Assembly: GCA_025499625.1 (NCBI GenBank)
Contig: JAFMVD010000045.1
Location: forward strand, 1 to 49,113
Direction of reading: 5' to 3'
Origin: Carboxylicivirga fragile
Lineage (GTDB): Bacteria; Bacteroidota; Bacteroidia; Bacteroidales; Marinilabiliaceae
Length of the DNA stretch: 49,113 nucleotides
Part shown: positions 1 to 49,113 of the stretch, in pieces
How the letters are laid out: each line of letters starts with the position of its first letter
How positions within the stretch are numbered: position 1 is the first letter of the stretch
Program-made: the position numbers and the translations under genes
The notes under the pieces: model-generated
What the model was told of the DNA's origin: nothing
Seen by the model: only the letters and a program-made list of their open reading frames with translations
Database searches by the model: none

Positions 1-43
1 TGATAAAAAAATCAATCTGTGCTTTTGTATCGGCATTAACCAT
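1..43 (-). CDS. 5' end of a divergent gene, cut by window start (uncertain)
   Basis: Reading leftward from an ATG at 43 gives 14 codons (beginning MVNADTKAQIDFF) that stay open to the window edge. It is too short to assign to a family. It lies divergent to the exonuclease gene, and a perfect 10-bp dyad (53-76) sits just upstream of its start, as expected for a shared divergent promoter region. It could be a chance reading frame; only the sequence to the left would tell. Confidence 0.3.
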   Translation of the reverse strand, partial: MVNADTKAQIDFFI

Positions 44-52
44 TGTAATTAG

Positions 53-76
53 CAAAATGATTTATCAATCATTTTG
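53..76. promoter_or_regulatory. Perfect inverted repeat between divergent starts (possible operator)
   Basis: CAAAATGATT at 53-62 and AATCATTTTG at 67-76 form a perfect 10-bp dyad with a 4-base spacer. Each arm ends in TCATTTTG, one base off the Bacteroidota -7 consensus TAnnTTTG, once on each strand, so the element may hold two weak divergent -7 boxes or a regulator site. Function is inferred from symmetry and position only. Confidence 0.4.
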
Positions 77-136
77 GAATACAATTGGTATAATATAAAG
101 GGAATCACGTCTTTTTTATTTCTAATAATAAATACA

Positions 137-901
137 ATGAAGATTATATCGTGGAATGTAAATGGTATTAGAGCCGTTGCCAAAAAGAATTTTTTTGATG
201 ATTTTGCTCAGATGGGAGCGGATATAGTATGTCTTCAGGAAACAAAGGCTCAGGATGATCAGGTGAGCGAAACCTTGGAGCCAATAGAAGGATACCATAT
301 TTATAGTAATTCGGCAGAAAAGAAAGGTTACTCTGGTACGGCAATCATCTCAAAGGAAAAGCCAATTAGTGTTAGAAAAGATATTGGTATAGAAAAACAT
401 GATACCGAAGGCCGCGTATTATGCCTTGAGTATAAAGACTTCTTTTTGGTAGATGTATATGTGCCAAATTCAGGTAGCGCATTGAAACGTTTGGATTATC
501 GACAAGAGTGGGATCAGGATTTCTTTAATTACTTAAAAAATCTAGAGAAAGAGAAACCAGTGTTGGTATGTGGCGACTTTAATGTGGCGCACCGTGCCAT
601 TGATCTGGCTCGTCCTAAGCCGAATTACAACAAATCGGCTGGTTTTATGCAGGAAGAGATAGATGGTATGGATCGCTTCACTCAAGGCGGTTTAATCGAT
701 ACTTTTCGCCATTTTTATCCTGAAACAACGGATAAGTATTCGTGGTGGAGTTACAGAGCTGGAGCCAGGGGTAAGAATGTAGGCTGGAGAATTGATTATT
801 TTTTGGCAAGTGAATCGTTTCTACCATCAATAAAGGATAGTTTTATTTTGAATAAGGTAATGGGTTCTGATCATTGCCCGGTGGGGATTGAATTGAAATA
901 G
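137..901 (+). CDS. xth: Exodeoxyribonuclease III / AP endonuclease (ExoA/Xth family)
   Basis: About 254 residues of the exonuclease/endonuclease/phosphatase fold, the usual length for ExoA/XthA. The family acts on abasic sites and removes 3' blocking groups during base excision repair in the cytoplasm. Family motifs appear in order: ISWNVNGIRA at the N-terminus, LQETKA (metal-binding Glu), VCGDFNVAH in the middle, WRIDYFLAS, and GSDHCPVGIEL at the end with the catalytic Asp-His pair. The frame runs open upstream to 74, but the 21 extra residues are not family-like, so the ATG at 137, directly before KIISWNVNG, is chosen. It is convergent with the LytTR regulator gene, separated by 28 bases holding a 12-base palindrome. 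Confident in function; the symbol is by family. Confidence 0.95.
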   Translation: MKIISWNVNGIRAVAKKNFFDDFAQMGADIVCLQETKAQDDQVSETLEPIEGYHIYSNSAEKKGYSGTAIISKEKPISVRKDIGIEKHDTEGRVLCLEYKDFFLVDVYVPNSGSALKRLDYRQEWDQDFFNYLKNLEKEKPVLVCGDFNVAHRAIDLARPKPNYNKSAGFMQEEIDGMDRFTQGGLIDTFRHFYPETTDKYSWWSYRAGARGKNVGWRIDYFLASESFLPSIKDSFILNKVMGSDHCPVGIELK

Positions 902-908
902 AATATAT

Positions 909-920
909 GCAAGGCCTTGC
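909..920. other. 12-base palindrome between convergent genes
   Basis: GCAAGGCCTTGC is a perfect palindrome in the 28-base gap between the stops of the exonuclease and LytTR genes. On the plus strand it is followed by GTTCGTGTTTT. It may help transcripts end from both sides, but the stem is short (4 bp with a 4-base loop) and the T-tract is poor, so it is not called a terminator. Confidence 0.35.
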
Positions 921-929
921 GTTCGTGTT

Positions 930-1688
930 TTATGAGCGCAATGCTTCCAATACGGATTCGCGTCGCATACGCGAAAGACTAATTTGCGTACCATCTTTCA
1001 TTACCAAGTAACCACCTTCGGTTTTTTCGTAGGATTGAATTTCGCTAATATTCACAAGGTGTGATTGATGCACTCTAATAAAACCTTCGTCTGCCAGTAA
1101 GTCTTCAAATTCTTTGAGGGTGCGCGACACCAATTGTTTTTGCCCCGAACGAAGATAAACCTGTGTGTAATTACTCTCACTTTTACATCGAATAATATCA
1201 GAGGTATCTACAAATAATAGGCGTTCGGCAGAGGGGAGGGCAATGCGTTTGTGTTGGTTTTGCTTATTGATTTTAAATGTTTCAATTTGTTCTTCGGTAT
1301 CTAGTCTGTTTTTACGGATTTTGTCAATTACTCTGTTGCAGGCATGTTGAAGTTCTAGCGTATTGATTGGTTTTAGAAGATAGTCGAACGCACAAAAGCG
1401 AATGGCTTTAATGGCAAACTGATCGTAGGCTGTTACAAATATGACTTCGAAGTTACGCTCTTTAATGGAGCTGAGTAAATCAAATCCACTTCCTGCTGGC
1501 ATTTGAATGTCAAGAAAAACAAGTTGGGGCTTAGTTTGATCTATCAGATTAAGTCCATCCGTTGCATTACATGCCATGCCAAGCACATTAATGTTGCCAC
1601 AGTACTTGCTTAGTAAATTATTCAGATGATCACGATTGTTTTTTTCATCATCAATTACAATTGCACTTATTTGCTCACTTTTACTCAT
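930..1688 (-). CDS. LytTR-family response regulator
   Basis: A 252-residue two-domain regulator. The N-terminal receiver has the acidic pair DDE near residues 12-14, the phosphoacceptor Asp in VFLDIQMP (about D60), and the conserved Thr and Lys in FVTAYDQFAIKA and LLKPI. The C-terminal LytTR DNA-binding domain (about 145-250) contains RLLFVDTSDIIRCKSESNYT and FIRVHQSHLVNI. The start is taken at 1688 (MSKSEQ), not the longer frame to 1712, because that ATG overlaps the stop of the kinase gene by 8 bases (ATGAGTAA), a typical coupled junction. Its partner is therefore the LytS-type kinase just upstream in transcription. Target promoters cannot be read from the window. Confidence 0.93.
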   Translation of the reverse strand: MSKSEQISAIVIDDEKNNRDHLNNLLSKYCGNINVLGMACNATDGLNLIDQTKPQLVFLDIQMPAGSGFDLLSSIKERNFEVIFVTAYDQFAIKAIRFCAFDYLLKPINTLELQHACNRVIDKIRKNRLDTEEQIETFKINKQNQHKRIALPSAERLLFVDTSDIIRCKSESNYTQVYLRSGQKQLVSRTLKEFEDLLADEGFIRVHQSHLVNISEIQSYEKTEGGYLVMKDGTQISLSRMRRESVLEALRS

Positions 1689-4674
1689 GTTCAAGTTCGT
1701 ATAATAGTTCAACTAATGTACCATTTTCTGCTGGCTCTAAAGTTTGTTTATTGCTAATGTTTAAGTCAATTTCCATTTTGTAAGTATCCCGTAGTACTTC
1801 CAAGCGTTTCTTCGATAAAGAAATGCCTTTGCCCAATTTTAAACTGTTCTCATCCAGAGAAAATCCTTTACCATTATCCTCAATGCTACACTTTAAGCAA
1901 TGCTTATCTTTTTTAAATTTCACCGTGATGTTGCCTTGTTTTCCTAGTGCAGGAATGCCATGAATAACGGCGTTCTCCACAAATGGTTGTATTAATAACC
2001 CTGGTATTTCAATGTTATTGATATCAAGTAGAGGGTCGCATTCAATGGTATACTGAAAATTGAAACGCAAGGCTTCTAATCGCAAATAGGTATCAATACT
2101 TTTAATTTCATCGTTGAGAGGAATAAGTAGGTGCTCCGAGTTGTTTAGTACTTGTCGCATCAATCCTGAAAATTCGGCAATGTATTGACTGGCTTCTTCG
2201 TTACGCTCATCGCTCACTAAATGCTGTATCGAGTTAAGTGTATTAAACATGAAATGGGGATTGAGTTGAGAGCGTATTGCTCTCAACTCCAATTGTACTT
2301 TTTCACGCTTTTGCGCTTCTTCTTTTTTTAGTTTTTTATTGCGATAGTTGAAATACAACCAAAGAATGAATCCTGCCAAAGCAAAGCCACCAAGCCACCA
2401 GAAAAAATTAGATAAATCACTTTTAGCTTCAAATGATTTGGCTTTGTTTTTAATGTAGATATCCAATTTTGTGGCGTATTGCCCCATTGATTCCAAGGAG
2501 TATTTAGTATTTCCTCTCATTGTTTTACCATCCCATATAACATCAAAGTTGCCATTTGGATTGATTAGAAACGCCGATTTAGCAATGGTGGCTTTGTAAT
2601 TTTGCGTTGCAGTGTTTTGCCAATTTTCATTAATGAGTAAGGGGCCTGAGTAAATTTCTCTAATAGACCGAAGTTTTGTTTTGTCCCACTCTTTGTTGGT
2701 TGCAACCACAACAGTTTCAAAATTTTCTGCTTGAACAGAGTCGCGCATTGCTTGCATTAATTTCAACTGGTGTAAATCATACTCATCTTCGGTTTCAGCA
2801 AATAATAGATATACCCACTTACCTTTGAAATCACTCAATGACACAAGGCGACTATTATCGTTCCTTAAACTAAAGTCTGGGGCTTCCTTACCTTGTTGAA
2901 TACTGGCATTATTGCCTAATTTATTAGCAAATATTTTGGACATCTCTGAGTAAGGAAATTCTTTGGATAAGTCGCTAAGCATGTCCTTTGCATCTTCAAT
3001 TTGACCTTTTTGAATAGCTGTGTGCAGGTTTTGTGACATGCTATAATAACGCATTTCATCCTTGAGTGATAGTTTAGATAAATCAAAGAAGACTTTTTCA
3101 TCTGAATGGTTCGATCTGTGTATCCCTAATACTTCTTTTTGGTGGAGTAAGTATGAGCGGATCTCTCCACGCATTTGATTACTTACATAATTGCAGTGTT
3201 GCAACAATTTGTTATCTGTAAAACGTTCTTTGTAAATTTTCTTATTAGCATTAGTCGTTCCGGTACGGACTCTTACTCTTTCGGTTGTCCAACTAATTGG
3301 CGCTGTCATAGCTGTTCCGAAAAAGATTTCTGCCTTAAAATAATTCTTGGCAGATATAGAAAATGTTTGGTTTTTAAGTTTACCTAGTAAATGATCCGTT
3401 GTGATATTTATGTTACTTATATAATCTTCATCGCTAGTGATATTTAGTTTTCCAATTTTTCGAGACTCACCCTTTAGCATTTCGGCGAATGCGAATTTGG
3501 CTGCTGAAGAACCCTTAAAAGTCCATTTTTTGTCAGCTGAATTAATTGATACATTAATAGAATCACCTGGTTCAATGAATAAATTTTCGGCAAATGAGTT
3601 TTCGTTTCCAATTTCACCTAGACGAATTGTCAGCTCCATTGGCCGGTGAAGTGCAAATGCTAGGTCAAAGCTGCCATCTTCTTTTATTTGTGCACTTACT
3701 TTTTTAAAGCACTCGCTATCGGCATATCGTTTTTGAACATAAACACTGATTTGTCGCAAATTATTAGGTGCAATTTTACCCTTTATTGAAACTTTGGGAA
3801 CCTTTTTAATACTATTAAGATCTACAAAATGTGTTTCGCTTACTCCTGCTTTTAATACTGAAAGACTTAATCCTTTTGTTTTCGAAATAGTATAAATAGG
3901 TTTTGTTTCCCCAAGTAAGTACTTGTCCTCGTTAAAAAGCGCACCTTGTATGAAACGACCTTTATCTTTTGAGAAAAATATAGTGTCAATCACATTACTA
4001 TCTCTTCGAAATAATTGACCATCTCGATACACACGTAATGTTTCATTTGTTCTAAATGGTATTATCTTAGGTTGATAGCTTAGCTTGATTTTTTTATTAT
4101 CAATTTTTTTTATGTCTATATGATCCTTTAGAGGAGGGAAGGCTTGCTGAATAATTACCTTGAATGGCTGAGATGCAAAAGCAATTGGATTGTAGTTGAC
4201 GTAGAATTCATTAAAATTTTTGGAGTGTAATTCATTGATAATGCCTTGGTATATTTCTTCTATGCCTTCAAGGTTTGATACAGTTCCATCCTTATCTACC
4301 CATATTTTAAAAGGTTTATCCAGCATTTGTGTCAGGGTGTATTCACTTTTAAAAAGTGGTGAGTTGTTATACTTACTATCGTAACAGCGGTTGAAACGCC
4401 ACCTTGTAAACCGTTTGATTTCAACATTCAGTTCAAATAAATCACCTCTTTTTCCGTGTGGTTTAAAAAGAAAGTAAAAATCCAGTGAGAATGGATTAAG
4501 GTCGTTCCAGTAATAGTGATTATAACCTTCTTCTTGAAAATGTCGGCCGTAGTTACGAACCATTACAACAAACTCGTCGCCTTGTTTAAAATCATACTTT
4601 AAATTGTCGGGAGGAGCTGCGTAGGAGCTACTTGAAATAATAAGAATGCTTAGTGCAAAAAATAATTTTCTCAT
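1681..4674 (-). CDS. LytS-type sensor histidine kinase with a TlpA/redoxin-like ectodomain
   Basis: A 997-residue sensor. Order: signal peptide (1-19); unassigned beta-rich region (about 20-290); a segment like the N-terminal domain of Bacteroidota TlpA lipoproteins (about 293-400, ending in IEPGDSINVSI and FKGSSAAKFAF); an alpha-helical linker; a thioredoxin/redoxin-like domain (about 595-735) opening GKEAPDFSLRN and containing KSAFLINPNGNFDVIWDG; one membrane helix (about 752-775); then a His_kinase domain with QLNPHFMFNTLNS (phospho-His about 807) and ATPase motifs NAVIHG and DNGKGFSL. Where active TlpA proteins have WCxxC the sequence reads FAETEDEYDL, so there is no redox cysteine pair and the domain is probably a binding or sensing relic. 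It overlaps and presumably phosphorylates the LytTR regulator. Kinase call is firm; the ectodomain call rests on motif resemblance. Confidence 0.9.
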   Translation of the reverse strand: MRKLFFALSILIISSSSYAAPPDNLKYDFKQGDEFVVMVRNYGRHFQEEGYNHYYWNDLNPFSLDFYFLFKPHGKRGDLFELNVEIKRFTRWRFNRCYDSKYNNSPLFKSEYTLTQMLDKPFKIWVDKDGTVSNLEGIEEIYQGIINELHSKNFNEFYVNYNPIAFASQPFKVIIQQAFPPLKDHIDIKKIDNKKIKLSYQPKIIPFRTNETLRVYRDGQLFRRDSNVIDTIFFSKDKGRFIQGALFNEDKYLLGETKPIYTISKTKGLSLSVLKAGVSETHFVDLNSIKKVPKVSIKGKIAPNNLRQISVYVQKRYADSECFKKVSAQIKEDGSFDLAFALHRPMELTIRLGEIGNENSFAENLFIEPGDSINVSINSADKKWTFKGSSAAKFAFAEMLKGESRKIGKLNITSDEDYISNINITTDHLLGKLKNQTFSISAKNYFKAEIFFGTAMTAPISWTTERVRVRTGTTNANKKIYKERFTDNKLLQHCNYVSNQMRGEIRSYLLHQKEVLGIHRSNHSDEKVFFDLSKLSLKDEMRYYSMSQNLHTAIQKGQIEDAKDMLSDLSKEFPYSEMSKIFANKLGNNASIQQGKEAPDFSLRNDNSRLVSLSDFKGKWVYLLFAETEDEYDLHQLKLMQAMRDSVQAENFETVVVATNKEWDKTKLRSIREIYSGPLLINENWQNTATQNYKATIAKSAFLINPNGNFDVIWDGKTMRGNTKYSLESMGQYATKLDIYIKNKAKSFEAKSDLSNFFWWLGGFALAGFILWLYFNYRNKKLKKEEAQKREKVQLELRAIRSQLNPHFMFNTLNSIQHLVSDERNEEASQYIAEFSGLMRQVLNNSEHLLIPLNDEIKSIDTYLRLEALRFNFQYTIECDPLLDINNIEIPGLLIQPFVENAVIHGIPALGKQGNITVKFKKDKHCLKCSIEDNGKGFSLDENSLKLGKGISLSKKRLEVLRDTYKMEIDLNISNKQTLEPAENGTLVELLYELEHE

Positions 4675-4852
4675 GCTTCGGTAATTGAATGGTAAATATT
4701 AAATTTTATTTCAAATTAAATATCACACATTCTCTTATAATTATGCGTGAGGAATGAGTAATTGGTAGATATGAATGATTAATGGTAAATTGTTAATTAT
4801 AAATTTGACTCATCTTAAATTTATCGACTTGGAATTTGGACTCTAAGTTTTA
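4675..4852. other. Intergenic region, no recognised element
   Basis: 178 bases between the HTH gene stop and the kinase start on the minus strand, strongly AT-rich. No open frame, good hairpin terminator or exact TAnnTTTG promoter was found. The closest promoter-like string is TTAATTTG about 40 bases before the kinase ATG. Presumably holds the kinase promoter. Confidence 0.4.
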
Positions 4853-5053
4853 TTAATCATCGTTGTCAAGCGTGAAGATATCGTTTACTGTTTTACTAAA
4901 AACTTCAGATATTTTCAGCGATAAGACTGTAGAAGGTATGTATTTGCCATTCTCGATGGAGTTGATTGTTTGCCTGGATACATTAACTTTTTTTGCTAAC
5001 TCTGATTGTGTTAGGTTAAGTATGGCTCGTTCTACTTTTAATGTGTTTTTCAT
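4853..5053 (-). CDS. Small Xre/Cro-CI-type HTH regulator
   Basis: A 66-residue protein that is little more than one helix-turn-helix: LTQSELAKKVNVSRQTINSIENGKYIPS is seen as helices 2-4 of an HTH_3 domain, followed by LSLKISEVF and the tail VNDIFTLDND. This is the compact YozG-like form found in many Gram-positive and Bacteroidota genomes. Its ATG overlaps the stop of the membrane-protein gene as ATGA, so the two are translationally coupled and share the promoter at 5562-5593. By analogy with similar pairs it probably regulates the membrane protein's own operon, but no operator was recognised. Confidence 0.88.
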   Translation of the reverse strand: MKNTLKVERAILNLTQSELAKKVNVSRQTINSIENGKYIPSTVLSLKISEVFSKTVNDIFTLDNDD

Positions 5054-5529
5054 TTTAAAAGTCTTCGCTTAGCAATTTGAAAGTTTAGGATATACAAAAA
5101 GAGAATATAGCCCGTGCTATAGAGTGAATTATTCTCATCTATATTTCCTCCTGATAATAGATTCAGCAGAACAAAGAAAATGTGAGCAATAATACCTGCA
5201 AAAAAAGCTATAAATACCGAATTTAATCGCAGTGACATGGTCATCTCATCTTCGTGTTTTTCTTTTGATAGGCTAATTACTAAACCTCCAATGATGAAAC
5301 CAAACTGCCAAAAATAGCCTAGGCTTGATGAATCAGTTGTTGAATCGTTCCAGCGAAGAATAAGTGATGAAATAGCTAAAAGTACACCTATATATTTCGA
5401 CCAATAGGGTAATAGTTTGACTTTTCGTTTAATATCAAAACGTTTGTCAGATTTGAAAGTTGAAATTAATAGGATAATGGTCGTAAGTATTGCTAATAGG
5501 CTTAGGGTGATGATAGTTGATTTTTCCAT
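5050..5529 (-). CDS. Integral membrane protein paired with the small HTH regulator
   Basis: 159 residues with about four or five hydrophobic helices (roughly 5-23, 44-60, 72-88, 104-127, 137-152). The cytoplasmic-looking segment SKEKHEDEMTMSLRLNS, rich in charged residues between helices, is typical of small membrane proteins found next to YozG-like HTH genes. No enzyme motif is visible and the function is unknown. It is the first gene of a two-gene operon: a well-formed promoter lies 33 bases upstream and its stop overlaps the HTH start by 4 bases. Confidence 0.75.
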   Translation of the reverse strand: MEKSTIITLSLLAILTTIILLISTFKSDKRFDIKRKVKLLPYWSKYIGVLLAISSLILRWNDSTTDSSSLGYFWQFGFIIGGLVISLSKEKHEDEMTMSLRLNSVFIAFFAGIIAHIFFVLLNLLSGGNIDENNSLYSTGYILFLYILNFQIAKRRLLK

Positions 5530-5561
5530 AGTTAATGTGTCGGCTTTAGTTTACAATATGA

Positions 5562-5593
5562 CAAACATACTTGACATTCGATTCAAAAGCAAA
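5562..5593 (-). promoter_or_regulatory. Bacteroidota-type promoter for the membrane protein/HTH pair
   Basis: On the minus strand TTTG (5593-5590), a 20-base spacer and TATGTTTG (5569-5562) match the family's -33 TTG / -7 TAnnTTTG layout exactly. The ATG at 5529 follows about 33 bases later. Confidence 0.75.
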
Positions 5594-5662
5594 TAAATTT
5601 AATTATTTCTGAATTAATGTAAGTTTATGATAAAGTAATAATAGGTTTGAAGACACTCAATC

Positions 5663-8521
5663 TTACTTTGCCAACTCCTGTCTAAGAAATTCTGCCGTAT
5701 AACTGGTTTTGTGCTTCGCTACTTTCTCAGGCGTTCCTACACATAGAATCTCACCGCCATGGCGCCCACCACCTTGGCCAATATCGATAATGTGGTCAGC
5801 CACTTTTATTACATCCAGGTTGTGTTCGATAACCAAAACAGTATTGCCATGATCGACCAAACGGTGCAGCACATCTAATAATACACGGATGTCTTCAAAG
5901 TGTAAACCTGTGGTTGGTTCGTCCAATATGTAAATGGTTTTTCCGGTATCGCGTTTTGCCAGTTCAGTTGCCAGTTTTACACGTTGGCTTTCACCACCCG
6001 AGAGTGTTGTTGAAGGTTGGCCAAGGGTTATGTAACCCAAACCTACCTCTTGCAGTGTTTTGAGTGTTTTTATCAGTTTTGGTATGTGTTCGAAAAATTC
6101 AACCGCTTGATTAATGGTCATGTTAAGCACGTCGCTTATTGACTTGCCTTTGTAACGTACCTCAAGTGTTTCACGATTATAGCGTTTGCCTGCACAATCA
6201 GGGCACTCGACCATAACATCGGGTAAGAAATTCATTTCGATAACTTGCACACCACCACCCTTGCAGGTTTCACAGCGACCACCTTTTACATTGAAGGAAA
6301 AACGACCAGGCTTATAGGCTCTTATTTTGGATTCGGGCAACTCGGCAAATAGTTTGCGAATTTCATCGAAAAGCTTTGTATAGGTTGCCGGATTGGATCG
6401 TGGCGTTCGGCCAAGCGGAGCTTGATCAACATCCACAACCTTATCAAGATGCTCAAGACCTTCAATCGATTTGAATGGTAGCGGATCTTTGACAGCATTA
6501 TAAATGTGCTGATTTAATATTGGGTACAGGGTTGAATTGATTAACGATGATTTTCCACTACCTGAAACCCCCGTTACACAGATGAATTGTCCCAGTGGAA
6601 TATCAACACTGACGTTTTGTAAGTTATGACCACTAGCGCCTTTTAGGCGAAGTTTAAGGCCATTGCCTTCACGCCTTGTTTCAGGGATAGCTATTTTCTT
6701 TCGCCCGGTTAAGTAATCAGCCGTTAAGGTATCTTTCTGCATAATCTCCATCGGCGTTCCGTGAGCTACTACTTCACCGCCATGGCGACCAGCTTCGGGC
6801 CCCATATCCAATACGTAGTCGGCAGCCATCATCATATCCTGATCGTGTTCAACTACCAAAACAGAGTTGCCAGTATCTCTCAACTGACTTAAGGATTTTA
6901 TTAAACGATGGTTATCACGTTGATGTAAGCCAATGCTAGGTTCATCAAGAATGTATAAGACATTAACCAATTGAGAGCCAATTTGAGTAGCTAAACGAAT
7001 GCGTTGACTTTCACCTCCTGACAGGGTCATGGCACCACGATTAAGCGATAAATAATCCAAACCAACATCAATAAGAAAGCCTAAGCGACTTCGTATTTCT
7101 TTTAGTACTTCATGACCAATGGTACGTTGTTTCTTGGTCATTCGATCTTCCAAGCCATCGAACCAGCCATTAAGTAAACCAAGATCCATATCGGCTAACT
7201 CAGCTATGTTCTTTTCATCGATCTTAAAATGAAGAGCCTCTCTATTTAAACGAAGGCCATCGCATTTGTCGCAATGCGAATTTTTAATAAATTGTCTGGC
7301 CCACTTTCGGGCTTTCATTGATGTGTCGTTCTCCTGCTGAATGAGAATGTATTTTATCACACCCTCGAAACTTAGATAGTAGTTTGAAGTTGTGCCAAGC
7401 GGAGTGTTCTTTAATGTAATTGGCTCGCTAGAACCATGTAATATAATATCAATAGCTTCTTCCGGAATGTTTTTAATTGGCGTATCAATGGTAAAACCAT
7501 GTTTCTCACCAATGGCTTCAATCTGCCAGAAGATTAAACTGTTTTTGTATTTGCCTAAAGGTACTATGCCACCTTTTTTGATGGTAGAGTTAGCATCGGG
7601 TACAATCTTTTCAAAATCAACTTCATCGATGGTGCCTAGTCCTTTACATTTAGGGCATGCACCTTGCGGCGAGTTAAATGAAAAGGAGTGGGGTGCAGGT
7701 TCGTTATAGGATATGCCGGAAGTCGGACACATCAACTGGCGACTGTAATACTTTTGTTCGTCGCTATCGGCATCAACTAACATCATTACCCCTTTGCCAT
7801 GATGCATGGCGAGCTGTATGCTTTCCTTTAAACGCTTAATGTCATCGCTACTTACTTTTACGCGATCAATCACCAACTCGATAAAGTGATTTTTGTAACG
7901 ATCAACACGCATGCCATGAACCAGCTCCTTTATCTCTCCATCAATGCGAACATTTAAGAAACCTTTTTTTCGTATTTGATCAAACAACTCTTTGTAATGC
8001 CCTTTACGACCTTTTACTAATGGAGCTGTGATATAAGCTTTTTTACCTTCAAACTGTTCTAAAATCAGATTCAGAATCTGTTCGTCGGTATATTTAACCA
8101 TTAGCTCACCTGTTTTGTAAGAATAGGCTTGACCAGCACGTGCATATAAGAGACGAAGGAAATCGTATATCTCAGTAGTTGTTCCAACTGTGGAACGAGG
8201 GTTTTTTCCAGTGGTTTTTTGCTCGATGGAAATAACAGGGCTCAATCCGGTGATTTTATCCACATCGGGACGTTCCATGTTACCTAAAAATTGGCGGGCA
8301 TAGGCTGAAAAAGTTTCGATATAGCGACGCTGGCCTTCGGCATAAATAGTATCAAATGCTAACGATGATTTGCCACTGCCACTTAAGCCAGTTACCACTA
8401 CCAGCTTATCACGCGGAATAGTGACATCGATGTTTTGAAGATTATGAACACGTGCCCCGTACACTTCAATCTGTCCCGAGTTCTCGTTGATTGAAGCCTT
8501 TTTTTCTACTGTATCCTTCAC
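5663..8521 (-). CDS. uvrA: UvrABC excinuclease subunit A
   Basis: Nucleotide excision repair damage-recognition ATPase, about 950 residues from the chosen start, normal for UvrA. Seen in order: [16 protein letters not shown] and Walker [10 protein letters not shown]; a zinc module with CPTSG and CPKCKGLG; a second Cys cluster [14 protein letters not shown] signature [12 protein letters not shown] with Walker [13 protein letters not shown]; a second Walker [10 protein letters not shown]; the C-terminal zinc finger CETCKGGG and CPDCAGKRY; and [12 protein letters not shown] with [10 protein letters not shown]. The open frame extends to 8611, but its start lies in the T-tract of the upstream gene's terminator and a TATCTTTG -7 box (8544-8551) lies inside it. 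Translation therefore most likely begins at GTG 8521 or TTG 8524. Confidence 0.96.
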
Positions 8522-8543
8522 CAATTTTAATTTTTTAGAACCG

Positions 8544-8551
8544 CAAAGATA
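8544..8551 (-). promoter_or_regulatory. -7 promoter element for uvrA
   Basis: TATCTTTG on the minus strand is an exact TAnnTTTG element about 20 bases before the proposed GTG start, followed by an A-rich leader. The -33 region (AGCTTTTC) is weak. It lies between the terminator of the upstream gene and the first conserved UvrA residues. Confidence 0.6.
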
Positions 8552-8609
8552 ACAAATCTTTTCAGGCGAAAAGCTAAACGGTTTGAATACAAAACTTGTT
8601 TTATGGAGC

Positions 8610-8662
8610 AAAAATAAGGAGCGGCTCTTTGTTTTTGATTTGAAATACAGAGCCGCTCCTTA
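8610..8662 (-). terminator. Rho-independent terminator of the M56-ExbD-M23 gene
   Basis: Perfect 14-bp stem: TAAGGAGCGGCTCT (8615-8628) pairs with AGAGCCGCTCCTTA (8649-8662) around a 20-base loop. It starts four bases after the stop codon and is followed on the minus strand by ATTTTT. It also separates this transcript from uvrA. Confidence 0.88.
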
Positions 8663-8665
8663 ATA

Positions 8666-10480
8666 TTATTTTATGTATTTATCAGGATCAACATATTCCC
8701 CATCTTTCTTTAACTCAAAATGCAAATGTGGTCCCGTTGATTGCCCTGTTGAACCAACAAAGGCCACATGGTCGCCTTGCTTTACCTTTTGCCCTTCTTT
8801 CACATTGTACGCGTTAAGCTGGGCATACAAGGATGAAAAACCGTTTTCATGATCGATAATGATGTATTTACCATAACCTTTACCTGGTTTGTGATCCAGT
8901 TGAATCTTGCGCACAGTACCATCAGCAATGGCAACTACTTTTGTATTTAGTTCGGCTTTGTAATCAATGCCTCGATGCATCATCTTTTCTTTCTTGATAG
9001 GATGCATGCGCATACCATAGCCAGAACTAATTTCATACTTTTCATTTTTGTTAATTGGCTTGATAAATGAGCCAACTGATTTTTTATGAAAGTTAATATC
9101 CTTTGGTTCGTTGAAACTTATTCTACGAGGATGTAATTGCACGATAGCTTCTTTTTGAGCTCCATTGCAGGCCGAAAAATCCTTGCCAAAGTACCTTTTG
9201 GCCGAGTTGTCTCTAACATCGCTGTATGCACCCACAACTTCTTTAAGTAGATCATTGGCCGCTTCATTTGGCGTTGCGACATCGCGCTGTAAGCTAATAA
9301 CTCCAACGTTGACTTTTATATCACCTAGTAAATCAATGTTCTTTTTGATTTTTTCTGGATAAGTGTTGTTATTACTTAAGAAATCAATAACGGCAGGTTT
9401 TACCATATCTATTGTTGCAATTTCACCTTCCATGAGCATAATGCCAGTGGAATTTATTAGAACGGTAAAGACATTGCCGGCTTCTATTGCTCCATTGTTT
9501 AATAAAGCCTCATTTGATCCTTCAAATAACTGGCTTGCCTCTGCCTTATTAATTGGCCAATCCGTTGTTATTGATAAATTGTTTGAAATTGATTGCTTTA
9601 TATAGTCCGTACTTGAAAGTCCAATAATTAAAATACCAAGAGCTATTGGGATAATTAATAATGCTCTCTTTAATGGATTTGATTTATGTGTTGACATTTG
9701 TATTCGTTTTTTAATGAGTTTGTATGAGAAAGGACTCATTAGAGGCGAATAGTTTTGTTGACCCGCTTGCTGTAGAACAATATCAAAGTAATCGTGCTTC
9801 GAAGTATTGGCGTCTACGGCATCGCTATCGGCCTGAAATTCATGAACCTCTTCAATGGCCTTTCGGTATAAATATAAAAATGGATTCATCCAGAAGACGA
9901 TAAGCATTAATTCAATAAAAACTCTGTCAAAAGAGTGTCGGTGTTTGATGTGACTTAATTCATGATTAATGATTTTTTCGTTTTGCGACGAATGCCAAAC
10001 ATCTTGGGAAATGAAGATATAACGAAAGAAAGAAAAGGTGTTTTGGTGATTAAATAACACCAGGATGTAATTACTAAAATTTAGTTTTTCATGTGCTCGT
10101 ATGGTTTTATTAAGTTGTATGAGGTGTTTTAAAAATCTGAAAAATAAGATTGATGAAATCAATGCAAGAGCCCACCATCTATAGTTGTTTGAAATAGGAG
10201 AGGTAGTGCTTGTAGTTTGCTCAACTGTTGGTAACTCCTCGAAGAAAGTAAATTGATTAACACTCTCTTGAATATTTGGAATAATAGTCCATGCTACCGG
10301 ATCATCTACTATAAATGATACATTAATGAATGGGAATGTATAGGCAAAAATTAAGGTACCTAATAGGTAAAATCGATTAAGTGAAAAGAACGAAAGCTTC
10401 CGCAATGCCACGTAGTAGATCAGGAAAAATAAGCCTGATACCAAGGTGGTTTTAATCAAGTATGGTAGAATGCTCATCAT
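8666..10480 (-). CDS. M56 (BlaR1-like) metalloprotease fused to ExbD/TolR-like and M23 peptidase domains
   Basis: A 604-residue inner-membrane protein. The N-terminal half has membrane helices (about 8-25, 38-55, 103-118, 187-205) and the M56 zinc site HELSH at 173-177 with a later Glu in EEVHEFQAD; in BlaR1/MecR1 this protease signals to the cognate repressor. After a further helix (about 272-292), residues about 330-460 resemble the periplasmic part of Bacteroidota ExbD/TolR proteins (VLINSTGIMLMEGE, LLGDIKVNVGVISLQ, VVGAYSDVRDNSAKRYFGK, RRISFNEPKD). Residues about 478-604 form an M23/LytM peptidase with GYGMRMHP, MHRGIDYKA, and HLHFEL, so zinc ligands look intact. The start overlaps the BlaI-type gene stop as ATGA. 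Inference: a cell-wall-stress sensor/effector. The M56 and M23 calls are firm; the ExbD call is from pattern recall. Confidence 0.9.
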   Translation of the reverse strand: MMSILPYLIKTTLVSGLFFLIYYVALRKLSFFSLNRFYLLGTLIFAYTFPFINVSFIVDDPVAWTIIPNIQESVNQFTFFEELPTVEQTTSTTSPISNNYRWWALALISSILFFRFLKHLIQLNKTIRAHEKLNFSNYILVLFNHQNTFSFFRYIFISQDVWHSSQNEKIINHELSHIKHRHSFDRVFIELMLIVFWMNPFLYLYRKAIEEVHEFQADSDAVDANTSKHDYFDIVLQQAGQQNYSPLMSPFSYKLIKKRIQMSTHKSNPLKRALLIIPIALGILIIGLSSTDYIKQSISNNLSITTDWPINKAEASQLFEGSNEALLNNGAIEAGNVFTVLINSTGIMLMEGEIATIDMVKPAVIDFLSNNNTYPEKIKKNIDLLGDIKVNVGVISLQRDVATPNEAANDLLKEVVGAYSDVRDNSAKRYFGKDFSACNGAQKEAIVQLHPRRISFNEPKDINFHKKSVGSFIKPINKNEKYEISSGYGMRMHPIKKEKMMHRGIDYKAELNTKVVAIADGTVRKIQLDHKPGKGYGKYIIIDHENGFSSLYAQLNAYNVKEGQKVKQGDHVAFVGSTGQSTGPHLHFELKKDGEYVDPDKYIK

Positions 10481-10851
10481 GATTGTTTCTTTTCTATTTC
10501 TTGATTAATCAACTTCTTGAGTTCTTCTAATTCAGATAATGAGAGATCACTTTCTTTTGTGAAAAAAGAAGCAAATTGCTTTTGTGAATTATTGAAAAGG
10601 TTCTTAACCATGGTGCTCATATACTTTTTCGAATAATCCTCTTTTTTAATTAATGAGTAGTATTCGTTCACTTTTCCATAAGTATTAAAGGCAATGGCTC
10701 CTTTTTTAACCAATACACGAACCACCGTTGAAACCGTGGTGTATGCTGGTTTAGGTTCTGGATATTGTTCGACAATGTCCTTTAAGAATCCTTTTTTAAT
10801 TTTCCACAAGTACTGCATTACTTGCTCTTCTGCTTTCGTTAATTCAATCAT
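10477..10851 (-). CDS. BlaI/MecI/CopY-family transcriptional repressor
   Basis: A 124-residue winged-helix repressor: ELTKAEEQVMQYLWKIKKGF leads into the HTH (FLKDIVEQYP, AYTTVSTVVRVLVKKGAI), then a beta wing (NEYYSLIKKEDY) and a helical dimerisation tail. In this family, proteolysis triggered by an M56 partner relieves repression; here that partner overlaps by 4 bases. The frame is open to 10899, but the -7 and -33 elements (10869-10899) lie inside that extension, so the ATG at 10851 is chosen. Palindromes at 10879-10892 and 10919-10932 indicate autoregulation. The family is confidently recognised; the inducing signal is unknown. Confidence 0.93.
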   Translation of the reverse strand: MIELTKAEEQVMQYLWKIKKGFLKDIVEQYPEPKPAYTTVSTVVRVLVKKGAIAFNTYGKVNEYYSLIKKEDYSKKYMSTMVKNLFNNSQKQFASFFTKESDLSLSELEELKKLINQEIEKKQS

Positions 10852-10868
10852 TTCCCAAATGTTTGAGA

Positions 10869-10899
10869 CAAATATATAACTATAAAAATAGTCGTGCAA
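10869..10899 (-). promoter_or_regulatory. Promoter of the BlaI / M56 operon
   Basis: TTG (10899-10897), a 20-base spacer and TATATTTG (10876-10869) on the minus strand match the Bacteroidota promoter exactly. The ATG at 10851 lies 17 bases after the -7 box. A palindrome fills most of the spacer, so a bound repressor would block sigma factor contact directly. Confidence 0.8.
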
Positions 10900-10934
10900 T
10901 TATTTTAATAGTTTTATTACTATTTTTATAGTTA
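10877..10934. promoter_or_regulatory. Twin palindromic operators for the BlaI-type repressor
   Basis: The 16-base arms at 10877-10892 (TAACTATAAAAATAGT) and 10919-10934 are perfect inverted copies. Each core is itself a dyad, ACTAT-N4-ATAGT (10879-10892 and 10919-10932), with centres 40 bp apart, near four helical turns. The first lies between -33 and -7, the second just upstream of -33. A looser ATAGT-N6-ACTAT lies between them. Dimeric BlaI-type repressors bind dyads of this size; the assignment to this repressor is inferred. Confidence 0.72.
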
Positions 10935-10950
10935 TAGAAAAAATTGACAG

Positions 10951-10990
10951 ATCGCATCTTTAAGAGGAAAGTAGTTGTTAAAGATGCGAT
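10951..10990 (-). repeat. 13-bp perfect inverted repeat, possible second terminator
   Basis: ATCGCATCTTTAA (10951-10963) pairs with TTAAAGATGCGAT (10978-10990) around a 14-base loop. On the minus strand it is followed a few bases later by AATTTTTT. It lies downstream of the transglycosylase terminator and upstream of the BlaI operators, so it may be a backup terminator insulating the regulated promoter. Confidence 0.5.
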
Positions 10991-10999
10991 TCGCATTAT

Positions 11000-11033
11000 A
11001 AAAAAAGGGTAAGTGCATATTTGCAACTTACCC
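11000..11033 (-). terminator. Rho-independent terminator of the lytic transglycosylase gene
   Basis: GGGTAAGT (11007-11014) pairs with ACTTACCC (11026-11033), extended by GCA/TGC across a bulge, and is followed on the minus strand by TTTTTTT. It lies 28 bases after the stop codon. Confidence 0.85.
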
Positions 11034-11060
11034 TCCCATATACTTTTATGATTGAAATGA

Positions 11061-12038
11061 CTAACTAGCCACTTTTGTCGAATCTTCTTTAATACTTGAC
11101 TTTGGCTTAAGTACCGCGTTGTGTGGTAATTTTACCGTATAAGTCTTTTTTGAGGCATTTGTTAAGTTGGCCTCTCTTAACCATGGATTTAGATCCTTTA
11201 GCTCCTTATAGGTGATGTTATGCTCTATTGCAAAATCAGGGAAACTACTCACGGCTCCTTTTATTTCGTGATTCTTTGTTTTGAGCTCATCATACAAATC
11301 AGCTTCTTTAACATGAAATCCGTATGCATCCGGATTGGAAAGGATTTCTTTGATAGCTATAATGCGATAAACATAGCGACCTGTTTCCTCATTGAGTAGA
11401 AGGTCGAAGTAGTTATCTGCTTTCTGACGACTTAGCTGGCGGTTAACACCAGTACGACCGGCATTATAGGCAGCAGCGGCTAATGTCCAACTGCCATAGT
11501 GAGCATGCATTTTCTTTAAATATTTACAGGCTGCTTCTGTTGATTTTTCGATATGGTAGCGTTCATCAATTTCCTTTGAAACCTCTAAGCCATATTCTTT
11601 GCCAGTAGCTTTCATGAATTGCCATAATCCAACAGCACCCGCTGGCGATTTGGCTCTTGGCATCAAGTTACTTTCAATTAACGATAAGTATTTGAAGTCG
11701 TCAGGTACACCGTTGGCTTTTAATATTGGTTCTATTATCGGAAAATAACGATTAGCTCGTTTTATAAATAATACAGTTTGCGATTGCCAATAAGTATTAA
11801 CCAATAACTCACGGTCGAAACTTTCCTTCACATCATAACGGTCGATGGGTACTTGTTCGTTGGCGAAAGTTAAGTCTGAAGGTATATCTAATGAGAAAAT
11901 GGCATACTTACCAACTTCTTTGTTTGTGCTTGCCGTTCTATCCGGAGTAGCCGAAAATGTAAATAATTGAAATGCCAATATAACTGCTATAAAGAGGCTT
12001 GAAATCGATAGTAGTTTAGTATAAAAATTCACCTTCAT
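11061..12038 (-). CDS. Membrane-anchored lytic murein transglycosylase (SLT / MltD-like)
   Basis: A 325-residue cell-wall enzyme that would cleave the MurNAc-GlcNAc bond of peptidoglycan in the periplasm. Residues about 10-28 form a signal/membrane anchor. The SLT domain (about 105-225) shows YLSLIESNLMPRAKSP with the catalytic Glu in LIES, GAVGLWQFM, and AAAAYNAGRTGVNR. Near the C-terminus, FAIEHNITYKELKDLNPWLR looks like a LysM-type motif, as in MltD proteins. The frame is open to 12113, but a complete promoter (12072-12101) lies inside that stretch, so the ATG at 12038 before KVNFYTKLLSI is preferred. Next to the BlaI/M56-M23 operon it adds to a cell-wall remodelling group, though it has its own promoter and terminator. 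Confidence 0.92.
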   Translation of the reverse strand: MKVNFYTKLLSISSLFIAVILAFQLFTFSATPDRTASTNKEVGKYAIFSLDIPSDLTFANEQVPIDRYDVKESFDRELLVNTYWQSQTVLFIKRANRYFPIIEPILKANGVPDDFKYLSLIESNLMPRAKSPAGAVGLWQFMKATGKEYGLEVSKEIDERYHIEKSTEAACKYLKKMHAHYGSWTLAAAAYNAGRTGVNRQLSRQKADNYFDLLLNEETGRYVYRIIAIKEILSNPDAYGFHVKEADLYDELKTKNHEIKGAVSSFPDFAIEHNITYKELKDLNPWLREANLTNASKKTYTVKLPHNAVLKPKSSIKEDSTKVAS

Positions 12039-12071
12039 AATCTTCCCGTTTTCTTGTTTGTTTGAGCGCAC

Positions 12072-12101
12072 CAAAAATACTTTTTCGACCAAAGAATCCA
12101 A
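12072..12101 (-). promoter_or_regulatory. Promoter of the lytic transglycosylase gene
   Basis: TTTG with its TTG at 12101-12099, 19 bases, then TATTTTTG (12079-12072) on the minus strand. This fits the Bacteroidota consensus and places a leader of roughly 30 bases before the ATG at 12038. Confidence 0.72.
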
Positions 12102-12252
12102 AAAATGTGCCAATAAATAATGTATGAAAATAGTACGGCTAAAATGTAAAAATGTTCATGAATTGATGACTTCTTTTTCGACTATCTTGAGAATTGATGA
12201 TTTTGAATTCACGATTAATATTAGTAAGTTACAGGTATAAAGGAGTTCGCAC

Positions 12253-13926
12253 ATGCTCAGTCCGATATTGCCATTGAATAAAAAAATATTTAAAATTGTC
12301 CTATTTGTTATTCTTCTGGGGTGTTATGGCTGTACTCAGTCTAAGCAACATCAAATTAAGTTTTCTCCTGAAGAGAAGCAGTGGCTGTTAAATCATGATA
12401 AAATTGTTTTGGCTGTTGATAATTCGTATCCACCTTTGAATTACATTGGTGATGATGGACAGCTTACGGGTTTAAACATAGACCTGGTTAAGTTAGTAGG
12501 TCAACAATTGAACATTAGTATTGAATTAGAAGGATCTGATTGGGATGAAGCGCTTGAAAAAGCACTAAATCATGAAGTAGATGGAGTTATTAACGCAACA
12601 CCACTTGAAGAAAGAAAAAGTAAGTTAAATTTTAGTGAGGAGTTTTTTCGTGATCCACTGGCTTTAGTAACCTATAAGGATACGGAAATAGATGATTTTG
12701 ATAATATTAAATTTCAACGTATTGCTGCTAAAAGAGGAAGTCGTCATCTATTGGTTTTGCAAGAGAAAATTCCACCTTATTTAATAGTGCCTATCGCTAA
12801 TTTGGAAGAAGGTATTGGTTTATTATCACAACGAAAAGTTGATGGTATATACGATGATTTAGCGCCTCTTTACCACATTATTTCTTCGTCGGGTTATAGC
12901 CACCTTAAGGTTGCTTTTGTCGAAACCAATAGTCTGGGTGCTAGTATTGGCTTGCGCAACAACGATCCACTTTTGTTAAGCGTACTTAATAAGGCGATTA
13001 GTTCAATTACGAATGAGGATCGATTATCTATTCAGGATAAGTGGTTAGGGTTTTCGCCAGCGCGTGATTATACCGTTTATTACATTACGATTGGCATTTT
13101 AATGGCTGTGGTAATGTTAATTAGTTTGTGGACCTGGTCGTTAAAAACAATGGTTAAGAGCAAGACGCGTGAACTAAATTCAGAATTACAGCGGAGAAAA
13201 CAGACCGAAGCGGAACTGATCAGGTCGAAAGAAAGGGCCGAAGAAAGTGATCGTTTGAAATCGGCATTTTTGGCAAATATAAGTCACGAGATAAGAACAC
13301 CAATGAATGGCATCTTCGGCTTTTCAGAGTTGCTGCAACTGAATACCTTCTCAGAAGATGAGCAAAATAAATACCTTGGCTTGATTTTTAGTAGTGCCCA
13401 GCAATTATTATCCATCATCAACGATTTAGTTAATATATCGAAGTTAGAAGCCAACCTGGTTGAAGTAAATAAGGAAGAGGTCAACCTACATGAAATGGTA
13501 AGTGACTTGTTTGCTCTGCACAAATTAAAGGCTGAAAAGCTAGCATTAGATTTTAGTTATTCCTACGAGTTAGAAGAGTCGGAAAGGTTTAATGTCGACA
13601 AAGTGAAGGTGCGTCAGGTTTTGACCAATTTGATATCAAATGCCATTAAAAACACCAAGGATGGCAGTGTTCATTTTGGAGTTGAACCTTATGGAGATGG
13701 GGAGTTTTTACGTTTTTTTGTTTGCGATACTGGTATTGGTATTGATGTTGAAAATCATGAGCATATATTTAATCGCTTTTGGAAATTAAAAAGTGGATCG
13801 GATCAAGGTGGAACTGGATTAGGTTTGGCCATATCAAAAGCACATGTTGAATTGATGGGTGGTAAAATATGGGTTGAGTCTGAACTTAAGAAAGGAGCAC
13901 ATTTTAGTTTTACTGTGCCATTGTAA
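12253..13926 (+). CDS. Sensor histidine kinase with solute-binding-protein (SBP_bac_3) sensor
   Basis: A 557-residue membrane kinase. An N-terminal hydrophobic segment (about 10-27, LFVILLGCYGC) acts as signal or anchor. Residues about 38-268 form a family-3 periplasmic binding-protein domain: KIVLAVDNSYPPLNYIGDDG, LTGLNIDLVKLVGQQL, DGVINATPLEERK. One membrane helix (about 275-297) leads to a coiled coil and HisKA with FLANISHEIRTPMNGI (phospho-His about 345), then HATPase_c with NLISNAIKNT, DTGIGI and GGTGLGLAIS. No receiver domain follows and no regulator gene is adjacent, so the output partner is unknown. The sensor suggests direct binding of an amino-acid-like ligand. A purine-rich AGGAG precedes the ATG. 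Its kinase core is closely similar to the next gene, suggesting paralogy. Confidence 0.92.
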   Translation: MLSPILPLNKKIFKIVLFVILLGCYGCTQSKQHQIKFSPEEKQWLLNHDKIVLAVDNSYPPLNYIGDDGQLTGLNIDLVKLVGQQLNISIELEGSDWDEALEKALNHEVDGVINATPLEERKSKLNFSEEFFRDPLALVTYKDTEIDDFDNIKFQRIAAKRGSRHLLVLQEKIPPYLIVPIANLEEGIGLLSQRKVDGIYDDLAPLYHIISSSGYSHLKVAFVETNSLGASIGLRNNDPLLLSVLNKAISSITNEDRLSIQDKWLGFSPARDYTVYYITIGILMAVVMLISLWTWSLKTMVKSKTRELNSELQRRKQTEAELIRSKERAEESDRLKSAFLANISHEIRTPMNGIFGFSELLQLNTFSEDEQNKYLGLIFSSAQQLLSIINDLVNISKLEANLVEVNKEEVNLHEMVSDLFALHKLKAEKLALDFSYSYELEESERFNVDKVKVRQVLTNLISNAIKNTKDGSVHFGVEPYGDGEFLRFFVCDTGIGIDVENHEHIFNRFWKLKSGSDQGGTGLGLAISKAHVELMGGKIWVESELKKGAHFSFTVPL

Positions 13927-14189
13927 ATTAAGATAAACAATAGGTGTCTTTTTTTCTAAAGCTTATTTAGATATCTTTCAATACATCGTGTTGATGAAAC
14001 CAAGTATTTTTTCTAATTTACACAAATAATTTTTTGATTTGCAACATATCAATACATCGTTAAGATTTTATATCAGTCAGATAATCAAGGATTTGAATGT
14101 TTGTGGAAGCTTTAATCTTGCGACTGAATATCAACATGTTATAAATAAAACTACTGACTTTGGGCTAATAACTAACGAACTATTAAAAT
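13927..14189. other. Intergenic region between two kinase genes
   Basis: 263 AT-rich bases with no open frame. TCAATACATCGT occurs twice as a direct repeat (13978-13989 and 14049-14060, 71 bases apart); this could be a regulator site or chance. No strong terminator or exact TAnnTTTG promoter was found; TGACTTTG at about 14154-14161 is one base off. Confidence 0.4.
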
Positions 14190-16814
14190 ATGAATGATAG
14201 AATAAATATGGAGCACCTAATTAAGCACAACTTTGAGCCCTTGGTTATATTTAAGCGATCGGGGTATGCTGTTGAATTAATTAATGACAGTGCAACAAGT
14301 TTATTCAATTTGCAATCCCTGGATAAGAATGAAATTCGTTTACGTCATTTTTGTAACCGAGCCGACTTATTTAATGAGAAAGCTGCAATTAGATTGTTAA
14401 GTACGTTAGAATTAGGTGAAAAAAAGGACTTTGATTGGCCTGTTCGCTTAGGTAATACGCATTGGTTGTTGGCTTACCTTAATGTATACGAAGATAAGGG
14501 TGAGGAATATATACTTGTAACTTTTCGAGACAATACTATAGGAAAAGAAAGCTTATTACGGCTTAACAATATGGTTGCCTTTCGTGAGGTGCTGGATAAT
14601 TTATTATCAGCTAATACCATTGTAGCACCTGATGAAATCCCAACTTTGATCGATAAATCATTATTGGTTGTTGGGCAATTTTTTAATTGTGATCGAAGTT
14701 ATGTATTTCAGTTTTCAGAGGATTTACAACTTCATTCCAATATTAATGAATGGTGTGCCAATGGAATAACACCATATATTGATGAACTTCAGGATATCCC
14801 TATTCGCAAATTTCCATATTTAGCTGATCATTTCCTTAGGAATGAAACGGTTTGTTTAAACGATGTTTCAGAACTGCCATTGGAAGCTAAAAACGAACGA
14901 GAGGAGTTTGCAAAGGAAGGTATTCAATCAATACTATTAATTCCTTTTAGTGAAGGAGAGAAGAGGATTGGTTTTGTTGGGATTGATCATGTTAGATCAA
15001 GTAAGGCGTGGACAGCTAGTGAGGTTTCAAACCTTAAACTGTTAGCAAGAGCTTTTGCAAATATGTTACTTCGACTAAAGAAGGAGAAGGAGCTAAAGGA
15101 GCAGCATAACATGTACCAAACCTTATTTATGGCAGCAAACGATTCAATTGCCATATTTAGAAATGGTATCTGTTTGGATGCTAATCCAAAAACATTGAAT
15201 GATTTTAAATGCTCGCGTGACTTTTTCGTTGGGAAAAGCCTTGTCGAATTATCATCGCATAATCAAGTCGAAGGAAAATCACCTTCCTATATCAATGTTT
15301 TTCAACAAGAAGCTCTAAATGGACATCCTCAAATGTTTGAGTGGGTACTTAAACGAGGTGATGGCTCTGAAATAGAGGCGGAAATAAGTTTAAATAAGTT
15401 TTCAAATAAAGGGGAGTCCCATACCATTGCTATTTTTAGAGATATAACCGAACAGAACCAAGCGGTTAAGCTTTTGTTTGAAACGAAAGATTATAAAAAG
15501 ACAGAATCTCAGTTGTTAAATTTAAATGTCGATCTTGAGTTAACCATCCTTGATCTGTTTGATATTAAACAATTACAAAACCTTCAGGATGCTTTTGCTT
15601 ATGCTACTGGCGTATCCTCATTAATTACTGACTTGGAAGGTTATCCAATTACTGATGTTTCATTCACAAATGAGATATGCAAACTCGTTAGGGCTACTGA
15701 TGATGGTAAGCACATGTGTATTGAGAGCGGTAAGATGTTGGGTAAACTAGCAAAAGAGCAACGAAAGCCTATTTCTCGTCCGTGCTTGTCATGTGGTTTT
15801 ATCGATGCAGCTGCTCCAATTATTGTTGATGGTAATCACATTGGGAATTGGATAATTGGGCAGGTTAGACCAAGCGATTTAAATGTTGATAAGCTGCTGG
15901 AATATACAAGAAGGTTAAATATAAATGATGATGGCGTTATCGCTGGCTTTGAAAAATTGGTTGATTTAGCTCCAGAACGCTTTACTAAAATATTAAACCT
16001 GCTTAATGTTCTTACCAACGAACTTTCGATACTTGGTTACAACAACTTAAAATTAGCCAAATCAGTACAGAATCATTTATCTCTGGAGCGTAAATTATTA
16101 TTATCGAAACAACGTGCCGAGGAAAGTGACCGACTTAAGTCGGCATTCTTGGCAAACCTATCACATGAGATTCGTACCCCAATGAATGGGATAGTAGGAT
16201 TTTCGGAGTTACTTCAGTTCGAAGGGTTAACGCCTGCTGATAGGAGAGAGTATGTTCGATTGATACACCAAAGTTCAAGTCAGTTATTAAATATTATCAA
16301 TGATATTATTGATATATCTAAAATAGAATCGGGTCAGATAGATATTCATTCAAGTTATTTTGATGTGATTGAATTGATGGAGAATCAAGAGGCATTTTTC
16401 ATTGACTCAGCTAAAGCCAAGGAGATTGATTTAATTTTTAATTCTGATGACCTTACTGAATTAGAAATGTTCTCCGATGAGGGTAAATTGCGTCAGGTAT
16501 TAACAAACTTAATTTCAAATGCCATCAAATTTACTGCACAAGGAAGTGTTGAGTTTGGTTATGAGTTGATGGATGGTAATTTAATTGAGTTATTTGTGCA
16601 AGATTCAGGAACCGGAATAGATGCAGATAATGTTCATTTCATATTTGACCGTTTCTGGCAAGCCAAAGATTCGGATGTGAAGAAGGGAGGCACAGGTTTA
16701 GGATTAGCAATTACTAAAGCCTATGTTGAGTTATTGGGTGGTCATATCAATGTAAAATCAAAGCTTAACGAGGGTACACGATTTAGCTTTGTAATACCGC
16801 GAACATTGAATTAA
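14190..16814 (+). CDS. Cytoplasmic PAS-GAF-PAS-PocR sensor histidine kinase
   Basis: An 874-residue kinase without membrane helices. Seen in order: a PAS-like segment (about 8-125); GAF (about 140-295, FNCDRSYVFQF, RIGFVGIDHV); coiled coil; PAS (about 310-430, ending IAIFRDITEQNQA); a PocR-type ligand domain (about 448-630) with LQNLQDAFAYATG and a Cys-rich stretch including KHMCIESGK and RPCLSCGFIDAAAP; HisKA with FLANLSHEIRTPMNGI (phospho-His about 659); and HATPase_c with NLISNAIKFT, DSGTGI and GGTGLGLAIT. PocR domains sense small organic molecules in propanediol and related regulators; the cysteine cluster could also bind a metal. No receiver domain or neighbouring response regulator. Likely paralogous in its kinase half to the preceding gene. 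Confidence 0.9.
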   Translation: MNDRINMEHLIKHNFEPLVIFKRSGYAVELINDSATSLFNLQSLDKNEIRLRHFCNRADLFNEKAAIRLLSTLELGEKKDFDWPVRLGNTHWLLAYLNVYEDKGEEYILVTFRDNTIGKESLLRLNNMVAFREVLDNLLSANTIVAPDEIPTLIDKSLLVVGQFFNCDRSYVFQFSEDLQLHSNINEWCANGITPYIDELQDIPIRKFPYLADHFLRNETVCLNDVSELPLEAKNEREEFAKEGIQSILLIPFSEGEKRIGFVGIDHVRSSKAWTASEVSNLKLLARAFANMLLRLKKEKELKEQHNMYQTLFMAANDSIAIFRNGICLDANPKTLNDFKCSRDFFVGKSLVELSSHNQVEGKSPSYINVFQQEALNGHPQMFEWVLKRGDGSEIEAEISLNKFSNKGESHTIAIFRDITEQNQAVKLLFETKDYKKTESQLLNLNVDLELTILDLFDIKQLQNLQDAFAYATGVSSLITDLEGYPITDVSFTNEICKLVRATDDGKHMCIESGKMLGKLAKEQRKPISRPCLSCGFIDAAAPIIVDGNHIGNWIIGQVRPSDLNVDKLLEYTRRLNINDDGVIAGFEKLVDLAPERFTKILNLLNVLTNELSILGYNNLKLAKSVQNHLSLERKLLLSKQRAEESDRLKSAFLANLSHEIRTPMNGIVGFSELLQFEGLTPADRREYVRLIHQSSSQLLNIINDIIDISKIESGQIDIHSSYFDVIELMENQEAFFIDSAKAKEIDLIFNSDDLTELEMFSDEGKLRQVLTNLISNAIKFTAQGSVEFGYELMDGNLIELFVQDSGTGIDADNVHFIFDRFWQAKDSDVKKGGTGLGLAITKAYVELLGGHINVKSKLNEGTRFSFVIPRTLN

Positions 16815-16850
16815 AAAAAAAGGGAACCCAATGGATTCCCTTTATATATT
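16812..16850. terminator. Bidirectional terminator between the PocR kinase and rnfA
   Basis: AAAGGGAACCCA (16819-16830) pairs with TGGATTCCCTTT (16832-16843), with one mismatch. On the minus strand it is followed by a run of nine T; on the plus strand by TTTATATATTTCT. It sits between convergent stops and likely serves both genes. Confidence 0.8.
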
Positions 16851-16867
16851 TCTGTTTAGATGAGTTC

Positions 16868-17443
16868 TTAAACAATACCTGCAAAGCCCATAAACGCAAG
16901 CGCTAATAAACCAGCAACTACTAGAGCAATAGGCGTACCTTTCATTCCTTTTGGGATGTCCATCAAATCAAGTTGTTCGCGAATACCTGAAAAGGTAATC
17001 AAGGCCAAGCCAAAGCCAACCGCGTGAGAAATGGCGAATACAACAGATTTAACAATGTTTGTATCTTCTAATCCAAGAGCAAGAATGGCTACACCTAAAA
17101 TAGCACAGTTAGTGGTAATTAAAGGTAAAAATACACCTAAGGCTTGATAGAGTGGAGGACTTACTTTTTTAAGCATAATCTCCACTAATTGCACAAGTGA
17201 TGCAATTACCAGAATAAAGGTGATGGTTTGTAAATATTCTACACCAAAAGGTTCAAGAACTGCCTTTTGAATAAAGAAAGTCACAATAGTAGCTATTACC
17301 ATTACAAAGGTTACAGCGCCTGTCATTCCAATTCCAGTTGAAATCTTTTTAGAAACACCTAGAAAAGGGCATATTCCTAAAAACTGGCTAAGAACAATAT
17401 TGTTTACAAAGATGGCCGAGATAACAATTAATACATATTCCAT
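16868..17443 (-). CDS. rnfA: Rnf complex subunit RnfA (ferredoxin:NAD+ oxidoreductase)
   Basis: A 191-residue integral membrane subunit of the Rnf complex, which couples electron flow between ferredoxin and NAD to ion transport. It has about six hydrophobic helices and the family hallmark NNIVLSQFLGICPFLGVSKK near residues 14-33, with the Cys expected to help ligate an intramembrane iron centre shared with RnfE. It is the last gene of the seven-gene operon, three bases after rnfE, and ends at a bidirectional terminator. Length is standard for RnfA. Confidence 0.95.
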   Translation of the reverse strand: MEYVLIVISAIFVNNIVLSQFLGICPFLGVSKKISTGIGMTGAVTFVMVIATIVTFFIQKAVLEPFGVEYLQTITFILVIASLVQLVEIMLKKVSPPLYQALGVFLPLITTNCAILGVAILALGLEDTNIVKSVVFAISHAVGFGLALITFSGIREQLDLMDIPKGMKGTPIALVVAGLLALAFMGFAGIV

Positions 17444-17446
17444 ATC

Positions 17447-18034
17447 TTAAGCTTCTTTTTTTACCTGATTAATAAATGCGATTAAATAACCTAAGGCAAT
17501 AAATGCACCCGGCGCTAGTACAAATACTAACATTCCATAATCCTCAGGGAACACAACCGTACCAAAGATTTTTCCGCTACCTAAAATTTCGCGAATAGCA
17601 CCTAGTATGGTTAATGCCATGGCAAAACCAAGTCCCATTCCTAGTCCATCAATGATTGAAGATCCAATGTTGTTTTTTGAAGCAAATGCTTCAGCACGTC
17701 CCAATACAAGGCAGTTCACAACAATTAGGGGGATAAATAAACCTAATGATTCGAATAGATCGGGTAGGTAGGCCTGCATTGTCATTTCAACAATGGTTAC
17801 GAAGGTTGCAATTACCACAATGAATGCAGGAATCCTTACTTTATCCGGAATTAGATTTTTGATAATAGCAATTACCAGGTTGGCCATCACCAACACAAAT
17901 GTTGTAGCCAGTCCCATACCTAATCCATCAAATGCCGATGAGGTTACACCCAGGGTTGGACACATACCCAACAAGAGGGTAAAAACAGCGTTTTCCTTGA
18001 AAAAGCCTTTTGAAAAATTATTCCACTGATTCAT
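17447..18034 (-). CDS. rnfE: Rnf complex subunit RnfE
   Basis: A 195-residue membrane subunit homologous to RnfA, with about six helices and the matching motif ENAVFTLLLGMCPTLGVTSS near residues 14-34. RnfA and RnfE are inverted-topology partners in the membrane core. The ATG overlaps the rnfG stop as ATGA, and a strong AAGGAGGT lies just upstream inside rnfG, so this gene appears both coupled and independently initiated. The call over RnfA rests on the motif form and the operon order B-C-D-G-E-A. Confidence 0.94.
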   Translation of the reverse strand: MNQWNNFSKGFFKENAVFTLLLGMCPTLGVTSSAFDGLGMGLATTFVLVMANLVIAIIKNLIPDKVRIPAFIVVIATFVTIVEMTMQAYLPDLFESLGLFIPLIVVNCLVLGRAEAFASKNNIGSSIIDGLGMGLGFAMALTILGAIREILGSGKIFGTVVFPEDYGMLVFVLAPGAFIALGYLIAFINQVKKEA

Positions 18035-18642
18035 TCTGTACCTCCTTCCTCTGCCGAGGTATTAGCCGCAACTGGTTCGTTGCTTTTATTATCATTGTAG
18101 GTTTCGTAAGCGATGCGTACTGCATCTAAAAATGCACGCGAGCTGATTGTAGCTGCCGTTATGGCATCTACCTCACCACCATCTTTACTAACCGTTAGTT
18201 TATTTGTCTCAGGATGTTTACCAAGAATACTCTGCTTACCTTTATCTGTTTTAAACCAATCAGCCATTTTAGTACCAAGTCCTGGTGTTTCTTTATGTTC
18301 CAATACCTGGTAATTAATGATGGTGCCATCTGGTTTAAACCCAACCATAATTTTAATGTTTCCACTAAAACCTTTAGGAGAAACTGCTTCAATGGCAATT
18401 CCTACAAGTTCACCATTTGAACTGGCTCTAAAGAAATTAGTGTTTGCAATAGTTGTGTCTTTCTCAAGACTATCAAATTCAGGCATCACCATTTTAATGG
18501 CAGCCTCTTGTTTTGCTTTCTTAGCCGCTTCAATTGGCCCTTTCGTGAGTTCAAACATAAAACCCAACGAAGTGCCTGCTACGCCTGTAATAACGAGCAG
18601 GGTTAAAACCATATTTTTAAGCGTTGATTCTGTTTTTGCCAT
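18031..18642 (-). CDS. rnfG: Rnf complex subunit RnfG (FMN-binding)
   Basis: A 203-residue subunit with one N-terminal membrane helix (about 10-30) and an extracytoplasmic FMN-binding domain. Typical features are GFSGNIKIMVGFKPDG, HKETPGLGTKM and, near residue 160, DAITAATISSRA. This last segment corresponds to the family's S/T-G-A-T flavinylation motif in which the Thr carries covalent FMN; here the Gly position is Ala (TAAT). The Thr is retained, so flavinylation is still plausible. An acidic tail follows. Spaced 22 bases after rnfD and overlapping rnfE by 4. Confidence 0.93.
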   Translation of the reverse strand: MAKTESTLKNMVLTLLVITGVAGTSLGFMFELTKGPIEAAKKAKQEAAIKMVMPEFDSLEKDTTIANTNFFRASSNGELVGIAIEAVSPKGFSGNIKIMVGFKPDGTIINYQVLEHKETPGLGTKMADWFKTDKGKQSILGKHPETNKLTVSKDGGEVDAITAATISSRAFLDAVRIAYETYNDNKSNEPVAANTSAEEGGTE

Positions 18643-18664
18643 GATTTATTATTTTACCTGCTAC

Positions 18665-19669
18665 TTATGCTTTAGTTGTTTTAGCTACTTCACCGAAACG
18701 TTTAGGTTTGATATACTTGTCGATTAAAGGAACAAACCCGTTCATGATGATAATGGCAAACGAAACGCCTTCGGGATATGCTCCAAATACGCGTATAACC
18801 ACAGTGATAATACCGATTCCTATTCCAAAAATAACCATGCCTTTATTCGACATAGGCGAAGTAACATAATCCGTTGCCATAAATATGGCTCCTAACATGA
18901 CACCTCCTGTTAATAGGTGGAATAAAGGACCAGCATATAATTCAGGATTCACTAAATGAAGAATACCAGTAAATACCGCAATTGTACCAATTACTGTTAC
19001 TGGAATATGCCAGGTTATTATTTTTCGGATTAACATGTAGATTAAACCAATTATCAAGGCAACAGCAGCAACTTCACCAGCTGAACCTCCCATGTTTCCA
19101 TAAAATAACTCTGTTATTGATGGTATTTTATCCATTAATGCACTCACGGTTTCGCCATTTGCTAAACCTTCTTTCATCACAGATAGTGGTGTTGCACCTG
19201 TTGTTGCATCAAGATACGCTGTCATGTTTTTTCCTGGTTCAGGCCACAAAGTCATTTGAACAGGAAATGAGATTAATAAGAATACACGACCAACTAATGC
19301 TGGGTTGAAAATGTTATTTCCTAAACCTCCAAAGGACATCTTGCCGATACCAATGGCAACCAAACTTCCTATAATTATAATCCAGATAGGTAAATTGGTA
19401 GGCATGTTAAAAGCCAATAAAAGCCCAGTTAAAGCAGCAGACCCATCTAAAATAGATGCTTCTGTTTTTAAGAGAAACTTTTGAATAGCCCATTCAAAAA
19501 ATACACATGATAGCACAGCTGCCAGCGTTACGATTAATGCTCCAAGCCCAAAATAATAGAGCGATGCCGCTAAAGCCGGAAGCAAAGCAATAACCACCCC
19601 ATACATGTTCTTTTTCACAGAGTCGCCACTGTGCACATGCGGTGAAGGTGATATGGTTAACGTGTTCAT
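18665..19669 (-). CDS. rnfD: Rnf complex subunit RnfD (FMN-binding membrane protein)
   Basis: A 334-residue membrane subunit of the RnfD/NqrB family with about ten hydrophobic helices. Seen: the N-terminal ISPSPHVHSGDSVKKNM typical of RnfD, FGGLGNNIFNPALVGRVFL, and DATTGATPLS near residue 155-160, whose T-G-A-T is the covalent FMN site. FMATDYVTSPMS is another family motif. No Shine-Dalgarno stands before this ATG; instead its ATG overlaps the stop of an 18-codon ORF that does have one, so translation may be coupled to that ORF. Confidence 0.95.
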   Translation of the reverse strand: MNTLTISPSPHVHSGDSVKKNMYGVVIALLPALAASLYYFGLGALIVTLAAVLSCVFFEWAIQKFLLKTEASILDGSAALTGLLLAFNMPTNLPIWIIIIGSLVAIGIGKMSFGGLGNNIFNPALVGRVFLLISFPVQMTLWPEPGKNMTAYLDATTGATPLSVMKEGLANGETVSALMDKIPSITELFYGNMGGSAGEVAAVALIIGLIYMLIRKIITWHIPVTVIGTIAVFTGILHLVNPELYAGPLFHLLTGGVMLGAIFMATDYVTSPMSNKGMVIFGIGIGIITVVIRVFGAYPEGVSFAIIIMNGFVPLIDKYIKPKRFGEVAKTTKA

Positions 19670-19722
19670 ATTTCTAAAATTAATATTCTTAGTTTTTTAT
19701 TTATCATCTTCTCTGTCAACAT
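19666..19722 (-). CDS. Possible 18-codon leader ORF between rnfC and rnfD
   Basis: ATG at 19722 opens MLTEKMINKKLRILILEI and ends in a TGA that overlaps the rnfD ATG (ATGA). A strong TAGGAGGTC (19740-19732) precedes it by about 10 bases. rnfD itself has no ribosome-binding site, while rnfC and rnfE in this operon do have AGGAGG, so the site is likely used. The peptide resembles no family known to me; it may only deliver ribosomes to rnfD. Confidence 0.4.
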   Translation of the reverse strand: MLTEKMINKKLRILILEI

Positions 19723-19748
19723 ATAATAATTGACCTCCTAAAAGCTGA

Positions 19749-19775
19749 TAGCTAATAGCTGCCAGCCATTAGCTA
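19749..19775 (-). repeat. Inverted repeat at the end of rnfC
   Basis: TAGCTAAT (19749-19756) and ATTAGCTA (19768-19775) form an 8-bp stem that includes the rnfC stop codon. It is not followed by a long T-tract but by CAGCTTTTAGGAGG, so an RNA stability or processing hairpin is more likely than full termination. Confidence 0.45.
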
Positions 19776-21104
19776 TTTAGTTCTGCTACGCATGATTTGC
19801 CCAACCTTACCTTTGCCTAATCGGATATAATCCAATAGAGGTCGGCTCGATGGACATGTGTAACTACATGATCCACACTCGATGCAATCCATTATTTTTT
19901 CTTCCTCTGCTCTATCCCATACTGCTTTGTCAGAAACAGTCATTAGCAAATATGGTGATAAGCCCATTGGACAAACAGATACACACTTCGAACAGCGAAT
20001 ACAGTTTTGTACTGGTTTGCGTGTTGCAATTTTCTCAGGCATGATTAATATACCCGAGCTTCCTTTGGTGATAGGCACATCAATTGATGATAGTGCTTTT
20101 CCCATCATAGGACCGCCGCCTATCACTTTTCCAGTATCTTCAGGAAGGCCACCAGCTGCTTCAATCAAGTTTGATACAGGTGTACCAACTCTTGCCATGA
20201 AGTTAGAAGGTTTTTCAATAGATTTACCAGTCACTGTAACGACACGTTCAAAAAGAGGTTTGTTCTTTTGAATGGCTTCGTAAACCGCAAAAGTAGTTCC
20301 TACATTCTGCACTACTGCACCTACTTCAATCGGCAATTTCCCCGAAGGAATCTGACGTTTAATACACGCGTCAATTAATTGTTTCTCTCCACCCTGAGGG
20401 TATTGAACTTTTAAAGATTCAACAGTAATACCTTCGTGCTTCTGAGCTAACTCACTCATGTGAGCGATGGCATCTGGTTTATTGTTTTCAATTCCAATGA
20501 TGGCTTTAGTTACTTTTAAAGCTTTCATCAGAATTTCAGTGCCAATCATTATCTCTTCCCCTTTTTCCATCATTAATTGATGATCGGCAGTTAAATATGG
20601 CTCGCACTCAACAGCATTAAGAATAAGTACGTCACAAGTTTTTCCGGGAGGAACTGATAATTTAACTTGCGCAGGGAATGTTGCACCACCTAGTCCAACA
20701 ATACCAGATTCACCTACTTTCTTAACGATTTCTTCGCCCGAAAGTGTGATGTCGGTTTTTAAGTCATCAGAGCGATCAATGTCCTCGTTCCACTCATCAC
20801 CTTCTACTTTAATGATGATTGCTTTTCGCTTGTATCCACTAGCATCCAGTACATCATCAATTTTAAAAACTTTACCTGAAACAGGCGAATGAATGTTGGC
20901 TGAAACAAAGCCAGTTGATTTGGCAATTAGTTGACCCACCTTTACTTCGTCGCCTTTTTTCACGACAGGTTCTGATGGCGCTCCAATATGTTGAGCAATA
21001 GGAACCGAAACTTGTTCGGGGATGGGCAAGACTTCAATCTTTTTACCAGCTGAAAATTTATTTTCTGCTGGATGAACCCCTCCAAGTGAGAATGTTTTTA
21101 ACAT
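19773..21104 (-). CDS. rnfC: Rnf complex subunit RnfC (NADH and FeS-binding)
   Basis: A 443-residue peripheral subunit, the site of NAD reduction. The N-terminus has the RnfC signature TFSLGGVHPAENK and a biotinyl-like barrel (GDEVKVGQLIAKS, HSPVSGKVFKI). The central NADH/FMN-binding region (about 140-350) shows GIVGLGGATFPAQVKL, LNAVECEPYLTADHQLM and GGPMMGKAL. Two [4Fe-4S] motifs follow: CIRCSKCVSVCP and CIECGSCSYTCP. This is the short form lacking long C-terminal extensions. AGGAGG four bases before the ATG gives it the clearest ribosome-binding site in the window. Confidence 0.96.
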   Translation of the reverse strand: MLKTFSLGGVHPAENKFSAGKKIEVLPIPEQVSVPIAQHIGAPSEPVVKKGDEVKVGQLIAKSTGFVSANIHSPVSGKVFKIDDVLDASGYKRKAIIIKVEGDEWNEDIDRSDDLKTDITLSGEEIVKKVGESGIVGLGGATFPAQVKLSVPPGKTCDVLILNAVECEPYLTADHQLMMEKGEEIMIGTEILMKALKVTKAIIGIENNKPDAIAHMSELAQKHEGITVESLKVQYPQGGEKQLIDACIKRQIPSGKLPIEVGAVVQNVGTTFAVYEAIQKNKPLFERVVTVTGKSIEKPSNFMARVGTPVSNLIEAAGGLPEDTGKVIGGGPMMGKALSSIDVPITKGSSGILIMPEKIATRKPVQNCIRCSKCVSVCPMGLSPYLLMTVSDKAVWDRAEEEKIMDCIECGSCSYTCPSSRPLLDYIRLGKGKVGQIMRSRTK

Positions 21105-21148
21105 TGATCCTCCTATTTTATTTTGTTTGAATAACTTTTAAATTAACT

Positions 21149-22009
21149 CTATTCCGCTGCTTCAGGTGCTGGCTTTTCTACCTTTGGTTTCTTAGGTGGA
21201 AAATTCAACTCGTGAATGGCGTTGGTTGGGCACTCCGTAACACATTTACGACATAACTTGCATTTTTCGTAATCAATGTATGCTAGATTATTATCGATGG
21301 TGATGGCCTCAAACGGACACGCCTTCTGACATTTCTTACACGATATGCAAGCTACTGAACATGCTTTTTTAGCTGGTGCTCCTTTGTCCTTGTTAACACA
21401 CGATACGTAAATGCGACGGCTCTTAGGGCCTTTCTTACGTAATTCAATAATGTTTTTCGGACAAGCGTCAACACATGCTCCACATGATACGCAGTTGTCT
21501 TCGATGATAACTGGCAGGCCAGTTTTTTCATCCATGTACATGGCATCGAAAGCACAAGCATCAACACATTCGCCCAAGCCATAACAGCCATATGAGCATC
21601 CCGTATCACCTCCATACAGCGAAGACGCTATCGTACAAGACGTAGCACCATCGTAGTTGGTAATGCGTGGTCGGTTTTCGCAAGTGCCGTTACAACGCAC
21701 TACTGCTACCATCGGAGCCGCTGCTTCAACTTCTTTTCCTAAAATAGCTGCTGCAGCACTCATGGTGTCGGCTCCACCAACCGGACAGTTAAGATCAGAA
21801 ATGTCATCGGCCTTAACCATGGCCTCAGCAAATGCTCTACACCCTGGGAAACCACAGCCTCCACAATTAGCAGCAGGCAAAGCCTCTTCTACCTGATCGA
21901 TGCGTGGATCTTCAAAAACCTTGAATTTTTGAGCCACAAAATAGAGTATAATGGCAGCTAATGTGCCTAATGCTCCTAATGAAATTATGGTTATCAGAAC
22001 AACGTTCAT
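21149..22009 (-). CDS. rnfB: Rnf complex subunit RnfB (multi-FeS ferredoxin-like)
   Basis: A 286-residue subunit that accepts electrons from ferredoxin. An N-terminal membrane helix (about 3-25) is followed by a 4Fe-4S (Fes) domain, AANCGGCGFPGCRAFAEAM plus the later NCPVGGAD, then several ferredoxin-type clusters, including CVSCGACVDACP, CISCKKCQKACP and CKLCRKCVTECP, and an additional Cys-rich region (CSYGCYGLGECVDACAF). The C-terminal tail is Pro/Lys-rich. It starts two bases after the rseC-like gene stop, so the two are one transcript. Confidence 0.96.
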   Translation of the reverse strand: MNVVLITIISLGALGTLAAIILYFVAQKFKVFEDPRIDQVEEALPAANCGGCGFPGCRAFAEAMVKADDISDLNCPVGGADTMSAAAAILGKEVEAAAPMVAVVRCNGTCENRPRITNYDGATSCTIASSLYGGDTGCSYGCYGLGECVDACAFDAMYMDEKTGLPVIIEDNCVSCGACVDACPKNIIELRKKGPKSRRIYVSCVNKDKGAPAKKACSVACISCKKCQKACPFEAITIDNNLAYIDYEKCKLCRKCVTECPTNAIHELNFPPKKPKVEKPAPEAAE

Positions 22010-22011
22010 AT

Positions 22012-22437
22012 TTAGTTGATTTGATGTTTTATTGTAAAAGTAAAAGTTCGTTTCAGTTTATCCTTATTCAAATAGATAATTGTAAAATACGGAACCAAAA
22101 TAAGAAGTGAAAGTCCGGCGGCTAACAATTCGTTACCAGTTGTGTAAAATACGCTTATCAATGTGCCAAGAATCAAGAGTATTGGATAAATATAAGCCAG
22201 TAATACAGCTTTAGGGGCCAATGATTTTTTGCCTAGTAGCATAACTTTCTGACCCACATTAATGTCACTTATAGATTGATAGACATCAATGAGCTTATCT
22301 TGTAAGTCGGCTGTAGTACACGAACCTTTAGCATGACAAGATGCGCACGCCGATTCATTGGAGATACGTACCTTTATTTGTTGCGGATTCACCTCTGCAA
22401 CAATGCCTTCGTGTTCTATGTAATCTATTTCAGCCAT
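22012..22437 (-). CDS. SoxR-reducing system / RseC-family membrane protein, first gene of the rnf operon
   Basis: A 141-residue protein with a cytoplasmic N-terminal part carrying a Cys cluster, ESACASCHAKGSCT, and two membrane helices (about 76-95 and 101-120). This is the RseC/MucC family; in Escherichia coli RseC works with Rsx (Rnf) in reducing SoxR. The RseC-rnfB junction is common in Bacteroidota. It probably helps assemble or regulate the Rnf complex here, as no SoxR is visible. An exact -7 box lies about 25 bases upstream of the ATG. Confidence 0.9.
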   Translation of the reverse strand: MAEIDYIEHEGIVAEVNPQQIKVRISNESACASCHAKGSCTTADLQDKLIDVYQSISDINVGQKVMLLGKKSLAPKAVLLAYIYPILLILGTLISVFYTTGNELLAAGLSLLILVPYFTIIYLNKDKLKRTFTFTIKHQIN

Positions 22438-22461
22438 TCCAATCCTTGGTTCATAGGGTCA

Positions 22462-22469
22462 CAAATGTA
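22462..22469 (-). promoter_or_regulatory. -7 promoter element of the rseC-rnf operon
   Basis: TACATTTG on the minus strand is an exact TAnnTTTG box 24 bases before the ATG at 22437. The -33 position (TTTTAC) is a weak match. No other promoter was seen before the operon. Confidence 0.6.
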
Positions 22470-22669
22470 ATAATGTAAAGGTTTTCTCAGTAAAAGGTAG
22501 AGGTATTTGTATTTAGAATGAATAAAAATAAGGCGCTCAACTTACAGTTAATTACCTATCGTATAGTTTACTAATGCATTTTTAAGCTTAATGCCTTGGT
22601 CTTCTTTCTTTTATAAAGAAAAAAATCCCTAATTAATTATCAGAGAATCTGAGCCAATTTTTCGAAAGT

Positions 22670-23959
22670 CTAATTGGAAGTTGATGGAATTAGGATCGAA
22701 ATCGTTGTTGTGTAACCTGAAATGTTTTCAATACTTATTTTTCCGTTAAGTAAGTGAATAATTCCCTGAGAGATAGCTAGACCGATTCCAGTTCCTGTTG
22801 ATGGTTTCCCGGTTGAGTGTCCTTTTTTAAACATTTCAAAAATTTCATTTTTATCTTTCGCAGGAATACCTATACCTGTATCTGATACAGCAATTTTTAA
22901 CATGCTTTGATTATTAATGCTAAAATGCAATTGAATTTTGCCATCACTCGTAAACTTAAAAGCATTATCGATTAACTGGTGAATAACTTGTTTTAGTCGT
23001 TCATAATCTGAAATTATTTCATGATTAATGGGACAATCGTTAAGCATTACAAACTCAATTTCTTTTCGAGATCTAGTATGAGTGAAGTTGATTTCACTTT
23101 CAATATCTGTAAAAAGGGTTTTGATTGAAAATTCATTTTTTTTAATGTCAAATTGGTTTGTAGCTAGTTTTGACATGTCGAAAATGCCATTTAAGAACCG
23201 TAATAAGTAATTTGAATTCGTTCTTATGATGGTTGAAAATTGCTTAATTGTTTCAATGTCGTTTTCACTTTCCAATAATTCACTAAAGCCATTTATTGCG
23301 TTCATTGGTGTTCTTATTTCATGACTCATATTTGCCAGGAAAACAGTTTTTAATTGGTCACTTTCTTCAGCGAATAGTTTTGCTCTTAATAGTTCCTTAT
23401 TATTTTGCTCAAGCGATTTGTTTACTTCGTACAAGCGTTCTTTGTAGTCGAGGTGCTCTAATTCAGCACTGCACCTTGAGGCTACATGCAATAATAAGGA
23501 TTCAACAAAGTTTGGATTCTTAATTGGTTTCTCAAATAAGGCAACAAGAATACCTATGGCATTTCCGTTTGAGTTGAATAATGGTACTCCTGTGTATCCT
23601 TCGATATTCATATCGATCAATAATTGATCTTCAGGAAAGTAAGATTGGATATCTTTAGAATAGGTGCAAGGCGTTTGTCCAACTACCTGTTCGCAAGGTG
23701 TATGCTTTAATTTATATGAGAAATTATCAATGTATTTATTGTTAGAATATAAACAAATAGCATCAATGGATGATTGCTTAATAAGTTTACCTACAAAAAC
23801 ATGATTGGCGTTAAGCGTTGTAGCAAGGCGCTTAACCATTACTTTAAAAAAATCTTTGCCCAGATTATATGTGGATCGATTAGATGTATTAACAAAGGCA
23901 TTGATGAGTTCTTCATACTCCTTTATTTTTCGGATATACGAGGCATCTGCTTTTGTCAT
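22670..23959 (-). CDS. GAF-domain sensor histidine kinase
   Basis: A 429-residue soluble kinase. Residues about 20-170 form a GAF domain with HTPCEQVVGQTPCTYSKD and GVPLFNSNGNAIGILVAL, a form common in Bacteroidota and Proteobacteria PAS/GAF kinases. A short coiled coil leads to HisKA with FLANMSHEIRTPMNAI (phospho-His about 213) and HATPase_c with QLIDNAFKFT, DTGIGIPA and GTGIGLAIS. No membrane helix, receiver or adjacent response regulator. The ligand is unknown; the kinase core is related to the two kinases at 12-17 kb but more divergent. Confidence 0.9.
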   Translation of the reverse strand: MTKADASYIRKIKEYEELINAFVNTSNRSTYNLGKDFFKVMVKRLATTLNANHVFVGKLIKQSSIDAICLYSNNKYIDNFSYKLKHTPCEQVVGQTPCTYSKDIQSYFPEDQLLIDMNIEGYTGVPLFNSNGNAIGILVALFEKPIKNPNFVESLLLHVASRCSAELEHLDYKERLYEVNKSLEQNNKELLRAKLFAEESDQLKTVFLANMSHEIRTPMNAINGFSELLESENDIETIKQFSTIIRTNSNYLLRFLNGIFDMSKLATNQFDIKKNEFSIKTLFTDIESEINFTHTRSRKEIEFVMLNDCPINHEIISDYERLKQVIHQLIDNAFKFTSDGKIQLHFSINNQSMLKIAVSDTGIGIPAKDKNEIFEMFKKGHSTGKPSTGTGIGLAISQGIIHLLNGKISIENISGYTTTISILIPSTSN

Positions 23960-24023
23960 AGGATCAATGATTAATTAAATTAATCCTTTAATTTAAAAAA
24001 ATCTCAAATCAAATTCAAGCCGT

Positions 24024-26123
24024 TTAACTAATTAAACTCCAATTCATTTTTTCCCTTGAAAGCTTGGTAAGTTGTTTTATAAAGAGGTGGTTTTCGTCCT
24101 TTTCGAGATGTGGATCTTCCGCGAGTATTGCTTCCACAACCTGACGAGCGAATTGTAAAATTTGACCATCCTTGCCTAAATTGGCAATTTTTAAATTAAA
24201 AGGTAAGCCCGATTGTTGGGTGCCCTCTAAATCACCTGGTCCACGAAGCTTTAAATCCGCTTCGGCAATTTCAAAGCCATCCGTTGAACTGGTCATTATA
24301 TTCATTCGTTTACGCGTGTCTTCTGATAGTTTGTAGCTGGTCATTAATATACAAAAGCTTTGGTCTGCTCCTCGACCAACGCGCCCTCTTAGCTGATGCA
24401 GTTGAGAGAGTCCAAAGCGTTCGGCACTTTCTATAACCATTACGGATGCATTGGGCACATTAACGCCTACTTCGATAACTGTTGTTGAAACCAAGATGTG
24501 CGAACGTCCTGATGAGAACTCTTGCATGGCTTCATCTTTCTCTTTTGGCTTCATCTTGCCATGCACCATTCCTACTTTATGATCAGAAAAGATGCGTTGC
24601 ATGTACTCAAAACCTTCCCCAAGGTTTTTAAAATCCAATTTTTCCGATTCTTCGATGAGTGGGTAGACCACATATACCTGTCGTCCTTTGTCCAATTCAC
24701 CTTTTATGAATTTATTGAGGTTATTTCGACGGTTATGAAAGTAATGGGCTGTTTCTATTGGTTTACGTCCCGGAGGTAGTTCATCAATAACAGAAACATC
24801 CAAATCGCCATAGATGGTCATTGCCAATGTTCGAGGGATTGGCGTTGCTGTCATTACTAATATATGCGGTGGGTTTGTGTTTTTACGCCATAATTTCGCT
24901 CGTTGAGCCACTCCAAAACGATGCTGCTCATCAACCACCACTAATCCCAGGTTCTTAAATTTTACGCGATCCTCTATTAGGGCATGTGTGCCTATCAGTA
25001 TCTGTAGTTTCCCGGATTGCAGGTCTTCATCTATTCGCTGACGCTCCTTTTTCTTTGTCGATCCGGTTAATAAAGCACATTCTACATTTAATCCTTCCAG
25101 CATTTCGCTTATGGTTTCAAAATGCTGCGAGGCTAATATTTCGGTGGGCGCCATTAAACATGCCTGAAAATCATTATCCAAAGCGATAAGCATAACCATT
25201 AAGGCCACAAGTGTTTTTCCCGAGCCTACATCGCCTTGAAGCAAGCGGTTCATTTGTTTGCCCGAACCCATATCGCGGCGTATTTCTTTGATCACGCGTT
25301 TTTGAGCGCCTGTTAGTTCAAAGGGCAACTTTTGCTCATAAAATGAAAGTAGATAATTGCCAACCGTTTTGAAGTTGTGCCCAACAATTGATTTGTTACG
25401 TTGGTTACGTTGCTTCAATATATTCATTTGTATATAAAACAGCTCTTCAAATTTTAGTCTGAATTGCGCTTTCTCTAAAATTTCTGCATTTAGCGGAAAG
25501 TGGATTGTTTTGAGTGCTTCGTGCAGTTGAAGCAGCTTGTATCTCTGAATGATAAATGCCGGAAGGGTTTCTGGTATCTTTCCTTGAAATGAGAGAAAGA
25601 TATTTTGCTGCATTTTATGAATGGTTTTTGAATTCAAAAAACCACGTTTCATCTTTTCAGTTGTATTGTAAAAGGCTTGCAGAGCAGCTGCGATCTTCAC
25701 TTTACCATCATGCACCTTATCCATCTCAGGGTGTACAATGTTGAATTGTCCATTGAAGGAAGTCGGTTTGCCAAATACGATGTATTCAAAATCAGAGTTG
25801 AGATTATCTTTGACGTATTTGTGTCCTTTGAACCATACCAACTCAATAACACCGGTACCATCGGAGAACATCGCGCTTAGTCTACTTTGCCTGCCTTCTC
25901 CAATTGTTTTTAATGAGGTTAAACGACCTCTTACTTGTATGTAGGGGAGTTTAGCATTGATGTCTCGGATAGCATAGAATTTACTTCTGTCCACATATTT
26001 ATATGGGAAGTAATACAGTAAATCTTCATACGAAGCTATCTGTAATTCTTGCCTAAGCAGTTCAGCCCTTTTGGGACCAACGCCTGGTAAATAGGTTATA
26101 TTTTGAGCCGCTAACTCTGACAT
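24024..26123 (-). CDS. recG: ATP-dependent DNA helicase RecG
   Basis: A 699-residue superfamily-2 helicase that remodels stalled replication forks and branched DNA. The N-terminus has ITYLPGVGPKRAELL, then the OB-fold wedge domain (about 60-165). Helicase motifs: LLQGDVGSGKTLVAL (motif I), LMAPTEILASQH, GTHALIEDRVKF, VVDEQHRFGVAQR (motif II), VMTATPIPRTLAM (motif III), STTVIEVGVNVP and HQLRGRVGRG (motif VI). Length is standard. A -7 box TATTTTTG ends just four bases before the ATG, which would give a nearly leaderless mRNA. Confidence 0.96.
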   Translation of the reverse strand: MSELAAQNITYLPGVGPKRAELLRQELQIASYEDLLYYFPYKYVDRSKFYAIRDINAKLPYIQVRGRLTSLKTIGEGRQSRLSAMFSDGTGVIELVWFKGHKYVKDNLNSDFEYIVFGKPTSFNGQFNIVHPEMDKVHDGKVKIAAALQAFYNTTEKMKRGFLNSKTIHKMQQNIFLSFQGKIPETLPAFIIQRYKLLQLHEALKTIHFPLNAEILEKAQFRLKFEELFYIQMNILKQRNQRNKSIVGHNFKTVGNYLLSFYEQKLPFELTGAQKRVIKEIRRDMGSGKQMNRLLQGDVGSGKTLVALMVMLIALDNDFQACLMAPTEILASQHFETISEMLEGLNVECALLTGSTKKKERQRIDEDLQSGKLQILIGTHALIEDRVKFKNLGLVVVDEQHRFGVAQRAKLWRKNTNPPHILVMTATPIPRTLAMTIYGDLDVSVIDELPPGRKPIETAHYFHNRRNNLNKFIKGELDKGRQVYVVYPLIEESEKLDFKNLGEGFEYMQRIFSDHKVGMVHGKMKPKEKDEAMQEFSSGRSHILVSTTVIEVGVNVPNASVMVIESAERFGLSQLHQLRGRVGRGADQSFCILMTSYKLSEDTRKRMNIMTSSTDGFEIAEADLKLRGPGDLEGTQQSGLPFNLKIANLGKDGQILQFARQVVEAILAEDPHLEKDENHLFIKQLTKLSREKMNWSLIS

Positions 26124-26127
26124 GAGG

Positions 26128-26135
26128 CAAAAATA
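26128..26135 (-). promoter_or_regulatory. -7 promoter element of recG, adjacent to the start codon
   Basis: TATTTTTG (exact TAnnTTTG) on the minus strand, separated from the recG ATG (26123) by only CCTC. It directly follows the T-tract of the upstream gene's terminator, so the terminator hairpin occupies the -33 region. Transcription would start at or within a base or two of the ATG. Confidence 0.5.
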
Positions 26136-26166
26136 TAAAAAAAGTGGGTGTCGTAAACACCCACTT
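26136..26166 (-). terminator. Rho-independent terminator of the HAD phosphatase gene
   Basis: A perfect 10-bp stem, AAGTGGGTGT (26142-26151) with ACACCCACTT (26157-26166) and a 5-base loop, followed on the minus strand by TTTTT. It lies 28 bases after the HAD stop. Confidence 0.88.
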
Positions 26167-26194
26167 ACAATATTAGAAGAATTTGTTTTCTAAG

Positions 26195-27187
26195 TTAGTT
26201 TGGAAAGATTTTATTAAAGTCATTTTTCATACTGGCTACATGCCAACCTTTCTCCGGAGCATCATTTACTGCTTTCTCAGTTCCGTGCATGTAGTTGTAT
26301 TCACGTTCATCATCATCATGATTCACCAATATAGCCATTGATGGCCCATCCCCAGATAAGGTGTATTCCATCATTTCATAATCACCATCACTATTGCCTG
26401 CTGCAAAAATTGGCTTTTTACCAATGTGTAATTCAATGTTTGTTGGTTTGATGTGTTTATCATTGGCCGATTGTACCATTTCAGTTCTAACCAACTTGGA
26501 CTCATTGTTATATTTTAATACAACACTACTTCCAATTACATTTTCCACAGGAATGTTGTAGATTTCCTCTGATACAGTTCTTACGAAAGTGATTTCTCCA
26601 CCTGTTACAATATATACTTTAAAGTCATTATCCTGAAGATAATGTACCAGCTCAATCATGGGTTGGTATACCATCTCTTTAAAAGGACGATTGAATTTAG
26701 GATGATTGGAATGGGTAAGGAATTTATATACTGACTTTTTATATTCATCCTCCAATTGATTCTCATGAGCGGCAAACAATTGATGTATTAATTCAAAGGT
26801 GCTGTACTCTTTCATGATTGCCAGGTCTCCTTCGGCTAATCCCTTGTATAGCTTATTTTCTAACATGGAAGGATTGTTTTTAACAGCTTCCTTTATGTAC
26901 GAAATTTCGTATTCTACAGGTATATACAAAGGCTTTTCGTTCCAAAGTGTACCATCGTTATCAAATACGGCAATTCTATCTTTGATAGGCACGAAGTCTG
27001 GTGAATTACTATCACTTACTTTAGACACAAAGTTCAGAATATCTGATTTAACGCTCGAGTCATTGGTCCATGAAGGTAGAGCCTCATTTGCTTTGACAAT
27101 ACCTTGTTTTGATTCGACTTGACAAGCAAGTGTTAAAAAAGTAAGAAGAACAAGACCTGTTATGAGCTGAAAATATTTGAATTTCAT
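26195..27187 (-). CDS. HAD-superfamily phosphatase lipoprotein
   Basis: A 330-residue exported phosphatase related to the phosphoserine-phosphatase branch of HAD hydrolases. The ATG at 27187 gives a lipoprotein signal ending LTLAC (lipidated Cys about 22); the open frame to 27229 adds 14 residues that spoil it. HAD motifs: AVFDNDGTLWNE (nucleophile Asp and acid/base Asp), VYIVTGGE (motif II), a Lys in the central region, and AAGNSDGDYEMME (motif IV). HAD proteins of this kind are often encoded beside sulfatases, as here, suggesting periplasmic removal of phosphate or processing of sulfatase products. Substrate unknown. A long palindromic element separates it from the sulfatase. Confidence 0.88.
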   Translation of the reverse strand: MKFKYFQLITGLVLLTFLTLACQVESKQGIVKANEALPSWTNDSSVKSDILNFVSKVSDSNSPDFVPIKDRIAVFDNDGTLWNEKPLYIPVEYEISYIKEAVKNNPSMLENKLYKGLAEGDLAIMKEYSTFELIHQLFAAHENQLEDEYKKSVYKFLTHSNHPKFNRPFKEMVYQPMIELVHYLQDNDFKVYIVTGGEITFVRTVSEEIYNIPVENVIGSSVVLKYNNESKLVRTEMVQSANDKHIKPTNIELHIGKKPIFAAGNSDGDYEMMEYTLSGDGPSMAILVNHDDDEREYNYMHGTEKAVNDAPEKGWHVASMKNDFNKIFPN

Positions 27188-27209
27188 TTTCAAAAAGTGT
27201 TTTAAAAAA

Positions 27210-27344
27210 AAGAGGGTTCCCAAAAACATTAAAAGTACGCGTTCACTGAGCGGAGTCGAAGTGATTATTTAATGATAATCAATGTTTTTAAATTTTCATC
27301 TCGACTTCGCTCGATGACCGCGTTTAGTTTTTTGGCACCCTCTT
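27210..27344. repeat. 135-bp two-part palindromic element (REP/MITE-like)
   Basis: Outer arms 27210-27226 and 27328-27344 (AAGAGGGT and ACCCTCTT at the tips) and inner arms 27238-27263 and 27297-27322 (GAGCGGAGTCGAAGTG against CATCTCGACTTCGCTC) are both imperfect inverted repeats around one centre. GC-rich tips in an AT-rich gap suggest a structured RNA or a mobile REP-like unit. Similar GAGCGGAGTCGAA palindromes recur in Bacteroidota intergenic DNA, as I recall. Only one copy is in this window. Confidence 0.6.
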
Positions 27345-27364
27345 AAATTATGTTTCTAATTAAA

Positions 27365-28885
27365 CTATTGGCCAGGAGATGGTGCTGTTTGTAATTTCTG
27401 TAAGACTTTATCAATCCCTAGCGATGAACCTTGAACCGGTGGAAATTCAACAAATGTTTGTAAGAATTCGCCTGTTATTTGTTGAGCAGGAACAAAAGTC
27501 CACATGTTATCAGCAAACCAACGGATATACATGGCTGATTCTTTCCAAGCTGTTTCGTATGGATCGGCTCTTAGGTTAATTAAAATTGGCCACGCTGGTT
27601 GCTTTCTGTAAGCAGTATTAATAGCTCCTTCAAGTATGGTGAAATGTAATTTCCAATCGTCGTAGCGAATAGCATTTAAGTTTCCTCCTTGATCGAAATA
27701 GAAAATCTCATGGCGAGGTGATTTCTCAACTTCTCCTTTAAAATGAGGCATCAGATTATAACCATCGAGATGCACTTTGAAGTTTTTGTCACCCGCTTTA
27801 TAACCCTTTAGTAGTTTTTCTTTAACGTCAGGTACACCTGCTGCAGCCATAATGGTAGGCATCATGTCTTCATGAGAGAAAATCCCATTCGAAACGGTTC
27901 CAGGTTCAATAACACCAGGCCATTTGATAATAGCTGGCACTCTGAACCCACCTTCCCAGGTTGTTCCTTTTTCACCGTAGAAAGGCGTTGTTCCGCCATC
28001 AGGCCAGGTAAATTTCTCGGCGCCATTATCCGTAGAATACATGATCATGGTGTTATCTACAATGCCTAGCTCCTCCAGTTTGTCGAGTACGCGTCCAATT
28101 TGGCCATCGTGCTCAACCATTCCATCAGGGTATAGACCAATGCCCGTTACACCTTCTGATTCAGGCTTAAGTCGAGTCCATACATGCATACGTGTGGCAC
28201 TTAGCCAGACAAAGAATGGCTTACCTTCGGCGTGCGCTTTTTCAATAAACTCAATGGCTGCATCAGTAAACTCGTCATCTGCCGTTTCCATTCGCTTACG
28301 TGTCATTGGACCCGTATCTTTTATTGGTCCATCAGATGTTGAGCGAATAACGCCTCGAGGCCCATATTTTTCATGAAAAGCCGGATCTTTAGGATAATAA
28401 TAAGTTTCAGGCTCTTCTTCTGCGTTCAAATGGTAAAGATTACCATAAAACTCATCAAATCCGTGATTGGTTGGTAAATGTTCATCCCGATCGCCTAAAT
28501 GGTTTTTTCCGAATTGACCTGAGGTATAACCTAAGGGTCTTAGTAGCTCAGCTATTGTTGGTTGGTTTTCTTTTATACCTTGAGCTGAACCAGGCATTCC
28601 TATGGTTAAAAGTCCTGTGCGGAAAGGATGTTGACCTAGTATGAATGCAGCTCTACCTGCAGTACAAGACTGTTGTGCATACCAATCGGTAAACATGGCA
28701 CCTTCTTCTGCTAGTTTATCGAGGTTAGGCGTTTTATAGCCCATTATTCCATGGTTGTAGCAACTAATGTTGGCCCATCCAATATCATCACCCCAGATAA
28801 CTAGGATATTAGGTTTTTTGTCTTTTTGAGCGCTTAGTGCCACGCACATTGCCAGTACAAGGCTTAACGAAAATAGCTTTTTCAT
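27365..28885 (-). CDS. Secreted arylsulfatase-type sulfatase (Cys-type)
   Basis: A 506-residue sulfatase with a signal peptide (about 1-19, ending ALSAQ). Family S1 motifs: KPNILVIWGDDIGWANIS (metal-binding Asp pair), SCTAGRAAFILGQHP where Cys74 in C-x-A-x-R is the residue converted to formylglycine, GKNHLGD, and STDNGAEKFTWPDGG near the middle with the second metal Asp-Asn. The Cys-type motif needs a maturase (anSME or FGE), not encoded in the window. Likely removes sulfate from algal or host polysaccharides or small sulfate esters in the periplasm or outside. Next to an AraC regulator and a HAD phosphatase. Substrate class cannot be read. Confidence 0.93.
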   Translation of the reverse strand: MKKLFSLSLVLAMCVALSAQKDKKPNILVIWGDDIGWANISCYNHGIMGYKTPNLDKLAEEGAMFTDWYAQQSCTAGRAAFILGQHPFRTGLLTIGMPGSAQGIKENQPTIAELLRPLGYTSGQFGKNHLGDRDEHLPTNHGFDEFYGNLYHLNAEEEPETYYYPKDPAFHEKYGPRGVIRSTSDGPIKDTGPMTRKRMETADDEFTDAAIEFIEKAHAEGKPFFVWLSATRMHVWTRLKPESEGVTGIGLYPDGMVEHDGQIGRVLDKLEELGIVDNTMIMYSTDNGAEKFTWPDGGTTPFYGEKGTTWEGGFRVPAIIKWPGVIEPGTVSNGIFSHEDMMPTIMAAAGVPDVKEKLLKGYKAGDKNFKVHLDGYNLMPHFKGEVEKSPRHEIFYFDQGGNLNAIRYDDWKLHFTILEGAINTAYRKQPAWPILINLRADPYETAWKESAMYIRWFADNMWTFVPAQQITGEFLQTFVEFPPVQGSSLGIDKVLQKLQTAPSPGQ

Positions 28886-29061
28886 GTTAAAAGTTTTAAT
28901 AAAGTAATTATTAGGCGTTTTGTGTTTATCTGTTTGATAATGTAACCATGAATTGAATTTCCATATTAATTACAAGAAAGTCAAATATGTAATAACGCTA
29001 ATATAACTTTTAAAAGCCATTTTTGTTTAGCTTTTAGTGTAAATAATTTTACAATGTTTGA
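28886..29061. other. Intergenic region upstream of the sulfatase
   Basis: 176 AT-rich bases between the small ORF stop and the sulfatase start. AAAAGC (minus strand) and GCTTTT about 29013-29036 could form a weak hairpin. No exact promoter box and no convincing ORF were found. Confidence 0.4.
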
Positions 29062-29190
29062 TTAGTCCTCATCAAAGAAATCGATGATTTCGATGATTGA
29101 AATGTCATTTGGAGGACTGAAGGAATAAACGGTCTCATCCACATCGTTAAGCGGACTGATAATGAGTAATAAAAAAAGAAGATGTACCAT
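29062..29190 (-). CDS. Unannotated 42-residue small protein
   Basis: Reading from ATG 29190 to TAA 29062 gives 42 residues: a hydrophobic start (MVHLLFLLLIISPLND), a Ser/Pro middle (VYSFSPPND) and an Ile/Asp-rich acidic end (IIEIIDFFDED). An exact -7 box TACTTTTG (29223-29216) lies 25 bases upstream, so it appears to have its own promoter. The pattern suggests a small membrane or secreted peptide. I recognise no family. It lies between the AraC regulator and the sulfatase on the same strand. Could be a chance frame, but the promoter and composition argue for a gene. Confidence 0.5.
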   Translation of the reverse strand: MVHLLFLLLIISPLNDVDETVYSFSPPNDISIIEIIDFFDED

Positions 29191-29215
29191 AATTCATGAT
29201 TTATAAGTTATACCT

Positions 29216-29223
29216 CAAAAGTA
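29216..29223 (-). promoter_or_regulatory. -7 promoter element upstream of the 42-residue ORF
   Basis: TACTTTTG, an exact TAnnTTTG on the minus strand, followed by GAGGTATAAC and then the ATG at 29190. The -33 region is a weak match. Confidence 0.5.
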
Positions 29224-29285
29224 TATGCTTAGCATCATGATTAATATCCATTTTAGCTCATTCGATGCTCTGATTCGCTCAGAGT

Positions 29286-30266
29286 TTAATTCAGCTTGTT
29301 CACATCCCGGGGTGAAATGCCTTTAATTTTTTTAAACATTTCGGAGAATTTAGATAGATTGCTATAGCCCATATCATATCCTACTTCAGATACAGAAAAG
29401 TTGCCGGATCTCAAGCGTCGAAAGGCTTCATCCATTTTTGCATTAGTATAAAATTGAGAAATGGAGCAATTAAACAAGGTTTTAAAGTCTCGCTTTAGTT
29501 TTGAAACACTTACACCATGTTTGTCTGCGAGCTGTTCAATGGTAATTCTTTCCTCAAAATTGGTGGATAATTCAAGCTTTATGCTTTGTAAGCGCTGGTA
29601 ATCTTCAGCATGTAAGCCATTTAAATCATCCGTGTTATTCAGATTTTCAAGATTACTTGCCAGTATCGTGAATGACTCAATTGCTCTTGATACGATTAAA
29701 GCCTTTCGGTGTTTGGTTTTTGTGTTATAGTGGATAATGTCCTTGAATAAGCGTTCACTCTCTTGCGAAAGCGTAGTGTGATAGGCAACGCCATTCTCTT
29801 CTTTAAATAGTGGATGGATACAGCTAAAAGCATCATGAAGAGTGGCAGCTTTGTGACTAATGTCAAATTTATATCCGATTATTTTAAGACTTGTGTTAGC
29901 TGGAATTTCAATTGTTATAGGAAAGAGGGCATCATAAAGGAAAACACCATTTTGGGTGCCGGATTGCATTTGTGCTGATTCCTGTTCAAAAGTTTGAAGG
30001 TATTCACCTTCTTTAATAACATTTAAATGAATCAGGTCAGGATTATTATCAGGTGTGCGATGTAAAACGATATTTTCGGGCGCATTTACACTTATCAACA
30101 TTATTTCAAAAGTATCAAATACAGATATTATTTCCGCGTAAATACGTAGGCGACCTCTTTCAACAAGTAACCTATTGTCCTCAATGTTACCACCATATAT
30201 TTTCTGTAGCTCAGTAACATAATTAATGGCTTTTCCTTCTTGAAAATGAATATGCTTGGTTTTCAT
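29286..30266 (-). CDS. AraC-family transcriptional regulator
   Basis: A 326-residue regulator. The C-terminal 100 residues form the two-HTH AraC domain: ITIEQLADKHGVSVSKLKRDFKTLF (first HTH) and FSVSEVGYDMGYSNLSKFSEMFKKI plus GISPRDVNK (second HTH with the family signature). The N-terminal part (about 1-200) is a cupin-like/effector region without a clear family match. The gene starts 47 bases after the TPR-LuxR regulator stop and may share its transcript. Likely targets are the nearby sulfatase and HAD genes, by position only. Confidence 0.92.
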   Translation of the reverse strand: MKTKHIHFQEGKAINYVTELQKIYGGNIEDNRLLVERGRLRIYAEIISVFDTFEIMLISVNAPENIVLHRTPDNNPDLIHLNVIKEGEYLQTFEQESAQMQSGTQNGVFLYDALFPITIEIPANTSLKIIGYKFDISHKAATLHDAFSCIHPLFKEENGVAYHTTLSQESERLFKDIIHYNTKTKHRKALIVSRAIESFTILASNLENLNNTDDLNGLHAEDYQRLQSIKLELSTNFEERITIEQLADKHGVSVSKLKRDFKTLFNCSISQFYTNAKMDEAFRRLRSGNFSVSEVGYDMGYSNLSKFSEMFKKIKGISPRDVNKLN

Positions 30267-30313
30267 TTAGTTTATCCTTCGTAGAGTTTTATCTTAGACC
30301 ATCTATAATTGAA

Positions 30314-31930
30314 TTAAAATTCAGCGAGGTAGGATATAAGGTTGGTATCTGTTCCGGTAAGATTTAGTTTCTTACGAAGACGAGCCCTGGCCACTTCAAT
30401 ACTTTTTGCATTTTGATGATTGATGGCTGCTATTTCCTTACTACTCATGTTCAAACGAAGGAAGGCACATAAGCGCTCTTCCGCAGGCGTTAAATCGGGG
30501 TGGGAGTCGCGCAAGTTGCCGTAGAAGTTTTTATGAACTTGTTGAAAACGCATCTCAAATTCGCCCCATACCTCTTTGTCTATTTCTGTTTGCAACTCAT
30601 AGATTATTGAGTTTATAGGGGTTTTGTTCTCTTCTTTAAGGTTTTCCTTAAGGTTTAATAATCTTTTCGCAACGTTATTGATTAATTCATTTTTTCGAAC
30701 TAGATACATTACATTGGTTGCCATTTCTTTGTTTCTGTAGTCAAGGTCAGCCTCTAGCGCATCTTTTTTTATGTTAATTCTTTTTTTCTGAAGTGTAATT
30801 ATCGAGATAATAAAAATGGCTATTAATACTATACTAAGTAAACCAATGAATAAAAGTGTGTTTCTAAATTTTGTTTTCTCTTGTTCGAGTTCATAGCCCT
30901 TTTCAATATTTTCAATTTTTTGTTGTGCTTCAAGGTTAGATATTTGCATTAAGCTTTGTTTGTTGAGCAAACTATCCGCAAATTGTTTGTGCAATGTAAA
31001 CTCCATAAGTGCTTTTTGATAGTCCTTTTTAGTGAGGTGTATTTGATGCAATGCCGCATGGTAAGTACTAGTTAATTCAAGCGATTGAAGTAGAGTTAAA
31101 AGAGGAGTTACAGTTTCAATCATTAACAATGCGCTATCTGGCTTATTAATTGCAAGATAGTATTCGGCCAGATTGTAATAGGATTTAACGACTCCTGTAT
31201 TATCATTAATACTAAGTCTTATATTAAGGCTTCTTTCTAAAAATTGCTTTGCAAGAGGATAATCATTAGTTTTTCTATAAATTTTACCAAGATTATTTAA
31301 TAGTTGACTCATGGTAATTGGATTATCATCCTCACTTGAAATTTCTAAAGCCTTTTTATAATATTGAATTGCCTTGCCATTGTCATTTTTAACTTCGTAA
31401 ACATTTCCAATGTTGTTATATATCTGCGTATGCAATTCATTGGTGTTAATTTTTTTGTCAAATGACTGATGGTACGAGTTGAATATTTCAAGTGCTTTAA
31501 AGTAATATTCGAGGGCTAGATTATACCTTTGGATTCGATCGTAATTGATGCCAATGTTATTATAAAAAGCAAATTCTTTATACCTATTGGGCGATTTATC
31601 TAAAAGTTTTAAGGCTTGGAAATAATACTCAATAGATTGTTCATAGCGTCCCATGAAAAGTTTAATATTACCCAATCTGTGCATGGATGATATTTGCATT
31701 TCGATATTTTTTTCTGCGAGGGATAACTCATATGAACGATGGGCAACTTCTAAAGCCTTTCCATAATCATTTAGGTAATAATTTTTAAAAAGCTCTTCAT
31801 AAGCCTTGTATTTTGCCGTGGAGCTTGTTGAATTTTCGATGACAATTTCCAAGCTGTCCACCAATACTTGATTCTGAGCAAAAGAAAAGAGCGAAATGCT
31901 TAGTAATATGTGTGTTGTGATTTTTCTCAA
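30314..31930 (-). CDS. Membrane TPR-LuxR transcriptional regulator
   Basis: A 538-residue one-component regulator. Signal peptide (about 1-18, ending FSFAQ), then about six tetratricopeptide repeats (about 35-330; for example YYFQALKLLDKSPNRYKEFA and IGNVYEVKNDNGKAIQYYKKAL), a membrane helix (about 355-378), a coiled coil, and a LuxR/GerE-type HTH (about 472-538; LTPAEERLCAFLRLNMSSKEIA). The architecture is common in Bacteroidota next to secreted-protein loci. The start is a TTG at 31930; no upstream ATG fits and the signal peptide begins there. Divergent to the protease/SusCD locus, it probably controls it through an extracytoplasmic protein contact. Confidence 0.88.
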   Translation of the reverse strand: MRKITTHILLSISLFSFAQNQVLVDSLEIVIENSTSSTAKYKAYEELFKNYYLNDYGKALEVAHRSYELSLAEKNIEMQISSMHRLGNIKLFMGRYEQSIEYYFQALKLLDKSPNRYKEFAFYNNIGINYDRIQRYNLALEYYFKALEIFNSYHQSFDKKINTNELHTQIYNNIGNVYEVKNDNGKAIQYYKKALEISSEDDNPITMSQLLNNLGKIYRKTNDYPLAKQFLERSLNIRLSINDNTGVVKSYYNLAEYYLAINKPDSALLMIETVTPLLTLLQSLELTSTYHAALHQIHLTKKDYQKALMEFTLHKQFADSLLNKQSLMQISNLEAQQKIENIEKGYELEQEKTKFRNTLLFIGLLSIVLIAIFIISIITLQKKRINIKKDALEADLDYRNKEMATNVMYLVRKNELINNVAKRLLNLKENLKEENKTPINSIIYELQTEIDKEVWGEFEMRFQQVHKNFYGNLRDSHPDLTPAEERLCAFLRLNMSSKEIAAINHQNAKSIEVARARLRKKLNLTGTDTNLISYLAEF

Positions 31931-32330
31931 AGTTGCAGATTTTCAATTTATACCAAATATACGTTAAACATCTTGTTCTGTTAATAAAAGTTAACTAAAA
32001 CTTCAAATATTGAATTAATCAGCCTGTTTTTTTGGCTTCAATATTTTCACAAATAGCAATGTTGTGTTAAAAATTGCACGATATAGCAAATGCAATATGT
32101 TCTTAAGTCCTGATTTTATATAGTATTACTTTAATAGGTGTTGTTTTGTAAATGTCCTAATGTTAAGGTGTAAAGTGACAGTAAAACAGATTTATAGCAT
32201 TGGCTTGTAAAGGTGGTGTTATGGAATGTTTACTGTGATATTTATAATAGCTATGGTATTGTTTTGAACTCCTATGCTCATGTTATTGCACTTTTTATGA
32301 CTTTCTCTTTTTCTTCCCGTTAATTAGCAA
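31931..32330. promoter_or_regulatory. 400-bp divergent intergenic region
   Basis: AT-rich gap between the TPR-LuxR regulator and the protease locus. On the minus strand TATATTTG (31961-31954) is an exact -7 box about 24 bases before the regulator's TTG start. On the plus strand the best candidates, TACTTTAA (about 32126) and TATTGTTTTG (about 32258), are imperfect. Short frames begin but stop within 10 codons. Presumed to hold the control sites of the locus. Confidence 0.5.
31954..31961 (-). promoter_or_regulatory. -7 promoter element of the TPR-LuxR regulator
   Basis: TATATTTG, exact TAnnTTTG, on the minus strand, 23 bases before the TTG start at 31930. The -33 region (TTAA) is weak. Confidence 0.6.
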
Positions 32331-32534
32331 ATGATTTCAGATACAGAAACATTAACCTATTCACAAAACCACGTGAAAATATCTTTTGGTATGACTAAGG
32401 AAAACGAAATCACGGATGAAGAATTAAAGGAGCTGATAAGAAAGAAAGAAGAAGAGAACCTTGCTTTTAAAAAGCTTTTAGAAAAAGTGAATCGTCTGTG
32501 GCAGGAAGAGAAAATGAAAAATATAAAGAAATAA
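32331..32534 (+). CDS. Small charged coiled-coil protein preceding the giant protease
   Basis: 67 residues if translation begins at the first ATG; a second in-frame ATG at 32391 gives a 47-residue form, MTKENEITDEELKELIRKK and onward, which is all helix-forming and rich in Lys and Glu (EELKELIRKKEEENLAFKKL), typical of a coiled coil. No signal peptide or known motif. It stops 22 bases before the protease ATG, so it is probably the first gene of that transcript. Function unknown; a regulatory or assembly partner is possible. The first 20 residues are less gene-like. Confidence 0.5.
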   Translation: MISDTETLTYSQNHVKISFGMTKENEITDEELKELIRKKEEENLAFKKLLEKVNRLWQEEKMKNIKK

Positions 32535-32556
32535 ATCAGTTTATAAAATCAACAAA

Positions 32557-35500
32557 ATGAACTACTTTACAAAGTATAAATTGAGTGTCGCAATTGTTTT
32601 CCTACTAGGTTTATTAGGAATGCAAAGTAATGCTCAAACTCTCCAGCAATATGAAAACGGTGTCCTAAAAGGTGCCATAAAGGTTAAGCTTAGACCTGAG
32701 GTGGTGGTTAGTCCGCAAGGTTTAAAATCTTTTTCTGTGGATGGTATTGCCAAAGTGGGAGTAACTGCCATTGATAAGTTAAATGTTGAGCATAAGGTTA
32801 ATAAGATGGAGCGGGTATTCCCCTATTCGCCCAAATTTGAGACGCGCCATCAAAAACATGGTTTGCATTTATGGTACCGAATAGAGATAGAAGATGATCA
32901 GGATATAAAAGAATTGGTGAAGTCTTATAGTCATGTCAGTGATATTGACGTGGCAGAACCATACTATGAAAAGCAATTGGTCCCATATTCTATTACGCAT
33001 ATGGATGAAGCTACTGCTGCAGCAATGAAATCAACGCAAACTTTGCCTTTTAATGATCCCATTTTAATTGACCAATGGCATTACAATAATACAGGTGACG
33101 GCGATGTTACTGAAGGTGCCGATATTAATCTCTATAAGGCTTGGGAAACGCAGGCGGGACAATCCAATGTGATTGTTTCTGTACACGATGAAGGTATTCA
33201 ATACGATCACGAGGATTTGCTCGCCAATATGTGGGTTAATGAAGCTGAGCTTTATGGTACAGAAGGTGTTGACGATGATGGGAATGGTTATGTCGATGAT
33301 GTTTATGGTTTTAATTTTACATCAGGGACAGGAGATTTTGTGGCTGCGGACCACGGAACCCATGTTGCAGGGACGGTTGCTGCTGTTAATAATAATGGTA
33401 TTGGTGTAGCTGGCGTAGCTGGCGGCACTGGAGCTGGCGATGGCGTTCGAATTATGGGCTGCCAAATTATTGGGGGAGACCAGTATCCTGATATAGCTGG
33501 TTCATTTGTGTATGCTGCCGATATGGGAGCTGTTATCTCACAAAATTCTTGGGGATGGCAAACCGATGGTGATTATGAACAATCCGTTTTGGACGCCATT
33601 GATTATTTTATTGAAGAGGCTGGAAATTATCCTGGTAGCCCAATGAAGGGTGGTGTCGCCATTTTTGCTGCCGGAAATAATGGCAGTAGTGGATTACATT
33701 ATCCGGCTGCTTATGAACCTACTGTGGCTGTTGGCGCAACAGGTCCAACAAATTTAATGACCGATTACTCCAATTATGGAACCTATATTGATATCACAGC
33801 CCCAGGTGGAGAAAATGCATTTGGGACTGAATTCGGTGTTCTGAGTACAATAAATTACGATGGATACGCCTACCTGGATGGCACATCAATGGCATGTCCG
33901 CACGTTTCAGGTGTGGCTGCTCTTATTGTTTCGGAACATGGAGGTGATGACTTTACGGTTGATGACTTAAAGGTTCATTTGCTAGGTGGAACGAATGTTT
34001 TGGATACATTACCTGGGAATGCTGAACGATTTGGTATGATGGGATTAGGTGGTACAGATGCCGAACTAGCTTTACGCTTAAACAATGGTATTCCTCCTAA
34101 TGTTATTGATGATTTAGAATTGAAGGGTATTTCTCAGGATTTTGCCAGTTTAAAATGGACGGTACCTGTTGATGAAGATGACGATAAAGCTTCATTTTTT
34201 GAAATATATTATTCCACAGTTGATTTTGATGAATCAAATATTGATTTGGCCGCAAAAGTGCTAGTTAAAAATAATAACCAAGCTGGTCATGAGTTTTCTT
34301 ATGAACTAGGTGGTTTAGAGGCTACAAGCGAATATTATTTTTCGGTAAAAGGCTTAGATCGATGGGGAAACGCCAGTGCGTTATCAAATAAAGTAGTTGG
34401 TACTACTAATGAGGGACCTGAAGTTGCCTATTCAGTGCCGGAAATAACTTTTAATATCGATGTTACTCAAGGAGCAGATGCAACGACCAATTTTGACTTA
34501 CTTAACGTTGGTGAAGGTGTACTAAAATGGGAAGTTTCTGAACGTCACATAAAAAATACGGATACGTATTCTGTTGAGGCCTTTAATTACCCGCTTGTAA
34601 ACTCTGCCTCAAAACTTCCAGAATTGCGATCAGCACCTATCGATACCTATGCTAGTTCGATAGTGCCGTATGCACAAAAACCAGTTGAAAATGATGATTT
34701 ATATTATTTTCACCCTGATTATTTATCCGCTTCGATGGTGACTGTTGGAGATGTTGATCTTCAGTATACCAATTCAATGGCAACACGTTTTGAGTTAACT
34801 CGTGAACAAGGTTTTAATATGACTCACTTTGAATTTGCCTTGAATCTTCCCAATTATCCAGATACGCCATTGGATGGACCCGTTATTTTGGAATTGTATG
34901 AAGGCATTGAAATGGAAAGTGCTAAACGAATATATGCTCAGGAGTATGTTCCTGAAGCAGAGACCATATGGCATTTTGTAGAAATGACCGAACAAGTGTT
35001 TTTCGAGAGTGGTGATGTATTTTTTATGGTTATACATGTTCCTGCTAATAATCGTTATCCCTTAATGGCTTCGTGGGGTTACTATTCAGACTTTACAGAT
35101 TTTCAGTTTTACAGTAATAATATGGGACAAACGTGGGATAATCTCGGTGAGGTGTTTAGTCCTGATTATGTCTGGGATGTAGCGGCTTGGAGTCGTTACG
35201 AACCACTTGAAACGTACCTTAAGTTATCTCCAAGAGAAGGTGTCGTTCAGGCCAATTCTGGTCAGGATATTCAGGTCGATCTTGATGCATCCAAATTAAT
35301 TAATGGTGATTACCAGGCAACGCTTTCTTTCCTTACCAATGAAACAGGTAAAGAAATTAATCATTTACCGGTTAATTTTACCGTAACTGGTAATAAGCCA
35401 ATACTCGAAAGTGAAAATGTACTTGAATTTGGAAATGTTTTTGTTGGCGAATCAACAGCAACAAGCATTGAAATTTCAAACAGTGGATTAGGTGCGTTTG

Positions 35501-38500
35501 CAGGTAACTCAACAATAGATGTGCAGATATCAAATCCTGATTTCCAGTTAACTCATAATGAACCTAGTATTATATATGCCCAGCGTAGCCAGACTTTATC
35601 ATTCCGTTATTGGCCAAAAGTTGCAGGCGCAAGTAATTCCTTGGTAACCTTAACCGATAAGGATGGGAACCAATATAAATTTAATTTATTTGGAGTAGGT
35701 ACTAATCCGCCGGTTGCAACAGTGGAACCAGCAGAGAATACCTTCTCTGATTTAAATTTAGGCGATGTGGTGAATGGATCGTTTACATTAAGAAATGATG
35801 GAGAATATCCATTAAAATACTATGTGCCGAAATTTGCTGATGGATCTAATTTGAATGGAAATAATACAGGACTGGTTCACCTTTTTGGTTATGCGGCAGG
35901 ACAAGTTGAAGGTGATGAAACTACTAATGCATTTGACTGGGTTGATATTTCTTCAACTGGTATTGAGGTAGGGCAACAGTTTGCTAGCAATGCTAAAACA
36001 ACATATATAGATGTACCTATTGGTTTTGACTTTCCATTTTTTGAGGAAAAGGAAGATACGGTATATATAACAAAACAAGGAGCATTAAGCTTTACTACCG
36101 ATGGTTGGTTTAATTCTCAACCAGTTATGTATGGTAATTCAACACAAGCCAGTAAACTAATATGTGCCTACGGATTGGAAATGGATCTATCCAAGGGTGG
36201 TGCTATTTATTATCAGAAGTATCCGGATAGGATTGTGGTACAATACGATAAGATTCCAGCGGAATATTTGAATGAAGAATATGCCCTGCAATACACCAAT
36301 GTCACTTTCCAAATCATCCTATTAATTAGTGGTGATATTGAAATTAATTATAAAGATTTAGGAACAATACCTTATGGCAAAAGTGCTTTGGGTTATCGTA
36401 CTTCTATGCAAGTATCCATTTTTGATGAAGGATTGAATGATGGCATATTGCTGAATGGGTTTATTTCTCCTGATATTGATAATGGTGGAGCTTTTGAAAG
36501 TCGATTAATATCTGACATGCCACCAACAACCGGGTATATGATGTATTTCCGTTATCCAGGTCTTGGTTCGGTGCAAAGTGTGACCAATCCATTTGGAACA
36601 TTACAAGTGGGAGAAAGTGTGCAGTTGGATTATGTGGTTGACACAAAAGATCTGTTTGTAGATGATTTTGTAGAGCGTATCAATGTGATTAGTAATGATC
36701 CGGTGACCAATCCTGCTGTGCATAGTATTAATTTGAATATTGTTTCTGGTGGTGATGTTGATTATCAGTATAATGTTGAAACGATAGAATTTGGGAATGT
36801 TTTTCAACGTGATGTTGTAATAAAAACCTTCGCCATTAGTAATGTTGGTAAAGCCATTGGAACAATTGAAAGCATCAGCTTCCAGAATGGAAACTACACA
36901 GCTGAAGGCTATTTACCTGTTGAGTTAAAACCAAACTCAAGGGTAGAGTACATCATCACCATCAATAGTGATGAGATAGGTAATAAAGACGATGTATTGA
37001 TATTTACAGATAAACTTGGAAATACCTATCAAATTCCTGTCCATGGCAATGTAGTTGAAGCTCCAATAATATCCACTTCGATAAATGAATTGAGCGAAAC
37101 ATTGAATTTTGGGTCTAGTAAATCTTCTGTGTTATCTATTGATAATACAGGTAAAAACCCAATGAAAATCTCACCTGTTGGAAATGAGTGGCTATCAATT
37201 GTTGAGCAAGGCTACGCGGGTCAGACAGAAAATGTGGATTATCATGTCACCTTTGAAGAAATAGCTGGTTCAAGTTATGATAATTGGATAGATATTAGAG
37301 AAACCGGAAAGCGACTTGATCCGGGAGATATGTACGAAACAGATAAATTTTGGAGAGTAGAGAAATTACCATTTGAGTTCCCATTCTATGGCAACTTGCA
37401 AGATTCTGTTTATATTGGGTTTAATGGAATTATCATGTTTGAAAAAACAGATGAAGCCTTAACTTTTGGACCTCAAGATTTAATTCCAAGTGAAGACGCT
37501 CCCGATAATTTTATCGCACCCCTTTGGGGGCCTATAGGCCCGGCATGGTTAGAGATATATCCAACCACAGGGACTTACTATCAGGAATTTGATGACAAGG
37601 TAGTGATTCAATTTCAGGAATATGAGAATTTATTTGGCATGGGACATCCTGTCTCTTTTGAGCTAGTACTGTATGCCAATGGAAACATCAAATTTATGTA
37701 CTACTTCCCATGGGAGGAAGCAACAACACAATGGTGTGTTGCGGGTATTGAAAATCCTGATGGCACTATCGGTCATGCGCCCTCACAATTTGTAGCTAAT
37801 CTTATTAAGGATGGTTCGGTGATCACATTTGTTCCTGTTGAAGAATACGAGATAGACGCTAATTCAAGTAAGAGTTTTGAATTGACCTACGATGCAAGAA
37901 GCGTCTATGGTGGTGCTTATCAGGAAGATTTACTTTTAACAAATAACACACCTGATGCCCCTGATTATGCTCTGCCGGTAACAATGACAGTTATTGGAAA
38001 TAAAAAGATAGAACTACGAGATAGTTTGAAACTAGGCGAGGTTTTTATTTATGATGAGGTGAATGAAGAAGATAATTCGACATCAGCCAGAGTTTATGAT
38101 ATGAACTTCACACTTGCCAATATAGGTACTGAGAAGATCTTTATCACACGAATGCGCTTACAGGAACGAGCAAGCGGTTTAACTGTTATGGGCGATCAGG
38201 ATAAATATGGAACGTCTGGCGCTGAAGATCCATGGGTTGATCTTTCTCGTAAGAACTTAAATACCTATTTAAAACCTGAGAATAGCGAGACTTTTAATCT
38301 GAGAGTTAAGGCGACAATGCCAGAGAGCATAGTAGACACCGTTGTGGTATACTGCGACCTTGAGGGGGGCTTGTATAAGATTCCTGTTTCAGCATCTTAC
38401 ACCAATCCACCAGTGGTGAATATTCAGTCCGAAGGTCTTGAGATATTTACGAATAGCGAGGATGAAATTATTAACGAGTCTGTTGTATTGGATAATATAA

Positions 38501-40212
38501 AAGGTGAAGCCGATTTAACTTATGAGATTGACTTTGACTTTGTGCGAGCAACTGAGCCAAAGCCCAACTCGACAACATCAGCAGTAATTAACAATGCAAG
38601 TGATAATATCGTACCAGAAATAGCATCAATAACTATTGAAAGCAATCACCTGAAAAGCACCGAGGTTGAAGGTCTGGATACTGATGAATACAACAGAATA
38701 CTCGAATATGAAACGGTAGACGAACCAACTGGAATGATTGGTTTTGGTGGAGGTGCTAGATTTTATGCTGCTACGGCCTATGATGCACCAGCTAGTGGTT
38801 TTAATTTAACACATGCCATGGCATGGATTGGCTGGGGTGAAACTTTGCAAGCCGATATCGAGGTTCTAATTTATGGTGGGGCCGAAAAATTATTAGATGC
38901 CACTTTATTGTATTCGCAAACTTATGAAATAAACGAGTCGGAAGCTAATACAGAAGGCGAATTCAGAATCTTCGAACTAGATCAGAACCTACTTTTCTAT
39001 CCGAATGAAAAGTTCTTTGTGATGTTTAAATTTGATAAAGATTTAGCTTATCCACTGGGACATTTTGATGTTGAAGAACCAATAGTTGATCGCTATTATT
39101 TTGGAAATGATGAAACCATATTTGAACTAGTAGACGCTGGTTACGAAGATATGGGATGGATAATGAAAGCTGCCGAGAAGGATTATAAATCAAATATTTG
39201 GGCCATATTGGATTCTGAGAAAACAGGAACTATTGTTCCAGGTGAATCAAATCAACTTGATATGACCTTTATAGCAGAGTATGCTGAGCAAGGTATTAAC
39301 ATTGCTAATATGTTGGTGAAGAGTAACGATCCAGTTACACCAATTGATACATTAATTATTACTCTTAACCGTAACAAAGGGCCTCAGTTTACCGATGGTG
39401 ACAATATTTATTATGCCATTAATGAAGCAGATGTTTTAGTGCATAATGTTGTTGCTATTGATGAAGAAGGTGATTCGTTCACTTTAGAATTAAAGGAAGA
39501 GTATGAGTATGTGACTGCTTCTTCAAATGATAATGCTTTGGAAGTCACTTTTGCGCCTGATTACGATGGAGCAGGTGTACATCAAATAGTAGTTGTTGGA
39601 ACTGATTCATATGGTAATGAAAATAGTTTTATAATTGATGTAGCAGTATCAGATGTGAACAGAGCGCCAATCGAAAGTCCAGAGATTGGGAATCAATATT
39701 ATATTCTTGAGACAGAAGAAAGCTACAATATAGATCTGTCAGAATACATTATTGATCCGGATGGTGATATGGTTTTATTCCAAATGGAACGGCAAGGGTC
39801 TGATATTGTTGATATCTACACTGGAGGAACTTCTACTATTAGTATGCAGACCAAGGCCTTGGGATCGGGAAGTATGAAAATTACTGCCTTTGATGAGTAT
39901 GGTGAGAAATTAGAGACCAGCTTTAATGTTTTTGTTGATCACCGTACAGCTGTGGATAGTGAAGATTATAAATCATTCCTGGTTTATCCAAACCCAACCA
40001 ATGGCCTTTTAAATATTGAGATGGAAGATGTTGACAATGCTAATGTGAAAGTTAGAATTAGTAATGCTTCTGGAATATTAGTGAAAGCATTTGAGCAGGA
40101 ATTGCTGGGTGAACAAATGACAGTCAATTTGGAGTCGCTAGCGCAAGGTATTTATTTCTTAGAAGTGCAGAATGGAGAAGAGCTTAAAGTTCAAAAAATA
40201 ACAAAAAAATAA
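32557..40212 (+). CDS. Giant T9SS-secreted subtilisin-like (S8) protease
   Basis: 2551 residues. Signal peptide (about 1-27, SNAQ). Propeptide-like segment to about 170. Subtilase domain with Asp211 in SVHDEGIQYDHEDL, His266 in DHGTHVAGTVAA, oxyanion Asn330 in SQNSWGW, and Ser444 in GTSMACPHVSGVAAL, so the triad is intact. Then a fibronectin III-like region (about 515-620) and a long array of beta domains, with repeated ASH/choice-of-anchor-type motifs (LEFGNVFVGESTA, IEFGNVFQRDVV) and two related modules near 1106-1290 and 1554-1765 (PFEFPFYGNLQDSVYIGFNG). A cadherin-like domain is near 2275-2370. The last 80 residues form a T9SS type A sorting domain (YPNPTNGLLNIE to the end). Predicted to be exported and anchored or released at the cell surface. 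Confidence 0.93.
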   Translation: MNYFTKYKLSVAIVFLLGLLGMQSNAQTLQQYENGVLKGAIKVKLRPEVVVSPQGLKSFSVDGIAKVGVTAIDKLNVEHKVNKMERVFPYSPKFETRHQKHGLHLWYRIEIEDDQDIKELVKSYSHVSDIDVAEPYYEKQLVPYSITHMDEATAAAMKSTQTLPFNDPILIDQWHYNNTGDGDVTEGADINLYKAWETQAGQSNVIVSVHDEGIQYDHEDLLANMWVNEAELYGTEGVDDDGNGYVDDVYGFNFTSGTGDFVAADHGTHVAGTVAAVNNNGIGVAGVAGGTGAGDGVRIMGCQIIGGDQYPDIAGSFVYAADMGAVISQNSWGWQTDGDYEQSVLDAIDYFIEEAGNYPGSPMKGGVAIFAAGNNGSSGLHYPAAYEPTVAVGATGPTNLMTDYSNYGTYIDITAPGGENAFGTEFGVLSTINYDGYAYLDGTSMACPHVSGVAALIVSEHGGDDFTVDDLKVHLLGGTNVLDTLPGNAERFGMMGLGGTDAELALRLNNGIPPNVIDDLELKGISQDFASLKWTVPVDEDDDKASFFEIYYSTVDFDESNIDLAAKVLVKNNNQAGHEFSYELGGLEATSEYYFSVKGLDRWGNASALSNKVVGTTNEGPEVAYSVPEITFNIDVTQGADATTNFDLLNVGEGVLKWEVSERHIKNTDTYSVEAFNYPLVNSASKLPELRSAPIDTYASSIVPYAQKPVENDDLYYFHPDYLSASMVTVGDVDLQYTNSMATRFELTREQGFNMTHFEFALNLPNYPDTPLDGPVILELYEGIEMESAKRIYAQEYVPEAETIWHFVEMTEQVFFESGDVFFMVIHVPANNRYPLMASWGYYSDFTDFQFYSNNMGQTWDNLGEVFSPDYVWDVAAWSRYEPLETYLKLSPREGVVQANSGQDIQVDLDASKLINGDYQATLSFLTNETGKEINHLPVNFTVTGNKPILESENVLEFGNVFVGESTATSIEISNSGLGAFAGNSTIDVQISNPDFQLTHNEPSIIYAQRSQTLSFRYWPKVAGASNSLVTLTDKDGNQYKFNLFGVGTNPPVATVEPAENTFSDLNLGDVVNGSFTLRNDGEYPLKYYVPKFADGSNLNGNNTGLVHLFGYAAGQVEGDETTNAFDWVDISSTGIEVGQQFASNAKTTYIDVPIGFDFPFFEEKEDTVYITKQGALSFTTDGWFNSQPVMYGNSTQASKLICAYGLEMDLSKGGAIYYQKYPDRIVVQYDKIPAEYLNEEYALQYTNVTFQIILLISGDIEINYKDLGTIPYGKSALGYRTSMQVSIFDEGLNDGILLNGFISPDIDNGGAFESRLISDMPPTTGYMMYFRYPGLGSVQSVTNPFGTLQVGESVQLDYVVDTKDLFVDDFVERINVISNDPVTNPAVHSINLNIVSGGDVDYQYNVETIEFGNVFQRDVVIKTFAISNVGKAIGTIESISFQNGNYTAEGYLPVELKPNSRVEYIITINSDEIGNKDDVLIFTDKLGNTYQIPVHGNVVEAPIISTSINELSETLNFGSSKSSVLSIDNTGKNPMKISPVGNEWLSIVEQGYAGQTENVDYHVTFEEIAGSSYDNWIDIRETGKRLDPGDMYETDKFWRVEKLPFEFPFYGNLQDSVYIGFNGIIMFEKTDEALTFGPQDLIPSEDAPDNFIAPLWGPIGPAWLEIYPTTGTYYQEFDDKVVIQFQEYENLFGMGHPVSFELVLYANGNIKFMYYFPWEEATTQWCVAGIENPDGTIGHAPSQFVANLIKDGSVITFVPVEEYEIDANSSKSFELTYDARSVYGGAYQEDLLLTNNTPDAPDYALPVTMTVIGNKKIELRDSLKLGEVFIYDEVNEEDNSTSARVYDMNFTLANIGTEKIFITRMRLQERASGLTVMGDQDKYGTSGAEDPWVDLSRKNLNTYLKPENSETFNLRVKATMPESIVDTVVVYCDLEGGLYKIPVSASYTNPPVVNIQSEGLEIFTNSEDEIINESVVLDNIKGEADLTYEIDFDFVRATEPKPNSTTSAVINNASDNIVPEIASITIESNHLKSTEVEGLDTDEYNRILEYETVDEPTGMIGFGGGARFYAATAYDAPASGFNLTHAMAWIGWGETLQADIEVLIYGGAEKLLDATLLYSQTYEINESEANTEGEFRIFELDQNLLFYPNEKFFVMFKFDKDLAYPLGHFDVEEPIVDRYYFGNDETIFELVDAGYEDMGWIMKAAEKDYKSNIWAILDSEKTGTIVPGESNQLDMTFIAEYAEQGINIANMLVKSNDPVTPIDTLIITLNRNKGPQFTDGDNIYYAINEADVLVHNVVAIDEEGDSFTLELKEEYEYVTASSNDNALEVTFAPDYDGAGVHQIVVVGTDSYGNENSFIIDVAVSDVNRAPIESPEIGNQYYILETEESYNIDLSEYIIDPDGDMVLFQMERQGSDIVDIYTGGTSTISMQTKALGSGSMKITAFDEYGEKLETSFNVFVDHRTAVDSEDYKSFLVYPNPTNGLLNIEMEDVDNANVKVRISNASGILVKAFEQELLGEQMTVNLESLAQGIYFLEVQNGEELKVQKITKK

Positions 40213-40230
40213 GTGTCGGAAACTTATGCA

Positions 40231-40261
40231 AGCAAGAGCAATGTTAGTTCATTGCCTTGCT
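40231..40261 (+). repeat. Hairpin between protease and DUF4625-like genes
   Basis: AGCAAGAGCAATG (40231-40243) and CATTGCCTTGCT (40250-40261) form a 12-bp stem with one bulged base and a 6-base loop, 18 bases after the protease stop. No T-tract follows, so attenuation or RNA stabilisation is more likely than full termination. Confidence 0.55.
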
Positions 40262-40289
40262 CCTAAAAAACTGATTTAAACAGAATACT

Positions 40290-40742
40290 ATGAACAATTC
40301 AAAAAACAAATTCAACATGACAAATATCTCAAAGTGTTTGGGTTTGATAACTATGCTTCTTTTTTTGAGCTTGACAGCATCTTGCGAAAAAGAAGGTGAT
40401 AAGGAAAGTCCGATTGCAAGTATTGAGACTCCTACAATTGGCCAGAAGTATTATCGAGGAGAAGTGATTTATTTAAATGCCCTATTTACCGACAATGAAG
40501 GTTTAGCGCGTTGTGAAATCTCCATGGCATCAACAAAATCGACTTATGGCTGGGATGATCCATGGATGCCTGAAACAGATGTGATTCAATTAAGTGGGCA
40601 GAAACAACAAATTGAGCAATACTTAGTGTTTAACGGACCTATCCCATTGGACATCATGTCATCGGCATATGTCATTAATATAAGAGTATTTGATGGAGCC
40701 GGCAATATGACTCATTACTCTAGAAATATAGAAATTGAATAA
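40290..40742 (+). CDS. Lipoprotein resembling DUF4625
   Basis: 150 residues with a lipoprotein signal ending SLTASC (lipidated Cys32, or Cys23 if the second ATG at 40317 is used). The mature part is a single beta-sandwich-like domain beginning SPIASIETPTIGQKYYRGEVIYLNA, with DNEGLARCEI and the ending YVINIRVFDGAGN, which matches the DUF4625 family of Bacteroidota as I recall it. No catalytic motif. Its place after the protease suggests a surface partner or substrate-binding protein. Confidence 0.75.
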   Translation: MNNSKNKFNMTNISKCLGLITMLLFLSLTASCEKEGDKESPIASIETPTIGQKYYRGEVIYLNALFTDNEGLARCEISMASTKSTYGWDDPWMPETDVIQLSGQKQQIEQYLVFNGPIPLDIMSSAYVINIRVFDGAGNMTHYSRNIEIE

Positions 40743-40782
40743 TTTAAAATAGTTTTCCTATCGTCTGAAAAACTAAATAATT

Positions 40783-40815
40783 GTGGTGCTCTTCGTTTCT
40801 TAACAGAGAGCCCAC
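40783..40815 (+). repeat. Hairpin in the leader of the propeller-like protein gene
   Basis: GTGGTGCTCT (40783-40792) and AGAGCCCAC (40807-40815) form a 9-bp stem with one bulge. A similar AGAGCCC-containing hairpin lies at 48631-48660 before a gene with a matching leader and signal peptide. Confidence 0.45.
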
Positions 40816-40881
40816 TCCCTAAAATCACAGACGGGACGTTTTATGTTAAGTAACACTTTTATTAACCAAAATAGATTACAC

Positions 40882-42936
40882 ATGAAAAGATTTACCTTTT
40901 TATTAACTGCACTTTTAACCATTAGCTCTGCGATTAACGCGCAGCGTGTTCCGGAGCAGAATGCTTTTTTAGTTCATACATTTAGCGGCACTGTTTCTTC
41001 GGCACAGGCTTATGAAGATGGTGTTATGTGGATTGGGAATGATGGAACAAACGATGTTATTGGATACTCTTCTGATGGTATCTCTTTTTCAACGCTTGAA
41101 AACTTAGAGGATGGCAGCGCCTCAAGATTAAGCACCTGGTCAGGATCAGGCCTTGGCTTCTTTTATGGAAACAAGACTAGCGATGGAGCTGGTATTGATC
41201 TTAGAGTCAATGATAATGGTACGGGACGTTTATTGTGGGATCAGAGTGATGGTCACGACCCTTCCTTTCCAGCATTGACAAATGTACTTAGGGTAGATCA
41301 AGGTTCGGATGGCTATCGATACTATTATATCGCCCAAGGTATTTTAGATAATATTACAGGTTATGAAGCTACTATCTATGAAACCGACGGTACTGATTTC
41401 GGCACGATTGAGGTGGAGAAAGAATTAACTAATGCCAATCCTTTTGATCCTAATCAGCGAATTTCTGTGAAACTAAGTCAACGTAATGCAGCGGGTATTC
41501 TTGATGGGGTAATGTTTAATGATAAATTGCATTTTATAACAGGGACGGAAGCTACAAATGGCATGTATTCTTCATTGTGTTATATCGACTATGATTCCAA
41601 TGGATCCACGGTGAGATTCTTAGCTAAAGGAGATAATGAGGTATTGGAATGGTCAAATTTAGTTGCTACAGATACTTACCTGTACACATCCTTTTGGTAT
41701 GATAATAACGGAATTGGTGAGCGTGGTGGAATGCAAGCAATAGATGCTGCAGGACAAGTGAGTATTGTAAACAATGGATCAGTGTTAACCTTTACCAACG
41801 ACAAACCAATTGTAGCTAACAATAAGGTATATGCCATTACAGAGGCAAGTTTTAGTGGAGTAAAGAAATTAGCGGTGATTAATTCCCCGACGGATGTAGA
41901 TATATATCATATCAATGCCGAAGCAGAAACAGATAATGTCTCTAATCTGGTTGTTAGTGGTAATAAGTTGTATTTCTGGGCAAGTCAGACAGGAAGTGAT
42001 AAATATTATTTATACGTACTTCGTTTAGATCAAGATGGAGCACAGCCAGTAGAAGCAAGCTCTGTGTATGAGGGGCAGGATATTACAGCCATGGTTGCAT
42101 TGGAGGATGGTAGCGTAGCTTATTCTCACTTGAATTCGCTTGGATCTGCTGCAAGTGTTACGGAAGGTTTTAATGGAACTGCTTATGCTGCTGTGGATGA
42201 AGATAAAATAGACTATACATTTACCTACTCTTGGAATGGTGAAATTGTTGAAATTATTGCTCAGGGAAATGAGTTGTTTTATTTTGTTGAAACTACGGAT
42301 GAGGTAACAAGTGATCCGAAAGTAAAAATATATCAATTAAGCCATGTGCCTGCTGAAGCGACTAAACCGAGCCCACTTCCTACAACAACTTTTTATCGAG
42401 GTAACTATATCTTTAATGTCACGGATTCAGAAACAAGTAATCCTATTGAAGGTGCAAGTGTTACGATTCGTCAGAAAGCGTTGTTACTAGATGAAATGAG
42501 TGCATCAACCAATACCAGTGGTCAAGCATTCTATGCATGGAAACCAATAACGTATTATCATTTCACGGTAAGTGCTGTTGGATATGAAACAGTTGAGTAT
42601 GATGAATGGGCTACCATATGGATGCCAGATGAGCTATATAATGCATTTGGAACAAGAGATGTGCAGCTAACACCAGATGGATCGACTGCTATCGGTGATA
42701 TTGCAGAAGGGGCTATTCAACTTTATCCGAATCCTGTAAGTGATATTATTAATCTGAAATCTGATATCTCTATTACTTCTGTTGAATTATACAGCTTAGC
42801 AGGAAATAAAGTGATGGAAGTTCGTAATCAAAATATTTCCTCAATAGATGTTGCAAATATTCCTGCAGGTATTTATGTCGTAATCGTTACCGATACGAAT
42901 GGAAGAAGAGAAACAATAAAGGTAACAAAGCACTAG
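40882..42936 (+). CDS. T9SS-sorted secreted protein with propeller-like body and carboxypeptidase-regulatory-like domain
   Basis: 684 residues from the ATG at 40882 (the frame opens at 40843, but only the inner start gives a proper signal peptide, KRFTFLLTALLTISSAINAQ). The body (about 25-490) is made of repeated strands with motifs such as YETDGTDFGT and NKLYFWASQTG, suggesting a beta-propeller, with no catalytic residues visible. About 490-580 resembles carboxypeptidase regulatory (Ig-like) domains (DSETSNPIEGASVTIRQKA, VSAVGYETVEYD). The C-terminal 75 residues are a T9SS type A sorting domain (IQLYPNPVSDIINLK, IPAGIYVVIVTD). Likely a surface binding or adhesion protein. Confidence 0.82.
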   Translation: MKRFTFLLTALLTISSAINAQRVPEQNAFLVHTFSGTVSSAQAYEDGVMWIGNDGTNDVIGYSSDGISFSTLENLEDGSASRLSTWSGSGLGFFYGNKTSDGAGIDLRVNDNGTGRLLWDQSDGHDPSFPALTNVLRVDQGSDGYRYYYIAQGILDNITGYEATIYETDGTDFGTIEVEKELTNANPFDPNQRISVKLSQRNAAGILDGVMFNDKLHFITGTEATNGMYSSLCYIDYDSNGSTVRFLAKGDNEVLEWSNLVATDTYLYTSFWYDNNGIGERGGMQAIDAAGQVSIVNNGSVLTFTNDKPIVANNKVYAITEASFSGVKKLAVINSPTDVDIYHINAEAETDNVSNLVVSGNKLYFWASQTGSDKYYLYVLRLDQDGAQPVEASSVYEGQDITAMVALEDGSVAYSHLNSLGSAASVTEGFNGTAYAAVDEDKIDYTFTYSWNGEIVEIIAQGNELFYFVETTDEVTSDPKVKIYQLSHVPAEATKPSPLPTTTFYRGNYIFNVTDSETSNPIEGASVTIRQKALLLDEMSASTNTSGQAFYAWKPITYYHFTVSAVGYETVEYDEWATIWMPDELYNAFGTRDVQLTPDGSTAIGDIAEGAIQLYPNPVSDIINLKSDISITSVELYSLAGNKVMEVRNQNISSIDVANIPAGIYVVIVTDTNGRRETIKVTKH

Positions 42937-43001
42937 GACTAGCCTATTCTAGTAGTCGCAAAATACATTAGGCTAAAGGTTTAGATTTTAATTGCTAGGA
43001 T

Positions 43002-43034
43002 CAACCGTGTTCAACGGAGCACGGTTGTTTTAAA
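43002..43034 (+). terminator. Rho-independent terminator before susC
   Basis: CAACCGTG (43002-43009) pairs perfectly with CACGGTTG (43020-43027) around a 10-base loop and is followed by TTTTAAAA. It separates the T9SS protein gene from the SusC/D operon. Confidence 0.82.
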
Positions 43035-43220
43035 AGTTCGCTTCATTCACTGCAAGGTATTAATACATGCGGCTTAGATATTAACATGTCTAATTTAAAG
43101 TAGTAAATCTTAATTAAAAGGGGTTAATAAAAGTTAGGATAACACTTTAATTGTATAGAAGTCATAAAATTAAGATCAATTAGAAATCAAGATAATAGTC
43201 AACAAATTAAATTATTTTCT
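43035..43220 (+). other. Leader region of the SusC/SusD operon
   Basis: 186 AT-rich bases from the terminator to the SusC ATG. No exact TAnnTTTG box was found (nearest, TAACACTTTAA about 43140). It likely holds the promoter because a terminator lies just upstream. No anti-sigma or ECF sigma gene is in the window. Confidence 0.4.
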
Positions 43221-46200
43221 ATGAAGACATTTTTCATGGCACTGTTATTACTGTGTGTTAGTGTTGGTAGCCTTTTGGCTCAATCACGGAACATATCAGG
43301 AACAGTTACCGGTAAAACAGACGGTATTCCAATACCCGGGGTTTCTGTGTTTGTGAAAGGAACGACAGTCGGGACTATTACAATGCCTGATGGTACATAC
43401 AGTCTTAGTGTACCAGAGGAATCAGAAATTATAGTGTTCTCATTTGTCGGAATGATTGCACAAGAAGTATCCATTGGTGACCAGCAAGTGATCAATGTAG
43501 CACTCGAAGATGAATCAATTGGAGTAGAGGAGGTTGTTGTAACGGCTTATGGTAGCAAGGGGAAGGTAGGTCTTAAAGGTGCTATTTCAAATGTTTCAGC
43601 TAAGGAGTTAGATCAGGTGCCAGTAGCCACTTTTGATCAAATGTTGCAAGGTAAAACTACCGGACTAAGTATTGCGTCTGGTTCGGGGCAGCCAGGGTCC
43701 AGTAGTACCAAAGTTCGAATTAGAGGTAACTCTTCCATCATGGGTAATAATGAACCCTTGTATATCATGGATGGTGTACCCATCGAAGCTGGTGTTTTTG
43801 CTACCTTAAATGCGAATGATTTTGCCAGCATTAGTGTACTAAAAGATGCATCGGCTACTTCTATTTATGGTTCGCGTGCTTCAAACGGTGTTATTCTAAT
43901 TACTTCAAAGCGCGGTAGCGAAGGTAAAACAACAGTTAATTACCGTTACCAAAGTGGGTGGTCGTACAAAACTCAGGATAAATTCGATATGATGAATTCT
44001 TCTGAGAAATTGTGGTTTGAAGAACTAGCTAAGAAAGGGCCAGGTTGGGATTTGAGTCCTTTAAATCCAAATAATCAAGGTTTAAGTTCCAGTCTATTAG
44101 CTGCACACGAACAAGAATTAAATCGCCTTCGTGGTATTGATACAAATTGGAGTGATGAGTTTTTTCGTACAGGTAAAACGCAAAGCCACGAAGTGAATCT
44201 TTCAGGTGGTACTGCCAAGACGAAATTTTATATGTCCTTCCAGAATTTTGATCAGGAAGGTATTGCCAATCGTTCGGATTTAAAACGTAAAGTGGGACGT
44301 TTAAATTTGGATCACGCCATTACTGACAAAATAAGAGTAGGTGTTTCTACCAACGGTGGATATTCAAAATCGAACCGAATAAATAGTGAAAACAATACTT
44401 CACTCGCCAATCCTTTCGCAGCTGTTTATTTGGCCAATCCATGGGAAGAGCCTTATGATGCTAATGGTAATCCAATGCCAGGAGGAGAGTATAAATACCC
44501 TTCGAACGACGAACGTAATAATGCTAATGGCAATGATTATCAGAATTTTGATATGCCTGGTGTAAATGCTTTGGATCTTCAAAGGTATTCGACCAATGTA
44601 TCGGAAGAAACAAAGGCCAATGTAGCAGCTTATGCCGAAATTGATATTATTGATGGTTTAACTTTTAAAACACAATATGGATTCGATTATCGTGTCTCTA
44701 CCTACGAATCGTGGGTGAGTCCAGAGGCTTGGTCATCAATTAAAATAAAACGAGACAATCCAGATGATCCGTCACGTGATGGATGGATTTCAGAGGCTTA
44801 CAGAAGGAATTTTGAGGCGACTTTTACCAATACTTTAGACTATAAAAAGCAAATAGGTGAAAAGCATATCGTGGGAGCCTTATTAGGTAGCGAATATGTC
44901 AATAATAAATACAATGGTTTTGGCTTTACAGCTTATGGCTTAGATCCAAAGTTGCCGCAAACGCCAGCTGCAAGTTCGCCAGGTAATATTGAAAATAATT
45001 TTATCCCATTAACCAATGGGTTTAAAACCGAACGGGCACTCTACTCCTTATTTTCTATTTTCAACTATACCTACAACGAACGTTATACCTTAACGGGTAG
45101 TTTGCGTCGCGATGGATCCTCTGCTTTTGGAGCCAATAATAAATTTGCCATACTATACTCCATTGGAGGTATCTGGGACATTAAACGTGAATCGTTTATG
45201 GATGGCGCTACATGGGTAAATAACCTTAAGTTGCGTGCCTCCTATGGAACAACAGGTAACCAAGGCGGTATTGGTAATTTTGAAGCCATGACACTTTGGG
45301 GCAATACTTACTATAACGGCGAAACAGGTTATGGACTTGCTCAAGCGGGCGATCCTGATATCAAATGGGAAATTGGTCAAAAATTCAATGTAGGTATCGA
45401 TTACAACCTATTCAGTAATCGCTTGAATGGTGCCTTTGAAGTGTATAATAACATTACCTCTGATTTGTTTATTTATCAGAACTTTTCGCACACCAGTGGA
45501 ATTCAAGGTAAAAATGTGAATGCGGGTAAAATGCGCAACCGTGGTGTTGAAGCATTAATTAACTACGATATTATCCGCAATAATAAATGGCTGTGGAGTA
45601 TTGGGGTAAACTTGTCGTACAACGAGAATGAAATATTAGATCTTGGTCAGGTGAATGAATTTGAGCAAGGTACATCAATTGTACGTGTTGGCTTACCGCT
45701 TAATTCACACTATTATGTGAAATGGGCAGGTGTGAATCCTGTAAATGGTGAACCTTTGTATTATACCAAAGATGGAGACGTTACCAATAATTTTAATGCC
45801 AACGATGCTGTGGCTGAATTTGGAACTTCAGAAGCGCCATTCACTGGTGGATTTAATACTTCTGTAAGTTATAAAGGAATTGAATTGAGAGCTGAATTTG
45901 CTTTCGCACATGGTTATTCACGTTCCAATAATCAGATCTTCTTTCAAGAGAATCCCAATTTCGCTCAATACAACATGTCGCGCAAAATGCTAGACATCTG
46001 GCAGCAGCCTGGTGATATTACCGACATTCAAGCTATAGGAACCGAACGACAATTCTCTTCTAAGGACGTGCATGATGCCTCCTTTCTGCGTTTCCGAAAT
46101 ATGACAGTGGCCTACAACTTACCTACGCATATTCTTAAAAAAACGGGTTTTATTCAGGCATTACGCGTGTATGGGCAAGGTCAAAACTTATTTGTTTGGA

Positions 46201-46301
46201 CTGATTGGACCGGTTTTGATCCGGAGGATAATAATAACATCGCACAATACGAATATCCTTCTTCAAGAACATTTACAGTTGGACTGGATATAACCTTTTA
46301 A
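43221..46301 (+). CDS. SusC/RagA-family TonB-dependent outer-membrane transporter
   Basis: 1026 residues. Signal peptide (about 1-20), a carboxypeptidase-like N-terminal domain (about 24-105; NISGTVTGKTDGIPIPGVSV), TonB box region GVEEVVVTAYG (about 102-112), plug (about 115-225) with KVRIRGNSSIMGNNEPLYIMDG and the SusC signature IYGSRASNGVILITSKRG, then the 22-stranded barrel to the end. It imports bound ligands, powered by TonB. SusD starts 11 bases downstream. Substrate is not determined; the nearby protease suggests peptides. Confidence 0.95.
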   Translation: MKTFFMALLLLCVSVGSLLAQSRNISGTVTGKTDGIPIPGVSVFVKGTTVGTITMPDGTYSLSVPEESEIIVFSFVGMIAQEVSIGDQQVINVALEDESIGVEEVVVTAYGSKGKVGLKGAISNVSAKELDQVPVATFDQMLQGKTTGLSIASGSGQPGSSSTKVRIRGNSSIMGNNEPLYIMDGVPIEAGVFATLNANDFASISVLKDASATSIYGSRASNGVILITSKRGSEGKTTVNYRYQSGWSYKTQDKFDMMNSSEKLWFEELAKKGPGWDLSPLNPNNQGLSSSLLAAHEQELNRLRGIDTNWSDEFFRTGKTQSHEVNLSGGTAKTKFYMSFQNFDQEGIANRSDLKRKVGRLNLDHAITDKIRVGVSTNGGYSKSNRINSENNTSLANPFAAVYLANPWEEPYDANGNPMPGGEYKYPSNDERNNANGNDYQNFDMPGVNALDLQRYSTNVSEETKANVAAYAEIDIIDGLTFKTQYGFDYRVSTYESWVSPEAWSSIKIKRDNPDDPSRDGWISEAYRRNFEATFTNTLDYKKQIGEKHIVGALLGSEYVNNKYNGFGFTAYGLDPKLPQTPAASSPGNIENNFIPLTNGFKTERALYSLFSIFNYTYNERYTLTGSLRRDGSSAFGANNKFAILYSIGGIWDIKRESFMDGATWVNNLKLRASYGTTGNQGGIGNFEAMTLWGNTYYNGETGYGLAQAGDPDIKWEIGQKFNVGIDYNLFSNRLNGAFEVYNNITSDLFIYQNFSHTSGIQGKNVNAGKMRNRGVEALINYDIIRNNKWLWSIGVNLSYNENEILDLGQVNEFEQGTSIVRVGLPLNSHYYVKWAGVNPVNGEPLYYTKDGDVTNNFNANDAVAEFGTSEAPFTGGFNTSVSYKGIELRAEFAFAHGYSRSNNQIFFQENPNFAQYNMSRKMLDIWQQPGDITDIQAIGTERQFSSKDVHDASFLRFRNMTVAYNLPTHILKKTGFIQALRVYGQGQNLFVWTDWTGFDPEDNNNIAQYEYPSSRTFTVGLDITF

Positions 46302-46312
46302 TTCAAGTAGAA

Positions 46313-47701
46313 ATGAAGAATATAACTAGTAATATAATAATGATTGGGTTAGTTCTGGTTTTGTCGGGATGCGACAATTACCTTGATATAACTCCAACCG
46401 ATTCCATCGATGACTCAAAGGCTTTTGAAACCATTGAGGATCTTGAAAAAGGAATGATAGGTGTTTATGCCATGCTGGGCAATAGCTCTGCTGTTGCATT
46501 AAGCTCACGTGGTGGAGATGATGTACGCTTGTCGTCACAAAACAGAGGGCAAGGTATACAAGTACATAACTGGACTTACAATGCAGGTACTAGTGATGTT
46601 GGTGCTTATTGGACGCAGATGTATTTTGCTATCGACCGGGCAAACCGTATGCTTGCTGTAGCTAAACAGTTTGATGCTGAAGATGACATTGTCATTCGTG
46701 TTAGAGGTGAAGCTTTATTTGTAAGGGCTTGGGCACATTTTGAATTAGCATATGTGTATTGTAAAAATTACGATGCTGCTGATCCTAAGGGTTTGCCTTA
46801 TATGAAAGAGTCAGTAATTTCTTTACCTGCCCGTTTGTCACAAGGTGTCGTTTTTCAGAATATACTAGATGACTTGTCTGCTTCTCTTCCTTTGTTGTCA
46901 GGAATTGATAGGGGAAGTAAATACATTTCGGAAAATGCAATTTACGCACTCAGAGCTCGTATCGCTTTACATATGCGCAATTGGGATGATGCCATTCTAT
47001 ATTCAAGTAAAGTAATTGATGAGTCGGGTATTCGTATTGCCACAATTGAAGAAATAGGAAGTGTATGGGATGATGAGAACGCTGATGGTGTTGAAGTCAT
47101 ATTTAAAATGGCAAGAAGCATTGGTGAAGGTAATTTGGGGGATATATTCACCGATAGTAGCAATGGGGATATTTATTTCTCTCCAGGTACAGATTTGATG
47201 GCACAATACGACACAGATGATGTGCGACACAGTGTTTATTTTGGAGTAGATGCTAGTGGAAACGATGTTGTTGCCAAGCACAACGGTCGTCCAGATCAGC
47301 CTGCTAACCTTGTGGATGTGAAAGTTTTTAGAGTTTCTGAAATGTATCTGTTGCGTTGCGAAGCATATGCTGAAAAGAGCATGTGGGATGAGTCGATGGC
47401 TGATATTAATCTACTTCGTGAAAACAGAATAACATCACCTGAAGAGGTATTGTATGGAACACGTGATAACGCCTTAAAAGCCATTCGTGAAGAACGCCGC
47501 CGTGAATTAGCTTACGAGGGCTTCCGGTTTTTTGACTTGAAACGATGGGGCCTTCCCATTGAACGCACGCCTGAGGACTCTGAATTAGCATCAAATGACA
47601 AGTTGCCAGCTGGTAATTATCGTTTTGTTATGCCAATTCCACAAGCAGAAATATTTGCCAACACCAACATGAAGCAGAACGATGGTTATGAAAACAATTA
47701 A
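46313..47701 (+). CDS. SusD/RagB-family surface nutrient-binding lipoprotein
   Basis: 462 residues with a lipoprotein signal ending VLSGC (Cys20) followed by DNYLDITPTDS. Typical RagB/SusD features are TPR-like helices (WTQMYFAIDRANRMLAV, GEALFVRAWAHFELAYVYCK), a large central insert, and the C-terminal RRRELAYEGFRFFDLKRWG. It caps the SusC barrel at the cell surface and binds the substrate. It overlaps the next lipoprotein frame only if the longer start of that gene is used. Confidence 0.94.
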   Translation: MKNITSNIIMIGLVLVLSGCDNYLDITPTDSIDDSKAFETIEDLEKGMIGVYAMLGNSSAVALSSRGGDDVRLSSQNRGQGIQVHNWTYNAGTSDVGAYWTQMYFAIDRANRMLAVAKQFDAEDDIVIRVRGEALFVRAWAHFELAYVYCKNYDAADPKGLPYMKESVISLPARLSQGVVFQNILDDLSASLPLLSGIDRGSKYISENAIYALRARIALHMRNWDDAILYSSKVIDESGIRIATIEEIGSVWDDENADGVEVIFKMARSIGEGNLGDIFTDSSNGDIYFSPGTDLMAQYDTDDVRHSVYFGVDASGNDVVAKHNGRPDQPANLVDVKVFRVSEMYLLRCEAYAEKSMWDESMADINLLRENRITSPEEVLYGTRDNALKAIREERRRELAYEGFRFFDLKRWGLPIERTPEDSELASNDKLPAGNYRFVMPIPQAEIFANTNMKQNDGYENN

Positions 47702-47711
47702 TGTCTTAGCT

Positions 47712-48599
47712 ATGAAAGTATTTAAAATAAAGATAGGCTTGTTCCTAGGTTTTGTTGCACTTATGCTTCAGGGCTGTGAAACGGAATCAGCCTTATACGA
47801 TGGTCCGGATCTAGTTCATTTTTCAGAAGTGAGCAGCCAAATGGTGATTAAGGAGCGCGAAGAGAACAAGGCGACCATAACGGTTGGTTCAACAACTGTT
47901 AGTTCGGTTGATCGTACTTATACAATTAAGATTTTGACCGACGAATCAACGGCTACCGAAGGGGGCGATTTTCAGCTGTCGAGCAACACAGTAACTATAC
48001 CAGCGGGTAAAGTCATTTCTACCTTTGATGTGATTGGTTTATACGACGGAGCATCTTCTGATGGAACCACATTAAAATTAACAATTGCAGATGCTTCTGC
48101 CGGACAACTGGCGAATTTTAATAACCAATATACCATTGATCTATTTAAGTTCTGCTCCTTTGAGCGAGATGCTTTTATTGGTACTTATCATGCTTATGAG
48201 CATTCGTACTGGGGCGAATTCGAGTATGATATTCATACCCAAGCAGGATCTGCAGCATCAGTTCGCGCCGATGGTTTTTGGGGGGTATATGGCAGTAGTA
48301 TAGAGATCGTTTTTGATGCCTATGGGGCAACATGTAGTATTCCAGAGCAATTTCTGTTTACTAGTTCTGAATATGGTGTCGTTCACATTCGCAGTTTTGA
48401 GGATGGAACAATCAATTCATGCAATGGAACCATCGAAGGTCTGTCATATTACATATTTGATTCAGAAACCATGACACTTTGGGATATCTGTACCATCGAT
48501 ATGTACCTGAAAGACGATGCTAATGTTTCATCAACGATGACAAATTCAGAAAGCAATAATCGGCCATGGAAAGCTATTGATGTAGAAATGAAAAAATAA
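47712..48599 (+). CDS. SusD-associated surface lipoprotein (DUF4843/Calx-beta-like)
   Basis: 295 residues from the ATG at 47712, 10 bases after the SusD stop. A lipoprotein signal ends VALMLQGC (Cys22). The following Ig-like part has STATEGGDFQLSSNTVTIPAGK, as in DUF4843 or Calx-beta-like modules that often accompany SusCD pairs. The C-terminal part (about 150-295) has several Tyr/Trp residues and four or more Cys, suggesting a separate ligand-binding beta domain. Function is likely surface glycan or peptide binding. The frame opens earlier (47682) but the inner start gives the clean signal. Confidence 0.78.
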   Translation: MKVFKIKIGLFLGFVALMLQGCETESALYDGPDLVHFSEVSSQMVIKEREENKATITVGSTTVSSVDRTYTIKILTDESTATEGGDFQLSSNTVTIPAGKVISTFDVIGLYDGASSDGTTLKLTIADASAGQLANFNNQYTIDLFKFCSFERDAFIGTYHAYEHSYWGEFEYDIHTQAGSAASVRADGFWGVYGSSIEIVFDAYGATCSIPEQFLFTSSEYGVVHIRSFEDGTINSCNGTIEGLSYYIFDSETMTLWDICTIDMYLKDDANVSSTMTNSESNNRPWKAIDVEMKK

Positions 48600-48630
48600 A
48601 AAATTTGGTTTGGTAAGAGGTCAGAGTTTA

Positions 48631-48660
48631 GAGGGACTCTTCAAACGAGAAGAGCCCTTC
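48631..48660 (+). repeat. Hairpin after the SusD-associated lipoprotein gene
   Basis: GAGGGACTCTT (48631-48641) and AAGAGCCCTTC (48650-48660) form an 11-bp stem with one mismatch and one G-T pair, 31 bases after the stop. A weak T-run follows, so attenuation is more likely than strong termination. Its AGAGCCC arm matches the one at 40807-40815. Confidence 0.5.
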
Positions 48661-48718
48661 TAACTATCTCAACTACCAAGCTTATAATATCACCTTTTAT
48701 TAACTAAAAATTATACAC

Positions 48719-49113
48719 ATGAAAAGATTTACAATGTTTTTAATGGCCACACTACTTGCTATTGGCAGCATGGTGGGGCAAAATACTGTAGGTTTTACAG
48801 TTACTGATGGAACAGATCCAATTGAAGGTGCCTCAATTACGTTCAACAGCGAAACTTTGGCAACAGATGTTAATGGTTTGGTAGAATTTTTAAACGTGAG
48901 CGATGGCGTTGATTTACCATATACAGTTACTGCAACAGGATTTACATCAGCTAATGGATTGGTTACCGTTGCCGGAGCCAGACTAGATGTACCTACTATA
49001 GTTATGAACCCGGTAAAGGCCTTTGCGTTTGTTGTATACGATTCATCTATCCCAGCTGGCCCAATGGGCGGCAACGAGTTAGATGGCGCAACAGTTGAAT
49101 TAACTGACGGTGT
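48719..49113 (+). CDS. Secreted Ig-like/carboxypeptidase-regulatory-like protein, cut by window end
   Basis: Reading from the ATG at 48719 gives 131 residues still open at the window end. Signal peptide KRFTMFLMATLLAIGSMVGQ, then a first beta domain beginning VGFTVTDGTDPIEGASITF and a second beginning near AFAFVVYDSSIPA, both of the carboxypeptidase regulatory (CarboxypepD_reg-like) type with PIEGASI/DGATVEL motifs. Its leader and first codons match those of the gene at 40882. A T9SS sorting domain may lie beyond the window. Probably a surface protein of the same locus. Confidence 0.75.
   Translation, partial: MKRFTMFLMATLLAIGSMVGQNTVGFTVTDGTDPIEGASITFNSETLATDVNGLVEFLNVSDGVDLPYTVTATGFTSANGLVTVAGARLDVPTIVMNPVKAFAFVVYDSSIPAGPMGGNELDGATVELTDG

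Follow-up and report, generated by a model that had tools for sequence, protein, structure and literature searches.

A BlaI-paired M56 protease with a wall-enzyme ectodomain as a candidate peptidoglycan sensor in Carboxylicivirga fragile

A two-gene operon in the marine Bacteroidota species Carboxylicivirga fragile pairs a BlaI-type repressor with a membrane protein that joins a BlaR1-like M56 protease to an ExbD-like domain and a terminal M23 domain, and we read this pair, at about even confidence, as a BlaR1-type receptor-protease in which a wall-enzyme ectodomain that senses peptidoglycan stands in for the penicillin sensor. The operon lies in a 49,113-nucleotide stretch of contig JAFMVD010000045.1, which we call the window. 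The reading draws on the anatomy of the genes, their homologies and pairing, a conserved array of promoter dyads and a loop motif that tracks the M23 domain.

Anatomy of the BlaI–M56 operon

The BlaI gene comes first and the M56 gene second, both on the minus strand and overlapping by 4 bases, and the M56 gene is followed by a hairpin (fold −25.8 kcal/mol, z −6.57) that is missing from the output of a separate promoter scan. Because this hairpin closes the M56 gene, the transcription unit would most simply comprise the BlaI and M56 genes only, and the downstream uvrA is an unlikely member of the operon. The features of the operon and its promoter are as follows:

10919–10932 (no strand assigned): operator-like dyad farthest from the gene, an exact ACTATW4ATAGT
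10899–10912 (no strand assigned): middle operator-like dyad, one mismatch
10879–10892 (no strand assigned): operator-like dyad nearest the gene, exact, between TTG (10897–10899) and TATATTTG (10869–10876)
10477–10851 (minus strand): BlaI/MecI-type repressor, 124 aa, with a Penicillinase_R domain (Pfam PF03965, 98.1 bits, above cut-off), alignable with MecI/BlaI crystal structures
8666–10480 (minus strand): M56–ExbD-like–M23 membrane protein, 604 aa, in one open frame; eight other genomes have the same three-part frame
10184–10327 (minus strand): loop between predicted membrane helices 2 and 3, residues 52–99, with NQFTF at 10244–10258, positioned as EL1 of BlaR1
9689–10090 (minus strand): M56 protease domain, residues 131–264, with HExxH at 9950–9964
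9587–9676 (minus strand): last predicted membrane helix, residues 269–298, from the structure model
9083–9487 (minus strand): ExbD/TolR-like periplasmic domain, residues 332–466
8669–9073 (minus strand): terminal M23 domain, residues 470–604, in which Gln554 (codon 8819–8821) replaces a catalytic His
8605–8662 (minus strand): terminator-like hairpin 3′ of the M56 gene, with a 14-bp stem, a 20-base loop and five T

The three-part M56, ExbD-like and M23 architecture of the original prediction was borne out by sequence, by fold and by its recurrence in nine genomes. M56 (41 bits, residues 155–262) and M23 (113.4 bits, residues 501–599) both match the 604-aa protein above their Pfam cut-offs; the PF03965 match and the overlapping frames confirm the BlaI-type partner, and the M23 and ExbD-like parts support an ectodomain related to the wall. 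A check for split genes detected no frame break, and fusion of two genes by a sequencing error is ruled out because nine genomes share the uninterrupted frame.

In a structure comparison of the model, residues 4–255, the N-terminal part, adopt the BlaR1 fold, and HExxH, E214 and D218 recur without exception across a diverse set of M56 proteins (60 of 60). With the BlaR1/MecR1 and BlaI/MecI systems of S. aureus and B. licheniformis the operon shares an M56 domain in which HExxH is followed by acidic residues, the membrane and protease fold, predicted helices with a helix 2–3 loop, a C-terminal ectodomain and a BlaI/MecI-type repressor in the operon. The repressor is distant from the four matched MecI/BlaI chains (21 to 44 bits). 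Counted by hand, its Phe97 aligns with Phe102 of staphylococcal BlaI, the P1′ residue at the cleavage site of that protein (PMC3305447, PMC9834060), and in this region the P1′ Phe is kept and P1 is Phe in place of Asn. Where BlaR1 and MecR1 have a penicillin-binding domain, M23 stands here, with or without ExbD: no penicillin-binding sensor domain matched the 604-aa protein in Pfam at E 1 or better, and the two-gene operon contains no beta-lactamase, PBP or resistance gene. Because it lacks a penicillin sensor, the system, judged by its sequence, is not a BlaR1, although it is BlaR1-like by anatomy.

Relatives, ectodomain parts and the NQFxF loop

Genomes of the family (71 searched) encode at least 16 M56 proteins that end in M23, nine with ExbD (the window and L006–L013), four with an empty slot (L015, L016, L017 and L020) and three that carry a further M23 there (L014, L018 and L019), and a BlaI gene precedes each of these 16. 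The L016 protein (G009, of the window's genus) is identical to that of L035 from Carboxylicivirga sp. A043 (Marinilabiliaceae, Bacteroidota). Searches of 393 order and 395 phylum genomes scored 3 candidates per genome; among the matches listed for the order were M56–M23 proteins in four genomes from one other genus (L057, L058, L059 and L061), an M56-x-M23 protein without ExbD (L056) and an M56–Amidase_3–M23 protein (L060). With an ExbD-like profile, the only frames over 600 aa among the matches listed for the 393 order genomes were those of the window and G047. Among the matches listed for the 395 phylum genomes, the window's protein alone was full-length. No M56–ExbD–M23 protein from outside the window's own family is among the matches listed for these order and phylum genomes, and in a plasmid search no place covered 80% of the query. 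The L060 gene (1123–3438, minus strand) encodes 771 aa with M56, Amidase_3 (108.8 bits) and M23 all above Pfam cut-offs. L056 (229–3210, plus strand) holds tandem M56–M23 genes, the first M23 stripped of most metal ligands and the second complete; BlaI was not found there, in a locus with merely 228 bases before the first gene.

M56 proteins of the Bacteroidota carry other ectodomains on the same core. In 60 M56 proteins, a biased set made up mostly of best query matches in the order and phylum genomes, we counted TonB_C in 31, ExbD in 3, Amidase_3 in 3, M23 in 3 (including the window's protein) and GldM in 2; two proteins (L072:850–2529 and L075:928–2427, both minus strand) have C-terminal GldM third and fourth domains. 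A BlaI gene lies directly upstream in 49 of the 60. Among the remaining 11, the locus extends less than 200 bases upstream in four, and in two BlaI is slightly farther away. By domain match, the TonB_C, ExbD, GldM, Amidase_3 and M23 ectodomains are relatives of envelope machine parts.

The middle segment of the window protein, checked by sequence and by fold, matches ExbD: it is related to the periplasmic domain of the genome's own ExbD (36% identity) and shares its fold and a C-terminal extension found in that protein. It differs from ExbD/TolR in that their own helix with an acidic residue is missing, the core of the preceding helix being free of acidic residues in 9 of 9 proteins (by eye), and in that no ExbB/TolQ gene adjoins the operon, whose neighbours encode UvrA and an MltD-like enzyme. 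PF02472 gave no Pfam match on this segment at E 1 or better, an ExbD-like profile searched against PDB sequences returned a single unrelated match (E 0.43), and ExbD is missing from the fold list of the whole protein, where absence is uninformative according to the tool; a separate model of the domain shows ExbD.

Relatives vary at this position. ExbD is present in 9 and absent from 14 of the 23 M56–M23 proteins on the tree; of the 15 rows in the clade that includes the window's protein, 9 have ExbD and 6 lack it. On a 28-row M56 tree the ExbD label requires six changes (gains or losses), at least three of them forced by well-supported branches; shuffled labels averaged 7.9 changes, and as 46 of 500 shuffles were as good as the real label, it clusters weakly. 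The M56 parts of L008, with ExbD, and L017, without it, are identical at 273 of 295 aligned residues. Given this near-identity and the variable slot, ExbD is on present comparisons an exchangeable insert, and BlaI, M56 and the terminal M23 form the constant core. ExbD had been put forward as a defining third part; it is present in the window's protein but optional within the clade, some members of which have nothing in the slot and others another M23.

Several other ExbD-like proteins came to light. On contig C79 of the window's own genome, L002 (373–2370, minus strand) encodes an M56 protein without M23 and apparently with two C-terminal ExbD-like copies, the last of which matches the genome's own ExbD (BLASTP 2e-9; profile match at 460–536); one ExbD profile fell short of E 1e-3, whereas BLASTP and another profile detected ExbD. 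Fusions of M56 to ExbD that exceed the Pfam cut-off also occur in the same phylum outside the window's class (L145:35–1441, plus strand; L155:727–2502, minus strand), and such fusions therefore arose or spread more widely. Contig C22 of the same genome as the window encodes a 257-aa ExbD-like protein (L047:1066–1839, minus strand; PF02472 38.7 bits), by eye a lipoprotein.

The terminal domain has the M23 fold and the zinc ligands HxxxD and HxH, as do the M23 endopeptidases LytM, ShyA and MepM, but it is fused behind a membrane protease and has Gln554 at the column of LytM H260, an essential His; the other His (His585) is kept. Both H260 and H291 of LytM are called essential (PMC5519744). Among 30 fused M23 domains the H260 column holds Gln in 20, His in 8, Met in 1 and Asn in 1, compared with His in 15 and Asn in 1 of 16 unfused domains, which comprise best query matches and four own-genome M23 proteins and are not a fair sample. 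The terminal M23 domains of close relatives (24, counting the truncated L037 and omitting L056 and L060) have Gln in 20, Met in 1 and His in 3 (L011, L013 and L057), and in each of three tandem-M23 proteins the first M23 has His and the second Gln. In 29 of 30 fused domains the zinc ligands are intact, as is the other His; among the unfused, L137 is without one zinc ligand and L139 without the other His.

Because Gln mostly replaces the catalytic His, one part of the earlier proposal, that the ectodomain binds and cuts peptidoglycan, is weakened: cutting is doubtful, with Gln in 7 of 9 ExbD-bearing proteins against His in 15 of 16 unfused domains. The terminal M23 probably does not work as an ordinary enzyme and is likelier to bind peptidoglycan than to cut it, although a Gln-type M23 might still hydrolyse slowly. 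The relay to BlaI in that proposal is a prediction by homology, and peptidoglycan binding of the TolR type would be putative for the ExbD-like domain. Fused enzymes are not always disabled, given His in 3 of 24 terminal domains, His in the first M23 of tandem proteins and three M56–Amidase_3 fusions that by eye keep their presumed catalytic residues.

The loop at about residues 52–99 is variable, and NQFxF is its main constant feature. Of the M56 proteins that end in M23, 21 of 25 have this motif whether or not they contain ExbD, compared with 0 of 57 that end otherwise; a looser N.F.F is found in 23 of 25 versus 2 of 57. The 25 proteins omit duplicates of identical sequence, L037, which is truncated, and the first L056 gene, which is degenerate. 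As 22 of them fall in two tree clades (15 and 7) they are not independent, and common ancestry may account for some of the pattern. In BlaR1, EL1 (residues 56–96) occupies the active site of the sensor, from which beta-lactam excludes it (PMC9834060), and by analogy the NQFxF loop may contact M23 as EL1 does the BlaR1 sensor; with a pLDDT under 50 for the loop, the model does not predict this contact.

Promoter dyads and the search for targets

Three ACTAT-W4-ATAGT dyads start at 10879, 10899 and 10919, a spacing of exactly 20 bp. The window holds four matches with at most one mismatch against 0.34 expected, a number reached in 0 of 100 shuffles; the fourth, at 294, lies away from the operon promoter. 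All 15 aligned promoters of relatives have three dyads at 20-bp spacing, with 0–1 mismatches in the nearest, 1–3 in the middle and 0–3 in the farthest. TTG and TATATTTG flank the nearest dyad in a way that we take to fit Bacteroidota −33/−7 boxes; a promoter scan was unhelpful (14 sigma-70-like sites versus 11.2 expected). We infer that BlaI binds the three dyads as candidate operators, and three operators, OP1–OP3, are likewise reported for the bla region of B. licheniformis (PMC3305447).

Genome-wide, the exact dyad occurs at 4 sites, equal to the reversed control (4): two here, one 5′ of another blaI–M56 pair (L001) and one, at C54:19995, within an open frame that runs for 1004 aa or more, which was rejected as a regulon site and read as chance. 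When the dyad was combined with the −7 box and up to two mismatches were allowed, 18 genomes yielded 22 sites versus 3 for the reversed control. Fifteen of these lie directly upstream of the operon with 0–1 mismatch, one per operon-bearing genome (15/15; compared by hand). Two more fall on a second dyad in one of these promoters, and three precede other blaI–M56 pairs (L128–L130). The last two, L131 (one mismatch) and L134 (two mismatches) of G030, have no assigned target, nor does an own-genome C59 site with two mismatches. Three genomes without the operon contain zero sites. The pattern was derived from these very promoters, so the matches at the operon are partly circular, and the absence elsewhere is informative. 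Besides paralogous blaI–M56 pairs, no shared operator-bearing target was found in the 18 genomes, in which degenerate sites could escape, and on this pattern the unit seems to regulate mainly itself.

Neighbouring genes differ among relatives, and because none is constant, no adjacent gene was retained as a regulon member. An MltD-like lytic transglycosylase gene lies directly upstream of the operon on the same strand in the window (11061–12113, minus strand) and, by eye, in L007, L008, L009 and L017; a divergent gene like the window kinase at 14190–16814 (by eye) takes this place in L006, L010, L014, L015, L016 and L018, and other genes do so elsewhere. The window further encodes a 997-aa protein with AhpC/TSA and His_kinase (PF06580) domains (1681–4674, minus strand) and a 2551-aa open frame (32557–40212, plus strand).

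A peptidoglycan receptor and its alternatives

These features suggest a working model, in which we infer the ligand, the direction of the signal, the loss of hydrolysis by M23 and the cleavage of BlaI. At rest, BlaI would sit on the three dyads at 20-bp spacing and repress the operon. The periplasmic M23 would be a receptor that recognises stem peptides or cross-links of peptidoglycan and not a good hydrolase, with the ExbD-like domain, if present, providing dimerisation or an extra contact to the wall or a partner. The helix 2–3 loop with NQFxF would touch M23, as EL1 does in BlaR1, and be displaced upon ligand binding, whereupon the cytosolic M56 site would cleave BlaI and derepress the operon. 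Because no other conserved target was found, the output would be either the membrane protein or the action of its protease on additional substrates. Another wall-hydrolase ectodomain, Amidase_3, is likewise fused to M56 in 3 of 60 proteins. Against a receptor stands the failure to find any target outside the operon, which would be unusual for one.

That same result favours a serious but unlikely alternative, in which M23 works as an endopeptidase, if perhaps slowly, and one protein both senses and acts: a wall hydrolase tethered to the membrane, its abundance controlled through its own protease–repressor loop. Intact zinc ligands and His585, the His-type domains of L011, L013, L057 and the first M23 of tandem proteins, and amidase fusions that appear intact by eye all fit this account, but Gln554 occupies the position of an essential His. 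It is improbable that wall turnover fragments act straight on BlaI while the membrane protein merely generates or gates them. A wall-acting ectodomain would suit such a role, and the dipeptide gamma-D-Glu-m-A2pm acts in this way on B. licheniformis BlaI, binding BlaI/MecI and freeing the operator, but with affinities in the millimolar range (PMC3305447), and the BlaI encoded here is distant from MecI/BlaI chains. We regard as highly doubtful a third account, in which sensing falls mainly to the ExbD-like domain, which would monitor an ExbB/TolQ-type motor or TonB-like partners: the kinship of this domain with the periplasmic domain of the genome's own ExbD and the ExbD, TonB_C and GldM domains on other M56 proteins speak for it, but ExbD is missing from most M56–M23 proteins on the tree (14 of 23) and from 6 of 15 in the window's clade, and the loop motif follows M23, not ExbD. 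A regulator of beta-lactam resistance, as BlaI/BlaR1 homology might suggest, is scarcely credible for a two-gene operon with no penicillin-binding sensor in Pfam at E 1 or better, no resistance gene and no further shared operator-bearing target.

The combination of M56 and M23 is already in print, and the literature that we searched offered no mechanism for it. A review of M23 proteins names M56 among the extra catalytic domains found with M23, in under 1% of hits, and states that M56 has yet to be shown to take part in cleaving peptidoglycan (PMC9662197). Its single BlaR passage is background only, and a word search of its main text returned no ExbD, TolR or sensor. Literature searches, whose coverage mostly excluded subscription papers, returned no account of M56–ExbD–M23 or M56–M23 as a sensor.

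To our knowledge, how Bacteroidota sense wall damage is largely open, and the system described here probably lets the bacterium monitor the condition of its own wall. As a case for testing it is compact, with two genes behind a single promoter, one loop motif, and ectodomains that occur naturally in Gln-type and His-type forms. The sensor of BlaR1 resembles a disabled beta-lactamase, and we suggest tentatively, at well under even confidence, that the Bacteroidota have made of the BlaR1 chassis a general envelope-surveillance receptor fitted with spare copies of the parts that it monitors, namely TonB, ExbD, GldM, amidase or M23 domains; in this branch a disabled M23 and an NQFxF latch would form a direct, antibiotic-independent sensor of peptidoglycan cross-linking. 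The BlaI–M56 pairs of Bacteroidota, named for drug resistance, may be receptors for envelope machines.
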